DNA of 52,885 nt, from the IMG/VR virus record IMGVR_UViG_3300037493_004106, positions 1 to 52,885 of that record; one strand, given 5' to 3'. Positions 1 through 52,885 of the stretch are shown here, piece by piece. The first letter of the stretch is position 1. Each line of letters begins with the position of its first letter. Source of the DNA: a virus. The notes beneath the pieces are model-generated. The model was not told where the DNA came from and did not search any database. It saw only the letters and a program-made list of their open reading frames with translations. The position numbers and the translations under genes are program-made.

Positions 1-107
1 TCTATTGAGAATATTGTGTACGATATAAAGATAAGTGATATTGTCCTAAGACTTTGTAAAGTTAGCGGAAATAAATGATATAGTCAAGAATCTAAACGTA
101 TTTAGGT

Positions 108-187
108 GACAACAAACGACTACAAATGGTTATATCGGATAATGTGATTGATAATGAGATAGAATAAGATATTATCCGTTTGTTGTC
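108..187. repeat. Structured inverted-repeat element in non-coding leader
   Basis: The first 245 bases hold no convincing gene. Within them GACAACAAAC (108-117) pairs with GTTTGTTGTC (178-187) and GGATAAT (137-143) pairs with ATTATCC (171-177). The two right arms are contiguous while the left arms are separated by about 19 nt, so the fold is a long stem with a one-sided bulge and a 27-nt loop. It could be a structured RNA leader or a protein-binding DNA element near an origin. No known RNA family was recognised. Confidence 0.55.
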
Positions 188-227
188 GGCTAAACAAATA
201 CAATAATGTTTAGGAAAGACAAGTGAT

Positions 228-247
228 AAAGGGCTTTACTGTCCTTT
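228..247 (+). terminator. Short hairpin before first gene
   Basis: AAAGGGC (228-234) pairs with GTCCTTT (241-247) around a 6-nt loop, with one G-U pair. It resembles the hairpins at 583, 739, 844 and 5388, each a GGGC-type stem followed by a T-rich stretch and then an A-rich leader to a start codon. It may be a weak terminator or a processing or leader element. Confidence 0.45.
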
Positions 248-272
248 GATTATTAACCTAAAACTAAATGTT

Positions 273-572
273 ATGAAAAATCAATTCGCTGTTATCGTTC
301 CTGAGCAATTCGGGAACTTGAATGTTACAATCTTTGGAACAAACAACAATGTTGCAGAAGTAACCGAAAAACATCTTGTTACAAGCATTGATAATGCAAA
401 GGCTGTCATTAGACACAAAGCATTATCATTTGCAGACAAGATGAAGTTGAACAGACCGAGTATAACTATTGGAATCAATGAGGAATCATTAGAAGGCAAT
501 GGTAAATTACAAGGTCATATCAGCTTTGGTGAGGAGTGCAAGTATGATGGTACTTGGGAGTTACAGATGTAA
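273..572 (+). CDS. Hypothetical phage protein (99 aa)
   Basis: Not recognised. The ATG at 273 is chosen over the upstream TTG because it is preceded by the A-rich leader (CCTAAAACTAAATGTT) that recurs before several genes here. The protein is soluble with no membrane segment or Cys motif. Its second half (ITIGINEESLEGNGKLQGHI) looks beta-rich. The gene lies between two hairpins and is probably its own short transcription unit at the start of the early region. Confidence 0.7.
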   Translation: MKNQFAVIVPEQFGNLNVTIFGTNNNVAEVTEKHLVTSIDNAKAVIRHKALSFADKMKLNRPSITIGINEESLEGNGKLQGHISFGEECKYDGTWELQM

Positions 573-582
573 TAAACAGAAT

Positions 583-611
583 ACAAAGGGCTTTACAGCC
601 CTTTGTTTATT
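583..611 (+). terminator. Rho-independent-like hairpin
   Basis: ACAAAGGGC (583-591) pairs perfectly with GCCCTTTGT (598-606) around a TTTACA loop, followed by TTATTAATT. It lies 11 nt after the stop of the 273-572 gene. Confidence 0.7.
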
Positions 612-630
612 AATTAAAAACTAAATAGTT

Positions 631-801
631 ATGCATAAAAATTTAAAGATTAATCTACATCGTGGATTGATTGAAGATAAAGAAAAACTTTACTTCAAAA
701 TTCAAAACATGAAATCCTTCATTTTACTAAACAAGTATAAGGGTGCTTTTGTGCCCTTTGCTTTGTTTTTTAGGTTTACAAAGATAGCATTGGGAGAGTA
801 G
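631..801 (+). CDS. Possible small protein (56 aa), doubtful
   Basis: An open frame starts at an ATG preceded by the same AATTAAAAACTAAATAGTT leader as neighbouring real genes, which is the main support. It reads through the hairpin at 739-759, and the second half has a biased composition (KGAFVPFALFFRFTK). The region could instead be a non-coding spacer with a decayed gene. The remainder of 573-900 holds only the hairpins. Confidence 0.3.
   Translation: MHKNLKINLHRGLIEDKEKLYFKIQNMKSFILLNKYKGAFVPFALFFRFTKIALGE
739..776 (+). terminator. Hairpin with T-rich tail
   Basis: AAGGGTGC pairs with GTGCCCTT (two G-U pairs, TTTT loop, 739-758), followed by a T-rich tail that includes six T's. It lies inside the doubtful 631-801 frame and argues against that frame being translated to its end. 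Confidence 0.5.
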
Positions 802-843
802 CATACATGATTCATTATGCTCACAACTGGACAACAGAGTTTT

Positions 844-865
844 AGGGCTTTGTTGTCCTTTGTTT
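844..865 (+). terminator. Weak hairpin before the 901 gene
   Basis: AGGGC (844-848) can pair with GTCCT (855-859), with one G-U, followed by TTGTTTTGTT. This is a degenerate member of the GGGC hairpin family that precedes A-rich leaders. An AATTAAAAACTAAAACAA leader follows directly before the ATG at 901. Confidence 0.35.
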
Positions 866-900
866 TGTTACAATGTCGTAACAATTAAAAACTAAAACAA

Positions 901-1500
901 ATGAGTAATTTAAAAACATTATTGGCGAAACGTCAATCAGGTGAGGCTAAATCAACCGTTCAATTGAATCAATCAGGTAACGTAAAAATCGTTTCCGTTG
1001 AATCAGAAGTTTCACAAAAAGGAAATGGAATGATTGTAATGGTTGTTGAAGAAGAACTTGGTTTGAAACTTCAAAAGAAAGAATTCATGAGAACTTCTCA
1101 GGTGAAATACTTAGAAGGATTCAGAAAGAAGATGAACTTGTTATTGGAATTCAATAAGATTCCAGCACCAACTGTTCAAACTCCATTCGCTTTTGTTCTT
1201 GACGCTAATAAAGAACCGATTACAATCAACGCTGAATTAAAAGGCGAAGAATTATCGGCTGAATTAAAGCGTACCAAAGAAGAACTTGGTTCGGATGAAT
1301 TCATTACGGTTACAGATGAAACGGGTACTAAATTCCGAGTATTGGTAGTTGTTGACGAGTCAGCAATTCCAGCTTACAACGAGGCTTATGCAAATGCATT
1401 GAAACAATGTATCGGTAAGAGTTTCTATTTGGAATTGAAGGAAAAAGATTCACAAGGTTATTGGAAGACATTCTATTTACCTCGTAAATCAGCGAAATAA
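901..1500 (+). CDS. Conserved-looking phage protein (199 aa)
   Basis: Function not recognised. The N-terminus (SNLKTLLAKRQSG) resembles that of the 2428-2838 product (NANLKEQLFARQSG), which suggests a shared docking or targeting segment or distant paralogy. The middle is lysine- and glutamate-rich and the end is basic (YLPRKSAK). There is no membrane segment. CGT arginine codons are present, unlike the AGA-dominated genes further along, which may reflect high expression. The gene has its own A-rich leader and is followed by two hairpins, so it is probably monocistronic. Confidence 0.8.
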   Translation: MSNLKTLLAKRQSGEAKSTVQLNQSGNVKIVSVESEVSQKGNGMIVMVVEEELGLKLQKKEFMRTSQVKYLEGFRKKMNLLLEFNKIPAPTVQTPFAFVLDANKEPITINAELKGEELSAELKRTKEELGSDEFITVTDETGTKFRVLVVVDESAIPAYNEAYANALKQCIGKSFYLELKEKDSQGYWKTFYLPRKSAK

Positions 1501-1507
1501 GGATAAA

Positions 1508-1569
1508 AGAGGGCAGAAATGCCCTCTCCTTTATATTGTACTTTGTATTACTTCGTAATACATTTTTTT
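1508..1569 (+). terminator. Tandem terminators
   Basis: Two hairpins follow the 901-1500 gene. AGAGGGC (1508-1514) pairs with GCCCTCT (1521-1527). GTATTAC (1545-1551) pairs with GTAATAC (1555-1561) around a 3-nt loop and is followed by a run of T's to 1570. The second has the full form of an intrinsic terminator. Confidence 0.75.
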
Positions 1570-1587
1570 TATAAATCCTTGATTCTC

Positions 1588-1645
1588 GCTTACCCATAAT
1601 GCTTACGCATAACGCTTACCGATAACGCTTAACCATTATGCTTAA
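1588..1645. repeat. Iteron-like 13-bp tandem repeat array
   Basis: Four head-to-tail 13-bp units with strict 13-bp period are visible: GCTTACCCATAAT (1588), GCTTACGCATAAC (1601), GCTTACCGATAAC (1614) and GCTTAACCATTAT (1627). A partial GCTTAA follows at 1640 and a stray GCTTATC at about 1681. The array lies in a 275-nt gene-free gap (1501-1775) with a TGGCGCCA palindrome at 1724. Arrays like this bind a replication initiator or a repressor. Which one applies here cannot be told from sequence. Confidence 0.7.
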
Positions 1646-1775
1646 AAACACAAAAGCTCTCTTGAAATGCTTTGCAAAACGCTTATCAGCCCACGTTTTT
1701 CAGTCGGGTTCTATCAGGGGGAGTGGCGCCAGACAATGTATTTATGTAATATGTAACCAACAAAAAATCAAATAT

Positions 1776-2357
1776 ATGAAAAGAATGAATTGTATTATTG
1801 TAATACTCATTGGAGTATTCATTGGAATGAGTAAAAACTCAAAAGCTACTATGGTAATGACCGATCCTGGTCCTACATCTCATTATAGTCAATATTCAGA
1901 TAGAGGTCTTCGAGGAAAAGTCATTAATAATGAACTATTAAAAGAAATTAAGACTGATGAACAAATTGTATTTACTGCAGGATCTGAAAAAAGAATTAAT
2001 GAAGGATGGACAAGATACTTGATAGTAAGCATTATGTTTATTGTATTAATTAAATTCTGGATTGCTGAAATTGCAAGAAGAAAAGCTAATAAGATAACAA
2101 AGTATCTTGTATTACATGCTATGCATTTCAATCTTGATTATCAATTAGCTAGTTTAATTTATCAAAGAAATTACTTGGATGAAACTGGACCTAAACAGTT
2201 ATTCTTTTTGTTTAGCTATAAACAATTGATTTCCAAGGATGATTTAAAAAGCTATAAAAAAATACAACATGATATAAATCAGAGTAGTATAAAAAAGAGC
2301 TTTGATAAAACAAATTGGCAAGAGATCAGAAACAGTTTGCACATTCAAGGAATTTAG
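1776..2357 (+). CDS. Membrane protein with signal peptide (193 aa)
   Basis: The ATG at 1776 gives a classical signal sequence (KRMN, hydrophobic IIVILIGVFIG, then SKNSKA) preceded by an A-rich leader. An upstream in-frame ATG at 1638 lies inside the iteron array and is rejected. A second hydrophobic segment (YLIVSIMFIVLIKFWIAEI) sits near the middle, followed by a basic stretch (ARRKANK) and a soluble helical C-terminal half. The expected topology is an outside N-terminal loop with a cytoplasmic tail. Function is unknown; host envelope modification or superinfection exclusion are possible roles. Confidence 0.7.
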   Translation: MKRMNCIIVILIGVFIGMSKNSKATMVMTDPGPTSHYSQYSDRGLRGKVINNELLKEIKTDEQIVFTAGSEKRINEGWTRYLIVSIMFIVLIKFWIAEIARRKANKITKYLVLHAMHFNLDYQLASLIYQRNYLDETGPKQLFFLFSYKQLISKDDLKSYKKIQHDINQSSIKKSFDKTNWQEIRNSLHIQGI

Positions 2358-2427
2358 ATCTATTAGATTTATTATGTCTGTTTACCCAAAAAGAATTAAC
2401 TCAAAAACCAACCAAAACTATAAGGAA

Positions 2428-2838
2428 ATGAATGCAAATTTAAAGGAACAGTTATTTGCTCGTCAGAGCGGTAATTTTATGGCTAAAACCCTACAGCCAT
2501 CAACACTTCAAGGATTGAAAGAAGTATTAGAATCACGTCCAAAGAAAGAATTAAATGAACGCACAAAGATGAAAATTCAAGTATTCAAAAACCTGGAAAA
2601 AATCATTGAAATGAAGAAAATGACAGTCAAAAGAAGTGCAGATAAAAGAAGAATTGAATCAGTTATTGTTTCTGTTGCTGGCTTTCCAGTTCCATTCAAA
2701 CCAATCGTAAATTACGATGGAAAACTAGAAATGATTAGTCTTTCAGAGAATGGATTCTTTAAAGGAGTTAGATTCTGGGGCAATGAATTATTTGGACACC
2801 ATGTAAATTTTGTAGCTAAAAACTTTGAAGTATGTTAA
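2428..2838 (+). CDS. Hypothetical phage protein (136 aa)
   Basis: The ATG at 2428 is preferred to those at 2302 and 2374. It follows an A-rich stretch, the earlier frame overlaps the preceding gene, and its N-terminus (NANLKEQLFARQSG) then matches the start of the 901-1500 product. The middle is strongly basic (KKMTVKRSADKRR) and the end is hydrophobic and aromatic. The stop overlaps the ATG of the next gene, so the two are translationally coupled. Function not recognised. Confidence 0.7.
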   Translation: MNANLKEQLFARQSGNFMAKTLQPSTLQGLKEVLESRPKKELNERTKMKIQVFKNLEKIIEMKKMTVKRSADKRRIESVIVSVAGFPVPFKPIVNYDGKLEMISLSENGFFKGVRFWGNELFGHHVNFVAKNFEVC

Positions 2839-3041
2839 GTCCAGAATTAGAATTTGAACGGGTAACAAATGGATTGTTGCCCGATTTCGACCTTCAAGAA
2901 TTTAAGGATTGTGATGAAAAACTGTATCAAGCGATAATTGAAACGGTTCGATTATTTGGTGAACTGAAATACCATGAAGGTGTTCAAGATGCCACCACTG
3001 CTGCTATTAATGTAATCAGAAATCACGGTTTAGATGATTAA
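2832..3041 (+). CDS. Small acidic protein (69 aa)
   Basis: Overlaps the preceding stop by 7 nt (ATGTTAA) and runs into the next gene. It is acidic and helical (ELEFERV, EFKDCDEKLYQAIIETV). No motif was recognised. Position and overlap indicate a coupled operon with 2428 and 3034. Confidence 0.65.
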   Translation: MLSPELEFERVTNGLLPDFDLQEFKDCDEKLYQAIIETVRLFGELKYHEGVQDATTAAINVIRNHGLDD

Positions 3042-3216
3042 ACTCAAATTTATATGGATGTTACTCACTCATATAGTAACGCCACAGGAAGAGCATGAAG
3101 GAAGGCAAATGTATAACATCTGTTTTAAAGATGGAACTACAATTGAATATGCTTATAAGGAAGAAGTTTTAGAATACATTAAAACTGGTACTTTTAAGTA
3201 CAATGAAGACTTTTAA
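3034..3216 (+). CDS. Small hypothetical protein (60 aa)
   Basis: Starts 8 nt inside the preceding gene. It may have a hydrophobic N-terminal stretch (LKFIWMLLTHIV) followed by a soluble part with two YxxE-type segments. A later start is possible. It is the last gene before a structured spacer. Function not recognised. Confidence 0.55.
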   Translation: MIKLKFIWMLLTHIVTPQEEHEGRQMYNICFKDGTTIEYAYKEEVLEYIKTGTFKYNEDF

Positions 3217-3221
3217 ATAAT

Positions 3222-3279
3222 ATTTACGATATGTCAGGCTAAACTACCATCCTGTAACCAGCGTAGTTTTATCGTAAAT
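3222..3279 (+). ncRNA. Structured leader or intergenic RNA element
   Basis: ATTTACGATA (3222-3231) pairs perfectly with TATCGTAAAT (3270-3279), and AAACTAC (3241-3247) pairs with GTAGTTT (3263-3269). The right arms are contiguous and the left arms are separated by a 9-nt bulge, with a 15-nt terminal loop. The layout resembles the element at 108-187. It lies between the 3034 gene and the terminator at 3285. No known riboswitch was recognised. Confidence 0.55.
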
Positions 3280-3284
3280 AAATC

Positions 3285-3310
3285 AAGGATCGGGGCAACC
3301 CGGTCCTTTA
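3285..3310 (+). terminator. Strong hairpin with GCAA tetraloop
   Basis: AGGATCGGG (3286-3294) pairs with CCCGGTCCT (3299-3307), with one T-G pair, around a GCAA tetraloop, followed by TTTA and then an AATTAAAAACAT leader. It is an unusually GC-rich stem for this genome. It separates the 3034 gene from the 3325 gene. Confidence 0.7.
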
Positions 3311-3324
3311 CTAATTAAAAACAT

Positions 3325-3501
3325 ATGGAAAAACTTAAAGAATTTATTCAACAATCAATTAAAGAAAATCCTGATTATGCAGAAGAGATAACAGATTTAT
3401 TTGAATTATGTAAAGATGAAATTGAATCTGGAGAATCAAAAGAAAATGAAATTCAATTATGCTATTCTTCAATTTATGAATTACTAGAAAAACATTCATA
3501 A
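3325..3501 (+). CDS. Small acidic helical protein (58 aa)
   Basis: The ATG follows an AATTAAAAACAT leader directly after a terminator hairpin. The protein is acidic and helical (KEFIQQSIKENPDYAEEITD, then CKDEIESGESKENE). Its stop TAA overlaps the ATG of the next tiny frame. Function not recognised. Confidence 0.6.
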   Translation: MEKLKEFIQQSIKENPDYAEEITDLFELCKDEIESGESKENEIQLCYSSIYELLEKHS

Positions 3502-3590
3502 TGAACGATTACCAACGCAGTTTATTTTGGACAAATTTCAACTGGGATTTGTACAATAAATATTTAAGAATTAAATATCAAAATCTATAA
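3501..3590 (+). CDS. Very small protein (29 aa), tentative
   Basis: The ATG shares its A with the preceding stop (TAATG), a typical coupled arrangement. The product is aromatic and polar (YQRSLFWTNFNWDLYNKYL). It is too short to judge by coding bias. Confidence 0.35.
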   Translation: MNDYQRSLFWTNFNWDLYNKYLRIKYQNL

Positions 3591-3609
3591 CAATTAAAAA
3601 CAAAACAAA

Positions 3610-3879
3610 ATGGAAAACAAGAAAATCACAATCGAATCCGTCACTCAGGAGATGGTCAAGAACCAGGACGGTAAAGATGAATCTTGTGTGGTTGCTAAAA
3701 TCAAAGGAACTAAGAAGCCGATGATTTTGAACAAGACCAATATGAAAATCATCACGAAGGTCTTGGAAACTCCATTCATTGAAGATTGGACAGGCAAATC
3801 AATCATTATCTATTCCGCAAAAATCCGAGCATTCGGAGAATCAGTCGAAGCTTTACGAGTTAAAAACCAACAATCATGA
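3610..3879 (+). CDS. Conserved-looking small phage protein (89 aa)
   Basis: The ATG follows the strongest form of the A-rich leader (AATTAAAAACAAAACAAA). The sequence VVAKIKGTKKPMILNKTNMK followed by IEDWTGKSIIIYSAKIRAFG is beta-rich and reads like a compact OB- or SH3-type domain, but the family is not identified. Codon use is richer (CGA, GTC, GGC) than in the following genes. The stop overlaps the next ATG. Confidence 0.75.
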   Translation: MENKKITIESVTQEMVKNQDGKDESCVVAKIKGTKKPMILNKTNMKIITKVLETPFIEDWTGKSIIIYSAKIRAFGESVEALRVKNQQS

Positions 3880-4160
3880 CAATAACAAGAGATGAAATGA
3901 TGGTTTTGTTAAAAGAAAAATATCCAAAGATGTTTTTAAAAACAACTGAAGAATTTAATAATGCAGAAAATGGTATTTGGACTAATTCAGAAAATGCTTC
4001 TGCAAAAGATGGATGGCCATTATTTAATTACTATGCAGAAGACATACAAGAAAAAAGATATATAATTGGTGTTCATAAAGAAATTTATAATTTCCTTGAT
4101 AAACATAAATGGTATGCAGAATGGTATGATTCAGAAACTATAATGATATGGGAAATCTAA
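3876..4160 (+). CDS. Hypothetical phage protein (94 aa)
   Basis: Overlaps the preceding stop by 4 nt (ATGA). The protein is aromatic and acidic (WPLFNYYAEDIQEKRYIIGV, HKWYAEWYDSE). The pattern of a short phage protein tiling one domain is seen often next to replication genes. It precedes the sliding clamp by 10 nt and is probably co-transcribed. Function not recognised. Confidence 0.7.
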   Translation: MTITRDEMMVLLKEKYPKMFLKTTEEFNNAENGIWTNSENASAKDGWPLFNYYAEDIQEKRYIIGVHKEIYNFLDKHKWYAEWYDSETIMIWEI

Positions 4161-4170
4161 AAACAAAAAA

Positions 4171-5361
4171 ATGAGTAAAGAAAAACAATTTAATAGTTAC
4201 CTCAGCAAAAGAATTGTTGAATTAGTAGATACTTCATGCGAGATTATCTTGATAGAAGTAAAAAACAAATTCAATGAAATGTTTCCTATAAAGGAAACAA
4301 AATCAAAACTTCCGAAAATTAATTTTTGGACTAACCTTAAAGACCTTTGTTCTGTTGTTGAACCAAATTGTGTATTGCCTTCAATTGAAAATGCATTCCT
4401 TGCCAAAGATGGTATTCTTACCTCAACAAATCTAAATCTTTATTATCAATTACAAACTAATATTATTGGAAAGGAAGCAATAATTCCTATATCAATATTA
4501 AAGAATGTAAAGAATGAAGAAAATATATTGGATGTGCTATTTGATAATGATAATTGTAAAGGTATATTGATAACCGATCAAAGAGAAATGATATTTACTT
4601 CATGTCCTATAAGTGATTTTCCAATTGCTCCGCATGAATACCATTCAAAGCATCAATTTGATTTAACTACAGAAGACTATCTCAATACTAAGAAGTTATT
4701 TCACTTTACAGCAAAAGAGGAACTTCGACCAGTAATGAATGGTATTTTATTTGGGGAAGAATTAGTTGCAACAGATGCTAACAGATTGATGTGGTTTAAA
4801 ACAACGTCTGATATGCATAATAGTTCATTTGTTATTGATAGAAAACATATTCCTCATTTATTCCCTGGACTAATGAATACATTGTACAGTATGAGTAATG
4901 CTGTTGCTATTGATTCTAATAATTGGGTTACTTTAGAGGATAATGGAAGAAAACTTTGGATTAGATTAACTGATGGAAAATATCCAAATTACCGAGCAGT
5001 CATTCCTAAAATATATGATTGTCCTATCACTGTTTCCATGAATAAGAAAAAGTTAATATCTGCTATTCAAGATTTACTTCCGTTCTGTAATCAGACTACC
5101 AACAAAGTTGATTTTACTATAAGACATGATTCATCAGACGTAATTATTTACGCTTGCGATCTTGATTATGGAAAGGAATTAACAATGAAAGTTAAGAAGG
5201 AAAGTTCTTTAGGAGATATAATAATTGCTTGTAATGGAAAACTTATGCTAAGTATTTTAAAGCAAATAGATGATGATATCATTACATTTTCAATGAGTAG
5301 TCCTAGCAGATGTATTCTTATAAATGAAAATTCTTTAGTGATGCCAGTAATGTTAGAATAA
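4171..5361 (+). CDS. DNA polymerase sliding clamp, beta-clamp (DnaN) type
   Basis: The 396-aa length fits a bacterial three-domain beta clamp (about 370 aa). Family signatures are visible: FTAKEELRPVMNGILF with VATDANRLMWF at the domain II start, then DGKYPNYRAVIPK, and a C-terminal hydrophobic end (SLVMPVML) matching the usual M-P-hydrophobic tail. Domain I is more divergent (LPSIENAFLAKDGILTSTNL). It should form a ring around duplex DNA and tether the phage PolB at 32651. Carrying one's own DnaN-type clamp suggests independence from the host clamp. The N-terminal 50 residues are less typical. Confidence 0.8.
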   Translation: MSKEKQFNSYLSKRIVELVDTSCEIILIEVKNKFNEMFPIKETKSKLPKINFWTNLKDLCSVVEPNCVLPSIENAFLAKDGILTSTNLNLYYQLQTNIIGKEAIIPISILKNVKNEENILDVLFDNDNCKGILITDQREMIFTSCPISDFPIAPHEYHSKHQFDLTTEDYLNTKKLFHFTAKEELRPVMNGILFGEELVATDANRLMWFKTTSDMHNSSFVIDRKHIPHLFPGLMNTLYSMSNAVAIDSNNWVTLEDNGRKLWIRLTDGKYPNYRAVIPKIYDCPITVSMNKKKLISAIQDLLPFCNQTTNKVDFTIRHDSSDVIIYACDLDYGKELTMKVKKESSLGDIIIACNGKLMLSILKQIDDDIITFSMSSPSRCILINENSLVMPVMLE

Positions 5362-5386
5362 GTTTAATGTTAAATAATTAATGTCT

Positions 5387-5405
5387 GGGGCTTTCGGGCC
5401 CTTTA
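5387..5405 (+). terminator. Hairpin between clamp and next gene
   Basis: GGGC (5388-5391) pairs with GCCC (5398-5401) around TTTCGG, followed by TTTACATTTAA. It is of the same family as the upstream hairpins, though with a short stem. Confidence 0.4.
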
Positions 5406-5421
5406 CATTTAATTTATATTT

Positions 5422-5757
5422 ATGGAATTTAAACCTACAGATAGATTTTTACCAATCAGCGTTTATCGTTTCCCTCTCGGCTCATGCGGAGGTATTACCG
5501 ATTTACTTGAAACAATTTACATTCCTTGCCCTACAGGGAGTTATACATTTGAAGAAGTGGAAGACCATTTAATTTTCTATGAAGAAAAGCGTGGTGAAGA
5601 ATACTGGGCTTTAAAACCGTATCAAGAACCTAAAGGAATGATTGGACCAATGGCTGGAGGAAACTTAGCGTACTGCTCTGATTCACGTTGTAAAAGAGTT
5701 TATCATATACATGATAGATTTGAAACCGAAGAACAATATAATTCAAATTCAAATTAA
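5422..5757 (+). CDS. Hypothetical phage protein (111 aa)
   Basis: Not recognised. Several residues often used for metal or tight turns are present (GSCGG, IPCPTG, CSDSRCKRVYHIHD), the last with a CxxxC and HxH spacing. The overlapping frame starting at 5381 is a shadow. It ends 1 nt before the RadC-like gene and is probably co-translated with it. Confidence 0.7.
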   Translation: MEFKPTDRFLPISVYRFPLGSCGGITDLLETIYIPCPTGSYTFEEVEDHLIFYEEKRGEEYWALKPYQEPKGMIGPMAGGNLAYCSDSRCKRVYHIHDRFETEEQYNSNSN

Positions 5758-5758
5758 T

Positions 5759-6238
5759 ATGAGAAGTGTTCAAGAAATCCTATTTACTACAGAAGAATTA
5801 CTAACAGTTAATGAAGTAGAAATTCATTACAAAAAAAAATCAAAAGTTAATTACAAAATTAAAAGTTCTCAAGATGCATACATGCTTTTTAAAACATTGT
5901 ATGATGATTATACAATGGAACATAAAGAATTCTTTTGGGTAGCTTATACAAATAGAGCTAATAAAGTTATTTCGTGCATGAAGTTATCTGAAGGAGGTAT
6001 TGCTGGTACAGTAGTTGAAGTAAGTCATATTTTGCAACCTGCTATTCTTTCTAATGCTTCCGGAATTATTTTATGTCATAATCATCCGAGTGGAAATCTT
6101 AATGCTTCTGAACCTGATAAAGTAATTACAAAAAAGATTCAAGAAGCATGTAAATTTTTCGATATATCAGTTTTAGATCACTTAATCATAACACATGAAA
6201 ACAGATACTACTCATTCCAAGATGAAGGAATCCTTTAA
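5759..6238 (+). CDS. radC: RadC-like JAB/JAMM domain protein
   Basis: The 159-aa product carries the JAMM metal site of the RadC family: CHNHPSG (H107 and H109) followed by D120 in ASEPD, and the terminal DHLIITHENRYYSFQDEG typical of RadC. Only the JAMM domain is present; the N-terminal helix-hairpin-helix part of cellular RadC is missing. The start at 5759 follows the preceding stop directly; an upstream ATG at 5711 lies inside the neighbour. RadC proteins are annotated as DNA repair proteins, but their biochemical role is unsettled. Small RadC proteins are common on mobile elements. Confidence 0.88.
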   Translation: MRSVQEILFTTEELLTVNEVEIHYKKKSKVNYKIKSSQDAYMLFKTLYDDYTMEHKEFFWVAYTNRANKVISCMKLSEGGIAGTVVEVSHILQPAILSNASGIILCHNHPSGNLNASEPDKVITKKIQEACKFFDISVLDHLIITHENRYYSFQDEGIL

Positions 6239-6431
6239 TATTCTTTCTCCTGATGGATTTCCTATCAATAGAAATAAAGAATACAAAACAGAAAAAGAAG
6301 CATGGGAAACGTGCGATAAATGGATCGAAGGCTATAAACATCAAGGTTATTATTCTACTTTCAGAAATGGCCAAAGATATAAAATGCCTATTGAAGAAAT
6401 AAAAGAAAATTGTACATTAATCAAAAATTAG
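6222..6431 (+). CDS. Small hypothetical protein (69 aa)
   Basis: The ATG at 6222 is chosen over 6195 because it gives a shorter overlap with the RadC-like gene. The sequence (ILSPDGFPINRNKEYKTEKEAWETCDKWIEGYKHQGYYS) has the look of a small phage domain with a DG-F-P loop and an EAWxxCDxWIEGY helix. Function unknown. Confidence 0.65.
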   Translation: MKESFNILSPDGFPINRNKEYKTEKEAWETCDKWIEGYKHQGYYSTFRNGQRYKMPIEEIKENCTLIKN

Positions 6432-6432
6432 T

Positions 6433-6522
6433 ATGGCAAAAATTTATGATAATAGACAGTCAACATCTTTTGGACTGGAAGGTGTTGACCAAGCTCGACT
6501 AATGCAGAGGGAATTATATTAA
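6433..6522 (+). CDS. Tiny protein (29 aa), tentative
   Basis: Starts 1 nt after the previous stop and is followed by an A-rich leader to the next gene. Sequence MAKIYDNRQSTSFGLEGVDQ is soluble. Only tight gene packing supports it. Confidence 0.3.
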   Translation: MAKIYDNRQSTSFGLEGVDQARLMQRELY

Positions 6523-6541
6523 TCATTAAATAAACTAAACA

Positions 6542-6910
6542 ATGAAAATATTTACTTTTACAGTATACACCTTAATCCTTAGTCATAATCCTTGTGATGT
6601 GTTTGAGTTTTACAATGTAACAGAAATGCATGGTCTTAACCTTGCTGATTGTGAGAATTATAACAACACTACTGAAGATGCTTATATAGCAGGTTTATCT
6701 AATGTATCTCCTATTGATGGTAAACAATTTGTTTTTATAAATCTAAGTAGATGTACTGATGATGCAAAAACATTTGGTTTAGTTATGCATGAAATGATGC
6801 ATCTATCCCTTGACTTACATGGTAATAATTTATCTCAAGAAGAAGAAATTATTACATGGGCAGAGCTAGAAAGCTATAAAATATTTGAATTAGTAAACCA
6901 ATTAAATTAA
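6542..6910 (+). CDS. Small zinc metalloprotease-like protein
   Basis: A 122-aa protein with a zincin motif HEMMHLSLDLHG (HExxH), followed by an acidic segment EEEIITWAELESYK that could give the third zinc ligand. The N-terminus has a possible hydrophobic start (IFTFTVYTLIL). It resembles compact phage 'IrrE-like' or mini-gluzincin proteins, but the subfamily is not assigned. It could act on host proteins early in infection. It sits in a run of small early genes with 5-20 nt gaps. Confidence 0.65.
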   Translation: MKIFTFTVYTLILSHNPCDVFEFYNVTEMHGLNLADCENYNNTTEDAYIAGLSNVSPIDGKQFVFINLSRCTDDAKTFGLVMHEMMHLSLDLHGNNLSQEEEIITWAELESYKIFELVNQLN

Positions 6911-6916
6911 ATAAAT

Positions 6917-7141
6917 ATGAACTATCTAATTAATTACCAGCAATTAAACACAGATGAACTTCAAAGAAAAGAAAAGTTTCTTAATGATCAGATTGATGAA
7001 ATATCTAATGTGATTGATGAAGTACCAGAGTTTAGTGAAATCTATTATGATTTTAAAAGAGAATTATCTGAACTTAAGTATGAAGTGCAATATATCACCG
7101 GGTTAATTAGTAAGAAATTAAATACCCCGCAAGAATCATGA
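6917..7141 (+). CDS. Coiled-coil small protein (74 aa)
   Basis: Acidic helical protein with heptad-like spacing (LQRKEKFLNDQIDEISNVID, later FKRELSELKYEVQYIT). The stop overlaps the next ATG (ATGA). Function unknown. Confidence 0.65.
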   Translation: MNYLINYQQLNTDELQRKEKFLNDQIDEISNVIDEVPEFSEIYYDFKRELSELKYEVQYITGLISKKLNTPQES

Positions 7142-7266
7142 ACTCACTCTATTTTATTAATCAGCATGGAATCCTTACTTCAAACCATGGTTTTGAGGTA
7201 CTTGGAATCAAATCCTATACAAGAGAACAAAACTTCGAAACACTATTATTCCTAATAAAAATCTAA
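7138..7266 (+). CDS. Small protein (42 aa)
   Basis: The ATG overlaps the preceding TGA (ATGA), indicating coupling. Sequence NSLYFINQHGILTSNHGFEV has no recognised motif. It is 4 nt upstream of the next gene. Confidence 0.45.
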   Translation: MNSLYFINQHGILTSNHGFEVLGIKSYTREQNFETLLFLIKI

Positions 7267-7270
7267 AAAC

Positions 7271-7447
7271 ATGAAAAGAACAAACAACAAAAGCAAGGTG
7301 TTATTAATAACCCTTCTAACATTTATAGTTGCTATTACAGCAATTAAGGCTCTTGGATATATATTCGGGCCTGTTACAGCATTTGCAGCTGCTATGTGTA
7401 TGCTACCTCTGTTAGCTATATATATCAGCGTAATTAAAACCAATTAA
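7271..7447 (+). CDS. Small two-helix membrane protein (58 aa)
   Basis: Basic N-terminus (KRTNNKSK) followed by two hydrophobic helices, LLITLLTFIVAITAI and VTAFAAAMCMLPLLAIYI. The opposite-strand frame over this region is a shadow. Size and topology would fit a holin or a membrane-disturbing early protein, but there is no lysis context here. Confidence 0.6.
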   Translation: MKRTNNKSKVLLITLLTFIVAITAIKALGYIFGPVTAFAAAMCMLPLLAIYISVIKTN

Positions 7448-7458
7448 TCTAGTAAATA

Positions 7459-7926
7459 ATGAATCAAACAAATGTAATTATTACACAAGAACAGTTTGGT
7501 CCTTTATTATCAAGCTGCTTAAAAAATAATCCCAAATGTTCAGAACATATATATTATCTATTTAGTCTAAAACTATTTGATAGATATAAATATGCAGATT
7601 TGGGTGTTACTCATGTCCTCTACTATTTACTTGATCCAAATCCTATCAGTCCTAAAAAACTTGAAAAGGATTATGCAGAAAATGCAAAAGTATTAATACC
7701 CGTAGATATGGTAAAAAACTCAATAAAATTAAATCTTGAAGATGTCCTTAAAAATCCTAAATATAGTTATCAAGGTAACATAATAGGAACCATAGGATAT
7801 GACACCATATATAAAGAACATAGCAAAATAATAATTTCAGTTGATGAGGAATATAGTATATACCCATCATTCCATGAACTTATTACTCGTATTATTCCTT
7901 ATGATGATAAAGATTTATTTGGATAG
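7459..7926 (+). CDS. Hypothetical protein (155 aa)
   Basis: Not recognised. It contains a central LTDPNPISPKK-like turn (LLDPNPISPKKLEKDYAENA) and an acidic end (IIPYDDKDLFG). It is soluble. It is followed 40 nt later by a terminator hairpin, making it the last gene of the unit that began near 5.4 kb. Confidence 0.7.
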   Translation: MNQTNVIITQEQFGPLLSSCLKNNPKCSEHIYYLFSLKLFDRYKYADLGVTHVLYYLLDPNPISPKKLEKDYAENAKVLIPVDMVKNSIKLNLEDVLKNPKYSYQGNIIGTIGYDTIYKEHSKIIISVDEEYSIYPSFHELITRIIPYDDKDLFG

Positions 7927-7963
7927 GCAGGAACCATAGTCCATGCAATCATATGAAAGGGTA

Positions 7964-7986
7964 GATTTATTTCTACCCTTTTTGGT
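7964..7986 (+). terminator. Intrinsic terminator overlapping a promoter
   Basis: AAAGGGTAGA pairs with TCTACCCTTT around a short loop (roughly 7963-7983) and runs into TTTTT. It closes the 7459-7926 unit. Its last T's form the TTTG of the promoter below. Confidence 0.7.
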
Positions 7987-8009
7987 TGTTCTGATTTTGA
8001 CTATATTTG
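7981..8009 (+). promoter_or_regulatory. Bacteroidota-type promoter
   Basis: TTTG (7981-7984), a 17-nt spacer and TATATTTG (8002-8009) match the TTTG / TAnnTTTG consensus of the Bacteroidota housekeeping sigma factor. Transcription would start near 8014, just upstream of the ATG at 8030. Confidence 0.6.
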
Positions 8010-8029
8010 CTTATTATTTGTATGTTTTT

Positions 8030-8317
8030 ATGTTTTATCAGTTGCCTAATGGCAAAACTATTATTATCTCTATAGAAGACTATCTAGATATGAGTGATGC
8101 CGACATAGATTTTTTAGTAAAAGCAAATGTGGGTAGTCAATTAAACAATCCATGGGCAAATTCTGCAATAAAGGAAGAAAAGAAAAAAAAAGAATCTACA
8201 GATTTAGATTATGAGTATGAAGATGATGATGATGAATCATTTGATAATACTGACATTTCAATAGAAGATATAGAAACATCTATTGAAGAACTTCCTGACA
8301 ATCTTCTCAATATTTAA
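8030..8317 (+). CDS. Acidic phage protein (95 aa)
   Basis: The N-terminus MFYQLPNGKTIIISIEDYLD followed by MSDADIDFLV forms a small domain, then a lysine run (KEEKKKKE) and a very acidic tail (DYEYEDDDDE). An upstream ATG at 7943 would add a hydrophobic segment, but that extension is encoded by a terminator hairpin and promoter, so the start at 8030 is preferred. If 7943 is used, the protein would be membrane-anchored. The acidic tail suggests DNA mimicry or partner binding; function unknown. Confidence 0.65.
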   Translation: MFYQLPNGKTIIISIEDYLDMSDADIDFLVKANVGSQLNNPWANSAIKEEKKKKESTDLDYEYEDDDDESFDNTDISIEDIETSIEELPDNLLNI

Positions 8318-8325
8318 TAAAATTA

Positions 8326-8341
8326 ACTGTTCCGGAACAGT
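8326..8341. promoter_or_regulatory. Perfect 16-bp palindrome, putative operator
   Basis: ACTGTTCCGGAACAGT is a perfect 16-bp inverted repeat with no spacer, 77 nt upstream of the 8418 gene. Its form suits a dimeric repressor site. It is followed by a second imperfect hairpin (about 8348-8378). Confidence 0.6.
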
Positions 8342-8347
8342 AATATA

Positions 8348-8378
8348 ATACATAGGTAAGGGTCTTCCTATTGTATTA
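8348..8378 (+). other. Leader hairpin upstream of 8418
   Basis: AATACA-TAGG-AAG pairs with CTT-CCTA-TGTATT with single-base bulges and a GGT loop. It lies in the 100-nt gap that also has the 16-bp palindrome. It may be an mRNA leader stabiliser or attenuator. Confidence 0.4.
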
Positions 8379-8417
8379 TTAAATCTATAGACCTATTAAC
8401 TCAATAATCTATTTATT

Positions 8418-8876
8418 ATGAATTCAAAAGTAAAAGTACTAGCTAATGAAGCTGGTAGCACAGTAATTGTATCAGAAAACAATCCAGAGTATGGTCACAT
8501 CAGTGTATGCCAAGAACGAGCTCAATTTGATGAAAAAACAAGCTTTGTAAAAATTAAAACTACTTATGCACTTATTGCTGGTAAAGTAGAAGATTTACGC
8601 AAATTAGGATGGACTGCTAACAAAGAATTGCCTGGTAAAATTGTAATTAAAGAATCATTGAATTCTTTTAATACAAAAGAACCACAACGCGATTATAAAT
8701 ATGCTGGTGATTCTGGTATTGTTTGTACAGTAAATGATCAACCAATTTATCGCAAATTATTCTATAGCCCAAGTGAGGAGTCTAAAGATGCATTTGTAGC
8801 ACATGATAATGGAGAAGTTATTAAAGCTTCTTATCGCCAAGCTCTTGCTGCTAATAAAGAAGAGTTCGAAGCATAA
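8418..8876 (+). CDS. Hypothetical protein, probably highly expressed (152 aa)
   Basis: Not recognised. All five arginine codons are CGN (four CGC), whereas the flanking genes use AGA almost only. The gene has its own palindrome and leader hairpin, and a strong terminator follows. These point to a separately controlled, abundant product. The sequence is soluble and beta-rich at first (KVKVLANEAGSTVIVSENNP) with a helical alanine-rich end (SYRQALAANKEEFEA). A nucleic-acid-binding or structural role is possible. Confidence 0.8.
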   Translation: MNSKVKVLANEAGSTVIVSENNPEYGHISVCQERAQFDEKTSFVKIKTTYALIAGKVEDLRKLGWTANKELPGKIVIKESLNSFNTKEPQRDYKYAGDSGIVCTVNDQPIYRKLFYSPSEESKDAFVAHDNGEVIKASYRQALAANKEEFEA

Positions 8877-8895
8877 GCAAAATAAATAAGTAGAG

Positions 8896-8923
8896 AAAGG
8901 GGAGGCAAATGCTTCCCCTTTTT
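8896..8923 (+). terminator. Strong intrinsic terminator
   Basis: AAAGGGGAGGC (8896-8906) pairs with GCTTCCCCTTT (8911-8921), with one G-U, around an AAAT loop and five T's. It closes the 8418 gene. Confidence 0.85.
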
Positions 8924-8955
8924 CATATATAAAAACAACTAAAAAAATAAATATT

Positions 8956-9387
8956 ATGGTTCCGCATAAACAAATAGAAAGAATGAATTTTAGCATTGAT
9001 AAATTCAATGACTATCAAAATTTCTTATACAAAAGATTAATGTTTGGATTGAAAGCATATCCTAAACATGAAACTGATAAGATGACAAAAGAAAAGAGAC
9101 AATCTATAATGAAATTACATTATAAAGCACAAAGTGAATTAAATGTTTGGAAACAAACTCTTTGTAATGACTTGTGCAATAAGTTTCTTAAGGTAACATT
9201 TCCTAAAAGTATTCTAGCTAGTATACTTGTAGAAAAATATGGTAATGATACTGATGTAAATTACTTTAATAAAGTAAACTTTAAAGATCTAAAGATTAAT
9301 AAAGAAGATATTATTAGTAAATTTATAGATCTAAAATTACTACCACTAAACTATTATAAACTAACAAATGAAAAGCTATGCAAATAG
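8956..9387 (+). CDS. Hypothetical protein (143 aa)
   Basis: Not recognised. Lysine-rich helical protein (KMTKEKRQSIMKLHYKAQSE). The next gene starts inside it (10-nt overlap). It is the first gene of the accessory block after a strong terminator, so a promoter is expected just upstream, but none clearly matches the consensus. Confidence 0.7.
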   Translation: MVPHKQIERMNFSIDKFNDYQNFLYKRLMFGLKAYPKHETDKMTKEKRQSIMKLHYKAQSELNVWKQTLCNDLCNKFLKVTFPKSILASILVEKYGNDTDVNYFNKVNFKDLKINKEDIISKFIDLKLLPLNYYKLTNEKLCK

Positions 9388-9614
9388 AATTTTTAGTGAA
9401 TGGTGGTATATCAATCATATTATCACCAGAAAATGATATGGAGATTGCTTTACTTAAACAATTCTGTAAACAGAAAAATGATATTACAGAAATTAGATCA
9501 AGTATTATAATACTTAATAAAACACACAGAGGTGGAGTACTTATTGGTAAGGAAACTATAGGCAAATCAGAAATTGATGAAATTAAAAAAGAAGATTTGC
9601 AGCAATTGCAATAA
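9378..9614 (+). CDS. Small hypothetical protein (78 aa)
   Basis: Overlaps both neighbours. It starts with a strand-rich segment (QIEFLVNGGISIILSPEND) followed by LKQFCKQKND. No recognised motif. Coupled to the HNH gene that begins 41 nt before its end. Confidence 0.65.
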   Translation: MQIEFLVNGGISIILSPENDMEIALLKQFCKQKNDITEIRSSIIILNKTHRGGVLIGKETIGKSEIDEIKKEDLQQLQ

Positions 9615-10002
9615 GGAAGAAATCATTTGGAAAAATAGTGGAGGCAAGAGATTTTGTCAGAAGTGCTGGAAACTGGAGTTGACATGCACCTACATCAAAA
9701 AGAGTAAACCAATCAAGAAAAAGGCAAAATCTCTTCCTCGCTATTCCAAAAAAAGAAAAGAACTAGATAAAGAATACTCTGAAAGCAGAAAGATATTTTT
9801 ATCTAACTATCCTTTATGTCAAGCTCATTTACCAAGCATATGTACTCAGTTATCTACTGATGTACATCATGTTGCTGGTAGAATGGGATCACTCTATTTA
9901 GATAAAACCAATTGGTTATCTCTTTGTAGATCCTGTCATATGTGGATAGAAAATAATTTAAAATTAGCTCGAGAAATGGGCTTATCTAAAAGTAAAATTT
10001 AA
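9574..10002 (+). CDS. HNH endonuclease with N-terminal zinc finger
   Basis: Residues 1-40 contain two CxxC pairs (CSNC, CQKC) forming a likely zinc finger, followed by a basic linker (KKSKPIKKKAKSLPRYSKKRK). The C-terminal half holds an HNH nuclease core: CQAHLPSIC, DVHHVAGRMG, then TNWLSLCRSCHMWIENN. The double-stranded DNA nuclease might be a homing enzyme or a phage replication or packaging nuclease. The proximity of a second HNH gene 50 nt downstream suggests a homing hot spot. The 41-nt overlap with the previous gene is long; a later start is possible. Confidence 0.8.
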   Translation: MMKLKKKICSNCNKEEIIWKNSGGKRFCQKCWKLELTCTYIKKSKPIKKKAKSLPRYSKKRKELDKEYSESRKIFLSNYPLCQAHLPSICTQLSTDVHHVAGRMGSLYLDKTNWLSLCRSCHMWIENNLKLAREMGLSKSKI

Positions 10003-10026
10003 AACTTAGAAATCATGGGACAATAT
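10001..10026. repeat. Left copy of 25-bp imperfect duplication flanking HNH/AP2 gene
   Basis: Contains an intact start region: AGAAATC, ATG, GGACAATAT. The right copy at 10537-10561 matches it in 23 of 25 positions plus one indel. The ATG at 10015 now reads only a 27-codon remnant starting MGQY. Confidence 0.7.
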
Positions 10027-10039
10027 GGAAAATATTTTG

Positions 10040-10047
10040 TATATTTG
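10040..10047 (+). promoter_or_regulatory. TAnnTTTG element 4 nt before the HEG start
   Basis: TATATTTG followed by ACCC and the ATG at 10052. No clear TTTG lies 19 nt upstream. The same N4 spacing to ATG occurs before two minus-strand genes at 19128 and 20512, consistent with a near-leaderless transcript. Confidence 0.4.
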
Positions 10048-10051
10048 ACCC

Positions 10052-10537
10052 ATGAAAAGATCGAAATTATATACACTATGGTGCGCCATAAAGTCTAGAT
10101 GTTTTAATAAAAATATTAAAACTTACAAATATTATGGAGGAAGAAATATAACCTTGTATGAATTATGGAAAAATGATTTTTCTTTATTTAAAGATTATGT
10201 TTCTTCTTTAGAAAACTATGATGTTTCTAATATTTGTAGAAATGGAATAACTTTAGATAGAATAAATTCTGATAAAAATTATGAACCAGGCAATCTGCGT
10301 TGGGTAAATATGGAATTGCAATGCAGAAATAGAAGAAAAAAAAATAACTCTAAAAGCAAATACATAGGTGTATCTGAGGATAAAAGTGGTACAAGATTAA
10401 AAAAATGGTCTGCTAGAATTACTATTAATAAAAAAACTATAAGAATAGGAAGATATCATACTCAAGAAGAAGCTAAGCAGGCAAGAGATCAGTATATTAT
10501 TGATCATAAATTAGAAAACTTTATGTTAAACAATTAA
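10052..10537 (+). CDS. HNH/AP2 homing endonuclease
   Basis: The 161-aa protein begins with LWCAIKSRCFNKNIKTYKYYGGRNI and continues with TLDRINSDKNYEPGNLRWVN, the pattern of phage HNH enzymes of the free-standing homing class. Its C-terminal part (SKYIGVSEDKSGTRLKKWSA, then RIGRYHTQEEAKQARD) is an AP2-type DNA-binding domain. It is flanked by an imperfect 25-bp duplication of the 5' end of the next gene, showing recent insertion. There is no room for group I intron core sequence around it. Expected activity is a strand break at or near the unoccupied target allele. Confidence 0.85.
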   Translation: MKRSKLYTLWCAIKSRCFNKNIKTYKYYGGRNITLYELWKNDFSLFKDYVSSLENYDVSNICRNGITLDRINSDKNYEPGNLRWVNMELQCRNRRKKNNSKSKYIGVSEDKSGTRLKKWSARITINKKTIRIGRYHTQEEAKQARDQYIIDHKLENFMLNN

Positions 10538-10561
10538 AAACTAGAAATTATCGGACAATAT
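10537..10561. repeat. Right copy of the duplication
   Basis: AAAACTAGAAATT, ATC, GGACAATAT. The former start codon position reads ATC here, while the left copy has ATG. Downstream the frame continues in phase into the 10577 gene. Confidence 0.7.
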
Positions 10562-10576
10562 TACGTAGCAGTAAAT

Positions 10577-11083
10577 ATGGATGACATGGAACATGTTAGT
10601 CCATATAAATATGATAATGGTGCTAAACTTATGGAGCATTCATATGTAGGAAATAACTTTGTAGAAGCTGTAGAGTTTTTACTTATTGATGATGGAGAGC
10701 AAAAAGCTAGATGGTCTGGCAAAAGAATAGTATGGGCAGGTGATTATGCAGATCCTGAAGAAAAAGATGGAAATAATCTTTATGATAAAGCAGAAGGCAA
10801 TGGACTTCAAATGTTAATAGAAGCTTCACCAAGTAACTATCTTTACCTAGTGAATCTAGATAAAAAAGAATATGTAAACAAAACTAAGTGTCCTAAATAT
10901 GGCGAAGACAATGATTGGCAAATACATCCTCTTCCTCTATTAACAGCAGATGGTAATGGTAGAGGTGGTGGAGATTATCGAGAAGATAACAACTATGTAG
11001 GTACATGGTCTAGAAATAGAATAGCTCTTATGAAAGAACCACCTGCAGGATACATGGAGATAACACCTAATTTTACAGAGTAG
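10577..11083 (+). pseudogene. Gene with start displaced by homing insertion
   Basis: The open frame in phase with the right repeat reads (ATC)GQYYVAVN before the first ATG at 10577, so the original protein probably began MGQYYVAVN. That N-terminus is now in a duplicate with ATG on the other side of the endonuclease gene. Translation may restart at 10577 (168 aa) or at a non-ATG codon. The rest is intact, with YDNGAKLMEHSYVGNNF, RIVWAGDYADPEEKDG and ADGNGRGGGDYREDNN. It belongs to a conserved-looking phage/bacterial family of unknown role. Whether it is still functional is uncertain. Confidence 0.65.
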
Positions 11084-11085
11084 CT

Positions 11086-11301
11086 ATGAATAAAGACAAA
11101 CACATATGGGAAGGATGGACTGTATCTGATTTTATAGATGCATTAGAACCTAGGTTTAATCAAATAACACAGAATCAATCCTGGCAAAAACCTTTTGAGA
11201 GTAAGGAAGAACTCAAAAGATGGTGTATGGATAATCAACCATACTATAAAAAACATATTCCAGAAGTTTATAATCATTTTAAAAGTAAAATCAATTTATG
11301 A
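11086..11301 (+). CDS. Small hypothetical protein (71 aa)
   Basis: Follows the previous stop by 2 nt and overlaps the next ATG by 4 nt. Tryptophan-rich (HIWEGWTVSDFIDALEP, QSWQKPF, LKRWCMDN). Short phage proteins of this form often sit with the MGQYY-type gene. No function assigned. Confidence 0.7.
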   Translation: MNKDKHIWEGWTVSDFIDALEPRFNQITQNQSWQKPFESKEELKRWCMDNQPYYKKHIPEVYNHFKSKINL

Positions 11302-11501
11302 AAAAGAAATTTAAAAGTGGTGACTTTATAGAAAATATTTATACAGGTGAAATTGAAATGATTGATGAAATAGAAAGCACAATATTAGGAGGCTTTTGCT
11401 TATATGTCTATTCAGAAGATTGGTCACAATTTGTAAGAATACTTTCACTAGAACAGTATAGAGTTATTTCTCCAAAAGAAATAAAATTTAATTTAAAATA
11501 A
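11298..11501 (+). CDS. Small hypothetical protein (67 aa)
   Basis: Begins MKKKFKSGDFIENIYTGEIE, a beta-barrel-like small domain with alternating charged and hydrophobic residues. It overlaps the previous stop (ATGA). Function unknown. Confidence 0.65.
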   Translation: MKKKFKSGDFIENIYTGEIEMIDEIESTILGGFCLYVYSEDWSQFVRILSLEQYRVISPKEIKFNLK

Positions 11502-11507
11502 ATATTT

Positions 11508-11636
11508 ATGGGTAAAATGAAAGAAGTATTTATTCTTAAACAAGAGCATATTAAATATTATCCGGAAGATAAAGACAAACCAGATTCTTATTTTATAAAA
11601 CTCTATCTAGATAAATTAAATAAAAAAAATAAATAA
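11508..11636 (+). CDS. Small protein (42 aa)
   Basis: Preceded by AATATTT, with tight spacing to both neighbours (6 nt each side). Sequence KEVFILKQEHIKYYPEDKDK with a lysine-rich end. Function unknown. Confidence 0.5.
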   Translation: MGKMKEVFILKQEHIKYYPEDKDKPDSYFIKLYLDKLNKKNK

Positions 11637-11642
11637 AACTTT

Positions 11643-12586
11643 ATGAATAGGGATATAGTCCAAAAAGAAGCTCTTTCAATTTTGTGTTCCTACTCTAGAT
11701 GTGGAGTAGGAATATCAGTTGGAATTGGTAAAACACTTATAGCACTTAAACATTTGGAGGCAAACTATAAACCTGATATTAAAGTTTTAGTTGTTGCTCC
11801 TAAAAAAAGTATATACACATCTTGGATAGATGATTCAAAGAAATTTAGTCTTGAATATTTATTAAGAAACATAGAGTTTACTACATATTTATCCTTAAAT
11901 AAAAAAGACTTTAACTATGATATTATTTATTTGGATGAAGCTCATAGTTTAAAACTTAATCATGACTCGTGGTTATCTAAATATACTGGTAAAATACTAG
12001 GATTAACTGGTACACCACCAAGAGATGATAAATCAGAGAAGGCTTATATGATCAATAAGTATTGTCCTATTGTCTATAGATACATTATTAAGAAAGCTGT
12101 TGATGATAAAATATTAAATGACTATAGAATTGTAGTACATCCATTATATCTAGATAGTGATAAAAATGTTAAACTAAAACATGGCAATAAAGAATGGTAT
12201 AGCTCTGAAACAGAAATATATGATTATTGGTCTAAAAGAATTAATAATTCTAAAACTAAGAAAGAGCAACAAATAATGAATGTAATGCGAATGAAAGCTA
12301 TGATGGATTTTCCTAGTAAGCTTCATTATGCTAAAAGTCTATTAGAAAGCTCTCCTAATAAATGCATAGTGTTTGCTAATACACAAGAGCAAGCAGATAG
12401 ATTATGTAAGGATAGCTATCATAGTAATAATCCTAACTCTGAAGATACCCTAATCAAATTTAAAAATAATGAAATCAATAGATTATCATGTGTTTTACAA
12501 TTAAATGAGGGTGTAAATATTCCTAATCTAAAAGAAGGAATAATTATGCATGCTTATGGTAATGAAAGAAAGAGTGTCCAGAGGAT
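11643..12586 (+). CDS. SNF2-type DNA helicase, exon 1
   Basis: Superfamily 2 helicase/translocase motifs are in order: Walker A SVGIGKTLIAL, motif Ia VLVVAPKKSIYTSW, DEAH box LDEAHSL, motif III GLTGTPPR, motifs IV-V CIVFANTQEQADRL and LNEGVNIP, and the start of motif VI KSVQR. The reading frame continues a few residues into the intron. Joining base 12586 to base 13685 restores QRIGRLLRLNPDDTA, a canonical motif VI, giving a 363-aa protein. It is a compact phage helicase probably acting in replication or recombination. Confidence 0.85.
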
Positions 12587-12747
12587 AAACATACCTGTCC
12601 TCTTTAAATCCCTTTAATTGTCTGGAAAGCTAAGTCAGAAATGATATGCCAATCAGCAGCCAAGCCTAAGCAGTCTGCTTATGAAGGTTCAGAGACTATC
12701 TAGAAATAGAGTACATGTAATTAGCTATTACATGGAAACGGGGGACA

Positions 12748-12778
12748 TTTGCATAATTAAATATTTTATCTACCTTTG
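12748..12778 (+). promoter_or_regulatory. Intron-internal Bacteroidota promoter
   Basis: TTTG (12748-12751), exactly 19 nt, then TACCTTTG (12771-12778), a full match to the TTTG / TAnnTTTG consensus. Predicted initiation near 12783-12786 gives a 15-nt leader before the ATG at 12800, so the endonuclease can be made independently of the helicase mRNA. Confidence 0.75.
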
Positions 12779-12799
12779 CTTTGTACAATACACAAAGAT

Positions 12800-13684
12800 A
12801 TGGAAGATATAAAATATAAACTTTATTCATTAAGTGATGAAACTGGTGTTAGATATATTGGAATAACAAAGCAAAAGTTATTATATAGATTATCTGGACA
12901 TCTCGCATCATGTAGACAAGCATTTAAAAACAAAAAATCTAGACATTATAGACATTGTTGGATAAAATCTCTATTGGATAGAAACATTAAACCCACAATA
13001 TCTTTAATAGCTGAATTTAATTCTTCTGAACAAGTTAAACAAGTTGAAATTGCTACTATTAAGTTATATAAAAACTTAGTAAATGGTACAGCTGGTGGTG
13101 ATGGAATAAGAGAATATAAATTCAGTGAAGAATATCTAGAAACTAAAAGATTTAAAGTGGATCAATATGATTTACATGGAAATCTTTTAGCAACATTTAA
13201 AAGTTTGTCAGAAGCTTCATTAATAATAACAGGAACTGAAAAATATAATGGAAAAATTTCAGCTGTTACAAAAGGAAAATACGGAAGAAGAACAGCATTT
13301 GGTTGTGTATGGAGAATACATAACGAGCCATTTGATAAATATCCAGTTACTCCACAAATAAATATTACTGAAGCTCAAAAAAAAGCATTAAGCAAAAGAC
13401 AATTAGAAAATAATGTAATGAAAAATAAATTGGGTTTACAAAATATAAAAAGTAAACCTGTACTAATACTAAATACTGAAAATGTAATATTAAATATTGC
13501 TGAATCAGTTAGAGAAGTTGCTGTCATTACTAAATTATCAAGAAGTTGTGTTGCTAAAATGTTTAAATTGAATAAAGAAGTTGCTGGTTATAAACTAGCA
13601 TATGCAAATGAAGATATAGTCCAATCCTTACAGAAATGTAAGAGTTCAACATTAACAGCTTTTGTTGGACAAACTTATGCCTAG
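12800..13684 (+). CDS. GIY-YIG homing endonuclease of the intron
   Basis: The start at 12800 is chosen because the earlier ATG at 12776 overlaps the -7 element. N-terminal GIY-YIG nuclease: KYKLYSLSDETGVRYIGIT, RLSGHLASCR and the later acidic EQVKQVEIA with glutamate. Then NUMOD-like DNA-binding modules follow (VDQYDLHGNLLATFKSLSEA, FGCVWR; a second copy KPVLILNTENVILNIAESVR). The TAG stop coincides with the last three bases of the intron, and the C-terminal codons overlap the P7 3' strand. It is expected to cut intronless helicase alleles in motif VI and spread the intron. Confidence 0.88.
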   Translation: MEDIKYKLYSLSDETGVRYIGITKQKLLYRLSGHLASCRQAFKNKKSRHYRHCWIKSLLDRNIKPTISLIAEFNSSEQVKQVEIATIKLYKNLVNGTAGGDGIREYKFSEEYLETKRFKVDQYDLHGNLLATFKSLSEASLIITGTEKYNGKISAVTKGKYGRRTAFGCVWRIHNEPFDKYPVTPQINITEAQKKALSKRQLENNVMKNKLGLQNIKSKPVLILNTENVILNIAESVREVAVITKLSRSCVAKMFKLNKEVAGYKLAYANEDIVQSLQKCKSSTLTAFVGQTYA

Positions 13685-13832
13685 AGGTAGGCTATTAAGA
13701 TTAAATCCTGATGATACAGCTATTGTAAGAATACTATGTTATAAAGATACAGTTGATGAGAAATGGGTATCTACTGCACTATTAGATTTTGATAATGACA
13801 AAATAATGTGGGTTACTGATAATGAATTATGA
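13685..13832 (+). CDS. SNF2-type DNA helicase, exon 2
   Basis: Begins with the third base of an Ile codon (AT|A) followed by GRLLRLNPDDTAIVRILCYKD, completing helicase motif VI (QRIGRLLR), and ends WVTDNEL at TGA. The exon is 49 codons long including the shared one. The stop overlaps the ATG of the next small gene (TTATGA). Confidence 0.85.
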
Positions 13833-13960
13833 AAAAGAACACTAATAAAAAGAAAGAAAAATGTTTACATTTGTTTACTCATATTAAAAATTCTGGGAAA
13901 AAGACTGGTATTTCAAGATGGAAATGTATCTTTTGTAAAAAAACAACAAAATCAAACTAA
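13829..13960 (+). CDS. Small zinc-ribbon-like protein (43 aa)
   Basis: Overlaps the helicase stop (ATGA), implying coupling. Very basic with CLH...WKCIFCKK, a CxH / CxxC pattern that could bind zinc. Possibly a helicase partner, by position only. Confidence 0.5.
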   Translation: MKKNTNKKKEKCLHLFTHIKNSGKKTGISRWKCIFCKKTTKSN

Positions 13961-13961
13961 T

Positions 13962-14240
13962 ATGCCTTGTACAGCATTGGAAATTAATAAAGAAGGTATT
14001 GCTCATAAAGTAAAATTCATTACTCAACAAAATGAAAAATACTTAGTTGTATTTATTTATGGTTGTAATAATGAATTTATACCTTATGGTAATCCTGAAC
14101 TTACAGCTTCTGATATGACAGAAGAAGAATATCACAAAAAGCTAAGACTTGAAGCAAATAAGAATGGTCAATTTATAAAAGAACAATCCACAGACCCAGA
14201 ATGGAATCCTAATTACAATAAACAAGATGTTGAACTTTAA
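13962..14240 (+). CDS. Hypothetical protein (92 aa)
   Basis: Starts 1 nt after the previous stop and overlaps the next gene by 14 nt. Soluble with a C-terminal STDPEWNPNYNKQDVE. No recognised motif. Confidence 0.65.
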   Translation: MPCTALEINKEGIAHKVKFITQQNEKYLVVFIYGCNNEFIPYGNPELTASDMTEEEYHKKLRLEANKNGQFIKEQSTDPEWNPNYNKQDVEL

Positions 14241-14538
14241 AGTTGTATGTATAAATGATTCTGATAAACCAGAAGATATTCCTTCATCCAAATGGGTAAA
14301 GAAAGATCAAATTTATACTGTAATAGAAGTAAGTAAAATGAGGATGCAAGGTAATAAACTGGGATTTAAACTAGCTGAAATTAATTTAGATAGTTGTTTC
14401 CCATATCAATACTTTGCATCTTCTAGATTTATGCCCTTACTAAGAATCAAAGATATGTCAATAGAAGAGACACTTGAAAGATTATTAGAAGAAGTAAAAA
14501 AGGAAGAATTACAAAATGAAAAAATACAGCAAGCGTAG
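14227..14538 (+). CDS. Small conserved-looking phage protein (103 aa)
   Basis: The pattern FKVVCINDSDKPEDIPSSKW, then YTVIEVSKMRMQGNKLGFKL, ending in PYQYFASSRFMPL is the look of a widespread small phage domain with an SH3-like barrel and a C-terminal helix (IEETLERLLEEVKKEELQ). No biochemical role is known to me. Confidence 0.65.
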   Translation: MLNFKVVCINDSDKPEDIPSSKWVKKDQIYTVIEVSKMRMQGNKLGFKLAEINLDSCFPYQYFASSRFMPLLRIKDMSIEETLERLLEEVKKEELQNEKIQQA

Positions 14539-14608
14539 TACACATGCATTAATTATAGCTTATGTAGCTTTAGTTATAACCTTATTGATGCTTTTTAAAA
14601 TCATTTAA
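14516..14608 (+). CDS. Single-pass mini membrane protein (30 aa), tentative
   Basis: Starts within the previous gene. Basic N-terminus (KKYSKRSTH) then one hydrophobic helix (ALIIAYVALVITLLMLFKII). Could be a small holin/antiholin-type or early membrane peptide, but size and overlap make it uncertain. Confidence 0.35.
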   Translation: MKKYSKRSTHALIIAYVALVITLLMLFKII

Positions 14609-14615
14609 ATTATTT

Positions 14616-15308
14616 ATGGAAAAAGAATTATCACTTGCCGCGAGGAGGAAGATATACTATTGTTGTGTAAAAAATAATAAAACAATGATTGACACTTCTA
14701 AAATGTTAAACCTGCATATAGATGTTATAAGACAATACATGGAAAAGTTATTCTTAGATCCTAAAGAAAGATTAAAAGTAACTTCTAGTAAAGATTTGAT
14801 ATATCCTGAAAAAAGAAAAATATGTAGTGAATTTACTGGATATTATATGGAACTTACTGAAGATGATATGTTAGTTGGACCAATGTATGATCTTAAAGAA
14901 GTATCTAAAGAAGACTTTATTTATTATCCAACTAAAGTAGAATCTTTTACTGAAAGATTTAAAAGGATAATGGATAGTGGTGTTGAATTTTATCAGGAAT
15001 TTGAAAAACAGGATACCTTACCAAAAGAACCAATTAAGGGAAGAAAGAAAAAATTCAAGTATTATATAGTAGATGAGAAAGGAAAATACTTTTGTTATAA
15101 CACTTTTAGAGGAAAAGCCACTATGGTTAATCCAAATAAAAATAATAAAGCTCCTGTTACAGCAGCAGTAATGACAAAAGAAAATGCTGAAAATAAAATT
15201 GCTCACTTATTAGAGCATACACCTAATCTATCTAATACATTAGAAAAAGAAAGGAAAAAAAGAAATTTTAATGATTTTGAAACACTACGCCTTTTAAAAA
15301 AAGAATAA
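14616..15308 (+). CDS. Hypothetical protein with HTH-like N-terminus (230 aa)
   Basis: The first 45 residues (LSLAARRKIYYCCVKNNKTM, then IDTSKMLNLHIDVIRQYME) resemble a helix-turn-helix. The middle is acidic-aromatic and followed by a very basic segment (KGRKKKFKYYIVDEKGKYF). A DNA-binding or regulatory role is inferred only from the helix pattern. Confidence 0.6.
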   Translation: MEKELSLAARRKIYYCCVKNNKTMIDTSKMLNLHIDVIRQYMEKLFLDPKERLKVTSSKDLIYPEKRKICSEFTGYYMELTEDDMLVGPMYDLKEVSKEDFIYYPTKVESFTERFKRIMDSGVEFYQEFEKQDTLPKEPIKGRKKKFKYYIVDEKGKYFCYNTFRGKATMVNPNKNNKAPVTAAVMTKENAENKIAHLLEHTPNLSNTLEKERKKRNFNDFETLRLLKKE

Positions 15309-15310
15309 CT

Positions 15311-15754
15311 ATGAGTAAAATATTATTAATAATTGGTAGCATATCTGTTGGAATAATAGTAGGTGCTATAGTCTTTGAAAAACCTATTTATAATAAACAA
15401 AATTTTATAAATGAAACAAGTAAAGAAAAAGATACACTACCTGCATTAACAAAAGAGAATGTTCTTAAAGAAATTATATTGGCTGATATCAAAGAACCAT
15501 TGATAGTATATAAACAAATATTAAAAGAAACTGGTCATCTTAAATGCAAAAACTGCTCATTAAAGTATAATAATCTATTCGGGTTTACTTCTAAAAAGAT
15601 GATTAAATTTAACCATTGGATAGATAGTATAGCTTTTTATAAAGAGTGGCAAAAGCAATATAAAAATGGTGACTATTATGCTTTCTTAATAAAAGTATGG
15701 GGTGCGCCTAATATGGAAAAGTATGTAGAAACACTTAAACAAATTAGAATATAG
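15311..15754 (+). CDS. Signal-anchored glucosaminidase, candidate endolysin
   Basis: Residues 4-22 (ILLIIGSISVGIIVGAIVF) form a weakly hydrophobic, Gly/Ser-rich anchor of the SAR type. A linker leads to a glucosaminidase/FlgJ-like lysozyme fold: IKEPLIVYKQILKETG with candidate catalytic E73, NNLFGF (88-92), and IDSIAFYKEWQKQY with the usual GxPxxEKYVETLKQI end. It would cleave peptidoglycan in the periplasm. It is not next to the spanin-like genes (about 4 kb away on the other strand). A pair of cysteines at 79 and 82 is present. Family assignment is from motif reading only. Confidence 0.65.
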   Translation: MSKILLIIGSISVGIIVGAIVFEKPIYNKQNFINETSKEKDTLPALTKENVLKEIILADIKEPLIVYKQILKETGHLKCKNCSLKYNNLFGFTSKKMIKFNHWIDSIAFYKEWQKQYKNGDYYAFLIKVWGAPNMEKYVETLKQIRI

Positions 15755-15774
15755 AAATAGTAAAAAACAAGAAG

Positions 15775-16152
15775 ATGAGTAAAACACAATTACAAATAGA
15801 TGAAAAATTCTACCATCCTGACTTAAATCTTTTACTTTGTTGTCGTGATATATACTTTAATATGTGTTATGATGATGAAACTTATACTAGTCATTTAAAG
15901 GATTATAAAAAAAGATACATAATAGATAATTCTGGATCATTTCATACTTCTGATTATAAGTTTAAAAATGACTGGAAAGAGTTTATTGTTATTGATGCTA
16001 AATTTGATGGTGGAACTAGTGGTCATGATCCCTATCCTGATGCTTGGGTAGTATATTGTAGTCCTATTGAAGATCCTAACATTATTATCAAATTTCATCA
16101 ATTAACTCATTGTTATGCTCATACCATTGATGAAGTTAACCTAATAAATTAA
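15775..16152 (+). CDS. Hypothetical protein (125 aa)
   Basis: Not recognised. Aromatic and acidic with a central conserved-looking stretch (FIVIDAKFDGGTSGHDPYPD followed by AWVVYC) and cysteines. Soluble. 20 nt after the endolysin candidate. Confidence 0.65.
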   Translation: MSKTQLQIDEKFYHPDLNLLLCCRDIYFNMCYDDETYTSHLKDYKKRYIIDNSGSFHTSDYKFKNDWKEFIVIDAKFDGGTSGHDPYPDAWVVYCSPIEDPNIIIKFHQLTHCYAHTIDEVNLIN

Positions 16153-16168
16153 GTAAAAGAGATAAATT

Positions 16169-16531
16169 ATGAATAAATTAAAAGATATAGTACCAATACA
16201 ACAAGAGAGAGACTTAAAAGAATTAGGTTTTAATTTTGAGAATGAACATTGTTATCTAAAAGAAAAGCTTTCTCTATTTAAAGTTGAAGAACCTTATGAT
16301 ACTTTTGATCTTATATTATTCTCACAAGCTTTTAGATGGTTTAGAGAGAAACATGGTCATGCAGGTTTTATAGAATTAATAGAACCAGAATATGGTGGTG
16401 ACTATGGATATGCTATTTATTACAAACTTAATCATCTATCAGTAGATCACTGGAACAAAGGTTTTAAAACCTATGAAGAAGCAGAACTTGCTTGTCTAGA
16501 TAAACTAATAGAAATAGTAAAAACTAAATAA
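16169..16531 (+). CDS. Conserved-looking phage protein (120 aa)
   Basis: The FSQAFRWFREKHGHAGFIE motif and the terminal YEEAELACLDKLIEIVK resemble a common small phage family of unknown function (QAFRWFREK type). One nt separates it from the next gene, indicating an operon. Confidence 0.75.
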   Translation: MNKLKDIVPIQQERDLKELGFNFENEHCYLKEKLSLFKVEEPYDTFDLILFSQAFRWFREKHGHAGFIELIEPEYGGDYGYAIYYKLNHLSVDHWNKGFKTYEEAELACLDKLIEIVKTK

Positions 16532-16532
16532 G

Positions 16533-16742
16533 ATGACACCAAAAGGAAAAGCAGAAGAGTTATGGATTACTTATAGGTTTGCATTATCGATTAAGAATGC
16601 ACCATTAGGTGAACAAAAAGATTTAATAGCTAAGCAATGTGCTTTAATAGCAGTTGATGAGATATTAAAAGTAGCTTTTTATGCAACAGATGAAATATAT
16701 AATTATTATTTAGAAGTGAAACAAGAAATAGAAAAATTATGA
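16533..16742 (+). CDS. Small conserved-looking phage protein (69 aa)
   Basis: Helical pattern (KGKAEELWITYRFAL, then AKQCALIAVDEILK and YYLEVKQEIEKL) matches a small phage protein type often found near replication genes. No known activity. The stop overlaps the lipoprotein ATG (ATGA). Confidence 0.75.
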   Translation: MTPKGKAEELWITYRFALSIKNAPLGEQKDLIAKQCALIAVDEILKVAFYATDEIYNYYLEVKQEIEKL

Positions 16743-16966
16743 AAAAAACAATTTTAGCAATCGCGGTTGTAGCTTTAATTAGCTCCTGCAAAAAAGATGA
16801 ACCATGTAATTGTGGAATAATTCAATCAGATAATGCGCAAAACTACAGTGTAGTAATCAAGAATGAGTGTAGTGACAATAACAAAGAATTTGTTCTAAGT
16901 CAAGGTGACTGGATGAATGCTTATGTTGGTAGTAGATATTGTATAACAAATATAGATAAGTGGTAA
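16739..16966 (+). CDS. Lipoprotein (75 aa), candidate superinfection-exclusion factor
   Basis: Short signal peptide (KKTILAIAVVALISSC) with a lipobox cysteine at 17, immediately followed by KKDEPC, a charged stretch similar to the surface export signal of Bacteroidota lipoproteins. The mature part is about 58 residues with four more cysteines. Small phage lipoproteins commonly block superinfection or DNA entry. That role here is inferred from type and position in the early accessory block. Confidence 0.7.
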   Translation: MKKTILAIAVVALISSCKKDEPCNCGIIQSDNAQNYSVVIKNECSDNNKEFVLSQGDWMNAYVGSRYCITNIDKW

Positions 16967-16992
16967 TATAAATAATACAAATAACAAATAAT

Positions 16993-17274
16993 ATGAAACT
17001 ACTAGGTAAAAGAGTACTGGTAAAGAAACCAGCAAGAAAAGAATCAAAGATTGAATTAAGTGAAGTAGATAAAGCTTCTATTGATGCAGATCTAATGAAA
17101 AGTTATACTGCGCTTGAAGTTACACATGTTGGTGATGAAGTTACCAATGTTGTAGTAGGTGATCGCGTATATATTGGTACATCATTAGAACGCGCTGAAG
17201 TAATCCAAATAGAGAATGATTATTTCTTTATGGTAGCTGATAGAGACATATCAATAATCTGGAAAAAAGATTAA
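16993..17274 (+). CDS. GroES-like co-chaperonin
   Basis: The 93-aa length and pattern fit a chaperonin-10 fold: LGKRVLVKK at the N-terminus, a mobile-loop-like insert (about 15-40), VTHVGDEVTNVVVGDRVYIG and AEVIQIENDYFFMVADRDIS at the end. No GroEL is present, so it would work with host GroEL like T4 gp31. Alternatively, it might only share the fold. It has its own A-rich leader. Confidence 0.65.
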   Translation: MKLLGKRVLVKKPARKESKIELSEVDKASIDADLMKSYTALEVTHVGDEVTNVVVGDRVYIGTSLERAEVIQIENDYFFMVADRDISIIWKKD

Positions 17275-17276
17275 TC

Positions 17277-17528
17277 ATGAAAGTTAATCTTAAAGATATA
17301 TGTAAAGACAAGGAGATGCTTAAGTATCTCCAGTCTATACTTAGAGATCAACCAGTAACTAAAGGATTTGCTACTAAGCTTGAGAAGGTAATACGCCTTT
17401 ATGAAGAAATAGAAGTGGATCTAGAGATGTGTGGTGAATCTATTGTAGAAATAGATATGCCAAGATTAGATGCTATTGAGGAGCGTAACAAGATGCTAGG
17501 TTTCCTTAATAATGCTGATGATATATAA
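17277..17528 (+). CDS. Hypothetical protein (83 aa)
   Basis: Follows the GroES-like gene by 2 nt. Acidic helices (KDICKDKEMLKYLQSILRD, IDMPRLDAIEERNKML). No recognised motif. Confidence 0.65.
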   Translation: MKVNLKDICKDKEMLKYLQSILRDQPVTKGFATKLEKVIRLYEEIEVDLEMCGESIVEIDMPRLDAIEERNKMLGFLNNADDI

Positions 17529-17549
17529 TTAATAAAATTATAATAAAAA

Positions 17550-17684
17550 ATGGAAAATATTACAACAGAAAACAGACCTTTAGTAGGTGGTATGCAGATT
17601 TTTAAGAAAACTGCAGAAGAGAAAGCTGAAATTAAAAAGATGAAAGCTCTCTACAAAAAAGAACAGTCTAAACATAAAAAGTAA
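17550..17684 (+). CDS. Small basic protein (44 aa)
   Basis: A-rich leader (TAATAAAAA) then MENITTENRPLVGGMQIF and a lysine-rich helix. Fits tightly between two real genes (3 nt to the next ATG). Function unknown. Confidence 0.5.
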   Translation: MENITTENRPLVGGMQIFKKTAEEKAEIKKMKALYKKEQSKHKK

Positions 17685-17687
17685 ATT

Positions 17688-17972
17688 ATGTCTACAGAAT
17701 TAGATATAGAAGCTCAAATAGATGAAGCTATAAAAGAGCTTATTGAACCTACAAAAAGCATCATATTATATAATGATAATCATAATACATTTGAGCATGT
17801 GATTAAATACTTAATTAGGTATTGCGAACACAATCATGAACAAGCTGAGCAATGTGCTACTGTAGTTCATTTTAATGGTAAATGTGATGTTAAAAGAGGA
17901 TCAGAAATTAAATTAAAGCCTATTTATGAAGCTTTATTAGATAAAGGATTAAAAGTAAAAATTGAAGAATAA
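17688..17972 (+). CDS. clpS: ClpS-like protease adaptor
   Basis: The pattern LYNDNHNTFEHVIKYLIRYC, then HEQAEQCATVVHFNGKCDVK and a C-terminal L-x-D-K-G-L end matches the ClpS core fold (94 aa). The N-degron pocket residues are recognisable: N29 and D30 with N31 where Asp is usual, and H61 in VVHFNGK. ClpS selects N-end-rule substrates for ClpAP. A phage copy could redirect or saturate the host protease. The stop overlaps the AlkB-like ATG by 1 nt. Confidence 0.85.
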   Translation: MSTELDIEAQIDEAIKELIEPTKSIILYNDNHNTFEHVIKYLIRYCEHNHEQAEQCATVVHFNGKCDVKRGSEIKLKPIYEALLDKGLKVKIEE

Positions 17973-18424
17973 TGAAAATTATAGAAAACTTTGTTGATCA
18001 AAATTTTGAAAATGAAATTCTCAAAATGATCCCAGAAAAAATAAGTAATACTAAAGATAGAAATCAAGTAATAAGATATGGTACAAGGAGACCTTATCCA
18101 TCTGATATTAAATCTGACATTATTCCTGATCTGTTCCTATCTATAAAAGATATTAAATTTGATTCTGTTACTATAAATGAATATAAAGCAGGACAAAAAA
18201 TAGATTGGCATATTGATAGGGTAGATGCTGGTAATGATATTTATATAATTAGCTTATTAAGTACTGCTGTTTTAAAGTTTAGAAAAGATAATGAAGTAAA
18301 GGAGTTTCCTTTACCTAGATACTCTTTAGCAATAATGTCTGATGAGCTTAGATATGAATGGGAACATGGTTTATTTGCACCTCTTGATAGAATTTCTGTA
18401 GTATTTAGAAATTCAAATAAGTAA
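17972..18424 (+). CDS. AlkB-like 2-oxoglutarate/Fe(II) dioxygenase
   Basis: A compact 150-aa domain with the full iron site: H80 and D82 (WHIDR), H132 (WEHGL), and the 2OG-binding arginines R140 and R146 (DRISVVFRN). The DELRYEW element before H132 is typical of AlkB. It should reverse alkyl lesions on DNA or RNA, or hydroxylate another substrate. It overlaps the ClpS stop by 1 nt and is part of an accessory operon that also serves DNA quality control, with UNG 0.7 kb away. Confidence 0.85.
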   Translation: MKIIENFVDQNFENEILKMIPEKISNTKDRNQVIRYGTRRPYPSDIKSDIIPDLFLSIKDIKFDSVTINEYKAGQKIDWHIDRVDAGNDIYIISLLSTAVLKFRKDNEVKEFPLPRYSLAIMSDELRYEWEHGLFAPLDRISVVFRNSNK

Positions 18425-18425
18425 T

Positions 18426-18830
18426 ATGGAAAAACATAACATCTTTCATGGACAATTTATTTGTGACAATGCAGGGAATATTGTTCCAGCTAACAAAAGC
18501 ACTGCTGAAAAATATAATCTTTTTAAGAAAGGCATAGAGAAGAATCAAAAGATTGATGTATTTATGGAAACTAATGAAGATAATGGTACTGTTCCACAAA
18601 TAGCAAAAATACATGTTTGTATAAGAGAATTATCTCTATATACTGGTTATACTTTTGAGGAAATGAAAAAAATAGTTAAAGAAAAGTCAGGTCTATGTTT
18701 TACTATAACAGAAAATGATCAAGAGAAAGAATTTTGCAAATCATTTGGTGATTGTAGTAAAGAAGAATTAGCCCTGGCGATAGAAACTATTATTCAAATA
18801 GGAGATGAAACTGGTATTAACTTTCGCTAG
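18426..18830 (+). CDS. Phage protein with conserved-looking C-terminal helix (134 aa)
   Basis: Begins 1 nt after the AlkB-like gene. Segment KIHVCIRELSLYTGYTFEEM, then KSFGDCSKEELALAIETIIQ and IGDETGINFR reads like a small recombination-associated phage family, but the name is not certain. It converges with the minus-strand gene at 18817 (14-nt tail overlap). Confidence 0.7.
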   Translation: MEKHNIFHGQFICDNAGNIVPANKSTAEKYNLFKKGIEKNQKIDVFMETNEDNGTVPQIAKIHVCIRELSLYTGYTFEEMKKIVKEKSGLCFTITENDQEKEFCKSFGDCSKEELALAIETIIQIGDETGINFR

Positions 18831-19128
18831 GCTTCTGGAACTTTCCCTTTTCATCAACTTCAACTTCCATATCCTTAAGAATACCTTGCTTTTTTGATTC
18901 GCTTTCAATTTCATGAATTAGTACTAAAAGAGTCAGTAAATGATATTCATATTCATTCTCTGGCTCTTTGGTTTTTATTTTTTCTATTATCTCATTTACT
19001 TCTTCAGGAGTCTTCTGAGATAAATGATAAACTGCAAGTTCTTGCAATCTAGCAGTAAATCCACCACTTACTTCTATCTTTATGATAGAATCAAATGGAA
19101 TTCCTTTAAATTTTAATTTTTTATTCAT
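18817..19128 (-). CDS. Minus-strand small protein (103 aa)
   Basis: Helical, charged protein (SGGFTARLQELAVYHLSQKT followed by PEEVNEIIEKIKTKEPENE) with strong coding appearance and its own perfect promoter, against a surrounding plus-strand block. Its start is 4 nt downstream of the -7 element, implying a leaderless mRNA. No family was recognised. Being read opposite to early genes, it may be expressed at another stage. Confidence 0.75.
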   Translation of the reverse strand: MNKKLKFKGIPFDSIIKIEVSGGFTARLQELAVYHLSQKTPEEVNEIIEKIKTKEPENEYEYHLLTLLVLIHEIESESKKQGILKDMEVEVDEKGKFQKPSES

Positions 19129-19132
19129 GACA

Positions 19133-19163
19133 CAAATTTAATAAATTTATTTATAATGGCAAA
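19133..19163 (-). promoter_or_regulatory. Perfect Bacteroidota promoter, minus strand
   Basis: On the minus strand, TTTG (19163-19160), exactly 19 nt, then TAAATTTG (19140-19133), then TGTC and the ATG at 19128. It lies over the start of the opposing uracil-DNA glycosylase gene at 19156. Initiation around the A of the ATG is expected. Confidence 0.8.
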
Positions 19164-19866
19164 CATTGATATTGAAGAGATTAAACTTAAACTATATGAT
19201 AAGATTAAAGACTCTGGATGGGGATTTAAACTAAAATCATTTATACTTTCTGATGAATTTAGTAGAATATTAACTACTTTAAGAGATCAAAGTGATGAAG
19301 GTAAAAAGTTTGTCCCACAAATTAAATATTTGTTTAGAGCATTTGAGGAATGTCCTTATGATAAACTTAAAGTTATAATGATTGGACAAGATCCCTACCC
19401 TTATGTTAATGTACCTGATGGTATTGCTTTTTCATGTTCTTTAAAAGGAACACCTGAAGCATCATTAAGCTTTATGTTTAAGGAGATAAATGATACAGTA
19501 TATAAAGATCCTACAAGGGTTCATAATGCTGACCTAGCTAGATGGTCTAATCAAGGGATGCTTATGCTAAATGTAGCATTAACAACAACATTTAATAAAG
19601 TAGGTGAACACTATGAGCTATGGAAACCATTTATAAGTTTCTTATTAGATATGATTGTTGCAGATAAGAAATCAATGGTATATGTATTTCTTGGTAAGAA
19701 GGCTAAAGAATGGGAAGATATGATACCAGATGATAATATAAAAATTAAATGTAATCACCCGGCATATGCAGCACATCTAAAAGAAAAAAGTTGGAACTCT
19801 TATGATATGTTTAATAAAGTAAATGAAAGCTTAAGAGAACTAGGAAAAGATGAAATTGTGTGGTAA
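19156..19866 (+). CDS. ung: Uracil-DNA glycosylase (family 1)
   Basis: GQDPYP (G77-P82) contains the catalytic Asp D79, followed by DGIAFSC. The DNA-binding loop appears as CNHPAYAAH with H201, where HPSP is usual. Motif LLMLN...F-x-LGKKAKEW matches. The 236-aa length fits a single-domain UNG. It removes uracil from DNA, either as repair or to shape phage base composition. It starts within the divergent minus-strand promoter region. Confidence 0.92.
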   Translation: MANIDIEEIKLKLYDKIKDSGWGFKLKSFILSDEFSRILTTLRDQSDEGKKFVPQIKYLFRAFEECPYDKLKVIMIGQDPYPYVNVPDGIAFSCSLKGTPEASLSFMFKEINDTVYKDPTRVHNADLARWSNQGMLMLNVALTTTFNKVGEHYELWKPFISFLLDMIVADKKSMVYVFLGKKAKEWEDMIPDDNIKIKCNHPAYAAHLKEKSWNSYDMFNKVNESLRELGKDEIVW

Positions 19867-20274
19867 TTACAGTAGTAATATAATAATTATTATAGTTAAT
19901 GCGCTACCAGTAGCAATCCATCCTGTCTTAAATATATCACGCATCTTCTGCAGTCTACTTACATCATCTTTTAATGTTTTAATATCTGCTTCTCTATTGG
20001 TAATAAGGGTATCTTTATACAAGACTTGCTTATTCAGATTATCAATTTGAATTTGTTTTTCATCTATAACCTGGTTTCTATTATTGATTTTAGCTTTAGC
20101 ATTTTCTAACAAGGTATCACATGCTTGACATTCTGTTATTAATGAAGCAATTTTTCTAAGCTCTGATAAGCCATAACACTTAATTGTATCTTGGCTTGAA
20201 GTTAAGGGCTGAGCGAATGATACTGTCCAATTGATCAGGAGTAGCATCAGAAACAATAAATTCAATTTTTTCAC
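19867..20274 (-). CDS. Spanin-like envelope protein (signal + coiled coil + C-terminal TM)
   Basis: 135 aa: N-terminal signal (KKLNLLFLMLLLINWTVSFAQ), a long coiled coil with an asparagine/glutamine-rich stretch (NNRNQVIDEKQIQIDNLNKQ), and a final hydrophobic helix (ALTIIIIILLL). An exported protein anchored at its end fits an outer or unimolecular spanin partner, except that no lipobox cysteine is seen. It overlaps the upstream TM/coiled-coil gene by 95 nt, as nested spanin genes do. Confidence 0.55.
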   Translation of the reverse strand: MKKLNLLFLMLLLINWTVSFAQPLTSSQDTIKCYGLSELRKIASLITECQACDTLLENAKAKINNRNQVIDEKQIQIDNLNKQVLYKDTLITNREADIKTLKDDVSRLQKMRDIFKTGWIATGSALTIIIIILLL

Positions 20275-20512
20275 GGGTTCTGGTAATTATTTGTGGTTCA
20301 ATAGATTCTAAACTATCATATGCTTTAATCAATTTTTGCTCATTTTCTTGACTAATTTTGAGTCTAGAATTTAATGCACTTATAGAATCCTTTAAATATT
20401 TATCATTATCACTTTGTAAGGTGGTTACAGAACTATCTTTAGTTAGAATCATTAACAAATTTATGATAATTATTAGGGTTAGAATAGATATTATTACTTG
20501 ATGGACTTTCAT
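20180..20512 (-). CDS. i-spanin-like protein (TM + coiled coil)
   Basis: The start at 20512 (MKVHQVIISILTL) is chosen over 20527 because it lies 4 nt after a TATTTTTG promoter element. 110 aa with one N-terminal helix (VIISILTLIIIINLLMIL) and a periplasmic coiled coil (DKYLKDSISALNSRLKISQE), ending TPDQLDSIIRSALNF. Together with the overlapping 19867-20274 gene it resembles an Rz/Rz1-type pair. Role in the final lysis step is inferred. Confidence 0.55.
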   Translation of the reverse strand: MKVHQVIISILTLIIIINLLMILTKDSSVTTLQSDNDKYLKDSISALNSRLKISQENEQKLIKAYDSLESIEPQIITRTREKIEFIVSDATPDQLDSIIRSALNFKPRYN

Positions 20513-20516
20513 TTTA

Positions 20517-20524
20517 CAAAAATA
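20517..20524 (-). promoter_or_regulatory. TAnnTTTG element before spanin-like gene
   Basis: Minus strand TATTTTTG, then TAAA and the ATG at 20512. The upstream -33 region is only T-rich rather than a clear TTTG. Same N4 spacing to the ATG as at 19128 and 10052. Confidence 0.5.
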
Positions 20525-20531
20525 CAAAAAT

Positions 20532-21146
20532 ATGGATATAAAAAAAAGACTGGCTTTAATGGAGATGTATGATATACAAATAAGAGCAAAGATAAGTCCT
20601 AATGAATTTTATTTATTATGTGCTATGCATCAGTGTATATCAACACCAAACTTAAATGTACACGCAGAACTTAGAAATTTAATGGACAAAGGCTTTGTTG
20701 CTGAAAATAATGTCCTTACACAAAAATCCTTATCATTAATTGATGAGATAGAAGGATACTTTAATGTAAAAAAGATAAAGGCTAAGAAAGAACTCATGGG
20801 TGATGACCCTAGAAAGATGATGCAAAAGTATATTGAAATGTGGCCAAAAGGTAAATTACCTACAGGTGCTGTATCAAGAGTAACTATAGAAAATATTGAA
20901 CCTCACTTTATGTGGTTCTTTAAAACATATAGATATGATTGGGATACAATACTAAAAGCAGCAGAAAGATATACAAATGAGAAAGAAAGAGAAGATTGGA
21001 AGTATTGTAAAAACTCTCAGTATTTTATTAGGAAACAAAGCCAAGACAAAACATATGTTTCTGACTTAGCTAATTATTGTGAAATAATACTATCTGGAGA
21101 TACTGATAATACAGAGCCAAGATATACAGAAAAAATATTTACATGA
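20532..21146 (+). CDS. Replication initiator / helicase-loader-like protein
   Basis: 204-aa protein with a winged-helix-like N-terminus (KISPNEFYLLCAMHQCI, VHAELRNLMDKGFVAEN) and a C-terminal helical part (YRYDWDTILKAAERYTNEKE, NSQYFIRKQSQDKTYVSDLA) that recalls replisome-organiser tails. It lies 190 nt upstream of the DnaB-type helicase. Divergent from the spanin-like operon with only 19 nt between starts. The loader role is inferred from context. Confidence 0.55.
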   Translation: MDIKKRLALMEMYDIQIRAKISPNEFYLLCAMHQCISTPNLNVHAELRNLMDKGFVAENNVLTQKSLSLIDEIEGYFNVKKIKAKKELMGDDPRKMMQKYIEMWPKGKLPTGAVSRVTIENIEPHFMWFFKTYRYDWDTILKAAERYTNEKEREDWKYCKNSQYFIRKQSQDKTYVSDLANYCEIILSGDTDNTEPRYTEKIFT

Positions 21147-21328
21147 ACCTATTAAATTCACTTTCATTATCAATTTTATTTACTCTAGTAGGTTATTATT
21201 TTACAAATAATTTCATATTAAAAATACACATAATTCAATACATTTTTATTGAAATACAGTTTGCAATTAACTTTTTTATTTTTACTTTTATTATGATGAA
21301 GATCCATAATCGCAAGGAAGATCAATAA
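21143..21328 (+). CDS. Small membrane protein (61 aa)
   Basis: Two hydrophobic helices (LSLSILFTLVGYYFTNNFIL and IEIQFAINFFIFTFIMMKI) with a charged end (KIHNRKEDQ). It overlaps the previous stop by 4 nt. A class II holin-like topology is possible but is the only lysis-type argument for it. Confidence 0.5.
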   Translation: MNLLNSLSLSILFTLVGYYFTNNFILKIHIIQYIFIEIQFAINFFIFTFIMMKIHNRKEDQ

Positions 21329-21338
21329 TCAAAAACTT

Positions 21339-22322
21339 ATGCTAGAAAATAATATTTGGAGATCCGAGAAAAAAGGATTTGAGGAAGCTGTTGCTTATAT
21401 TAAAGGTAGATCTGAAGGTGTAATTCATAGTATGAAGACACCATGGAATAGTTTTAATAATGCAACTGTTGATGGATTAGAATGGCACTCATTGACTGTA
21501 GTAGCAGGTAGACCAGCAAGTGGTAAAACAGCTATAATACAACAATTGATTAGAGAAGCTTATCCATTAAATGTGGGGCAAACAATAAGAGTTCTTTGTT
21601 TTAATTTTGAGATGCCACAAAGAACTATGGCAATACGAGAATTCTCATCAGTAACTGATAATTCATATAGAGAATTATGTAGTGCAGGTGGATTCAAGGT
21701 TACTGAAAATATAATTGACAAGATCTTGCTTTATAAAGATCAAAGAATAAAATATCCTATTGATATTGTTGATGAGCCAATGACTATAGAACAATTTAAA
21801 ATTGTTGTCTATAAATATATGGATGCTCATAAAAAAGAAAATGGTAAGTATACCAATACTCTTATAACAGTAGATCATAGTATTTTATTTAAACTTGATA
21901 AAGGAGAGAATGACAAAACAAAAATGCTTTATAATTTAGGAGAAGCTCTTACACATTTGAAGAAAAGATTTCCCATTGCATTTGTAGTGCTTAGTCAGCT
22001 CAATAGAGAAGCTGAAGATCCTATGAGGAATGAAGATGGTAAATATGGAAACTATGTATTAGAAACAGACATATTTGGTGGTGATGCTTTGCTTCAACAC
22101 ACGGATACTCTTATAGGTATAAAGAGACCACTAAAATATAATATCAAATTTTATGGTCCAGAAAAGTTTATTATCACTGATAAAGATTTAATAGCATTTC
22201 ATTTTCTAAAAGCTAGAAATGGTGAAACAGGTATTGCATGGTTTAAGGGTATATTCTCTTCTATGAAAGTAATAGAAACAGAAACACCTCCTAAGCAGAT
22301 GAAAAGAATATCAACAATATAA
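21339..22322 (+). CDS. DnaB-type replicative helicase (RecA-like domain only)
   Basis: Walker A GRPASGKTA (G57-T64), ITVDHSILFKL as Walker B region, and VVLSQLNREAEDP typical of DnaB motif H3. The 327-aa length lacks the N-terminal domain of cellular DnaB, as in gp41-like or Sak/AAA-25-like phage helicases. It would unwind the fork ahead of PolB. It follows the loader-like gene and precedes the SSB/annealing module. Confidence 0.85.
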   Translation: MLENNIWRSEKKGFEEAVAYIKGRSEGVIHSMKTPWNSFNNATVDGLEWHSLTVVAGRPASGKTAIIQQLIREAYPLNVGQTIRVLCFNFEMPQRTMAIREFSSVTDNSYRELCSAGGFKVTENIIDKILLYKDQRIKYPIDIVDEPMTIEQFKIVVYKYMDAHKKENGKYTNTLITVDHSILFKLDKGENDKTKMLYNLGEALTHLKKRFPIAFVVLSQLNREAEDPMRNEDGKYGNYVLETDIFGGDALLQHTDTLIGIKRPLKYNIKFYGPEKFIITDKDLIAFHFLKARNGETGIAWFKGIFSSMKVIETETPPKQMKRISTI

Positions 22323-22327
22323 TAAAT

Positions 22328-22861
22328 ATGAGTATAAGAACAGTCAATTTAGAAAAAAACATGATGAACAGAAAAGACAATTTAAAAGCTCTGCGAGAGC
22401 ACCATCAACCTTATTTTGATAGCATTGGTGAACCAGAAGCTTATTTCACTGGCAAAGTATCATTTATACCCAAAGGTAAAACTGAGTATTTTGTTGGCTT
22501 ATTTTTTAATGAGATAAATAAAAGAGATGATGTATATATAGAATTAGCATCACAGGATTTCTTAGTAGAAGATCCACAAAGAAAATTATATGTATATAAA
22601 CATAATGAATTTTTTTCTTCCGAGTATGAATTATCTATGCCAGGAGCAAATGGTGTGCAAAGATATTTAGTACCAGTCAATGAGTTATATGCAGTAGATA
22701 GAACTATTAATAAGAAAACACAAGTAAAACTTGATTTAGGAATTGAGGATCCGGAGTATGATACTCCACTTGAATCTGTAACATTAAGAGATCTTGCTGC
22801 TATTTTATTAAAGAAACCCGTGAGTTATAAGAAATGGCTAAATGATTTAATAACAAAATAA
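22328..22861 (+). CDS. Hypothetical replication-block protein (177 aa)
   Basis: Soluble, acidic and aromatic; segments KTEYFVGLFFNEINKRDDVY and PVNELYAVDRTINKKTQVK. Not recognised. Placed between helicase and Sak4-like ATPase with 5-nt and 1-nt gaps, so it is co-expressed and probably acts with them. Confidence 0.7.
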   Translation: MSIRTVNLEKNMMNRKDNLKALREHHQPYFDSIGEPEAYFTGKVSFIPKGKTEYFVGLFFNEINKRDDVYIELASQDFLVEDPQRKLYVYKHNEFFSSEYELSMPGANGVQRYLVPVNELYAVDRTINKKTQVKLDLGIEDPEYDTPLESVTLRDLAAILLKKPVSYKKWLNDLITK

Positions 22862-22862
22862 A

Positions 22863-23669
22863 ATGAGTAAAGAACAAAAACCAGAAGAAGAAAAGAGAAA
22901 GTTTGTACTTCCTAAAGCTCCTGTAAAAGCAGCTTATCAAAGTCCAAAAAACTTAATTATCTTTTCAAAACCTAAAGCAGGTAAAACAACATCTTTAATT
23001 AAATTGAAAAATTGCCTTATTCTAGATTTAGAAGATGGTACTGATAGATTTGATGCAATGAAAATTAAAGCAGAATCAGTTGAGGATATAAAAGAAATTG
23101 GTGAAGAAATTAAAAAAGCCAATTATCCCTATGATTATATTGCTGTAGATACTATTACTGCTTTAGAAGAAATGTGTGTATCCTATGCAGAAAAGATTTA
23201 TTGTAAAACCAGCATGGGTAAAAATTGGTTTAAGAAAACAGATGATGGTAAATCACTAGCAGCTGATTCTGGTAAAGCAATATATAATAGCATATTGAAT
23301 ATGCCAAATGGTGCTGGTTATCCATATTTGCGAGAAGCATTTACAAAAGTAATTGAGTATATTAAAACACTGGCTCCCAGAATTATACTTGTAGGTCACA
23401 TAAAAGATATTCTTTTAGATAAGAATGGAACTGAATTTAATTCCTTAGATTTGGACTTAACAGGGAAACTCAAAAGAATTACTACTTCACAATCTGATGC
23501 TATAGGTTATCTTTATAGAAAAGGTAATCAGAGCATTCTTAGCTTCAGAACTACTGATGAAGTATCATGCGGAGCTAGACCTGAACATTTAAGAAATAAA
23601 GAAATTGTTATTTCTGAAATGACAGATGAAGGCTTAATAACTCATTGGGATAAAATTTATATTGATTAA
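22863..23669 (+). CDS. Sak4-like / AAA_24 RecA-fold ATPase
   Basis: Walker A FSKPKAGKTTS, LILDLEDGTDRFDAM and the Walker B region YDYIAVDTITALEE are the signature of single-domain RecA-like annealing ATPases (Sak4). It ends at VISEMTDEGLITHW. 268 aa. It would promote strand annealing or exchange with the SSB-like protein encoded directly downstream. Confidence 0.8.
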   Translation: MSKEQKPEEEKRKFVLPKAPVKAAYQSPKNLIIFSKPKAGKTTSLIKLKNCLILDLEDGTDRFDAMKIKAESVEDIKEIGEEIKKANYPYDYIAVDTITALEEMCVSYAEKIYCKTSMGKNWFKKTDDGKSLAADSGKAIYNSILNMPNGAGYPYLREAFTKVIEYIKTLAPRIILVGHIKDILLDKNGTEFNSLDLDLTGKLKRITTSQSDAIGYLYRKGNQSILSFRTTDEVSCGARPEHLRNKEIVISEMTDEGLITHWDKIYID

Positions 23670-23688
23670 TAATTAAAAACAAAAACAA

Positions 23689-24363
23689 ATGATTAGTACA
23701 AAAAACATTAAGACAACAACTGAAGGTGGTTTACCTAAATTAATTCAACCAGGAAACATTAGTGCAAAGATTCTTGATTTGACTCTTGAACCATTTAAAT
23801 ATGTTCCTGAGAGTTATCATATTATTTTATCATTGGAAACAGAACCTATTGAAGGATTTGAAGGTTTTGCTATTGATAAAGATAATTTATCACTTGGTCA
23901 TCACAAAGGTCAGATTGGCAAAGTTAAAACTAATGAATATGCTTATGCTACAGCAACAACAAGAACTGGTGTAGAAATCAATAGAGATATTGAAATGCTT
24001 AAATTCCTTAAGAATTTATGTACTGCTCTTGGAAATAAAGCTTTAAAGTGGCTAGATGATCAAGATGGAAAACATAATACAATTGAAAGCTTATTTGAAC
24101 AATTTAATATTGATCAATTGTACAAAGATGTTTTCTTGAATTGGTGTGTTGCTGGTAAAGAATATACCAATAAGAATGGTTATAAAGCTTATGAACTTTT
24201 CTTACCAAGATTTGAAAAAGGTAAATCTCCTTTCAGTAATGAAGATAAAAAGCCTTATGAATTGATTGCTTTCTCTGAAACTACGCATATCAAAAGAAAA
24301 GAAAGTAAAGCAGTAGAATCATTTGGTAGTGATAATGATATTGATGATAGCTTTGTGCTTTAA
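23689..24363 (+). CDS. Single-stranded DNA-binding-like protein
   Basis: 224 aa with an OB-like beta-rich centre and a short acidic C-terminal tail (GSDNDIDDSFVL) like that of bacterial and phage SSB proteins. Directly downstream of the Sak4-like ATPase; SSB-Sak4 pairs are common. The N-terminus MISTKNI is identical in amino acids to that of the primase at 24425, with different codons. The A-rich leader AATTAAAAACAAAAACAA precedes the ATG. Terminator follows. Confidence 0.65.
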   Translation: MISTKNIKTTTEGGLPKLIQPGNISAKILDLTLEPFKYVPESYHIILSLETEPIEGFEGFAIDKDNLSLGHHKGQIGKVKTNEYAYATATTRTGVEINRDIEMLKFLKNLCTALGNKALKWLDDQDGKHNTIESLFEQFNIDQLYKDVFLNWCVAGKEYTNKNGYKAYELFLPRFEKGKSPFSNEDKKPYELIAFSETTHIKRKESKAVESFGSDNDIDDSFVL

Positions 24364-24381
24364 TATTTCTTAGTAAAAATT

Positions 24382-24409
24382 AAAAGGGAGGAGTAATTCT
24401 CCCTTTTTT
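24382..24409 (+). terminator. Intrinsic terminator after SSB-like gene
   Basis: GGGAG (24386-24390) pairs with CTCCC (24399-24403), extended by A's on the left and T's on the right, with six T's at the end. Confidence 0.8.
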
Positions 24410-24424
24410 ATTCTTTAATATTTT

Positions 24425-25408
24425 ATGATAAGTACTAAAAATATAACAACTTCATTTAATGATATCCCTCCAACATGGATATTTGAATTTTATTTGAATC
24501 TTTCTGAAAAACTCACTGGTCAGGATATTAAAATAAAATCAGTATTTAATGTCAATGATAAAACTCCAAGCATGTTTATTTATTTTAATAAAAGATTTAA
24601 TAAATATATGTTCAAGGACTTTTCTACAGATGAGGGTGGTAATGCTGTAGATTTAGTAAAAAAGGTATTAAATCTAGGAACATCTTCAGAAACTATATTC
24701 AGAATAATTAAAGATTATGATAAATGGGCTAGTCTTAATAGTTATCAAATTAAAGATTTTAAGATTCAGCATAAGTATAAAGTGACTGACTTAACTACAA
24801 GAGTTTGGAATAAAGATGATCAAACTTATTGGAGTGCATATGGCATTGATAGCAAATTATTAGATCATTATAATGTTAAACCATTAAGCAATTATACATT
24901 ATCAAAGCCAACAGATAATTTGAGCATTGAAAGATTAATAAATGGTCAAAGATTATATGGTTATTTTAGATCTGATGGTGTTCTTTACAAAATATACCAG
25001 CCTATGGTAACATCTTTAAAATTCTTAAAGATGCAGTTACATATTCAAGGTATAGATCAATTAACATATGATAAGCCTTATTTAATAATTTGTAGTTCAC
25101 TAAAAGATATAATGAGTTTTAATAAACTTAAAATAACAAATGCTGAAGCTATTGCTCCGGATAGTGAAAATACTTTAATTCCAGAAAAAGTAATAGAAAG
25201 CTTAAAGAGTAAATATAAATCTATATGTACTTTATTTGATAATGATGAAGCTGGTATTAAGGGAATGCAAAAATATAAAGACAGATATAATTTGCCTTAT
25301 GCTCATTTAAAAATGTCTAAAGATTTATCTGACTCTATAAAAGATCATGATATAAAAGAAGTAAGAAACAATTTAGTAGGAATACTAAGAAATACATTAA
25401 ATATATGA
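24425..25408 (+). CDS. DnaG-type DNA primase (Toprim)
   Basis: N-terminal part keeps the CHC2-domain core (VNDKTPSMFIYFNKRFNKYM then FKDFSTDEGGNAVDLV) but without zinc cysteines. Toprim domain: IICSSLKDIMSF where a Glu is normally expected, then TLFDNDEAGIKGMQKY with D272 and D274. 327 aa. It primes lagging-strand synthesis with the DnaB-type helicase. The SLKD variant of the first Toprim motif is unusual against cellular DnaG but may be a phage family trait. Confidence 0.82.
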   Translation: MISTKNITTSFNDIPPTWIFEFYLNLSEKLTGQDIKIKSVFNVNDKTPSMFIYFNKRFNKYMFKDFSTDEGGNAVDLVKKVLNLGTSSETIFRIIKDYDKWASLNSYQIKDFKIQHKYKVTDLTTRVWNKDDQTYWSAYGIDSKLLDHYNVKPLSNYTLSKPTDNLSIERLINGQRLYGYFRSDGVLYKIYQPMVTSLKFLKMQLHIQGIDQLTYDKPYLIICSSLKDIMSFNKLKITNAEAIAPDSENTLIPEKVIESLKSKYKSICTLFDNDEAGIKGMQKYKDRYNLPYAHLKMSKDLSDSIKDHDIKEVRNNLVGILRNTLNI

Positions 25409-25908
25409 GTAAAGTATATGTAGGTGTAGATATAGGTAAACATGGAGCTATAGCTATTATGAGCGTAGATCAATCCATTACTTATTATCCAATGCCAAAA
25501 ATAAAAGATGAAATAGATTATACTGATCTAAGTCATTTATTAAAAGGATTCTCCAATATTGGAGCACATGTAGTATTTGAAAAGCTAGGAGTAATCTTTG
25601 GCTCTAGCAAGACAACAGCTTTTTCCATGGGTCACCAAGCAGGTGCTATAGAGATGGGCTGTATTGCACATGGTATATCCTTTACAAAAGTAAGAGCTGT
25701 AGATTGGCAAAAGCAAATGTTCCAGGGAGTAGAAACAATAACTAAAACTGGTAAGTCTAGTAGAGATACTAAAGCTATGGCTTTAATTGCAATCAAAAGA
25801 ATCTTTCCTGATCTCAAATTAACATTTGGAGATAGAGCTATTAAAGCTCATGATGGATTAGTAGATGCAGTGCTTATGGCTGAATATGCAAGAAGAAATA
25901 ATTTTTAA
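25405..25908 (+). CDS. RuvC-like Holliday junction resolvase
   Basis: RNase H-fold nuclease with VGVDIGKHGAIA (D9), VVFEKLG (E59), and the C-terminal HDGLVDAVLMAEYA (D150, D154). 167 aa, the usual phage RuvC size. It overlaps the primase stop (ATGA), showing a shared operon. It would resolve replication and recombination branches before packaging. Confidence 0.85.
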   Translation: MSKVYVGVDIGKHGAIAIMSVDQSITYYPMPKIKDEIDYTDLSHLLKGFSNIGAHVVFEKLGVIFGSSKTTAFSMGHQAGAIEMGCIAHGISFTKVRAVDWQKQMFQGVETITKTGKSSRDTKAMALIAIKRIFPDLKLTFGDRAIKAHDGLVDAVLMAEYARRNNF

Positions 25909-25910
25909 TT

Positions 25911-26270
25911 ATGAAAAAAGAAACAATTTTAGGACTTAAGAATTTAAATGTAGATTTATTAGTATTACACTACTCAGGTGGTGGAGATTCAGGAGCTATT
26001 GATGATGTTGTATACTATAAAAAAATTAAAAATGGTAATTCAAATGATTTAGAAAATTTTGAAGAAATGATTATAAAATTTGATTCTAAAGCCATAGAAG
26101 ATTTTGCTTACCCTATATTAAACGATATAGAAGATTGGTGGAATAATGAAGGTGGTAATGGAAAAATGTTTATTGATTTAGAATCTTTAGAATATAAAAT
26201 AGAAAATGAAATTAGAGTTTATGATTATGAAAAATATCATCATGATAATTCTTTTGAAATAACAGAGTAA
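25911..26270 (+). CDS. Hypothetical acidic protein (119 aa)
   Basis: Contains VLHYSGGGDSGAIDDVVYY and WWNNEGGNGKMFIDLES, two glycine-rich strand motifs of a small alpha/beta domain of a DUF6878-like type (recognition tentative). 2-3 nt from each neighbour. Confidence 0.65.
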   Translation: MKKETILGLKNLNVDLLVLHYSGGGDSGAIDDVVYYKKIKNGNSNDLENFEEMIIKFDSKAIEDFAYPILNDIEDWWNNEGGNGKMFIDLESLEYKIENEIRVYDYEKYHHDNSFEITE

Positions 26271-26271
26271 T

Positions 26272-26619
26272 ATGGCACACCCAATGGATCATGCAAAATC
26301 CTCCTCAAAGAAATGGGGAGGAACTGCTGAAGAATATTTAATTTATCACAACTGGTTTGATGAAACTAAAGCTTGGGTAGGACATAGTAAACATAGAATG
26401 TTTAGACATCACTCTGAAGGTATATTTGAATTAGAAAAAGTATTTGGAAATAGCTTTGTCAACTCTGTAGGAAAAACAGTGTACATAAGATACATAGGAG
26501 AACAACATGTAAAAGAGGATTGCTATGGATATATTCCTTCTGCTAAAGAATGGGTAATGAATTTAAATAATCCAACTCCTCCAGAATGGATGATAAGAAC
26601 AATTAAAATAGAAGACTAA
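26272..26619 (+). CDS. Conserved protein, DUF6915-like (115 aa)
   Basis: The motif order MAHPMDHAKSSSKKWGG, IYHNWFDETKAWVGHSKHRM, FRHHSEGIFELEKVFG and GEQHVKEDCYGYIPSAKEW is a distinctive His-rich family known from phages and bacteria and of unknown role. Many histidines suggest a metal site. The stop shares a base with the next ATG. Confidence 0.75.
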   Translation: MAHPMDHAKSSSKKWGGTAEEYLIYHNWFDETKAWVGHSKHRMFRHHSEGIFELEKVFGNSFVNSVGKTVYIRYIGEQHVKEDCYGYIPSAKEWVMNLNNPTPPEWMIRTIKIED

Positions 26620-27035
26620 TGGAAAAAGAAAGAATTAATAATGATGCAATTCAAAATATATTAAGCCTTTTAAATAGTGATGACGAAGAAAATAAAATAG
26701 TGGGATTAACAGTAATAAATGAAAAGTACTGTAATAAAAATAATTGGCTCTATGTCTTATTATTAAAAAGGAATTCCTTAGTTTCAACTGAACTATGGAT
26801 AAAGCATTGTCCTAAGTTTATTAAATATTGTGTAAAGAAAAATATAAATAAAGCATCTATTTCATTTAATGATCTCTGGAAAGAAGTATTAGATAGTAAG
26901 GAATATGATGAAATAGATATCAATAATTTTATAAAGATGTTTTCTGATCATGTAAATGAATCACTAAAATCAGTATATAACTTTATAGATGATATAGAAT
27001 TTAAAATAAAAATTAAAAACTCATCAAATGAATGA
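26619..27035 (+). CDS. Helical-repeat-like protein (138 aa)
   Basis: Helical protein with ILSLLNSDDEENKIVGLTVI, which resembles LNSLFESKDRENQVVALQAL in the 29494 product. Both read like HEAT-type helices and they flank the VWA/MoxR pair. The stop overlaps the VWA gene start by 8 nt. Likely a partner of that ATPase module (inference). Confidence 0.6.
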   Translation: MEKERINNDAIQNILSLLNSDDEENKIVGLTVINEKYCNKNNWLYVLLLKRNSLVSTELWIKHCPKFIKYCVKKNINKASISFNDLWKEVLDSKEYDEIDINNFIKMFSDHVNESLKSVYNFIDDIEFKIKIKNSSNE

Positions 27036-28215
27036 TTTGAATGATGATCTAGGTAGAGTATCAAAAGAAATTATGCTTAAAGAACCATTTTATGGTTTAT
27101 TTCTAATGATGCTCAATAAGAAATGGGATAAGAAAGTAGAAACTGCTGGTGTTTCTACTGATGGTCTTAACTATTTTATATATATAAATCCAGACTTTTG
27201 GATGAGCTTACCAAGAAACAAAAAGATTGGTTTGCTAAAACATGAGCTAAAGCATATTGCTTTCTTTCATTTGACTGACTTTGGTCATCAAACTAATAAG
27301 ACTATAAGCAATATTGCAATGGATCTTCACATTAATCAAATGGAAGAACCAGATAATTTACCAGAAGGAGGAATGCTTTTATCTTCATTTCCTGATCTTA
27401 ATCTTAAAGAATATCAAGGTAGCAACTACTATTATGATGAACTGATGAAACAATCTAAGTCAAGTAGTAGTGTTCAAATGTGTATACAGGCAGATGCAAA
27501 TGGAGAAGGCGAAGTAGACACAGGAGATGGCAAGGTAAAACTCCCTAACCATGATACATGGGATGAAACAGAAATTGGTGAAGCAAATAAAAGACTTATT
27601 GAAACTCAATTAAAGGGAATTATAAATGAAGTAGCAGAAGCTACAAGAAAAAGTAGAGGTACTATACCAGGAGAATTTGCTGCTTTATTAGAAAAGATAA
27701 ATGTAGTAGAAGAAGCTAAATTCAATTGGAAAGGATATCTGCGAAGATTTGCTGGTGGTTCTACTAAGTATTATACAAAGAAAAGTAGAAGAAAGCTTAG
27801 TAGAAGATTTCCTGAAAATCCAGGGATTAAAATCAAGCAACATAAACATATCTTGGTTGGCATTGATACTTCAAGATCAGTAAGCAATAATGAGCTTAAG
27901 GAATTTTTTAATGAGATATATCATATAAATAAAACTGGATCTGAAGTAACAATATTGCAATGCGATACTGTAGTAAGATCTATAAAGAAATTTAATCCTA
28001 GAGAAGATTTGCAAATAGTAGGAAGGGGAGGCACAGATTTTCAGCCTGTCATTGACTATTTTAATGATAATAGTAGTAAATACACTTGTCTTGTATATGT
28101 AACTGATGGTGAAGCTCCACCTCCAACAGGTGTAAAAGGGAAAATACTTTGGGTATTATCCTCATCATCTAAAATGAACAATGAATTACCAGGTCCAACA
28201 ATTAAATTAAATTAA
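27028..28215 (+). CDS. Zincin + VWA protein (DUF2201-like)
   Basis: The N-terminal domain has a zincin motif LLKHELKHIAFFH (H72-E73-x-x-H76) and NIAMDLHIN. The C-terminal VWA domain has a MIDAS: DTSRS (D280, S282, S284), GRGGTDF and VTDGEAPPP. This two-domain arrangement with a MoxR AAA ATPase encoded next is a classic pair. The protein probably docks on metal-bound substrates that the ATPase remodels. 395 aa, starts inside the previous gene. Confidence 0.82.
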   Translation: MNDLNDDLGRVSKEIMLKEPFYGLFLMMLNKKWDKKVETAGVSTDGLNYFIYINPDFWMSLPRNKKIGLLKHELKHIAFFHLTDFGHQTNKTISNIAMDLHINQMEEPDNLPEGGMLLSSFPDLNLKEYQGSNYYYDELMKQSKSSSSVQMCIQADANGEGEVDTGDGKVKLPNHDTWDETEIGEANKRLIETQLKGIINEVAEATRKSRGTIPGEFAALLEKINVVEEAKFNWKGYLRRFAGGSTKYYTKKSRRKLSRRFPENPGIKIKQHKHILVGIDTSRSVSNNELKEFFNEIYHINKTGSEVTILQCDTVVRSIKKFNPREDLQIVGRGGTDFQPVIDYFNDNSSKYTCLVYVTDGEAPPPTGVKGKILWVLSSSSKMNNELPGPTIKLN

Positions 28216-28216
28216 A

Positions 28217-29440
28217 ATGAGAGAAGTAAATCTTAATATTGACGAAGCAAAAGACTTTTTGAAACATATTATATCTAACAATAGATATTTACAGGAAAAT
28301 AATAAAAAACCAGTAGCTGTAGAAATTATTGGTGATTCAGGTATTGGTAAAACTAGTATGGTATTACAAGTAGCTGAAGAAAATAAGTTAAACTATGTAA
28401 AGTTAAACTTAACTCAGATAGAAGAATTAGGTGATCTTGTGGGCTTTCCTATTCGCCAATTTCAACTTTGTAAAGAAGCGAGTAAATCTTCTACTGGTGA
28501 TTTATTTAATTCTACTGATGAAGAATCAGAATGTCTTTGGGTAGATGAACATGCTATTGATGAATATGTAAAGAGAGGATTTACATTTACAGGAAAAAAG
28601 AGACAATCTCATTGTCCTCCTGAATGGATAGCAGATGTAAAAGGTGGTGGTATCCTAATTCTTGATGACTGGAATCGTGCAGAAATGCGCTTTATCCAAG
28701 CAGTAATGGAATTAATTGATAGACAAGAATATGTATCATGGAAATTACCAAAAGATTGGCATATCATTCTTACTGCAAATCCAGATAATGGAGATTATTT
28801 AGTAAACTCTATTGACAATGCGCAACGCACTCGCTTTATCAAAGTAAATCTAAAGTTTGATATTGATATCTGGGCACGCTGGGCAGAGAAAGAGAAAGTA
28901 GATAATAGATGTATTAACTTTTTATTGTTACATCCAGAATATGTAAGTAAAGATACTAATGCAAGATCAATTACTAATTTCTTTAACTCAATATCTTCAA
29001 TTGATAGCTTTGAGGAGAACCTTAATCTTATTCAGATGATTGGTGAGGGTTCTGTTGGACCTGAGCTTACTAGTTTATTTACTTCATTTATTCATAATAA
29101 GCTAGATAAAATCATAAGCCCTTCAGAGATCTTTAATAATGAAGACTTTGATTATGCAAAAGGTAGAATCAGACATATTGTTGGTAACAAGGAGAAATAT
29201 CGAGCAGACCTAGCAAGTATTATTACAACTAGGATTATTAATTATACTATAGACTTTTCTGAAAAGAATAGTATATCAAAAGAGATGCTTAATAAGATAG
29301 CTGTTATTTGTTCTGAAGAAGAATTAATTAATTCAGATCTGCAGTATGTAATTATTAAAAGACTTGTTGGTGGCAACAAGCTAAAATTTGGCAAATTATT
29401 AGAGAAGCCAGAATTAATTAAAATAGCCACTAAACTTTAA
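28217..29440 (+). CDS. MoxR-type AAA+ ATPase
   Basis: Walker A GDSGIGKTS (G39-S47), ELGDLVGFP, Walker B GGGILILDDWNRA and RTRFIKVNL as arginine region; 407 aa. MoxR ATPases form hexamers that remodel partners through a VWA protein, here encoded 1 nt upstream. The helical C-terminal part is long. Some CGC arginine codons (Arg in QRTRF) differ from the AGA norm. Terminator follows. Confidence 0.85.
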   Translation: MREVNLNIDEAKDFLKHIISNNRYLQENNKKPVAVEIIGDSGIGKTSMVLQVAEENKLNYVKLNLTQIEELGDLVGFPIRQFQLCKEASKSSTGDLFNSTDEESECLWVDEHAIDEYVKRGFTFTGKKRQSHCPPEWIADVKGGGILILDDWNRAEMRFIQAVMELIDRQEYVSWKLPKDWHIILTANPDNGDYLVNSIDNAQRTRFIKVNLKFDIDIWARWAEKEKVDNRCINFLLLHPEYVSKDTNARSITNFFNSISSIDSFEENLNLIQMIGEGSVGPELTSLFTSFIHNKLDKIISPSEIFNNEDFDYAKGRIRHIVGNKEKYRADLASIITTRIINYTIDFSEKNSISKEMLNKIAVICSEEELINSDLQYVIIKRLVGGNKLKFGKLLEKPELIKIATKL

Positions 29441-29446
29441 AATACC

Positions 29447-29473
29447 AAGGGGAATGTAAAAGTTCCCCTTTTT
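29447..29473 (+). terminator. Intrinsic terminator after MoxR gene
   Basis: AAGGGGAA (29447-29454) pairs with TTCCCCTT (29463-29470) around an 8-nt loop, then three more T's. Confidence 0.85.
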
Positions 29474-29493
29474 ATTCAAAACAAAATTTAATT

Positions 29494-30567
29494 ATGAAAA
29501 AAGAATTAATGACAAATTTCTCATATACATCCTATGGAACTAGAGAAATAAATTTTAAGGAGGTTCTCTTTTTAGAAAATGAATATTCTGATTTTATGAA
29601 TCCTACAAAAACAGATATTACTAATTGTGTAACCATATATATAGATAAAAATATTAAAATTAATAGAAATAAATTAAAAGATATAGGATATAAAATTGTA
29701 AGAGAACCAGCTAAAGCAGATATTATATTATTTAATATTGATGATTATATAGATTATAAAAATTTGTATAAAGTTTCTATGGGAGATTATAAAAACTTAC
29801 ATCATTTTGGTAGCTTAAATCCTAAGATTACAATGGACTCACAAGCTAGTGAAACTTTAACTCATCTTATTCAAGAAGGTAAAGACCTTTATACTGAATC
29901 ATGGTATGCATCATGGATTATATTACCAAATTCTAAGGAATTTGATGAATCAAAAGGTTCACATACAATTTTAGAAAAATATATAAATCACATTAAAACA
30001 ATGTACTTTTATAAGGATAAAATAATTAGTGCAGATCTTTTATATAAAAATAGAACAGAGGAAATTGTAATAGATAAAGAACTATATAACAATTTGAATT
30101 CATTATTTGAAAGTAAAGATCGAGAAAATCAAGTTGTAGCATTACAAGCATTAACTAATTGTAATTATATTAAATCTGCACCTTATATTTTAAAGTTAAT
30201 ATTTGATCATGAAAGAAGAATCTTTGAACTTAGAGAAAAGAATCATATTAATTTTAAAAGTTTATTAACTTTCTTTAATATAAATAGATTGTATAACTCT
30301 ATTAGTAGTATTGATAATTGTGTTAAAAAGTTAGAGTCAAAAAAATTAATGAGTCTTGAAAATCTACAAATATTAATAGATCTTTATAGTGTTGATAGTT
30401 TTGGTATAGATAGTGAATACTTAACAGTTTCTAAGTTATCACTTACCAATGAAGCAATAACTTCTATTTTAGAAGCTGAAACACAATTAAATTCATCTGC
30501 AATAGATGAAGAGTATCTAAAAAATTTATCAATCAATTTTGATGATGGCTTAATATCTATAAATTAA
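29494..30567 (+). CDS. Large helical protein (357 aa)
   Basis: Not recognised. The central part has LNSLFESKDRENQVVALQAL, matching a segment of the 26619 product, and the second half is leucine/serine-rich helices. An N-terminal alpha/beta domain (IYIDKNIKINRNKL, ADIILFNIDDYID) is also visible. Sequence between the MoxR terminator and the ATG is an AT-rich leader. It may be an adaptor of the MoxR/VWA module. Confidence 0.65.
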   Translation: MKKELMTNFSYTSYGTREINFKEVLFLENEYSDFMNPTKTDITNCVTIYIDKNIKINRNKLKDIGYKIVREPAKADIILFNIDDYIDYKNLYKVSMGDYKNLHHFGSLNPKITMDSQASETLTHLIQEGKDLYTESWYASWIILPNSKEFDESKGSHTILEKYINHIKTMYFYKDKIISADLLYKNRTEEIVIDKELYNNLNSLFESKDRENQVVALQALTNCNYIKSAPYILKLIFDHERRIFELREKNHINFKSLLTFFNINRLYNSISSIDNCVKKLESKKLMSLENLQILIDLYSVDSFGIDSEYLTVSKLSLTNEAITSILEAETQLNSSAIDEEYLKNLSINFDDGLISIN

Positions 30568-30573
30568 ATAACA

Positions 30574-31590
30574 ATGAATAAAGAAGATAAATACATTTTA
30601 GAAACTAAGTTTTATAATAATCCTTTTAGTTTTAGCTATTCTAGTTTAAATAAGCTTCTATACTCTCCAAAATTATTCTACAAAGATTATATTCTTAATG
30701 AAAGAGAAGAGTTATCAGATGCACATTTAGTAGAAGGTAAAATGATACATAGTTTATTATTAGAAGATGCAAGTTTTGATGAGCAATTTATATTATCCCC
30801 TGGTAAAATTCCATCACATGGAACAGGGGAAAGAATTGTTATAGACAAGCTATATCTTAAAACTAAAAATGAAGACAAATTAAGTAAAAATTTAGATGAA
30901 CTTGAAGATGAACTATTAGAAGTAATGAGAGATGTGAATCTCCACCAAAAATTAAAAACAGATAAACAAAGAATTGAAAAAATTGTAACAGAATCAAATG
31001 ACACTTACTTTAATTTCTTAAAAAGAAAAGGAAAAAAAACTATAATTGAAGCTGAAATATTAGAAAAATGTAGTAATATTGTATCGCTTATCAAGCAAAA
31101 TGAACTCATCTCTGATCTAATTGGTTTAGGCAAGAACTCTGAAAATTATACTGTATACAATGAAATTCAAATTGAACACAAACAATTTAATTTAAAATAT
31201 CCAGAAATTGGTATAAAAGGAATTCTTGATAATCTAACAGTTGATGTCCAAAATGAAATCATAAGAATTAATGACATTAAAACAACAAGTAAATCTTTAA
31301 TTGAATTCAAAGATTCTATAGAATATTATAAATATTGGTTACAAGCCGGATTCTATAAAAAACTTGTTGCTCATTTTCTGGGAGATGATATTTGTAAACA
31401 CATGAAATTAGAATTTAGATTTATTGCAATTGATAAATATGGTTCTGTTTATCCTTATTTAGTAAGTGATGCTACGATGGCTAAGTGGGAAGAGCTTACT
31501 AATGATGCAATAATGAAAGGTTATTTTCACTACAAACAAAAATCATTTGATTTACCATATGAATTAGCAATGGGACAAATTATTTTGTAA
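30574..31590 (+). CDS. PD-(D/E)XK nuclease
   Basis: FSFSYSSLNKLLYSPKLFYK and EGKMIHSLLLED at the N-terminus, then the catalytic part GILDNL (D219) and IRINDIKT (D234, K236), followed by YYKYWLQAGFYKKL, is the pattern of exonuclease/Cas4-like PD-(D/E)XK enzymes. 338 aa. It probably resects DNA ends for Sak4-type recombination. 7 nt after the previous gene. Confidence 0.8.
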   Translation: MNKEDKYILETKFYNNPFSFSYSSLNKLLYSPKLFYKDYILNEREELSDAHLVEGKMIHSLLLEDASFDEQFILSPGKIPSHGTGERIVIDKLYLKTKNEDKLSKNLDELEDELLEVMRDVNLHQKLKTDKQRIEKIVTESNDTYFNFLKRKGKKTIIEAEILEKCSNIVSLIKQNELISDLIGLGKNSENYTVYNEIQIEHKQFNLKYPEIGIKGILDNLTVDVQNEIIRINDIKTTSKSLIEFKDSIEYYKYWLQAGFYKKLVAHFLGDDICKHMKLEFRFIAIDKYGSVYPYLVSDATMAKWEELTNDAIMKGYFHYKQKSFDLPYELAMGQIIL

Positions 31591-31592
31591 AC

Positions 31593-32165
31593 ATGCAGGT
31601 CATAAATCAAGCTAATAAACAGTACTTTCAAAAAAGCAAAGTCTTTATTTATCCAATACTTGGAATAAAAAAGCATGAAAGTATTAGTTTAATTGAAACG
31701 TATATAGGGTGGAATGAAAAAAATATCCATCAGGATGATTGTAAATTAGTATGCATCTTTTATTTAAGAGATGACATAGAGTTTAAAACCTTTATAAGTA
31801 AGAGATTATTTTCTAATCCTTATTTCAAAGAGTATTTTGAACTTGAAGAAAAGAAAGGAGCTTTTGTATTTGATCTAAGACATTATAAAGAGGACTATAA
31901 GTATTTTACAAATGGTAAGTATTCAATGTTTAGCCAAAAGCTAAAAAATATGATTACTGGTCATCAATTAAAACATAGTGCTAATTACTCTTATGTCAAT
32001 AGCTTTATATATCCAGATATATTTTTTGGAGTATATAAAGATTTATTACAAGTAGATATAAAGCTTCTTCAGTCAGTAGGCGAGTTATGTGACAAGCCAG
32101 ATCTAGAAAAAGAAATCTTAACAGCTAAGATTAAAATACTAGAGCTAAATGAAAACAAACAATAA
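31593..32165 (+). CDS. Hypothetical protein of the replication block (190 aa)
   Basis: Soluble protein with KVFIYPILGIKKHESISLIE, ETYIGWNE and FVFDLRHYKEDYKYFTNGKY, and a C-terminal helical tail. Not recognised; position between the nuclease and PolB suggests a replication role. Confidence 0.7.
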   Translation: MQVINQANKQYFQKSKVFIYPILGIKKHESISLIETYIGWNEKNIHQDDCKLVCIFYLRDDIEFKTFISKRLFSNPYFKEYFELEEKKGAFVFDLRHYKEDYKYFTNGKYSMFSQKLKNMITGHQLKHSANYSYVNSFIYPDIFFGVYKDLLQVDIKLLQSVGELCDKPDLEKEILTAKIKILELNENKQ

Positions 32166-32177
32166 ATAAATATAACT

Positions 32178-32570
32178 ATGACAAAAACAATGCTGATTTA
32201 TTCTTCAGAGTGGAATGGTATCCCCACTTTTAAATTAATACCAATTGATGCATCTTGTCCATTTTTAGAGATGATCTTTATGCCAAACTACCAAGGATTA
32301 GGTGTAATGAGCAAACATGTAAAAACCATGTTCAAAATGATTGATAAGGTTGATGAAAATGGTTTGCCAATTTATGTAAAAGGAACCAAAACAGTTAAAC
32401 AAGAGAGAAAGCAAGTACCTGTAGAGTATGAATACTTTTTGGTAAAGTCTCATGAAATAATTGACTTGATTGAAAGATTTGCAATAAACTCTGATGTTTA
32501 TGATTACAAAATGTTTTTTACTAAAGCTGAAATAGTTGAACCTATTTCTGAAGCAGAAGTAAGTAATTAA
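32178..32570 (+). CDS. Hypothetical protein upstream of PolB (130 aa)
   Basis: Contains WNGIPTFKLIPIDASCPFLE and YEYFLVKSHEIIDLIERFA. Not recognised. Followed by a terminator, so it closes its unit before PolB. Confidence 0.7.
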   Translation: MTKTMLIYSSEWNGIPTFKLIPIDASCPFLEMIFMPNYQGLGVMSKHVKTMFKMIDKVDENGLPIYVKGTKTVKQERKQVPVEYEYFLVKSHEIIDLIERFAINSDVYDYKMFFTKAEIVEPISEAEVSN

Positions 32571-32581
32571 TCTATTGGATT

Positions 32582-32608
32582 GGGGCAGAGTATTATCTTT
32601 GCCCCTTT
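32582..32608 (+). terminator. Hairpin before PolB gene
   Basis: GGGGCA (32582-32587) pairs with TGCCCC (32600-32605), followed by three T's. Confidence 0.7.
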
Positions 32609-32613
32609 CCATT

Positions 32614-32648
32614 AATTTTTGGGGGGACAGCTTAACTGAACAAAAATT
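32614..32648 (+). promoter_or_regulatory. Inverted repeat directly upstream of PolB start
   Basis: AATTTTTG (32614-32621) and CAAAAATT (32641-32648) form a perfect 8-bp repeat around a 19-nt loop that begins with a run of six G's. It ends 2 nt before the ATG, so it could control translation initiation or bind an autogenous regulator. Confidence 0.45.
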
Positions 32649-32650
32649 TT

Positions 32651-34651
32651 ATGAGAACTCATTATGTACATGATTATGAAACATTAGCCAATTGTTTTGT
32701 AGGGATTTTCGAAGATTATAAAACTGATGACAGAAAAATATTTGTTGTTCATCAATTAAGAAATGATTTTAAAGAACTTATAGAGTTTCTTATTAAGAAT
32801 AGAGATAACAATGAAAGACATATATCATTTAATGGAATAGCTTTTGACTCTCAAATAACTGAACATCTATTAAAAAATAGAAATAAATTTTTAAAATCTG
32901 ATGCAGAATTTATAGCCAAATCTATTTATGGTAAGGCACAAAGCATTATTGAAAAACAAAATAAAGGAGAATTTCCAGAAGTACAAGAATCAAAACTTTC
33001 TATTAAACAAATAGATGTATTTAAACTCAATCATTGGGATAATCCAGCAAAAAGATCTAGCTTAAAATTTATACAATATTCTATGAATTGGCACAATATA
33101 TTAGAAATGCCAATTCATCATACAACAAATATTGAAACATTAGAACAAATTGAAATTATAATTGACTATTGTATAAATGATGTTATATCTACAAAAAAGA
33201 TATATGAGAAAAGTAAAGAGCTCATTAAACTAAGAAAAAGTTTAACAGAAGAATATGATATTAATTTATATAGTGCATCTGAGCCTAAAATATCAAAAGA
33301 GTTATTTCTTTATTTTTTAAATAAACAAACAAATATTTCAAAGTTTGAACTTAAACAACTCAAGACAAGTAGAACTAATATTAAAGTATCAGATATCATT
33401 CTGCCTTATATTAAGTTTGAACAACCTGAGTTTATAAAACTGCATGAGGAATGTATGAAGCTTAATATAGATCCTGATAATATCAAGGGTAGCTTTAAGC
33501 ATGTGCTTACTTATAAAGGTGTAAAAACAGAATATGGTTTGGGTGGTATTCATGGTGCTACAAGTAGTGGTATATACAAAGCAAGTAATGATATGATAAT
33601 TATGTCTTCAGATGTAACTTCATTTTATCCAAATCTAGCTATTAGAAATAAATGGGCCCCAGCTCATCTCCCTAAAAAAGAATTCTGTGACCTGTATGAA
33701 TGGATATTTGAGGAAAGAAAAAAGATACCCAAGAAAGATCCTAAGAACTATGTATATAAGATTATTCTTAATGCTACTTATGGTTTGAGTATTGATCCAA
33801 CTTCTTTTCTATATGATCCACAATTTGGTATGCAGATTACAATTAATGGTCAGTTACTTCTTACAAAGCTGTATGAGATGATTACTATGGCAATCCCAGA
33901 ATCTATCTCTCTAATGCAAAATACAGATGGTTTAGAGATACTGATACCAAAGGACAAGAAAGATGTTTATTTGCAAGTATGTAAGGAATGGGAAGACTTA
34001 ACCCAACTAGAGCTTGAGCATGATGAATATCAAAAATTAATAATTGCTGATGTCAATAATTATATTGGTGTATTTAAGTATAGAGTTGTTAGTAAAGAAA
34101 CATATCTAGAACTTAAAGAAAAGAATCCTGATGATCTTTTTAAGATGAGCAAAGGTATATTCTATTATGCCCCTGCTAAATGCAAGGGTAGATTTGAGTA
34201 TAAAGATCTAGCTCTTCATAAAAATAAAAGTAAGCTTGTAATACCTAAAGCATTATTCAAATACTTTATTCATAATGTTAGCCCAGCTAAATATTTAGAA
34301 AGTAATAAAGATATATTTGATTATTGTATTGGTGTTAGAATCAAAGGAGAATGGGAATTTAATAGAACCTGTATAATTGATAGGAAAGTAAGTTATGAAA
34401 AGCTTCAGAATACTTTAAGGTATTATGTTTCTACTGATGGCTGTAAAATAGTCAAGAGAAATAAAAATGATAATAGAGAAATTCAATTAGAATCCGGTGA
34501 ATGGATGCAAACACTCTTTAATAAATATGAAGAGATGAAATTTTCTAATTATAATATTAATACAAAGTATTATCTGCAAGCAATAGAAAAAGAAATAGAA
34601 AACATAGAGCCAAGGCAAATGATGCAATTGGCAATTGATTACTTTAAATAA
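32651..34651 (+). CDS. DNA polymerase, family B
   Basis: 666 aa. Exonuclease domain: HDYET (D8-E10), FNGIAFDSQ, and YCINDVIST. Polymerase domain: motif A DVTSFYPNLA (D321), motif B KIILNATYGL (K370), motif C MQNTDGLEI, where the usual DTD is NTD (N424, D426). Protein size is at the small end for family B. The exonuclease residues make it proofreading. It would work with the phage clamp at 4171, primase and helicase. Confidence 0.9.
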   Translation: MRTHYVHDYETLANCFVGIFEDYKTDDRKIFVVHQLRNDFKELIEFLIKNRDNNERHISFNGIAFDSQITEHLLKNRNKFLKSDAEFIAKSIYGKAQSIIEKQNKGEFPEVQESKLSIKQIDVFKLNHWDNPAKRSSLKFIQYSMNWHNILEMPIHHTTNIETLEQIEIIIDYCINDVISTKKIYEKSKELIKLRKSLTEEYDINLYSASEPKISKELFLYFLNKQTNISKFELKQLKTSRTNIKVSDIILPYIKFEQPEFIKLHEECMKLNIDPDNIKGSFKHVLTYKGVKTEYGLGGIHGATSSGIYKASNDMIIMSSDVTSFYPNLAIRNKWAPAHLPKKEFCDLYEWIFEERKKIPKKDPKNYVYKIILNATYGLSIDPTSFLYDPQFGMQITINGQLLLTKLYEMITMAIPESISLMQNTDGLEILIPKDKKDVYLQVCKEWEDLTQLELEHDEYQKLIIADVNNYIGVFKYRVVSKETYLELKEKNPDDLFKMSKGIFYYAPAKCKGRFEYKDLALHKNKSKLVIPKALFKYFIHNVSPAKYLESNKDIFDYCIGVRIKGEWEFNRTCIIDRKVSYEKLQNTLRYYVSTDGCKIVKRNKNDNREIQLESGEWMQTLFNKYEEMKFSNYNINTKYYLQAIEKEIENIEPRQMMQLAIDYFK

Positions 34652-34657
34652 TTTAAT

Positions 34658-35428
34658 ATGGCAAAAAGATCTGGTATTGTAGAAAAATCATATCTACTAG
34701 GGATACCTGTACCCCAACAAACAAAGACATACACTCCAATTCCTCACTTGTATGCAATGGACATAACTCTGAAAAAGCTTTCAGATAAAAACTTTATACT
34801 TCTAGATGAAATTTATAGATGCAACAATAGTGGTTTAATAGCTCAGGGTAATTATATCTTGAGCTACTCCACGGATGAAGATTTAAATATGATGGTAGGT
34901 TGGAGCAATAGCTATGACAAATCATGCAGATTTAGATTTATTGTTGGTGCATATATAAAGGAATCTAAAAGTTATATGATATCTGGCGCACTAGGTACAT
35001 GGGATAAAGTACACAGAGGTGACGCTGATAAATTAACTATTGAGCAAATTGAATATCAAGTTAATAATGCAAATAAGTATTACCAGCAATTAGTAAATGA
35101 TAAAAATGTAATGAAAACAGTTGCTATTGATATGAACATTATGTCTATAGCTTTAGGTGAAATTTATTTAAAGTATAACTTAATTAGTGATGAGCAAGTA
35201 TCAATGATTAAACAAATTGTAAGCAAAGATCCTAAATCAGTTACTAATCTTTGGCAGTTTTATAATGCGATTGTTATTTCTTTACAAAAATCTCACCCTA
35301 AAAATTGGATAGACCAGCAAATTAGCATACATTATTACATCTGCAATTCTTTTAATATAGTAAACCAAACATTAAAATTTGAAGAAGATGTTAATGATGA
35401 AAAAGTTGAAGAACTATTTGTTGAGTAA
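34658..35428 (+). CDS. Hypothetical protein (256 aa), DUF932-like
   Basis: Pattern MMVGWSNSYDKSCRFRFIVG followed by AYIKESKSYMISGALGTWD resembles a DUF932-type phage/plasmid protein of unknown function (tentative). Mostly alpha/beta with an acidic C-terminus. 6 nt after PolB, so part of the same unit. Confidence 0.6.
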   Translation: MAKRSGIVEKSYLLGIPVPQQTKTYTPIPHLYAMDITLKKLSDKNFILLDEIYRCNNSGLIAQGNYILSYSTDEDLNMMVGWSNSYDKSCRFRFIVGAYIKESKSYMISGALGTWDKVHRGDADKLTIEQIEYQVNNANKYYQQLVNDKNVMKTVAIDMNIMSIALGEIYLKYNLISDEQVSMIKQIVSKDPKSVTNLWQFYNAIVISLQKSHPKNWIDQQISIHYYICNSFNIVNQTLKFEEDVNDEKVEELFVE

Positions 35429-35463
35429 AGATGATTATTATATAAAATATAAATACTATAAGA

Positions 35464-35493
35464 GGAAGAACACCATTAAAGGGTGGATCTTCC
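35464..35493 (+). other. Hairpin in leader of the last plus-strand gene
   Basis: GGAAGA (35464-35469) pairs with TCTTCC (35488-35493) and CACC (35471-35474) with GGTG (35482-35485), with a small internal bulge. It lies in the 111-nt gap 35429-35539. Possibly a leader regulator or a weak terminator of the PolB unit. Confidence 0.5.
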
Positions 35494-35539
35494 ACTTATG
35501 GTTAGTGCTTATATCTTTAAGCAATACAAAATAAACATA

Positions 35540-35797
35540 ATGGTATATATAGATATAACCCCAAAATCCGGGAAAGCATTGCTTTTAGGAACATATACTT
35601 GGGAAGATGAAAATTACAGTGAGAAGTTCCATATTGAATTATCCTGGATGACTAGTAATGGAGAAGGATTACAAGTAAATCAAATACTCTGGCAAAGTGA
35701 TGTTGATGAACTAAAAAAATCTATAGCAGAAATTGAAATAATGGATGCTTATAACAAACTTAATAAAGAAATAGTAATACTATTAAAAGATAAATAA
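35540..35797 (+). CDS. Small beta-rich protein (85 aa)
   Basis: The ATG at 35540 is chosen because it is preceded by an AAACATA stretch; the earlier ATG at 35483 lies within the hairpin. Short strands (VYIDITPKSGKALLLGTYTW) and a charged helix (DELKKSIAEIEIMD) form a likely small phage domain. Last gene before the convergence point. Confidence 0.65.
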   Translation: MVYIDITPKSGKALLLGTYTWEDENYSEKFHIELSWMTSNGEGLQVNQILWQSDVDELKKSIAEIEIMDAYNKLNKEIVILLKDK

Positions 35798-35805
35798 TAA
35801 AATTT

Positions 35806-35843
35806 AGGGGAGATTGGCTTAGGCCTTTCTCCCCTTTTTTTTT
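35806..35843. terminator. Strong, probably bidirectional terminator
   Basis: AGGGGAGA (35806-35813) pairs with TCTCCCCT (35828-35835) and GGC (35816-35818) with GCC (35823-35825). It ends in nine T's on the plus strand and in A/T-rich sequence on the minus strand. It sits between the last plus gene and the end of the 1985-aa minus gene, whose stop overlaps it by 2 bases. Confidence 0.85.
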
Positions 35844-38800
35844 ACTTATACACTGTATATTGTCTCTTAAATATCTTCTCTATATCCATTAGTGGATCTG
35901 TATCTGAACCACTAAAGCCCAAGTAACCCTTAAAGACATCATTCAATATTTTAGGAGATCCTTCTTTTTGATACCACCATGGACCAACATCCTGCTGATA
36001 GAAAGCATATTTTGATCCAGCCATCCATCCTGGCAAGTCTTTAAATAAAATACTAACTGTATTAGTTAGTGGTCCACTTAAAGCAATTGCTTGTGGATTA
36101 ATAAAGCTTACATAGTGATTTGCTACTTTCAAGTCTAAAGGATTTAATGGATTTATAAATGCTTGGTTTTCATTTCTTACATTTAATCCTAATTTTAAAA
36201 ATTGTAATCCTAACCAACTAATCTCATTAGCTTCATATTTTGCTTTTATCTTTTTGTATGCTTCATCATCATCATCATCCCATCCAAAGAAGAAGTAAAG
36301 CGCAAAGTTAAATAGCATCATAAGCAATGCATCAGCTGCAATTCTTGTTAATGCTATTCTTTCCTCTTTACCCATAAATTGAAGGTAACTTCTCATTTCA
36401 CCTTGTATAGTGGACATTATAAATTTATATATACTTTTAAATCCAAGTAAGTACCATCCTTCATACTCAGAACCAACTCCAAAGTTGTATCTCTTTTTTG
36501 AAAATCTAGCCATTAATGGAGCATAGAAGTATCTTCTCATAAATGCCATCATTCTATAGAAGAAGTTCTTTTGTAGATATGGTTGATCAAGTTTAGCAAA
36601 TGCACCATTGAGCTGATTACCTACAGCACCAACTCTATTTTTAAATGCTTGAAATAATTTACCATTGATATCCCAATCCTTACTAATACCATCCTTAAGT
36701 TTAATAACTCCGCTTTGATCTAATTCCCATGCTTCTGCATAAGGGATTAATCTTGTTACACCACCTTCATTAATTTCTACATACTGTTGGTATAGCATAC
36801 CATAGAATAAAGCTAAAGCTCCTTCCATCTCTAAAAACTTTCTAGGAGAGTATAACCACGACATACTTACTACATCCTTTAAAAAGCTTCTTTGTGTATC
36901 ATTAGCAAATTTATCTTCAAAACTTTTGTGCGCATCCATTAATCTGATTAACTGAACATCTAGTGGTTTGTCAATAGTAGTAGCATTTACAAATGGTGAA
37001 GTATAAGAAGTCCATAGCATCATAGCTTGAAGACCTTTGCCTTGTCCTTTTAAGTAAGAACTTCCTTGTAAAACAATTGGTGCAAGACCATCATATTCCT
37101 CATCATTTTGACCTATACCAGCTAATCCCAATACTGTATTTTGCCAAACCATTCCTAAGTAGTTTTTAGCAGCAGACTGAATATTTAATCCAAAAAACTG
37201 GAATGAAGAAAACTTGTTTAATGTACTAACTGCTTTATTAAGTATAACACTATGCTCATTATATGCATCATCATACATTTTTCCTCTAAGTTCTCTATCA
37301 ATCATGTGTTGTAAATACTCTTGTCTTCTAGATTTTTGATCATTCTTGTACTTTTTTTTAAATCTAGTAATACCATAAGCTTCCTTCATTATCCTATCTG
37401 CTTTGCTCATATTTTTTATGGCATTATCTGGATCATCTAACACATCCATTAATGATTGAGCAAGTGGATCTATTTTGAATTTTTGGTTTTGATACTGAAG
37501 ACTGATATTATATTTACCTAGTGAGTATAATAAATTAGTAGATGTCTTCTCAACAGGAAGAGCATCTGATACTCCATGCACGGGAATCTTATTAGAGGAT
37601 AAATCTTCTAATGATATATCTGCGTATTTTATAGCAGCTTCTGTTTTAAGCTCATCAATTTGAGCATTACCTAAGTCTTGCTCAAACTCATTACCTATTA
37701 AGCTTTGATCTTTTTCACCTCTGAGGCGATTAGGAATGTAGCTAAATACTTTTCTTAAATTATCTACTTCTTGTTTAGCATTACCGGATGCAACATATTC
37801 ATATCTATCCATTTCAAATCTTGGCAAATCAAGATATAGCTTAGCATCTTTAGTAGCATTTTTCTGAAACTTAAGAGTGTATTCAGTAGTCTTCTTTAAT
37901 AATTCAAACCTAGAATCATTAGCATTTTTCAAATCATAATATGTTTGATTTACATAGGGTGAATCTGTAGGAGCTGTATCAACTTTTTGTTCTGCATTTG
38001 TTAAAGGATTAATTACAGTATCCTCAAAACTTTTTGGTAAGAAGTTACCCATATTATCAATTACTACCCCTACATAGTTTTCTCTTTGTTCTGGTGTTAA
38101 TCCTATAGGAATAGTTCTATAATCATTCTTAATCCTTCTATACTTAAATCTGAATGCGGGTTCACCAACAACATTAATTACTTTATCAGTAAAAGGATCT
38201 TTTATTTTAAATGATTTTATGTCAGCAGGATTAGTAGGGCGAGTTACACTATAAGCATAAACTCTTTCATACTTATAATCTCTTTCTTTTGTTTTATAAT
38301 TTATAAATTCTTTGACAACATGAGTCTTTAAGAACCATTCTTTAAATCTCTTGTTCTTTGTCATTGCTTTTTCTAAAAACTCATTATCCTCTAATAGTTT
38401 ATTTGCAGTAGTTTTATCAACATCTGCACCACCTACTAGTTTTAAATGAATATTAGCTTGTTCTACATAATCATCTGTAGCTTGTTTAAATTGTATAGAA
38501 GCTAATACTTTAAATGCACCTTTTAATTGTGCTAACTTAATTGCACCAATTTTTGGATTGTCTTTTCTATTTAAAAGTTCTTCATACTTTTCTCTATCCT
38601 CTCCTTCTAACTTACCTTTTCTTTTTAATAACTCAGTAAGTTCAATAAGCTCTTCCATTTCATCAATAGATATTCCAGTCATTATAGCAAGCTTATCTTG
38701 AGCATCTATAATATCTTCCTGTGCAATCCTTAATTTTTCCATTGTTGCATCAGTAATTCTGGAAGCATCTGTTTCCCCATACTCATCTTTGAATATAGAT

Positions 38801-41799
38801 AGTACATCAAATATGTAACTATACTTTTCTGATATATCAATAGAAGATGTTATCTCCTTAATAGTATTTAAAGCTTCTAATCTTTGTTGGTTAAAGCTTT
38901 CCTTAAAAGCTATTTTTGTATTTTTAGCAATCCAGCCTTCATCACCATGCACTCTTGCATAGTATTCCATTCTCTTTGTTTTATCAGCAGAGTCTGGAGT
39001 AATGCCTTCTAATGCTAATGATTGAACAAACTCATTAAATGCTTCTTGAAATAGTCCAGGAACATCAATGTATTCATAAAACTTTTTGCTAGTCTCTCTG
39101 TGTTTAGCAAGAACTTGAGCAATACTTCTATCATAAATATTCTTTTCAGGAACATCAACCTTTGGCGTACCATCAGGATAATTTAAAGAATATAATTGCT
39201 TTAATTCATCTTGATAACCTTTAATAATATTAGTAGACTCATAAATATCACGCTCATTAAAATTACTTCCTTGTTCAAGTCTTAATTTTTCAAGTATTTT
39301 TTCTCTGGCTAACCAAGCATCCCATCCATATTCACTCTCTTCAAATATTTTATCTTTCTCATATACCTCTGTCTTATATCTTTGGTGGAAATACTTTTTA
39401 TCCCAGTTGTAATACTCTTTACTTTTTATTTTAAATTCTTCTCTATCTTTAAAACTGAGTTCTTCTAGATCATCTAGCTTCTTTCTTTTATCATATCTCC
39501 AATTTTGTGTTGGATTTAATATAGACCAAACCTCTTGCTCAATTAATTCACCTTCTTCATATTTAAAGCTTTTATCTTTAAACATATATTCTTTCCAGAA
39601 ATTGTGAGCATTATTATTACTATATCCTAATTCCTTTAATAAATTAGCAATTGATCTTTGAAAGTCTAGTTGTAATTTTTCTGCTTCTACTTCAGCTTTA
39701 GTATAAGCTTCTTTTAGGGTAATACCGAAAGCTCCTATTGACAAGTCATTAATATTTAAGATCTCATCAAAGTTTTTATTAGTCATTGTTAAATCAACTG
39801 TCTCACCTTTAAGAGATGCTTCTAATTTAGATTTATCAATTTCCCACTTTTTATATTCTGCTGTAAGCTCTGCTTTTCTTTTCTCTCCATATTGTTTTTT
39901 GTCTGGATTTTCATCTATTATTTTGTCAAATCTCTTTAGCTCTCTAGCATACTTATCATCAATATTTTTCTTTACTACTGCTAATTTTTCATAGAGTATA
40001 TTCTTTACTTTCTCAAAGTCTACTTGTTTTATTAAGATATCCCCTTTTTTGATATTATCCTGTATCTCTCCTATGTATCTAAAGATTGGGTTTTTCTCTG
40101 TAGAGAATCCATTCCTTAAAAATTCTTTATTAGCTTCTGTTAAAAGCTCATCAAATCCAGAATATAAACCTTTAAAACTATTAACTTTTCTTAAGTCATT
40201 TAATAGAGTATCAGTATCTGTAGTTTGATTTTGAATTTGCTCATCTTTAATAGTTTCTAATACAGTATTTATTTTCTTTACAAGAAGGTTCATACTTACT
40301 AATGTATTGATATATGCTTGAGCAGCATTCTTTAAATCTTCATTATTAGTAATGATATCCTTTTGTTTGGTCTGTTCTTGTTCTACTTTTACATTTGTTG
40401 TTCTGTATGGCTTAAGTTGTGCTCTTAATTGATTTAATAGTGCAGCACCTGATTCTTCATCTAAAAGATCTTTAGTTTCTGTTTTAATTGCACCTTCAAC
40501 TTTCTTTATATAAGCTAGTCTTTCCTCAATTCTTTGATGCAATACATTAATACTTGCTTGTAATGCTTGTCTTTTGGGATCATTTGATACATCAGCAACT
40601 AAATCTTCAATTTCTTGTACTTGTACTCTCTTAAAATCAACATAATCTTTGGCTACTTCATCAAATTCAATAGAGAAGTTTTTACCAATAATTATATCAG
40701 CCAGATCTTTAATAGTAGTATTAGCTTTAAGATTTTCAGCTTTTATTTTATCTCCTTCTAAGTTCTTATTGCCAAACATTTTCCTAATAACCATTCTTAT
40801 TTCAGCTAATATGTTTTGTATAGCTTTTAAGAATCCTTTGCTAAGAGATGTTTCTTTGTTTTCTAAATTAGAATATGGATCTTTTGGTAGACCTACTTTT
40901 GTAGCAAGATCAGTTGCTTCATAAGCAAGAGCATTAACAATAATCTCTTCTTTAAATCTATCACTTTCCTCTTCTAAGTTCTTATACTCATTCTTTACAT
41001 AAGTCTTAATTTCTTGTCCTTCTGGTGTATTTATTACTGATTGGTAAAGTGACTCAAATAAAGCTTTATTTTTAGATTGAATCATCTTTACTATAGGATG
41101 AGCAAACTCATGGAATACAGAATTTAAATTAATTTTATCCTGTACTAAATAAACCACACCATTATAAAGAAATGAAGGTTCATTAACATAAGGAGTATCT
41201 GTATTACTTAATAACTGAATAGCTGAATCAGAAGATATCTTTTCATACTTAATGCCTAGTTTGCTTGATAACATCTGAGCCCATTGAATAGCAATATAAT
41301 TTGCTTTCATTTGATTAAACTTCTGCTCATCAGTAAGAGTATAAAATGACTCCGGATATTTTGGCAATTTATTATAGCTCATTATATCATTATAGAGTAT
41401 CTCTGCTGAATTAACTGGCTTAGGTATTTCTATAGAATCAAGATCTTCTTTTGCTTCATTAACAACTCCTAATACTTCCTTTTTATAATCTTGCTTATCT
41501 AACCATTTTTTAAAATCCTCATTAGCATAAATGTTGTTATCAGCATTTCTTATAATTTCTAAAGGACTAACAAAGCTGGTAATGTTCTTTTTAAATTCTG
41601 GATTAGTATATGCTTCTAATAAAGGTATTGCAATATTAGATTTTTGTTGTAGAAATTCTTGGAACACTGCTTCTAAAGGAGTAGCATATTCACCATCGTT
41701 TCTAGCAAATGTCTTCCAAGCTAAGTCTTCACCTAATGTTGCTTCTAAATTCTGCCATTCTGGTAAATTCTTATTTGGACAAACTAATAAATTTTTCAT
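35842..41799 (-). CDS. Giant zincin protein (1985 aa), ejection/transcription module
   Basis: Starts 7 nt downstream of the giant polymerase gene. N-terminus CPNKNLPEWQNLEATLGEDL leads to a zincin: HEFAH (residues 230-234) with candidate third ligand in EEIIVNALAYEA. Long charged helical tracts follow. Near the C-terminus is a hydrophobic stretch (DALLMMLFNFALYFFFGW) and an acidic DDDDDEAY run. Such giant helical proteins adjacent to the virion RNA polymerase of crAss-like phages are candidates for internal capsid or ejection proteins. Its cleavage targets, if any, could include itself or the neighbouring polyprotein. Confidence 0.75.
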   Translation of the reverse strand: MKNLLVCPNKNLPEWQNLEATLGEDLAWKTFARNDGEYATPLEAVFQEFLQQKSNIAIPLLEAYTNPEFKKNITSFVSPLEIIRNADNNIYANEDFKKWLDKQDYKKEVLGVVNEAKEDLDSIEIPKPVNSAEILYNDIMSYNKLPKYPESFYTLTDEQKFNQMKANYIAIQWAQMLSSKLGIKYEKISSDSAIQLLSNTDTPYVNEPSFLYNGVVYLVQDKINLNSVFHEFAHPIVKMIQSKNKALFESLYQSVINTPEGQEIKTYVKNEYKNLEEESDRFKEEIIVNALAYEATDLATKVGLPKDPYSNLENKETSLSKGFLKAIQNILAEIRMVIRKMFGNKNLEGDKIKAENLKANTTIKDLADIIIGKNFSIEFDEVAKDYVDFKRVQVQEIEDLVADVSNDPKRQALQASINVLHQRIEERLAYIKKVEGAIKTETKDLLDEESGAALLNQLRAQLKPYRTTNVKVEQEQTKQKDIITNNEDLKNAAQAYINTLVSMNLLVKKINTVLETIKDEQIQNQTTDTDTLLNDLRKVNSFKGLYSGFDELLTEANKEFLRNGFSTEKNPIFRYIGEIQDNIKKGDILIKQVDFEKVKNILYEKLAVVKKNIDDKYARELKRFDKIIDENPDKKQYGEKRKAELTAEYKKWEIDKSKLEASLKGETVDLTMTNKNFDEILNINDLSIGAFGITLKEAYTKAEVEAEKLQLDFQRSIANLLKELGYSNNNAHNFWKEYMFKDKSFKYEEGELIEQEVWSILNPTQNWRYDKRKKLDDLEELSFKDREEFKIKSKEYYNWDKKYFHQRYKTEVYEKDKIFEESEYGWDAWLAREKILEKLRLEQGSNFNERDIYESTNIIKGYQDELKQLYSLNYPDGTPKVDVPEKNIYDRSIAQVLAKHRETSKKFYEYIDVPGLFQEAFNEFVQSLALEGITPDSADKTKRMEYYARVHGDEGWIAKNTKIAFKESFNQQRLEALNTIKEITSSIDISEKYSYIFDVLSIFKDEYGETDASRITDATMEKLRIAQEDIIDAQDKLAIMTGISIDEMEELIELTELLKRKGKLEGEDREKYEELLNRKDNPKIGAIKLAQLKGAFKVLASIQFKQATDDYVEQANIHLKLVGGADVDKTTANKLLEDNEFLEKAMTKNKRFKEWFLKTHVVKEFINYKTKERDYKYERVYAYSVTRPTNPADIKSFKIKDPFTDKVINVVGEPAFRFKYRRIKNDYRTIPIGLTPEQRENYVGVVIDNMGNFLPKSFEDTVINPLTNAEQKVDTAPTDSPYVNQTYYDLKNANDSRFELLKKTTEYTLKFQKNATKDAKLYLDLPRFEMDRYEYVASGNAKQEVDNLRKVFSYIPNRLRGEKDQSLIGNEFEQDLGNAQIDELKTEAAIKYADISLEDLSSNKIPVHGVSDALPVEKTSTNLLYSLGKYNISLQYQNQKFKIDPLAQSLMDVLDDPDNAIKNMSKADRIMKEAYGITRFKKKYKNDQKSRRQEYLQHMIDRELRGKMYDDAYNEHSVILNKAVSTLNKFSSFQFFGLNIQSAAKNYLGMVWQNTVLGLAGIGQNDEEYDGLAPIVLQGSSYLKGQGKGLQAMMLWTSYTSPFVNATTIDKPLDVQLIRLMDAHKSFEDKFANDTQRSFLKDVVSMSWLYSPRKFLEMEGALALFYGMLYQQYVEINEGGVTRLIPYAEAWELDQSGVIKLKDGISKDWDINGKLFQAFKNRVGAVGNQLNGAFAKLDQPYLQKNFFYRMMAFMRRYFYAPLMARFSKKRYNFGVGSEYEGWYLLGFKSIYKFIMSTIQGEMRSYLQFMGKEERIALTRIAADALLMMLFNFALYFFFGWDDDDDEAYKKIKAKYEANEISWLGLQFLKLGLNVRNENQAFINPLNPLDLKVANHYVSFINPQAIALSGPLTNTVSILFKDLPGWMAGSKYAFYQQDVGPWWYQKEGSPKILNDVFKGYLGFSGSDTDPLMDIEKIFKRQYTVYK

Positions 41800-41806
41800 A
41801 TAATTA

Positions 41807-44800
41807 TTATTGATAACAACGTCTCTTTAATTCTAACCAATCATCTTCTACAACATCCTGATATTTAACTAATATGTCTTTTATACTAGGAGTATTTTCT
41901 GATCCTGGATTTACAAATTTAAACTTATTATAAAGCTCTTTGCTGATATTATCAAAAATACTTTTCTGTAATGAGTTAGAACCTTCAGATACTACTTGTG
42001 TAGATACAGGAGCTTTGGTAACTTTAAATGTATTAGCATATACATCTCTGATAGCTTGTCTACCTGCCTCATTAATTTCCCTAGTACCAATACCTGCAAA
42101 GTTTTTAGTAAGAGTAGGTACTTCAGATTTAGACCATTTACCATTGATATTTTTATACCATTGATTTCTTATTTGATCAAATAGATAGACTGGTTTACCA
42201 GCTTGAATTGCCATTTCTACTGCATAACCTGTTCCTCCTTGTACTGCAACCTTGAGAAGTTTTCTTGGTTCAGCAGATTTTTCATCTCCTTTCCAAATAT
42301 CACCTTCTTTACCCAATGTACCAATAGCAAATACTGCATCTGAGTTAACAACTTGAGCCCAATTTCTAATTAGTCTCTGATCTTTCATTGTGTTGTACTT
42401 ATAACCCCACATTTGCTTAGCAGCTTGTGCAACCTTACTTGCTCCTTCTACTGCTATTGGCTTATCTGTAATATCTACATTTCCTAATGGTGCATTCTTT
42501 GGTCCTTTTTCTCCAGTAAAGTAATGTTTATTATTTACCATACTAAAGTCTTTACCAATTACATCCCATTGCGTATCAGATCCAATTGCCCCACCAGAAT
42601 GATTAGTATACTCTGCTGGATTATTTACAGTACTTACAGGAACTTGAGCTGGTTTACCCCAATCATATTTATTAATAAGATAATCTAATGCTGTAGCATG
42701 AGAAGGTTCTCCAAGTTCTTTATAATAAAGAATAGGTTTACCTTTTAATTCTCCTGATTGTAATTGTTCTAAAATCCATTCTCTTTGATTATCTAATTCT
42801 TCTGGTTGTATTCCTGTAAATACATATTCACCAGTTTCTCCTGTTATAATCCAATTAATATACCTTTCTACAGCTTCTTTTGTTGATTTAACTTGTATTA
42901 AATTTTGAAGTCTTATATCAGATGTAAAAGGATTTCCAAAATGAGCATCAGACATTTTTATTCTGGTAGATATTATTTGATTATTAAAATTAGAAATAGC
43001 TTTAGTAGCATCTTTTAATTCTCCCCAAGATTTAATAACTACATTTCCTGACTTAGTTTTATTACCTAATTTAGAATATATAGTTTCAGCTGTTTGTGTA
43101 CTTACAGGAGCTTGAGGTTGAGTAGATGATTGAGTAGGTGTAACAGATAATATAGGAACATTACCTGTAATACCTTTAGCTGTAACATTTAGCATGCTAC
43201 CTATTGATCCTACAAAGACTAGCTTTTTACCCGCCATGTATTGCTCATTAATAGCATCAATATCCTTAGATATTATGTTTGATACCATAGCAAACTGTTC
43301 TGTGTTCTGAGGATTAGTAGCTGCGTTTTGATCTCTCATAGTTATTACACCCATAGCATTGTTTAATCCTGCTAATGATAAAGCCATCTTATTAATAGGA
43401 TTGACAAACTTTGCTCCTATTTTAATATCACTTGCTTTCTTAAACTCTTTATTCTTTTGAGCCATTCTTAATGCATAGATATCATCATATACAAATATCT
43501 TATCTGGATTATTTTTAGCAAGTTCTACAAGTCTAGCACCATCTAAAGGAACAAGTTGCTTAGTTCTTGCCTTTGTCTTAGGATCAACAACTACTTTCTC
43601 TACTCTATCTGCTACTTTAAACACTCTTGGATTAGAAGTTGATACCAAAAAGTCTTTATTAAATTCAGATGAGACATTATAGTTTTCTACTATCTCTTTG
43701 AAATTAGCAGAGAAATAATAGTTTTTTATTCTTGTTCTTTGAGAAACATTTTCTCTAGAATTCTGTTCTGCAAAATTGTCCCATATTGCTTTTAGAAAAG
43801 AAGTATCTGAAATAGAAATTGTATCATCAGTACTTTCCATTACTACAAATGAATTTAAAGATGCTGTATATTTAGCTACTTCTTTTTTCTTTTTTTCTTT
43901 CTCTTCTTTTGTTCCACTTATATCAAATACTTTTGGTTCTAATGCTTTTTGTATTCTAGATACTGGATCAAGCATTATATTTCTTATATCTTGGTAAGGA
44001 AGTATTTCAGAAAAGTCATACTTCCCTGCACTCATACCATTCTGCATATAAGAATAAATAGGGAATATTTTGAATGTATAAGTTATTCTTTGATCTATCT
44101 TTCCTCCATTATCAATCTTAGATATACTTGGATCAGCCAAGTCTTTTAAGTTGTCATTATATGAATTTGCAATTTCTGGTTCTAAGTCTCTGATCTTAAA
44201 ATAAAGATTGCTAAGATTTGAGCCAATTTGTTTTTCAGAAGCCAAGAATTTTAAGACAGGATAATTCTCTAATAAAGTTTTGTGATCTTTATCATTAACT
44301 AAATCCATTACTTGTTTTGCTAATGAGTAGTTCTCATCATAGTATAATGTTTGAATATTGCCTATATTAATAAGAGCTTGTACTTTTAAAAATTCTTCGT
44401 AAGCTAATACATCTATATCAGAATTATAATCTCTTTCATTTTGATCAACGCCTTTAGGATTAGCATCCTTCATTCTCTTTCTTATTTTTTCATAGAATGG
44501 ATCATTCTTAAGTTCAGAAAGCTTATTGTTATATCTTAAGTATTCTCTCTCTACTACAAACTGTTGAAATTCTTTTGCACTCTGTTCTCCATAATTATTA
44601 AAGATGTTTTTATTTAATTTAGCTAGACCTCTAGAAACATAATTATTAGCACCTTCACTTCTTAAATAAGCTTGAGTTTTAAAATCATTTTCAATTATTG
44701 ATTTATCAATATAAATAACAGGTTTGCCCGGAACTTTTTCAGCTACCAATGCTCCGCCAGTAAGTCTATCTACAATCTTAACTGGTATATCAGTTGTTAC

Positions 44801-47800
44801 AAGTAATGACTTATAACTAGGCATATTGATATTAAATGACTTAATATAATTTTGGAATAGTGCTAATTTTAAGTCACTGATAAACGTAGATATTATCTTT
44901 TCATCTTTATAACCTGTCTGTGATTTAATTCTATTGAGATCATATGTATTGTCAATTATAAATTTAGATATTACTCTATTTGATTCTAATGGAAGTAATG
45001 GAGACCACAAATCAACTTGGAAATTCTGTATTCTAAATGTGCTCAAGATAGAGTCATTGATTATAATATCAGCTAAGTCTTGATCTATTCTTTCATTATT
45101 CAATAGATTATTGATTTCAAAATCTCTACTAAGAGCAGAGAATAAACCAGTATCTTTTGCTTTATCTAAATTTGTTTTTAATCTTAACTGTTTAATACCA
45201 GAATTAAACTTTTCTATTTGAAAGAAATGAAGAAAAGCTAAAAGAGAATTATCTGTTATTCCTTTATTTTTTACTATTAGTGCTAAATCATTTGTAGAAA
45301 AACTTTTATTTCCTAAAGCTTCATCTAATATTTTATAGATATTTTTTTCGTTATACTTTTTAGGATCAAAACCATATTTATTTAAAGTTCTTCTAAATGC
45401 TTCAACTCTAAAATACATTGGATTATCAATGCCTTTCTCTAACTGTTTAGAATAAGGAGTTTTAATTAATCTTTGTTGCTTAACATACTCTCTTACCATA
45501 GGATTAGAAACAAACCATCCAGCATCTTCTAATGTAATACCTGATTCAACCATTGATAAAATAACAGGAATTACCTCTATATAACCCTGCAGATAAACTA
45601 ACCATTCATTTTGTTCTAAATCTACTGCACCATTTATTATCTGGGATATAATATCTGATATAGGATGAATACCTTTATTGTCATATATACTTGATAATGA
45701 TACTACCTTTTTGCCATTTTCATTAATTACAGAATTATGATTTAAATAATACTTGATTGGCATATCTATTAATTCAGTAACCATTTGCTTATTTTGATCA
45801 TAAACAACTTTACCATTTTCATCTAGTACAGGATAAGGAAAAGCCAATGATTCAGGCATTAATGCTCCATATCTCATAAATAAGGTATGATATTTATTAC
45901 CAATAACAGCAATACCCAATGAACCTTTACCAGTATTAAAATTAAAATGTTTATCAAGATTAAATATTGGCTCTAATAATCTGCTAGGACTAACTCCTCC
46001 TTCCAACACTTGTCCATCTTTTAATATACTTTTTTGCCAGTTATTCTCTTGTACATAAGGTTTAAGAGACTCAGATATTTTAATCCCGATATTATTATTG
46101 TTAGGTCTAATTAATGAATAAAACTTTTCTGGAGATGATAGAATATCAACTATTGAATTGATTAATGCATTTTCATATTGACCAATAAATCTTCTTTTTA
46201 TTTCTTTAAGGGAGGATATTTTATTATTTATTTCATTAATTTCATTTAAATCTTGTTTAAAAGAATCTCTTTGTTCTATTGATATTTTCATAGAATCATA
46301 TAGAGCTTTAATCTCTACATAATTATCATAAGAATCTGTTTTTAAATTAAATAATTTTTTATTCTTACTAATCTTAGATAATAATTCGCTTTTGCTTAAA
46401 CCTTTAAATAATTCCATCAGTTCTTTTTCAGTGCCTGATAATATTATTTTCTTCATATCATCCGTGATATATGGACTTTCTAAATTATTTATTAATTCAA
46501 AAGATATATCCTGAATAATCTCTGTCTTTTTAGCTTTTGCTATTTCTAATAAAAGAATAACTGATTTTATAGATCTATTACTTACTCTAATGTTTTCTTT
46601 TACTTGTTTCTTTACTTCTGATAAACTTGTTTTATCATATTTTTCAGAAGCAAGTTTATCTCTCTCTGCTTCTGCTTTAGTTATATCCTCATCAAGTTGC
46701 TCTTTATTTTCATAAATCAGGTTCATAACTTCTCCTGACTTCATGATATTTGGTAGATAGACAGTAAGTTTATCTATGTCAAAGTCAGCACCAGCTTTTG
46801 CTACAATCTCTTGTGGTGGTATAAGAACATTACCAAATTGTGGAGGCAAGAATTCAAATACTTCCATAAACTCCATAGAGTTATCACCTTGTACTGGAAT
46901 ACGAACACCTACTAATGTAATCTTCTTTCTATTATCACCCATGTCTAACCACTCTTCATCTTTAAGGAGAGCATTTAGATTAGCTAATGTATTTTCAAAA
47001 TTTAATATTCTTTCAGATTCTCCATTCTCATTTTCTACAGTATCATAAGCTTTGATTGAATTACCTTCTTTATCTTTTGCATTAAAGAGATTTTCAAAAT
47101 CACCTTGCAATGATATTTTTATTTTCATTGCAGTATTTATAAGCTCATTCTTTTTAGTTTCTGGATTATATCTCATTGTCTGACCATAGGTTGCTAGGTC
47201 AGTAGTTTTAAATCCATACTTTTCTATCTCTTCCTCAGTTGGCTTTCTAAATTTAGGTTTTTCAAATAAAGCATTTGATTGTAATACTAAAGCTTCTCCT
47301 TTAATCTTTTGCTTTACTAATTCATTGTTTACTATTGATAGAAAAACTCTTTCAAATTTATTAGCCCAGGGAATAGCTGATATATCTGATTTTACTTCAC
47401 CTGTTATAGGATCAACATCAAAATAATCTAATTGATGATCGGGAACATTCTGTTGCTTAAGCTTTGGCTTAATAACATTATTAATAAGCAACTCTCTGTT
47501 TTTTTGTAACTTCAAATCAATATTAGGATCCAATCCTCCTTTGATAAGAAGTTCCTTTCTCTTTTGCTCAGTAATTTGAGCTACTATTGTTTCAAATGCT
47601 CTTGCTTTTTTATAATTAGCATATTTAAGCTTTCCTTTTTCTGTAAGAACATCCCACTTTCTTTTTCTTTCTGCATATTCCGAATTAGGCATAAAGTCAG
47701 AAGGAATACCATTAAGGAATAAACCTGAAGTGATTAATGTTCTAAACTGAATAGAGAATACAGAGCTTCCTTTCCAGCTTGTATTAATTTCAACTTGATC

Positions 47801-50800
47801 TCTTAGATTTCTTACCCACACCACATTTACATTTTTTAAGAAAGTGACATCAGAATTAAATTCTCTATTGTCTAATTCTCCTTTATATAAATCAGGGTAT
47901 GAACCATTATCAGTAATATTGGCTGTTTTAGATCCAGATTCAAAAGTTACATAGTCAATACCTTCTTCCATCATTTTGTCATGGAGCTTATTAAGATTGA
48001 TATCCATTAAGCCTGGAATAAGTGGAGCTAATGAAAATTTATGCATTGCTAATGCAGGAAGATGTTGTCCCTTTAACATTCCATAGTGAGAAAACTTTAC
48101 TGGAGACATGAACTTACCTACTTCTTCTACTGATGGTATATAACCTTCAATGATTGCTCTAAATAAATTTTCATGTTCCTTTGTCCACTTTTGTCTAGCT
48201 TTTAAAAGTATTCTATAAGAGTCAAGGGCAATATATCCTTGACCATCTGCTTCTTTCATTTTATAGTAAGGATAAACTTCACCATTCTCTTTAGGATCAT
48301 TAATTGATCCTCCCTTACCATATACTATTTCATCTACTAGTTGATTAAGTTTAGTAGCAGTAAGCTTTGGATTTTTACTTCTAATTCTAGCCTTGTAGAA
48401 CTCTTCCATCTTTTTAGCATAGAACTCATAAGCAGCAGATTTGCTTTTTATCTCTTTTATAATAGAAGTATTTAATGTTCCATTATATTTTCTATATGCT
48501 ACATCTGCAGATACTTTTCCTTCTGCATTTCTTTTTAATGATAATGGTCTTTTGAATACATCATTAATATAATCTTGAAAAGCGGCATCTGTCCTAAAAA
48601 GATTACCCGGAGATTGAGAATTACTTGTTCTCTTATTTCCATCATCCTTTTTATGATTGAATTGCTGTAAGCCACCATGCAATAACATATACATATATGC
48701 ATTGTGTATCCATGAATTTACAGTATATGAATTTACTAAAGCAGTTACCCACTTACTTCTATTTTGAGACAACTCTGTATCTACATCATCTGTATATTTA
48801 GATACAATAGATTCTAATAACTGATCATATATAAAGGGAGCTTTCTCTATTTCTTCTAATGTTTTACTAGAAATAGTTTGAAAATAATTTGCAGTATCTT
48901 CTTTTATGGACTTTGCTAACTCAGGATATTTTGTGTTTAATAATATCTTTAAAGCATTCCTACTAGGATCTGCTAATAAATCTTGATATATCTCTGGAGC
49001 TAAAAGTAATTGTTTTGTAGAAGGTTCTAGGATATCATCAAATGCGTAGAACTTATTTTTACTTTTTTCATATACACTAATGTTATTGTAAATATCTGGA
49101 TTATCATTTACAATATTTATTCTTCGCACTTCAGCTTCAATAAGTCTAAACACTATATCAAGTAACTCTGCATTTTTTAGTACAGGATTTATTTTATCTG
49201 GCTTTACAATTAAAGATGCTGTGTCAATATATAAATGTGGTTCAACTGCATTTCTTCTTATTTTTCTTTCTGTTCTAACACCAAATACAGAGCTTTTAGA
49301 CCCAGCTTTAGGATTTTGTATATAACCAGAATTTAAAACCATATGAAAATCAGTAATAAACTTTGTATGTCTATCTGATTTTGACATTGATGTTCCACTA
49401 ACAAAAAGATTATTCTCTAATAATTGAGTACCATTAATATTTTCAAGTATTAATTTAGTACCCTTTCTTCTTTTTCCAAAGTCAGAGTTAATTAAATCAA
49501 CATCTAAAATAAATACATCATTAAGAATACCTAATGCTTTTATATCTGGATTAATTCTAGGATCTAAGAATTCAAGATATGGTGTTTCACCATTTGGATC
49601 ATATAAATCTTGGAATCTATTTGCCTTATTAATTGCCTCAACTAATATAGATACTGGAAAGTTCAATGAGTGCTCATAGGCTTTATCATTACTAGCAGTA
49701 GATACACTTAAATTAGAATAATTATCAGAGTAGTTATACTGTAACTCAGCTAATTCATTTACTCTAAAGCTTAGTGACTTTAAATTTTTACCACCTAATC
49801 CTTTAACATAAATAGGAATAGGATCATAAACTATTTGATTAGTTTTATTTAGCTCATCTATAAAGCTTGCAAAGTAAGTAGTAATACTTGGATCAATCTT
49901 AGACTTTATTTCAGAATTGATATCTATATAAATACCAATAGCATTAAAAAACTGCAAGGCTCTTTCTAAATCTTTTAAGATTGGCTCACCATTTTTATAT
50001 TCAATAAAATCATTAATTATCTTACTTAAATTTAAATAAGGATTATTTGAAGTATCAAGTAAAACATAACCATTATTATCCGGTGTTTGAGAAAAGAATT
50101 TGTTTCTCCAATCTCTTTTAACTTTTATTCTATCTGAACTTGTTTTACCAATTGCATAAGAATATTGATCTTCTTTCTTCTCATCTTCTAAAAAAGAAAT
50201 GTCATCAAACTCATCTTCTTGTTCTGCCTTTTTAATTTTATTAAGCATTACAATTAAAGGAACTCTAGGCTTATTAAAATCTTGCCAGAAGTCTGTCCAT
50301 AAATCTAATTGTTGTACACCTCCTGTAGCTCTCCAGTTATTAGGATTACTTAATCTATTAGCTAACTGCTGATAAACAGGGATTGCCTTTTGTTTATTTG
50401 GATCACTAATAATATTCCATAAATCACTTGGCTCATTATATCCAGCCAAGTTTCTTACTAACTGATTCCATACAGAATCAAAGTCAGCTAATTCAGGAAC
50501 ACCTAATCTATTCTTTTTAATACCATCTTTTTCTTTTGGATCTAAAGCATAGAGTGTTTTAATTAATCTGATTGTAGATATAGCAGCTAGTTCTTTTATA
50601 GAAAGCTCATTACCCTTAGCATCATTAATTTTATAACTTTTTGCAATGTCTTCTGCATTGGAAGAAGTAAGATCAACATCTTCAATTATCTTAATTCCCT
50701 TAAGTACATCACTATTATTTAGGAAGTAATGTAAATAACCAAGACTTTCTTTACCATTTAATACTTCTTCTGTATTACCATAATTAGCAATTACCCATTC

Positions 50801-52885
50801 AATATTATTAACATCTTGAGCTAATCTTTTTCCATCATTTGAAGCTTTATCTGAAGCAGACATAGCATCATATCTATCTTTTATATCTTTATATAACTCT
50901 TCAAAGTTTCTTCTTACATATTCATAAAGATCTGATTTCATACTTGAGTCAGTAAATACTAATGCAGACATTGCTGACTTACCTTTAGCTACCTGATCAT
51001 TTATGTATTTTGCTACAAAGCTTTCCGCAATTTTTCTAGCAAAATAAGCATCCTCCGCTTTTAATTTATTTGTATTATCTAGTGATACAGGAGCCATCAT
51101 AAGCTCATTAAACATTATATTATCAACAGATGGCTTATAGTTATTTAAGAATTTTTCATAATTCTCTTTACTAGAACCAGCAAAATATAAAGTATCAAAT
51201 ACTTGTTGAATAGGTTGTATATATCCCTGTGATGTTGATTCTTCTATAGGAGTTGTTGTACCAGGAAACCAAGACATTAAAAAATCCCAAATTCTTTTAA
51301 ATATATTTCTTCTTTGAGGGGAAATAGATTTAGGAGATTCTTTTTTAAGACTCATTGCCATAGCATAAGCTCTAAATTCCTCTGCTAAATATTCTTCTAT
51401 TTGTTTGTCAGTAGCAACATCTGAATTTACATATACTGGCTTACCATTAATATCTACACCAATCTGAAGCTTAGTTTTTGATTTTGCAACACTATTATAT
51501 AATGCTCTCTTTTCAGCTCTTGTTAAATAAAGCTGAGAGAATGCATGCCATGATTCATGATAAAGAGCAACATCTTTTATTCCATTTCTTAATCTTATAC
51601 CAGCTTGAGACCATGTAGCCCATGCATTAGAGTTAACTATGTTTGCTAATTGTTCTAATGGTATGTTTACTCTTAATGGAGAACTAGTCCACCAATCTTC
51701 TACAGCAGATAGCTGTTCTTTAGTAGCACCCATATCTATCCACTTTGCTGCGGATAAAGTAGTGTCATCTTCTACATCATCTGATGGATGATCTAAATCA
51801 AGTCTTTGTTGTCCTTTTGATTGTGTTCCTTTTCCTACAAACTCTTTAAATCCATCTATATCTTGTTTATTACCTAGTATGTGTATTTGTTCTGGTTCAA
51901 ATACTACATATTCTTTTTTAAAATTATCAGTATTGTATCCATCTCTACCATTAATTAAATCTAACGCATCTTTTTCAGTAGCTTCAATAATAAAGCCATC
52001 GTTAGTATCTTTATAATTTTCTACTTTTCTGTTAGTATAAGTAGTTACTTTAGGGTTTTGCATATTAATTAATAAAGCAGAAGTAGTCATTAGATCATTA
52101 CTACTTTCTGCCATTTCAGCCATTAGCTCTGCTTGGTCTTTAGTACCAGAATAAAACCCATTTTTCCATCTATCTTTATTTTTAATATTACCTACATTAA
52201 ATCTACTATGATAAACAATATCTTTTACTTGGCTATCAGGAAATACACTATCAAGATATTGAGAATATAGTTGTTGTGCTTGTTGTTTTTGTTGTGGGGT
52301 TATAAATAAATCAGATAAATAGCCTGATGTACTAATAACTTTCTTTTTATTTACTTTTGCTACTGTATTATCTATATCAGATTTCCAATCTTCAAAACCA
52401 TAAGTAGCACCTCTAGCATCAAATCTCTTTTTAAATTCCTCTTTAGGCATTGTAATTACTTTATCAAACTCAGCCATTCTTTCTTTAAGAATATTAGTAT
52501 TTGATACAAATAATATTTTACCTTCTTTTTTAGCCTGTGCTTTTAATCTATCATAAAGATTAAGCATAAACTCATTATATTCTTTAGGTTTTCTACCTTT
52601 ATATTCCTGCCTGGTTTCAGCACCTCTGTTAGCATCTACAAAAGCGTTAACTTCATCAGCATAATCATCATCAAGAGTTATAAACTTATCTTCCCCTTGC
52701 TTCTTTAAAAAGCTTTTACCAATAGTAGGGTGTCCAAATACTATTCTATCATTTGGTGTAATTAGTTGCTCAAACCCTAAAGCTTCATATACAGCATTAG
52801 CTAATTCAGGATTAGATTCAAATAGTTGTGATATTCCTGGTTTTATTTCTTGAATAGGTTTTTTTTCAGCTAAAGGTGTTATTAA
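41807..52885 (-). CDS. Giant virion RNA polymerase-like polyvalent protein (5' end outside window)
   Basis: An open frame runs from the window edge (52885) to TAA at 41807, at least 3692 aa. Order from N to C: P-loop GHPTIGKS (52712-52735) with following ITLDDDY; ART-like domain with IVYHSRF, NGFYSGT, EPEQIHILG (about 51835-52225); zincin HESWH (51545-51559) with EEYLAEEF; a long RNA-polymerase-like region centred on AGADFDIDKLTVYLPN (DFDID at 46772-46786), the metal-binding aspartate motif of crAss-like virion RNA polymerases; a DUF4326-like domain with HFGNPF (about 42926); a SLOG-like domain with HSGGAIGSD and GGTGYAVEMAIQAGKP (about 42075-42610). Likely packaged and injected to transcribe early genes. 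The visible start at 52567 is an internal Met. Confidence 0.75.
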   Translation of the reverse strand, partial: LITPLAEKKPIQEIKPGISQLFESNPELANAVYEALGFEQLITPNDRIVFGHPTIGKSFLKKQGEDKFITLDDDYADEVNAFVDANRGAETRQEYKGRKPKEYNEFMLNLYDRLKAQAKKEGKILFVSNTNILKERMAEFDKVITMPKEEFKKRFDARGATYGFEDWKSDIDNTVAKVNKKKVISTSGYLSDLFITPQQKQQAQQLYSQYLDSVFPDSQVKDIVYHSRFNVGNIKNKDRWKNGFYSGTKDQAELMAEMAESSNDLMTTSALLINMQNPKVTTYTNRKVENYKDTNDGFIIEATEKDALDLINGRDGYNTDNFKKEYVVFEPEQIHILGNKQDIDGFKEFVGKGTQSKGQQRLDLDHPSDDVEDDTTLSAAKWIDMGATKEQLSAVEDWWTSSPLRVNIPLEQLANIVNSNAWATWSQAGIRLRNGIKDVALYHESWHAFSQLYLTRAEKRALYNSVAKSKTKLQIGVDINGKPVYVNSDVATDKQIEEYLAEEFRAYAMAMSLKKESPKSISPQRRNIFKRIWDFLMSWFPGTTTPIEESTSQGYIQPIQQVFDTLYFAGSSKENYEKFLNNYKPSVDNIMFNELMMAPVSLDNTNKLKAEDAYFARKIAESFVAKYINDQVAKGKSAMSALVFTDSSMKSDLYEYVRRNFEELYKDIKDRYDAMSASDKASNDGKRLAQDVNNIEWVIANYGNTEEVLNGKESLGYLHYFLNNSDVLKGIKIIEDVDLTSSNAEDIAKSYKINDAKGNELSIKELAAISTIRLIKTLYALDPKEKDGIKKNRLGVPELADFDSVWNQLVRNLAGYNEPSDLWNIISDPNKQKAIPVYQQLANRLSNPNNWRATGGVQQLDLWTDFWQDFNKPRVPLIVMLNKIKKAEQEDEFDDISFLEDEKKEDQYSYAIGKTSSDRIKVKRDWRNKFFSQTPDNNGYVLLDTSNNPYLNLSKIINDFIEYKNGEPILKDLERALQFFNAIGIYIDINSEIKSKIDPSITTYFASFIDELNKTNQIVYDPIPIYVKGLGGKNLKSLSFRVNELAELQYNYSDNYSNLSVSTASNDKAYEHSLNFPVSILVEAINKANRFQDLYDPNGETPYLEFLDPRINPDIKALGILNDVFILDVDLINSDFGKRRKGTKLILENINGTQLLENNLFVSGTSMSKSDRHTKFITDFHMVLNSGYIQNPKAGSKSSVFGVRTERKIRRNAVEPHLYIDTASLIVKPDKINPVLKNAELLDIVFRLIEAEVRRINIVNDNPDIYNNISVYEKSKNKFYAFDDILEPSTKQLLLAPEIYQDLLADPSRNALKILLNTKYPELAKSIKEDTANYFQTISSKTLEEIEKAPFIYDQLLESIVSKYTDDVDTELSQNRSKWVTALVNSYTVNSWIHNAYMYMLLHGGLQQFNHKKDDGNKRTSNSQSPGNLFRTDAAFQDYINDVFKRPLSLKRNAEGKVSADVAYRKYNGTLNTSIIKEIKSKSAAYEFYAKKMEEFYKARIRSKNPKLTATKLNQLVDEIVYGKGGSINDPKENGEVYPYYKMKEADGQGYIALDSYRILLKARQKWTKEHENLFRAIIEGYIPSVEEVGKFMSPVKFSHYGMLKGQHLPALAMHKFSLAPLIPGLMDINLNKLHDKMMEEGIDYVTFESGSKTANITDNGSYPDLYKGELDNREFNSDVTFLKNVNVVWVRNLRDQVEINTSWKGSSVFSIQFRTLITSGLFLNGIPSDFMPNSEYAERKRKWDVLTEKGKLKYANYKKARAFETIVAQITEQKRKELLIKGGLDPNIDLKLQKNRELLINNVIKPKLKQQNVPDHQLDYFDVDPITGEVKSDISAIPWANKFERVFLSIVNNELVKQKIKGEALVLQSNALFEKPKFRKPTEEEIEKYGFKTTDLATYGQTMRYNPETKKNELINTAMKIKISLQGDFENLFNAKDKEGNSIKAYDTVENENGESERILNFENTLANLNALLKDEEWLDMGDNRKKITLVGVRIPVQGDNSMEFMEVFEFLPPQFGNVLIPPQEIVAKAGADFDIDKLTVYLPNIMKSGEVMNLIYENKEQLDEDITKAEAERDKLASEKYDKTSLSEVKKQVKENIRVSNRSIKSVILLLEIAKAKKTEIIQDISFELINNLESPYITDDMKKIILSGTEKELMELFKGLSKSELLSKISKNKKLFNLKTDSYDNYVEIKALYDSMKISIEQRDSFKQDLNEINEINNKISSLKEIKRRFIGQYENALINSIVDILSSPEKFYSLIRPNNNNIGIKISESLKPYVQENNWQKSILKDGQVLEGGVSPSRLLEPIFNLDKHFNFNTGKGSLGIAVIGNKYHTLFMRYGALMPESLAFPYPVLDENGKVVYDQNKQMVTELIDMPIKYYLNHNSVINENGKKVVSLSSIYDNKGIHPISDIISQIINGAVDLEQNEWLVYLQGYIEVIPVILSMVESGITLEDAGWFVSNPMVREYVKQQRLIKTPYSKQLEKGIDNPMYFRVEAFRRTLNKYGFDPKKYNEKNIYKILDEALGNKSFSTNDLALIVKNKGITDNSLLAFLHFFQIEKFNSGIKQLRLKTNLDKAKDTGLFSALSRDFEINNLLNNERIDQDLADIIINDSILSTFRIQNFQVDLWSPLLPLESNRVISKFIIDNTYDLNRIKSQTGYKDEKIISTFISDLKLALFQNYIKSFNINMPSYKSLLVTTDIPVKIVDRLTGGALVAEKVPGKPVIYIDKSIIENDFKTQAYLRSEGANNYVSRGLAKLNKNIFNNYGEQSAKEFQQFVVEREYLRYNNKLSELKNDPFYEKIRKRMKDANPKGVDQNERDYNSDIDVLAYEEFLKVQALINIGNIQTLYYDENYSLAKQVMDLVNDKDHKTLLENYPVLKFLASEKQIGSNLSNLYFKIRDLEPEIANSYNDNLKDLADPSISKIDNGGKIDQRITYTFKIFPIYSYMQNGMSAGKYDFSEILPYQDIRNIMLDPVSRIQKALEPKVFDISGTKEEKEKKKKEVAKYTASLNSFVVMESTDDTISISDTSFLKAIWDNFAEQNSRENVSQRTRIKNYYFSANFKEIVENYNVSSEFNKDFLVSTSNPRVFKVADRVEKVVVDPKTKARTKQLVPLDGARLVELAKNNPDKIFVYDDIYALRMAQKNKEFKKASDIKIGAKFVNPINKMALSLAGLNNAMGVITMRDQNAATNPQNTEQFAMVSNIISKDIDAINEQYMAGKKLVFVGSIGSMLNVTAKGITGNVPILSVTPTQSSTQPQAPVSTQTAETIYSKLGNKTKSGNVVIKSWGELKDATKAISNFNNQIISTRIKMSDAHFGNPFTSDIRLQNLIQVKSTKEAVERYINWIITGETGEYVFTGIQPEELDNQREWILEQLQSGELKGKPILYYKELGEPSHATALDYLINKYDWGKPAQVPVSTVNNPAEYTNHSGGAIGSDTQWDVIGKDFSMVNNKHYFTGEKGPKNAPLGNVDITDKPIAVEGASKVAQAAKQMWGYKYNTMKDQRLIRNWAQVVNSDAVFAIGTLGKEGDIWKGDEKSAEPRKLLKVAVQGGTGYAVEMAIQAGKPVYLFDQIRNQWYKNINGKWSKSEVPTLTKNFAGIGTREINEAGRQAIRDVYANTFKVTKAPVSTQVVSEGSNSLQKSIFDNISKELYNKFKFVNPGSENTPSIKDILVKYQDVVEDDWLELKRRCYQ

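Follow-up and report, generated by a model that had tools for sequence, protein, structure and literature searches.

Exchangeable accessory modules and terminal cysteines on a giant crAss-like virion RNA polymerase, the probable middle member of an ejected three-protein train

The window analysed here is the whole of IMG/VR record IMGVR_UViG_3300037493_004106, a fragment of 52,885 bases. Among the plus-strand ORFs, which extend to 35.4 kb, are replication genes (helicases, a primase, an exonuclease, an ATPase and a DNA polymerase; the ten ORFs scanned in the window are of replication type), and beyond them lie two giant genes on the minus strand, referred to below as P1 and P2. An earlier note on this DNA had described a frame of at least 3692 codons at 41807-52885; this frame is present, uninterrupted and open at the contig end, and lies on the minus strand, which the note had left unstated, the plus strand being full of stops. 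The features of the two giants are as follows.

35842-41799, minus strand: P2, second virion giant, 1985 aa, homologous to crAss001 gp49 and phi14:2 g065
41098-41112, minus strand: HEFAH motif of P2
41779-41781, minus strand: codon of the only cysteine of P2, proposed coupling site to P1
41807-52885, minus strand: P1, giant virion RNA polymerase ORF, 3692 aa, 5' end off the contig
41816-41818, minus strand: codon of the only cysteine of P1, proposed coupling site to P2
41951-42673, minus strand: SLOG/DprA-like module, aa 3405-3645, 83-91% identical to modules on far more divergent polymerases
42686-43159, minus strand: DUF4326-like module, aa 3243-3400, without cysteines, unmatched by Pfam PF14216
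43976-48988, minus strand: crAss-like virion RNA polymerase (RNAP) core, aa 1300-2970, with DFDID at 46772-46786
51086-51733, minus strand: zincin-like region, aa 385-600, with HESWH at 51545-51559 and EEYLAEEF at aa 497-504, conserved in relatives
51791-52273, minus strand: ART-PolyVal-like module, aa 205-365, 81% identical to a module on P2 of locus L117
52304-52765, minus strand: P-loop module, aa 41-194, with Walker A GHPTIGKS (aa 51, 52712-52735)
52772-52843, minus strand: inter-module linker KPGISQLFESNPELANAVYEALGF, which recurs before modules in other giants

Scans of the whole of P1 against Pfam and PHROG returned almost no matches. From the N-terminus its modules run P-loop motif, ART-like, zincin-like, polymerase core, DUF4326-like and SLOG-like. 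A profile of P2 matched crAss001 gp49 and phi14:2 g065 with E values of 3.7e-20 and 4.8e-20, and phi14:2 and other crAss phages share the layout of the window, a replication block followed by reversed giants. This agreement in gene order weighs against the suspicion, raised by a single metagenomic contig with a truncated end, that the long frame is an assembly chimera, as do the 108 polymerase-containing ORFs (non-redundant at 90%) which a deeper scan recovered from many contigs, the complete ones having a median length of 3607 aa. The number of independent loci led us to reject a chimera, the probability of which is negligible.

The metal motif DFDID, which the earlier note took as the mark of a crAss-like virion RNA polymerase, lies at aa 2034-2038 and is invariant in an alignment of ten sequences. 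A profile built from ten relatives convincingly matched only one solved structure, PDB 6VR4, the virion polymerase of phi14:2 (g066), in two long stretches that include the DFDID region (total E 4e-24), and tblastn connects P1 to annotated crAss polymerases; support for the proposed identity is therefore strong. N4-type virion polymerases (vRNAPs) belong by family to the single-subunit T7-like polymerases (PMC5512222), and the T7-like polymerase domain, searched for as a test of this type, had no Pfam match in P1 at E up to 1. Conservation among the 13 relatives of the first round spans approximately aa 385-2970, from the zincin-like region through the polymerase. The HExxH motif reported previously is present in this region (HESWH, aa 443), the name of the domain being taken from the motif and its conserved position in relatives. 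Homologues in crAss001 have been detected by virion mass spectrometry (PMC10172136), and the phi14:2 annotation is based on MS/MS.

Two irregularities were noted in the polymerase genes of relatives. In phage cr108_1 (L190, 7480-16674) approximately 290 bases interrupt the gene exactly inside the catalytic DxDxD (...AKAGSD / LYDIDK...), the pattern expected of an intron or intein-like insertion. In L012, L013 and L014 an insertion of ~100 residues (aa ~3000-3200), between ENWLDK and the ARIPVQG stretch, sits in the conserved polymerase stretch directly before the metal motif region.

The domains that the earlier note had named on either side of the core fared unequally. The SLOG-like domain has good support (phrog_768, E 1.1e-4; tblastn, 8e-42), the Pfam cpYpsA model, PF12694, finding no match in the window. 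Support for the ART-like domain is moderate, since PF18760 reached E 3e-4 for one genome, with 16.9 bits against a curated cut-off of 31.2. The DUF4326-like module failed the Pfam test but shares the motifs HFGNPF, EAVERYxxW and GKxxxYY...H. The Walker A motif stands, GHPTIGKS being invariant in three sequences, and the P-loop module, which has no match in Pfam, is so named from its motif and conservation. It is 83% identical to a 555-aa ORF in L114 and 74-76% identical to its counterpart in L115, and is also found at the N-terminus of P2 in the human-gut crAss phages cr55_1 and cr124_1. In L115 a giant in the P2 position (5900-14362) carries, by eye, apparent histidine-phosphatase motifs beside the P-loop module. 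SLOG, DUF4326 and NADAR families counter NAD+/ADP-ribose signals (PMC9503650); by analogy, ADP-ribose-type signals are the predicted targets of the SLOG, DUF4326 and NADAR modules and host proteins those of the ARTs, and the modules may serve to disarm the host. As the DUF4326-like module is without cysteines, any cysteine-dependent function cannot apply to it.

Comparison of modules with cores indicates that the outer modules are mobile cassettes, exchanged between phages. The SLOG, ART and P-loop modules of P1 have counterparts at 74-91% protein identity in phages whose cores are only ~25-48% identical: the RNAP catalytic stretch in these module-sharing phages retains 46-48% protein and 57-58% DNA identity, and longer core alignments are 23-30% identical. 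Across 820 pairs, SLOG identity is unrelated to core identity (Spearman 0.08). Loci L109 and L110 are 96.6-97.6% identical in DNA across the core and across their final 134 codons, which form a C-terminal cap. Between core and cap, one locus carries SLOG-ART-ART and the other AlkB-SLOG-DUF4326, and only one of the two has, upstream of the zincin, a further module of 120 aa. The DUF4326 modules of L049 and L105 are 99% identical in nucleotides, compared to 76% for the core. Position varies too, SLOG lying on the N-side in L011-L014 and ART, in relatives, on the C-side or at the N-terminus of P2. The ends of ART modules display 79-84% third-position identity around interiors only ~38% identical in protein, and modules are repeatedly separated by a linker of the type KPGVSELFESNPELA; these ends and linkers may act as recombination handles.

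Among 55 C-cassettes, Pfam recognised SF1 helicases (15), AlkB-like oxygenases (15), DUF7831 (8), NADAR (5), cpYpsA-type SLOG (4) and ART (3). A search of 2.9 million viral contigs with SLOG alone found mostly crAss-like polymerases in the same ORF, and the same SLOG is also embedded in the N4-type vRNAPs of phages Pylas (L194, 9055-20514) and PT15-A5 (L198, 8746-19233), neither of which contains a cysteine. That injected polymerases of two kinds carry the same SLOG module speaks for a function connected with injection. Alternatively, the modules might have no effector role and instead help to package, space or refold the chain, or be carried along as neutral parts of a mosaic; a C-flank is nearly lacking in many polymerases, so that the modules are dispensable, and the DUF4326-like module has no cysteine. 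We consider this unlikely, because dN in exchanged modules is well below dS (dN/dS ~0.07-0.25; in a SLOG example 0.05 versus 0.64), indicating purifying selection, the recurrent families are enzymes (ART, NADAR, AlkB-like, helicase) and one module recurs on an unrelated polymerase.

Annotated crAss giants carry DprA-like/SLOG and helicase domains. The polymerase giants of cr113_1 and cr130_1 (L195 and L196) owe the annotation 'DprA-like DNA recombination-mediator protein' to their SLOG module, and those of cr50_1 and cr118_1 (L191 and L192) are called 'DNA helicase'. Together with N4-type vRNAPs fused to zincin and ART (Iyer 2017, PMC5512222), these giants mean that fusion of effectors to a vRNAP is not unprecedented as a kind. 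The novelty that the earlier note claimed for the domain order of P1 does not extend to this kind of fusion, and the exact order is one of many recombinants, a product of frequent cassette exchange rather than a unique fusion. A further idea, that modules lose cysteine on capture, was dropped because the small SLOG-family carriers, few in number and heterogeneous, could not establish it.

P1 contains one cysteine in 3692 residues, at aa 3690, third from the C-terminus, and P2 one in 1985 residues, at aa 7. Both belong to a trio, P0, RNAP and P2, corresponding to crAss001 gp47, gp50 and gp49 and to phi14:2 g067, g066 and g065; as the P0 of the window falls outside the contig, the RNAP/P2 joint alone is directly visible there. 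In phi14:2, P0 has a single cysteine as its last residue, RNAP has two (MAC..., ...ECK) and P2 has one (MSC...). Among non-redundant loci, cysteines were present on both sides of 65/66 P0-RNAP junctions and 87/88 junctions between RNAP and the next protein (152/154 overall), while interior cysteines in the giants number 71 in 589,816 residues (0.012%) compared to 118 in 8,718 (1.35%) in the window's other ORFs. The two junction exceptions are a frameshift hiding MACNS in L033 and, in L002, a break inside RNAP, which is no joint and carries no cysteine pair.

When termini were counted separately, each taken as 25 residues, a cysteine was found at the C-terminus of RNAP in 101/103, at its N-terminus in 73/75, at the N-terminus of P2 in 88/90 and at the C-terminus of P2 in 0/53, and six complete environmental P0s (1886-2763 aa) each have exactly one, at -1 to -3. 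The two polymerases without a C-terminal cysteine, L161 and L171, are followed by no separate giant, and a P2 fused to their C-terminus was found as predicted beforehand (E 1e-30 and 3e-31). Those without one at the N-terminus are L168, a frameshift, which reads IMVNCSL downstream of a protein ending NDLDC, and L117, a P0-RNAP fusion as read from its length. The P2 exceptions are the frameshifted L033 and L043, whose MIACPNK starts just beyond the 25 residues. The rule is kept in phi14:2, crAss001, crAssphage and other Intestiviridae, Steigviridae and Suoliviridae, and, in a separate collection of bacterial genomes, in L207, L212, L213, L216, L221, L222 (an isolate of Spirosoma oryzae) and L226. 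Neither terminal cysteines of crAss or other ejection proteins nor a cysteine-coupled train is described in the literature searched, which excluded the phi14:2 polymerase paper.

Gene fusions and insertions change the pattern joint by joint. RNAP-P2 fusions, identified by a P2 profile in crAssphage gp44 (E 1.2e-38) and L210 (E 2.6e-64) and by length and synteny in cr11_1 and cr110_1, lose the RNAP C-terminal cysteine and keep the cysteines of P0 and the RNAP N-terminus. Apparent P0-RNAP fusions, recognised from length and position in several Suoliviridae and cr108_1, have no N-terminal cysteine, and their RNAP-P2 pair stays. Extra proteins inserted after RNAP (L134, L160, L049) have cysteines at both ends. 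In crAss001, P0 is encoded on the opposite strand from RNAP and P2, thus the rule follows protein identity and not gene adjacency. The alternative-code gut phages cr7_1, cr130_1 and cr124_1 keep the terminal cysteines and have several interior ones. In a Chitinophaga sp. YR573 contig, from a cultured member of the Bacteroidota (L209, 1007-17479), a 5491-aa polymerase protein contains zero cysteines; this is probably a provirus with all giants fused, although a search for P2 similarity in the protein detected none. A divergent relative in an Erysipelotrichaceae MAG (L211, 5477-12910), from the collection of bacterial genomes, breaks the rule: its polymerase has 11 cysteines, many of them interior, and no terminal pair, and may show the point at which the rule was acquired or abandoned.

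We propose, with a probability of about 0.68, that P1 occupies the middle of a three-part ejected train, a cassette-flanked polymerase whose termini are disulfide-coupled to its neighbours. A crAss-like phage would pack P0, RNAP and P2 in its head and eject them as a train ahead of or with the DNA. The facing terminal cysteines, we infer from their distribution, form disulfides that join neighbours, which would make P0-RNAP-P2 one covalent chain, held by peptide bonds or disulfides, to be threaded through the tail in a set order. The reducing host cytoplasm would then take the chain apart, the polymerase would transcribe early genes there, and the accessory modules would act on host proteins, DNA and NAD+/ADP-ribose signals. 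The head-to-tail order P0, RNAP, P2 is preferred because it is the only reading that predicts where cysteines are present, which are lost in each type of fusion and why there are two in every extra protein. Against the proposal count the divergent L211, the unpaired internal break in the polymerase of L002 and the interior cysteines of some alternative-code gut phages. Disulfides stabilise the tail elsewhere in crAss001 virions, the cargo of which must partly unfold to traverse the tail (PMC10172136), and the absence of cysteine from N4 vRNAPs has been linked to ejection and passage through tail and periplasm (PMC3715699, PMC3915230); for these reasons a disulfide is the natural bond to suppose, and with the interior purged the couplings alone would be left able to react. 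In a more general form, with slightly less confidence but still on balance in favour, we propose that Crassvirales load three giants as a head-to-tail train, disulfide-coupled or gene-fused and outside the couplings devoid of cysteine, with couplings that open in the reducing cytoplasm and with swappable effectors on the polymerase and its partner.

The pairing of facing cysteines is deduced from sequence, and the terminal cysteines could instead be real but fix each protein to the portal, tail or capsid, coordinate a metal, or link copies of one protein to each other. The tail disulfides of crAss001 (PMC10172136) make a cysteine link to structural proteins possible. We regard such roles as improbable, however, because the cysteines track joints: they are absent at the chain ends, that is the C-terminus of P2 and the N-terminus of complete P0s, absent in fused genes and present at both ends of inserted extras. 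It is far less probable still that cysteine has simply been purged from all ejected giants, the terminal ones being a functionless inheritance of the lineage. The purge itself has a parallel in N4-type vRNAPs, whose freedom from cysteine is the one linked to ejection, as in the polymerases of Pylas and PT15-A5 with 0 cysteines in 3819 and 3495 aa, but neutral cysteines would not have been kept in > 97% of such divergent proteins, at both termini, against an interior frequency of 0.012%, and would not vanish on gene fusion. Intramolecular pairing of the two cysteines of RNAP was considered as the main idea and rejected, as it leaves the single cysteines of P0 and P2 unexplained and fails to account for which pair each fusion type loses.

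For the most abundant viruses of the human gut, it has yet to be explained how megadaltons of protein pass a tail through which folded proteins do not fit. One cysteine per joint, replaced by a peptide bond in the fusions, leads to a definite prediction, a disulfide-linked train. Cassette exchange suggests that the injected polymerase also serves to deliver early effectors; it directs attention to new counter-defence enzymes and accounts for the mislabelling of crAss polymerases as DprA or helicase. The cysteine-coupled train is the larger point; neither cassette exchange nor the near-cysteine-free three-protein chain featured in the earlier note.

That note had likened P1 to the polyvalent proteins of phages, and the comparison stands on sequence evidence, as several effector-type domains occur in one predicted injected protein. 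Polyvalent proteins (Iyer 2017), N4-type vRNAPs among them, are multi-enzyme proteins predicted to enter with the DNA and carry ART and zincin domains, traits that recur in P1 with its ART-like and zincin-like regions; crAss polymerases and SLOG/DUF4326 go unmentioned in that study (PMC5512222), and P1 differs in its crAss-type polymerase as platform, its cassette exchange and its cysteine joints. The systems described in PMC9503650 have the same families in the same pairings as P1-type giants (SLOG with DUF4326 and NADAR), but as typically standalone proteins, whereas those of P1 are cysteine-free and fused to an injected polymerase. The N4-type vRNAPs of Schitoviridae (Pylas, PT15-A5) are likewise giant and injected, with a zincin motif and, in these two phages, the SLOG module of P1; unlike P1, they contain no cysteines at all and have no coupled partners. 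The closest likeness is to the known crAss vRNAPs, phi14:2 g066 (6VR4), crAss001 gp50 and crAssphage gp44, which resemble P1 in DxDxD core, homology, giant size and neighbouring virion giants, and in which terminal cysteines are also present. To these P1, with 3692 aa compared to just 2180 aa in phi14:2 g066, adds the zincin-like region and the P-loop, ART, DUF4326-like and SLOG cassettes.
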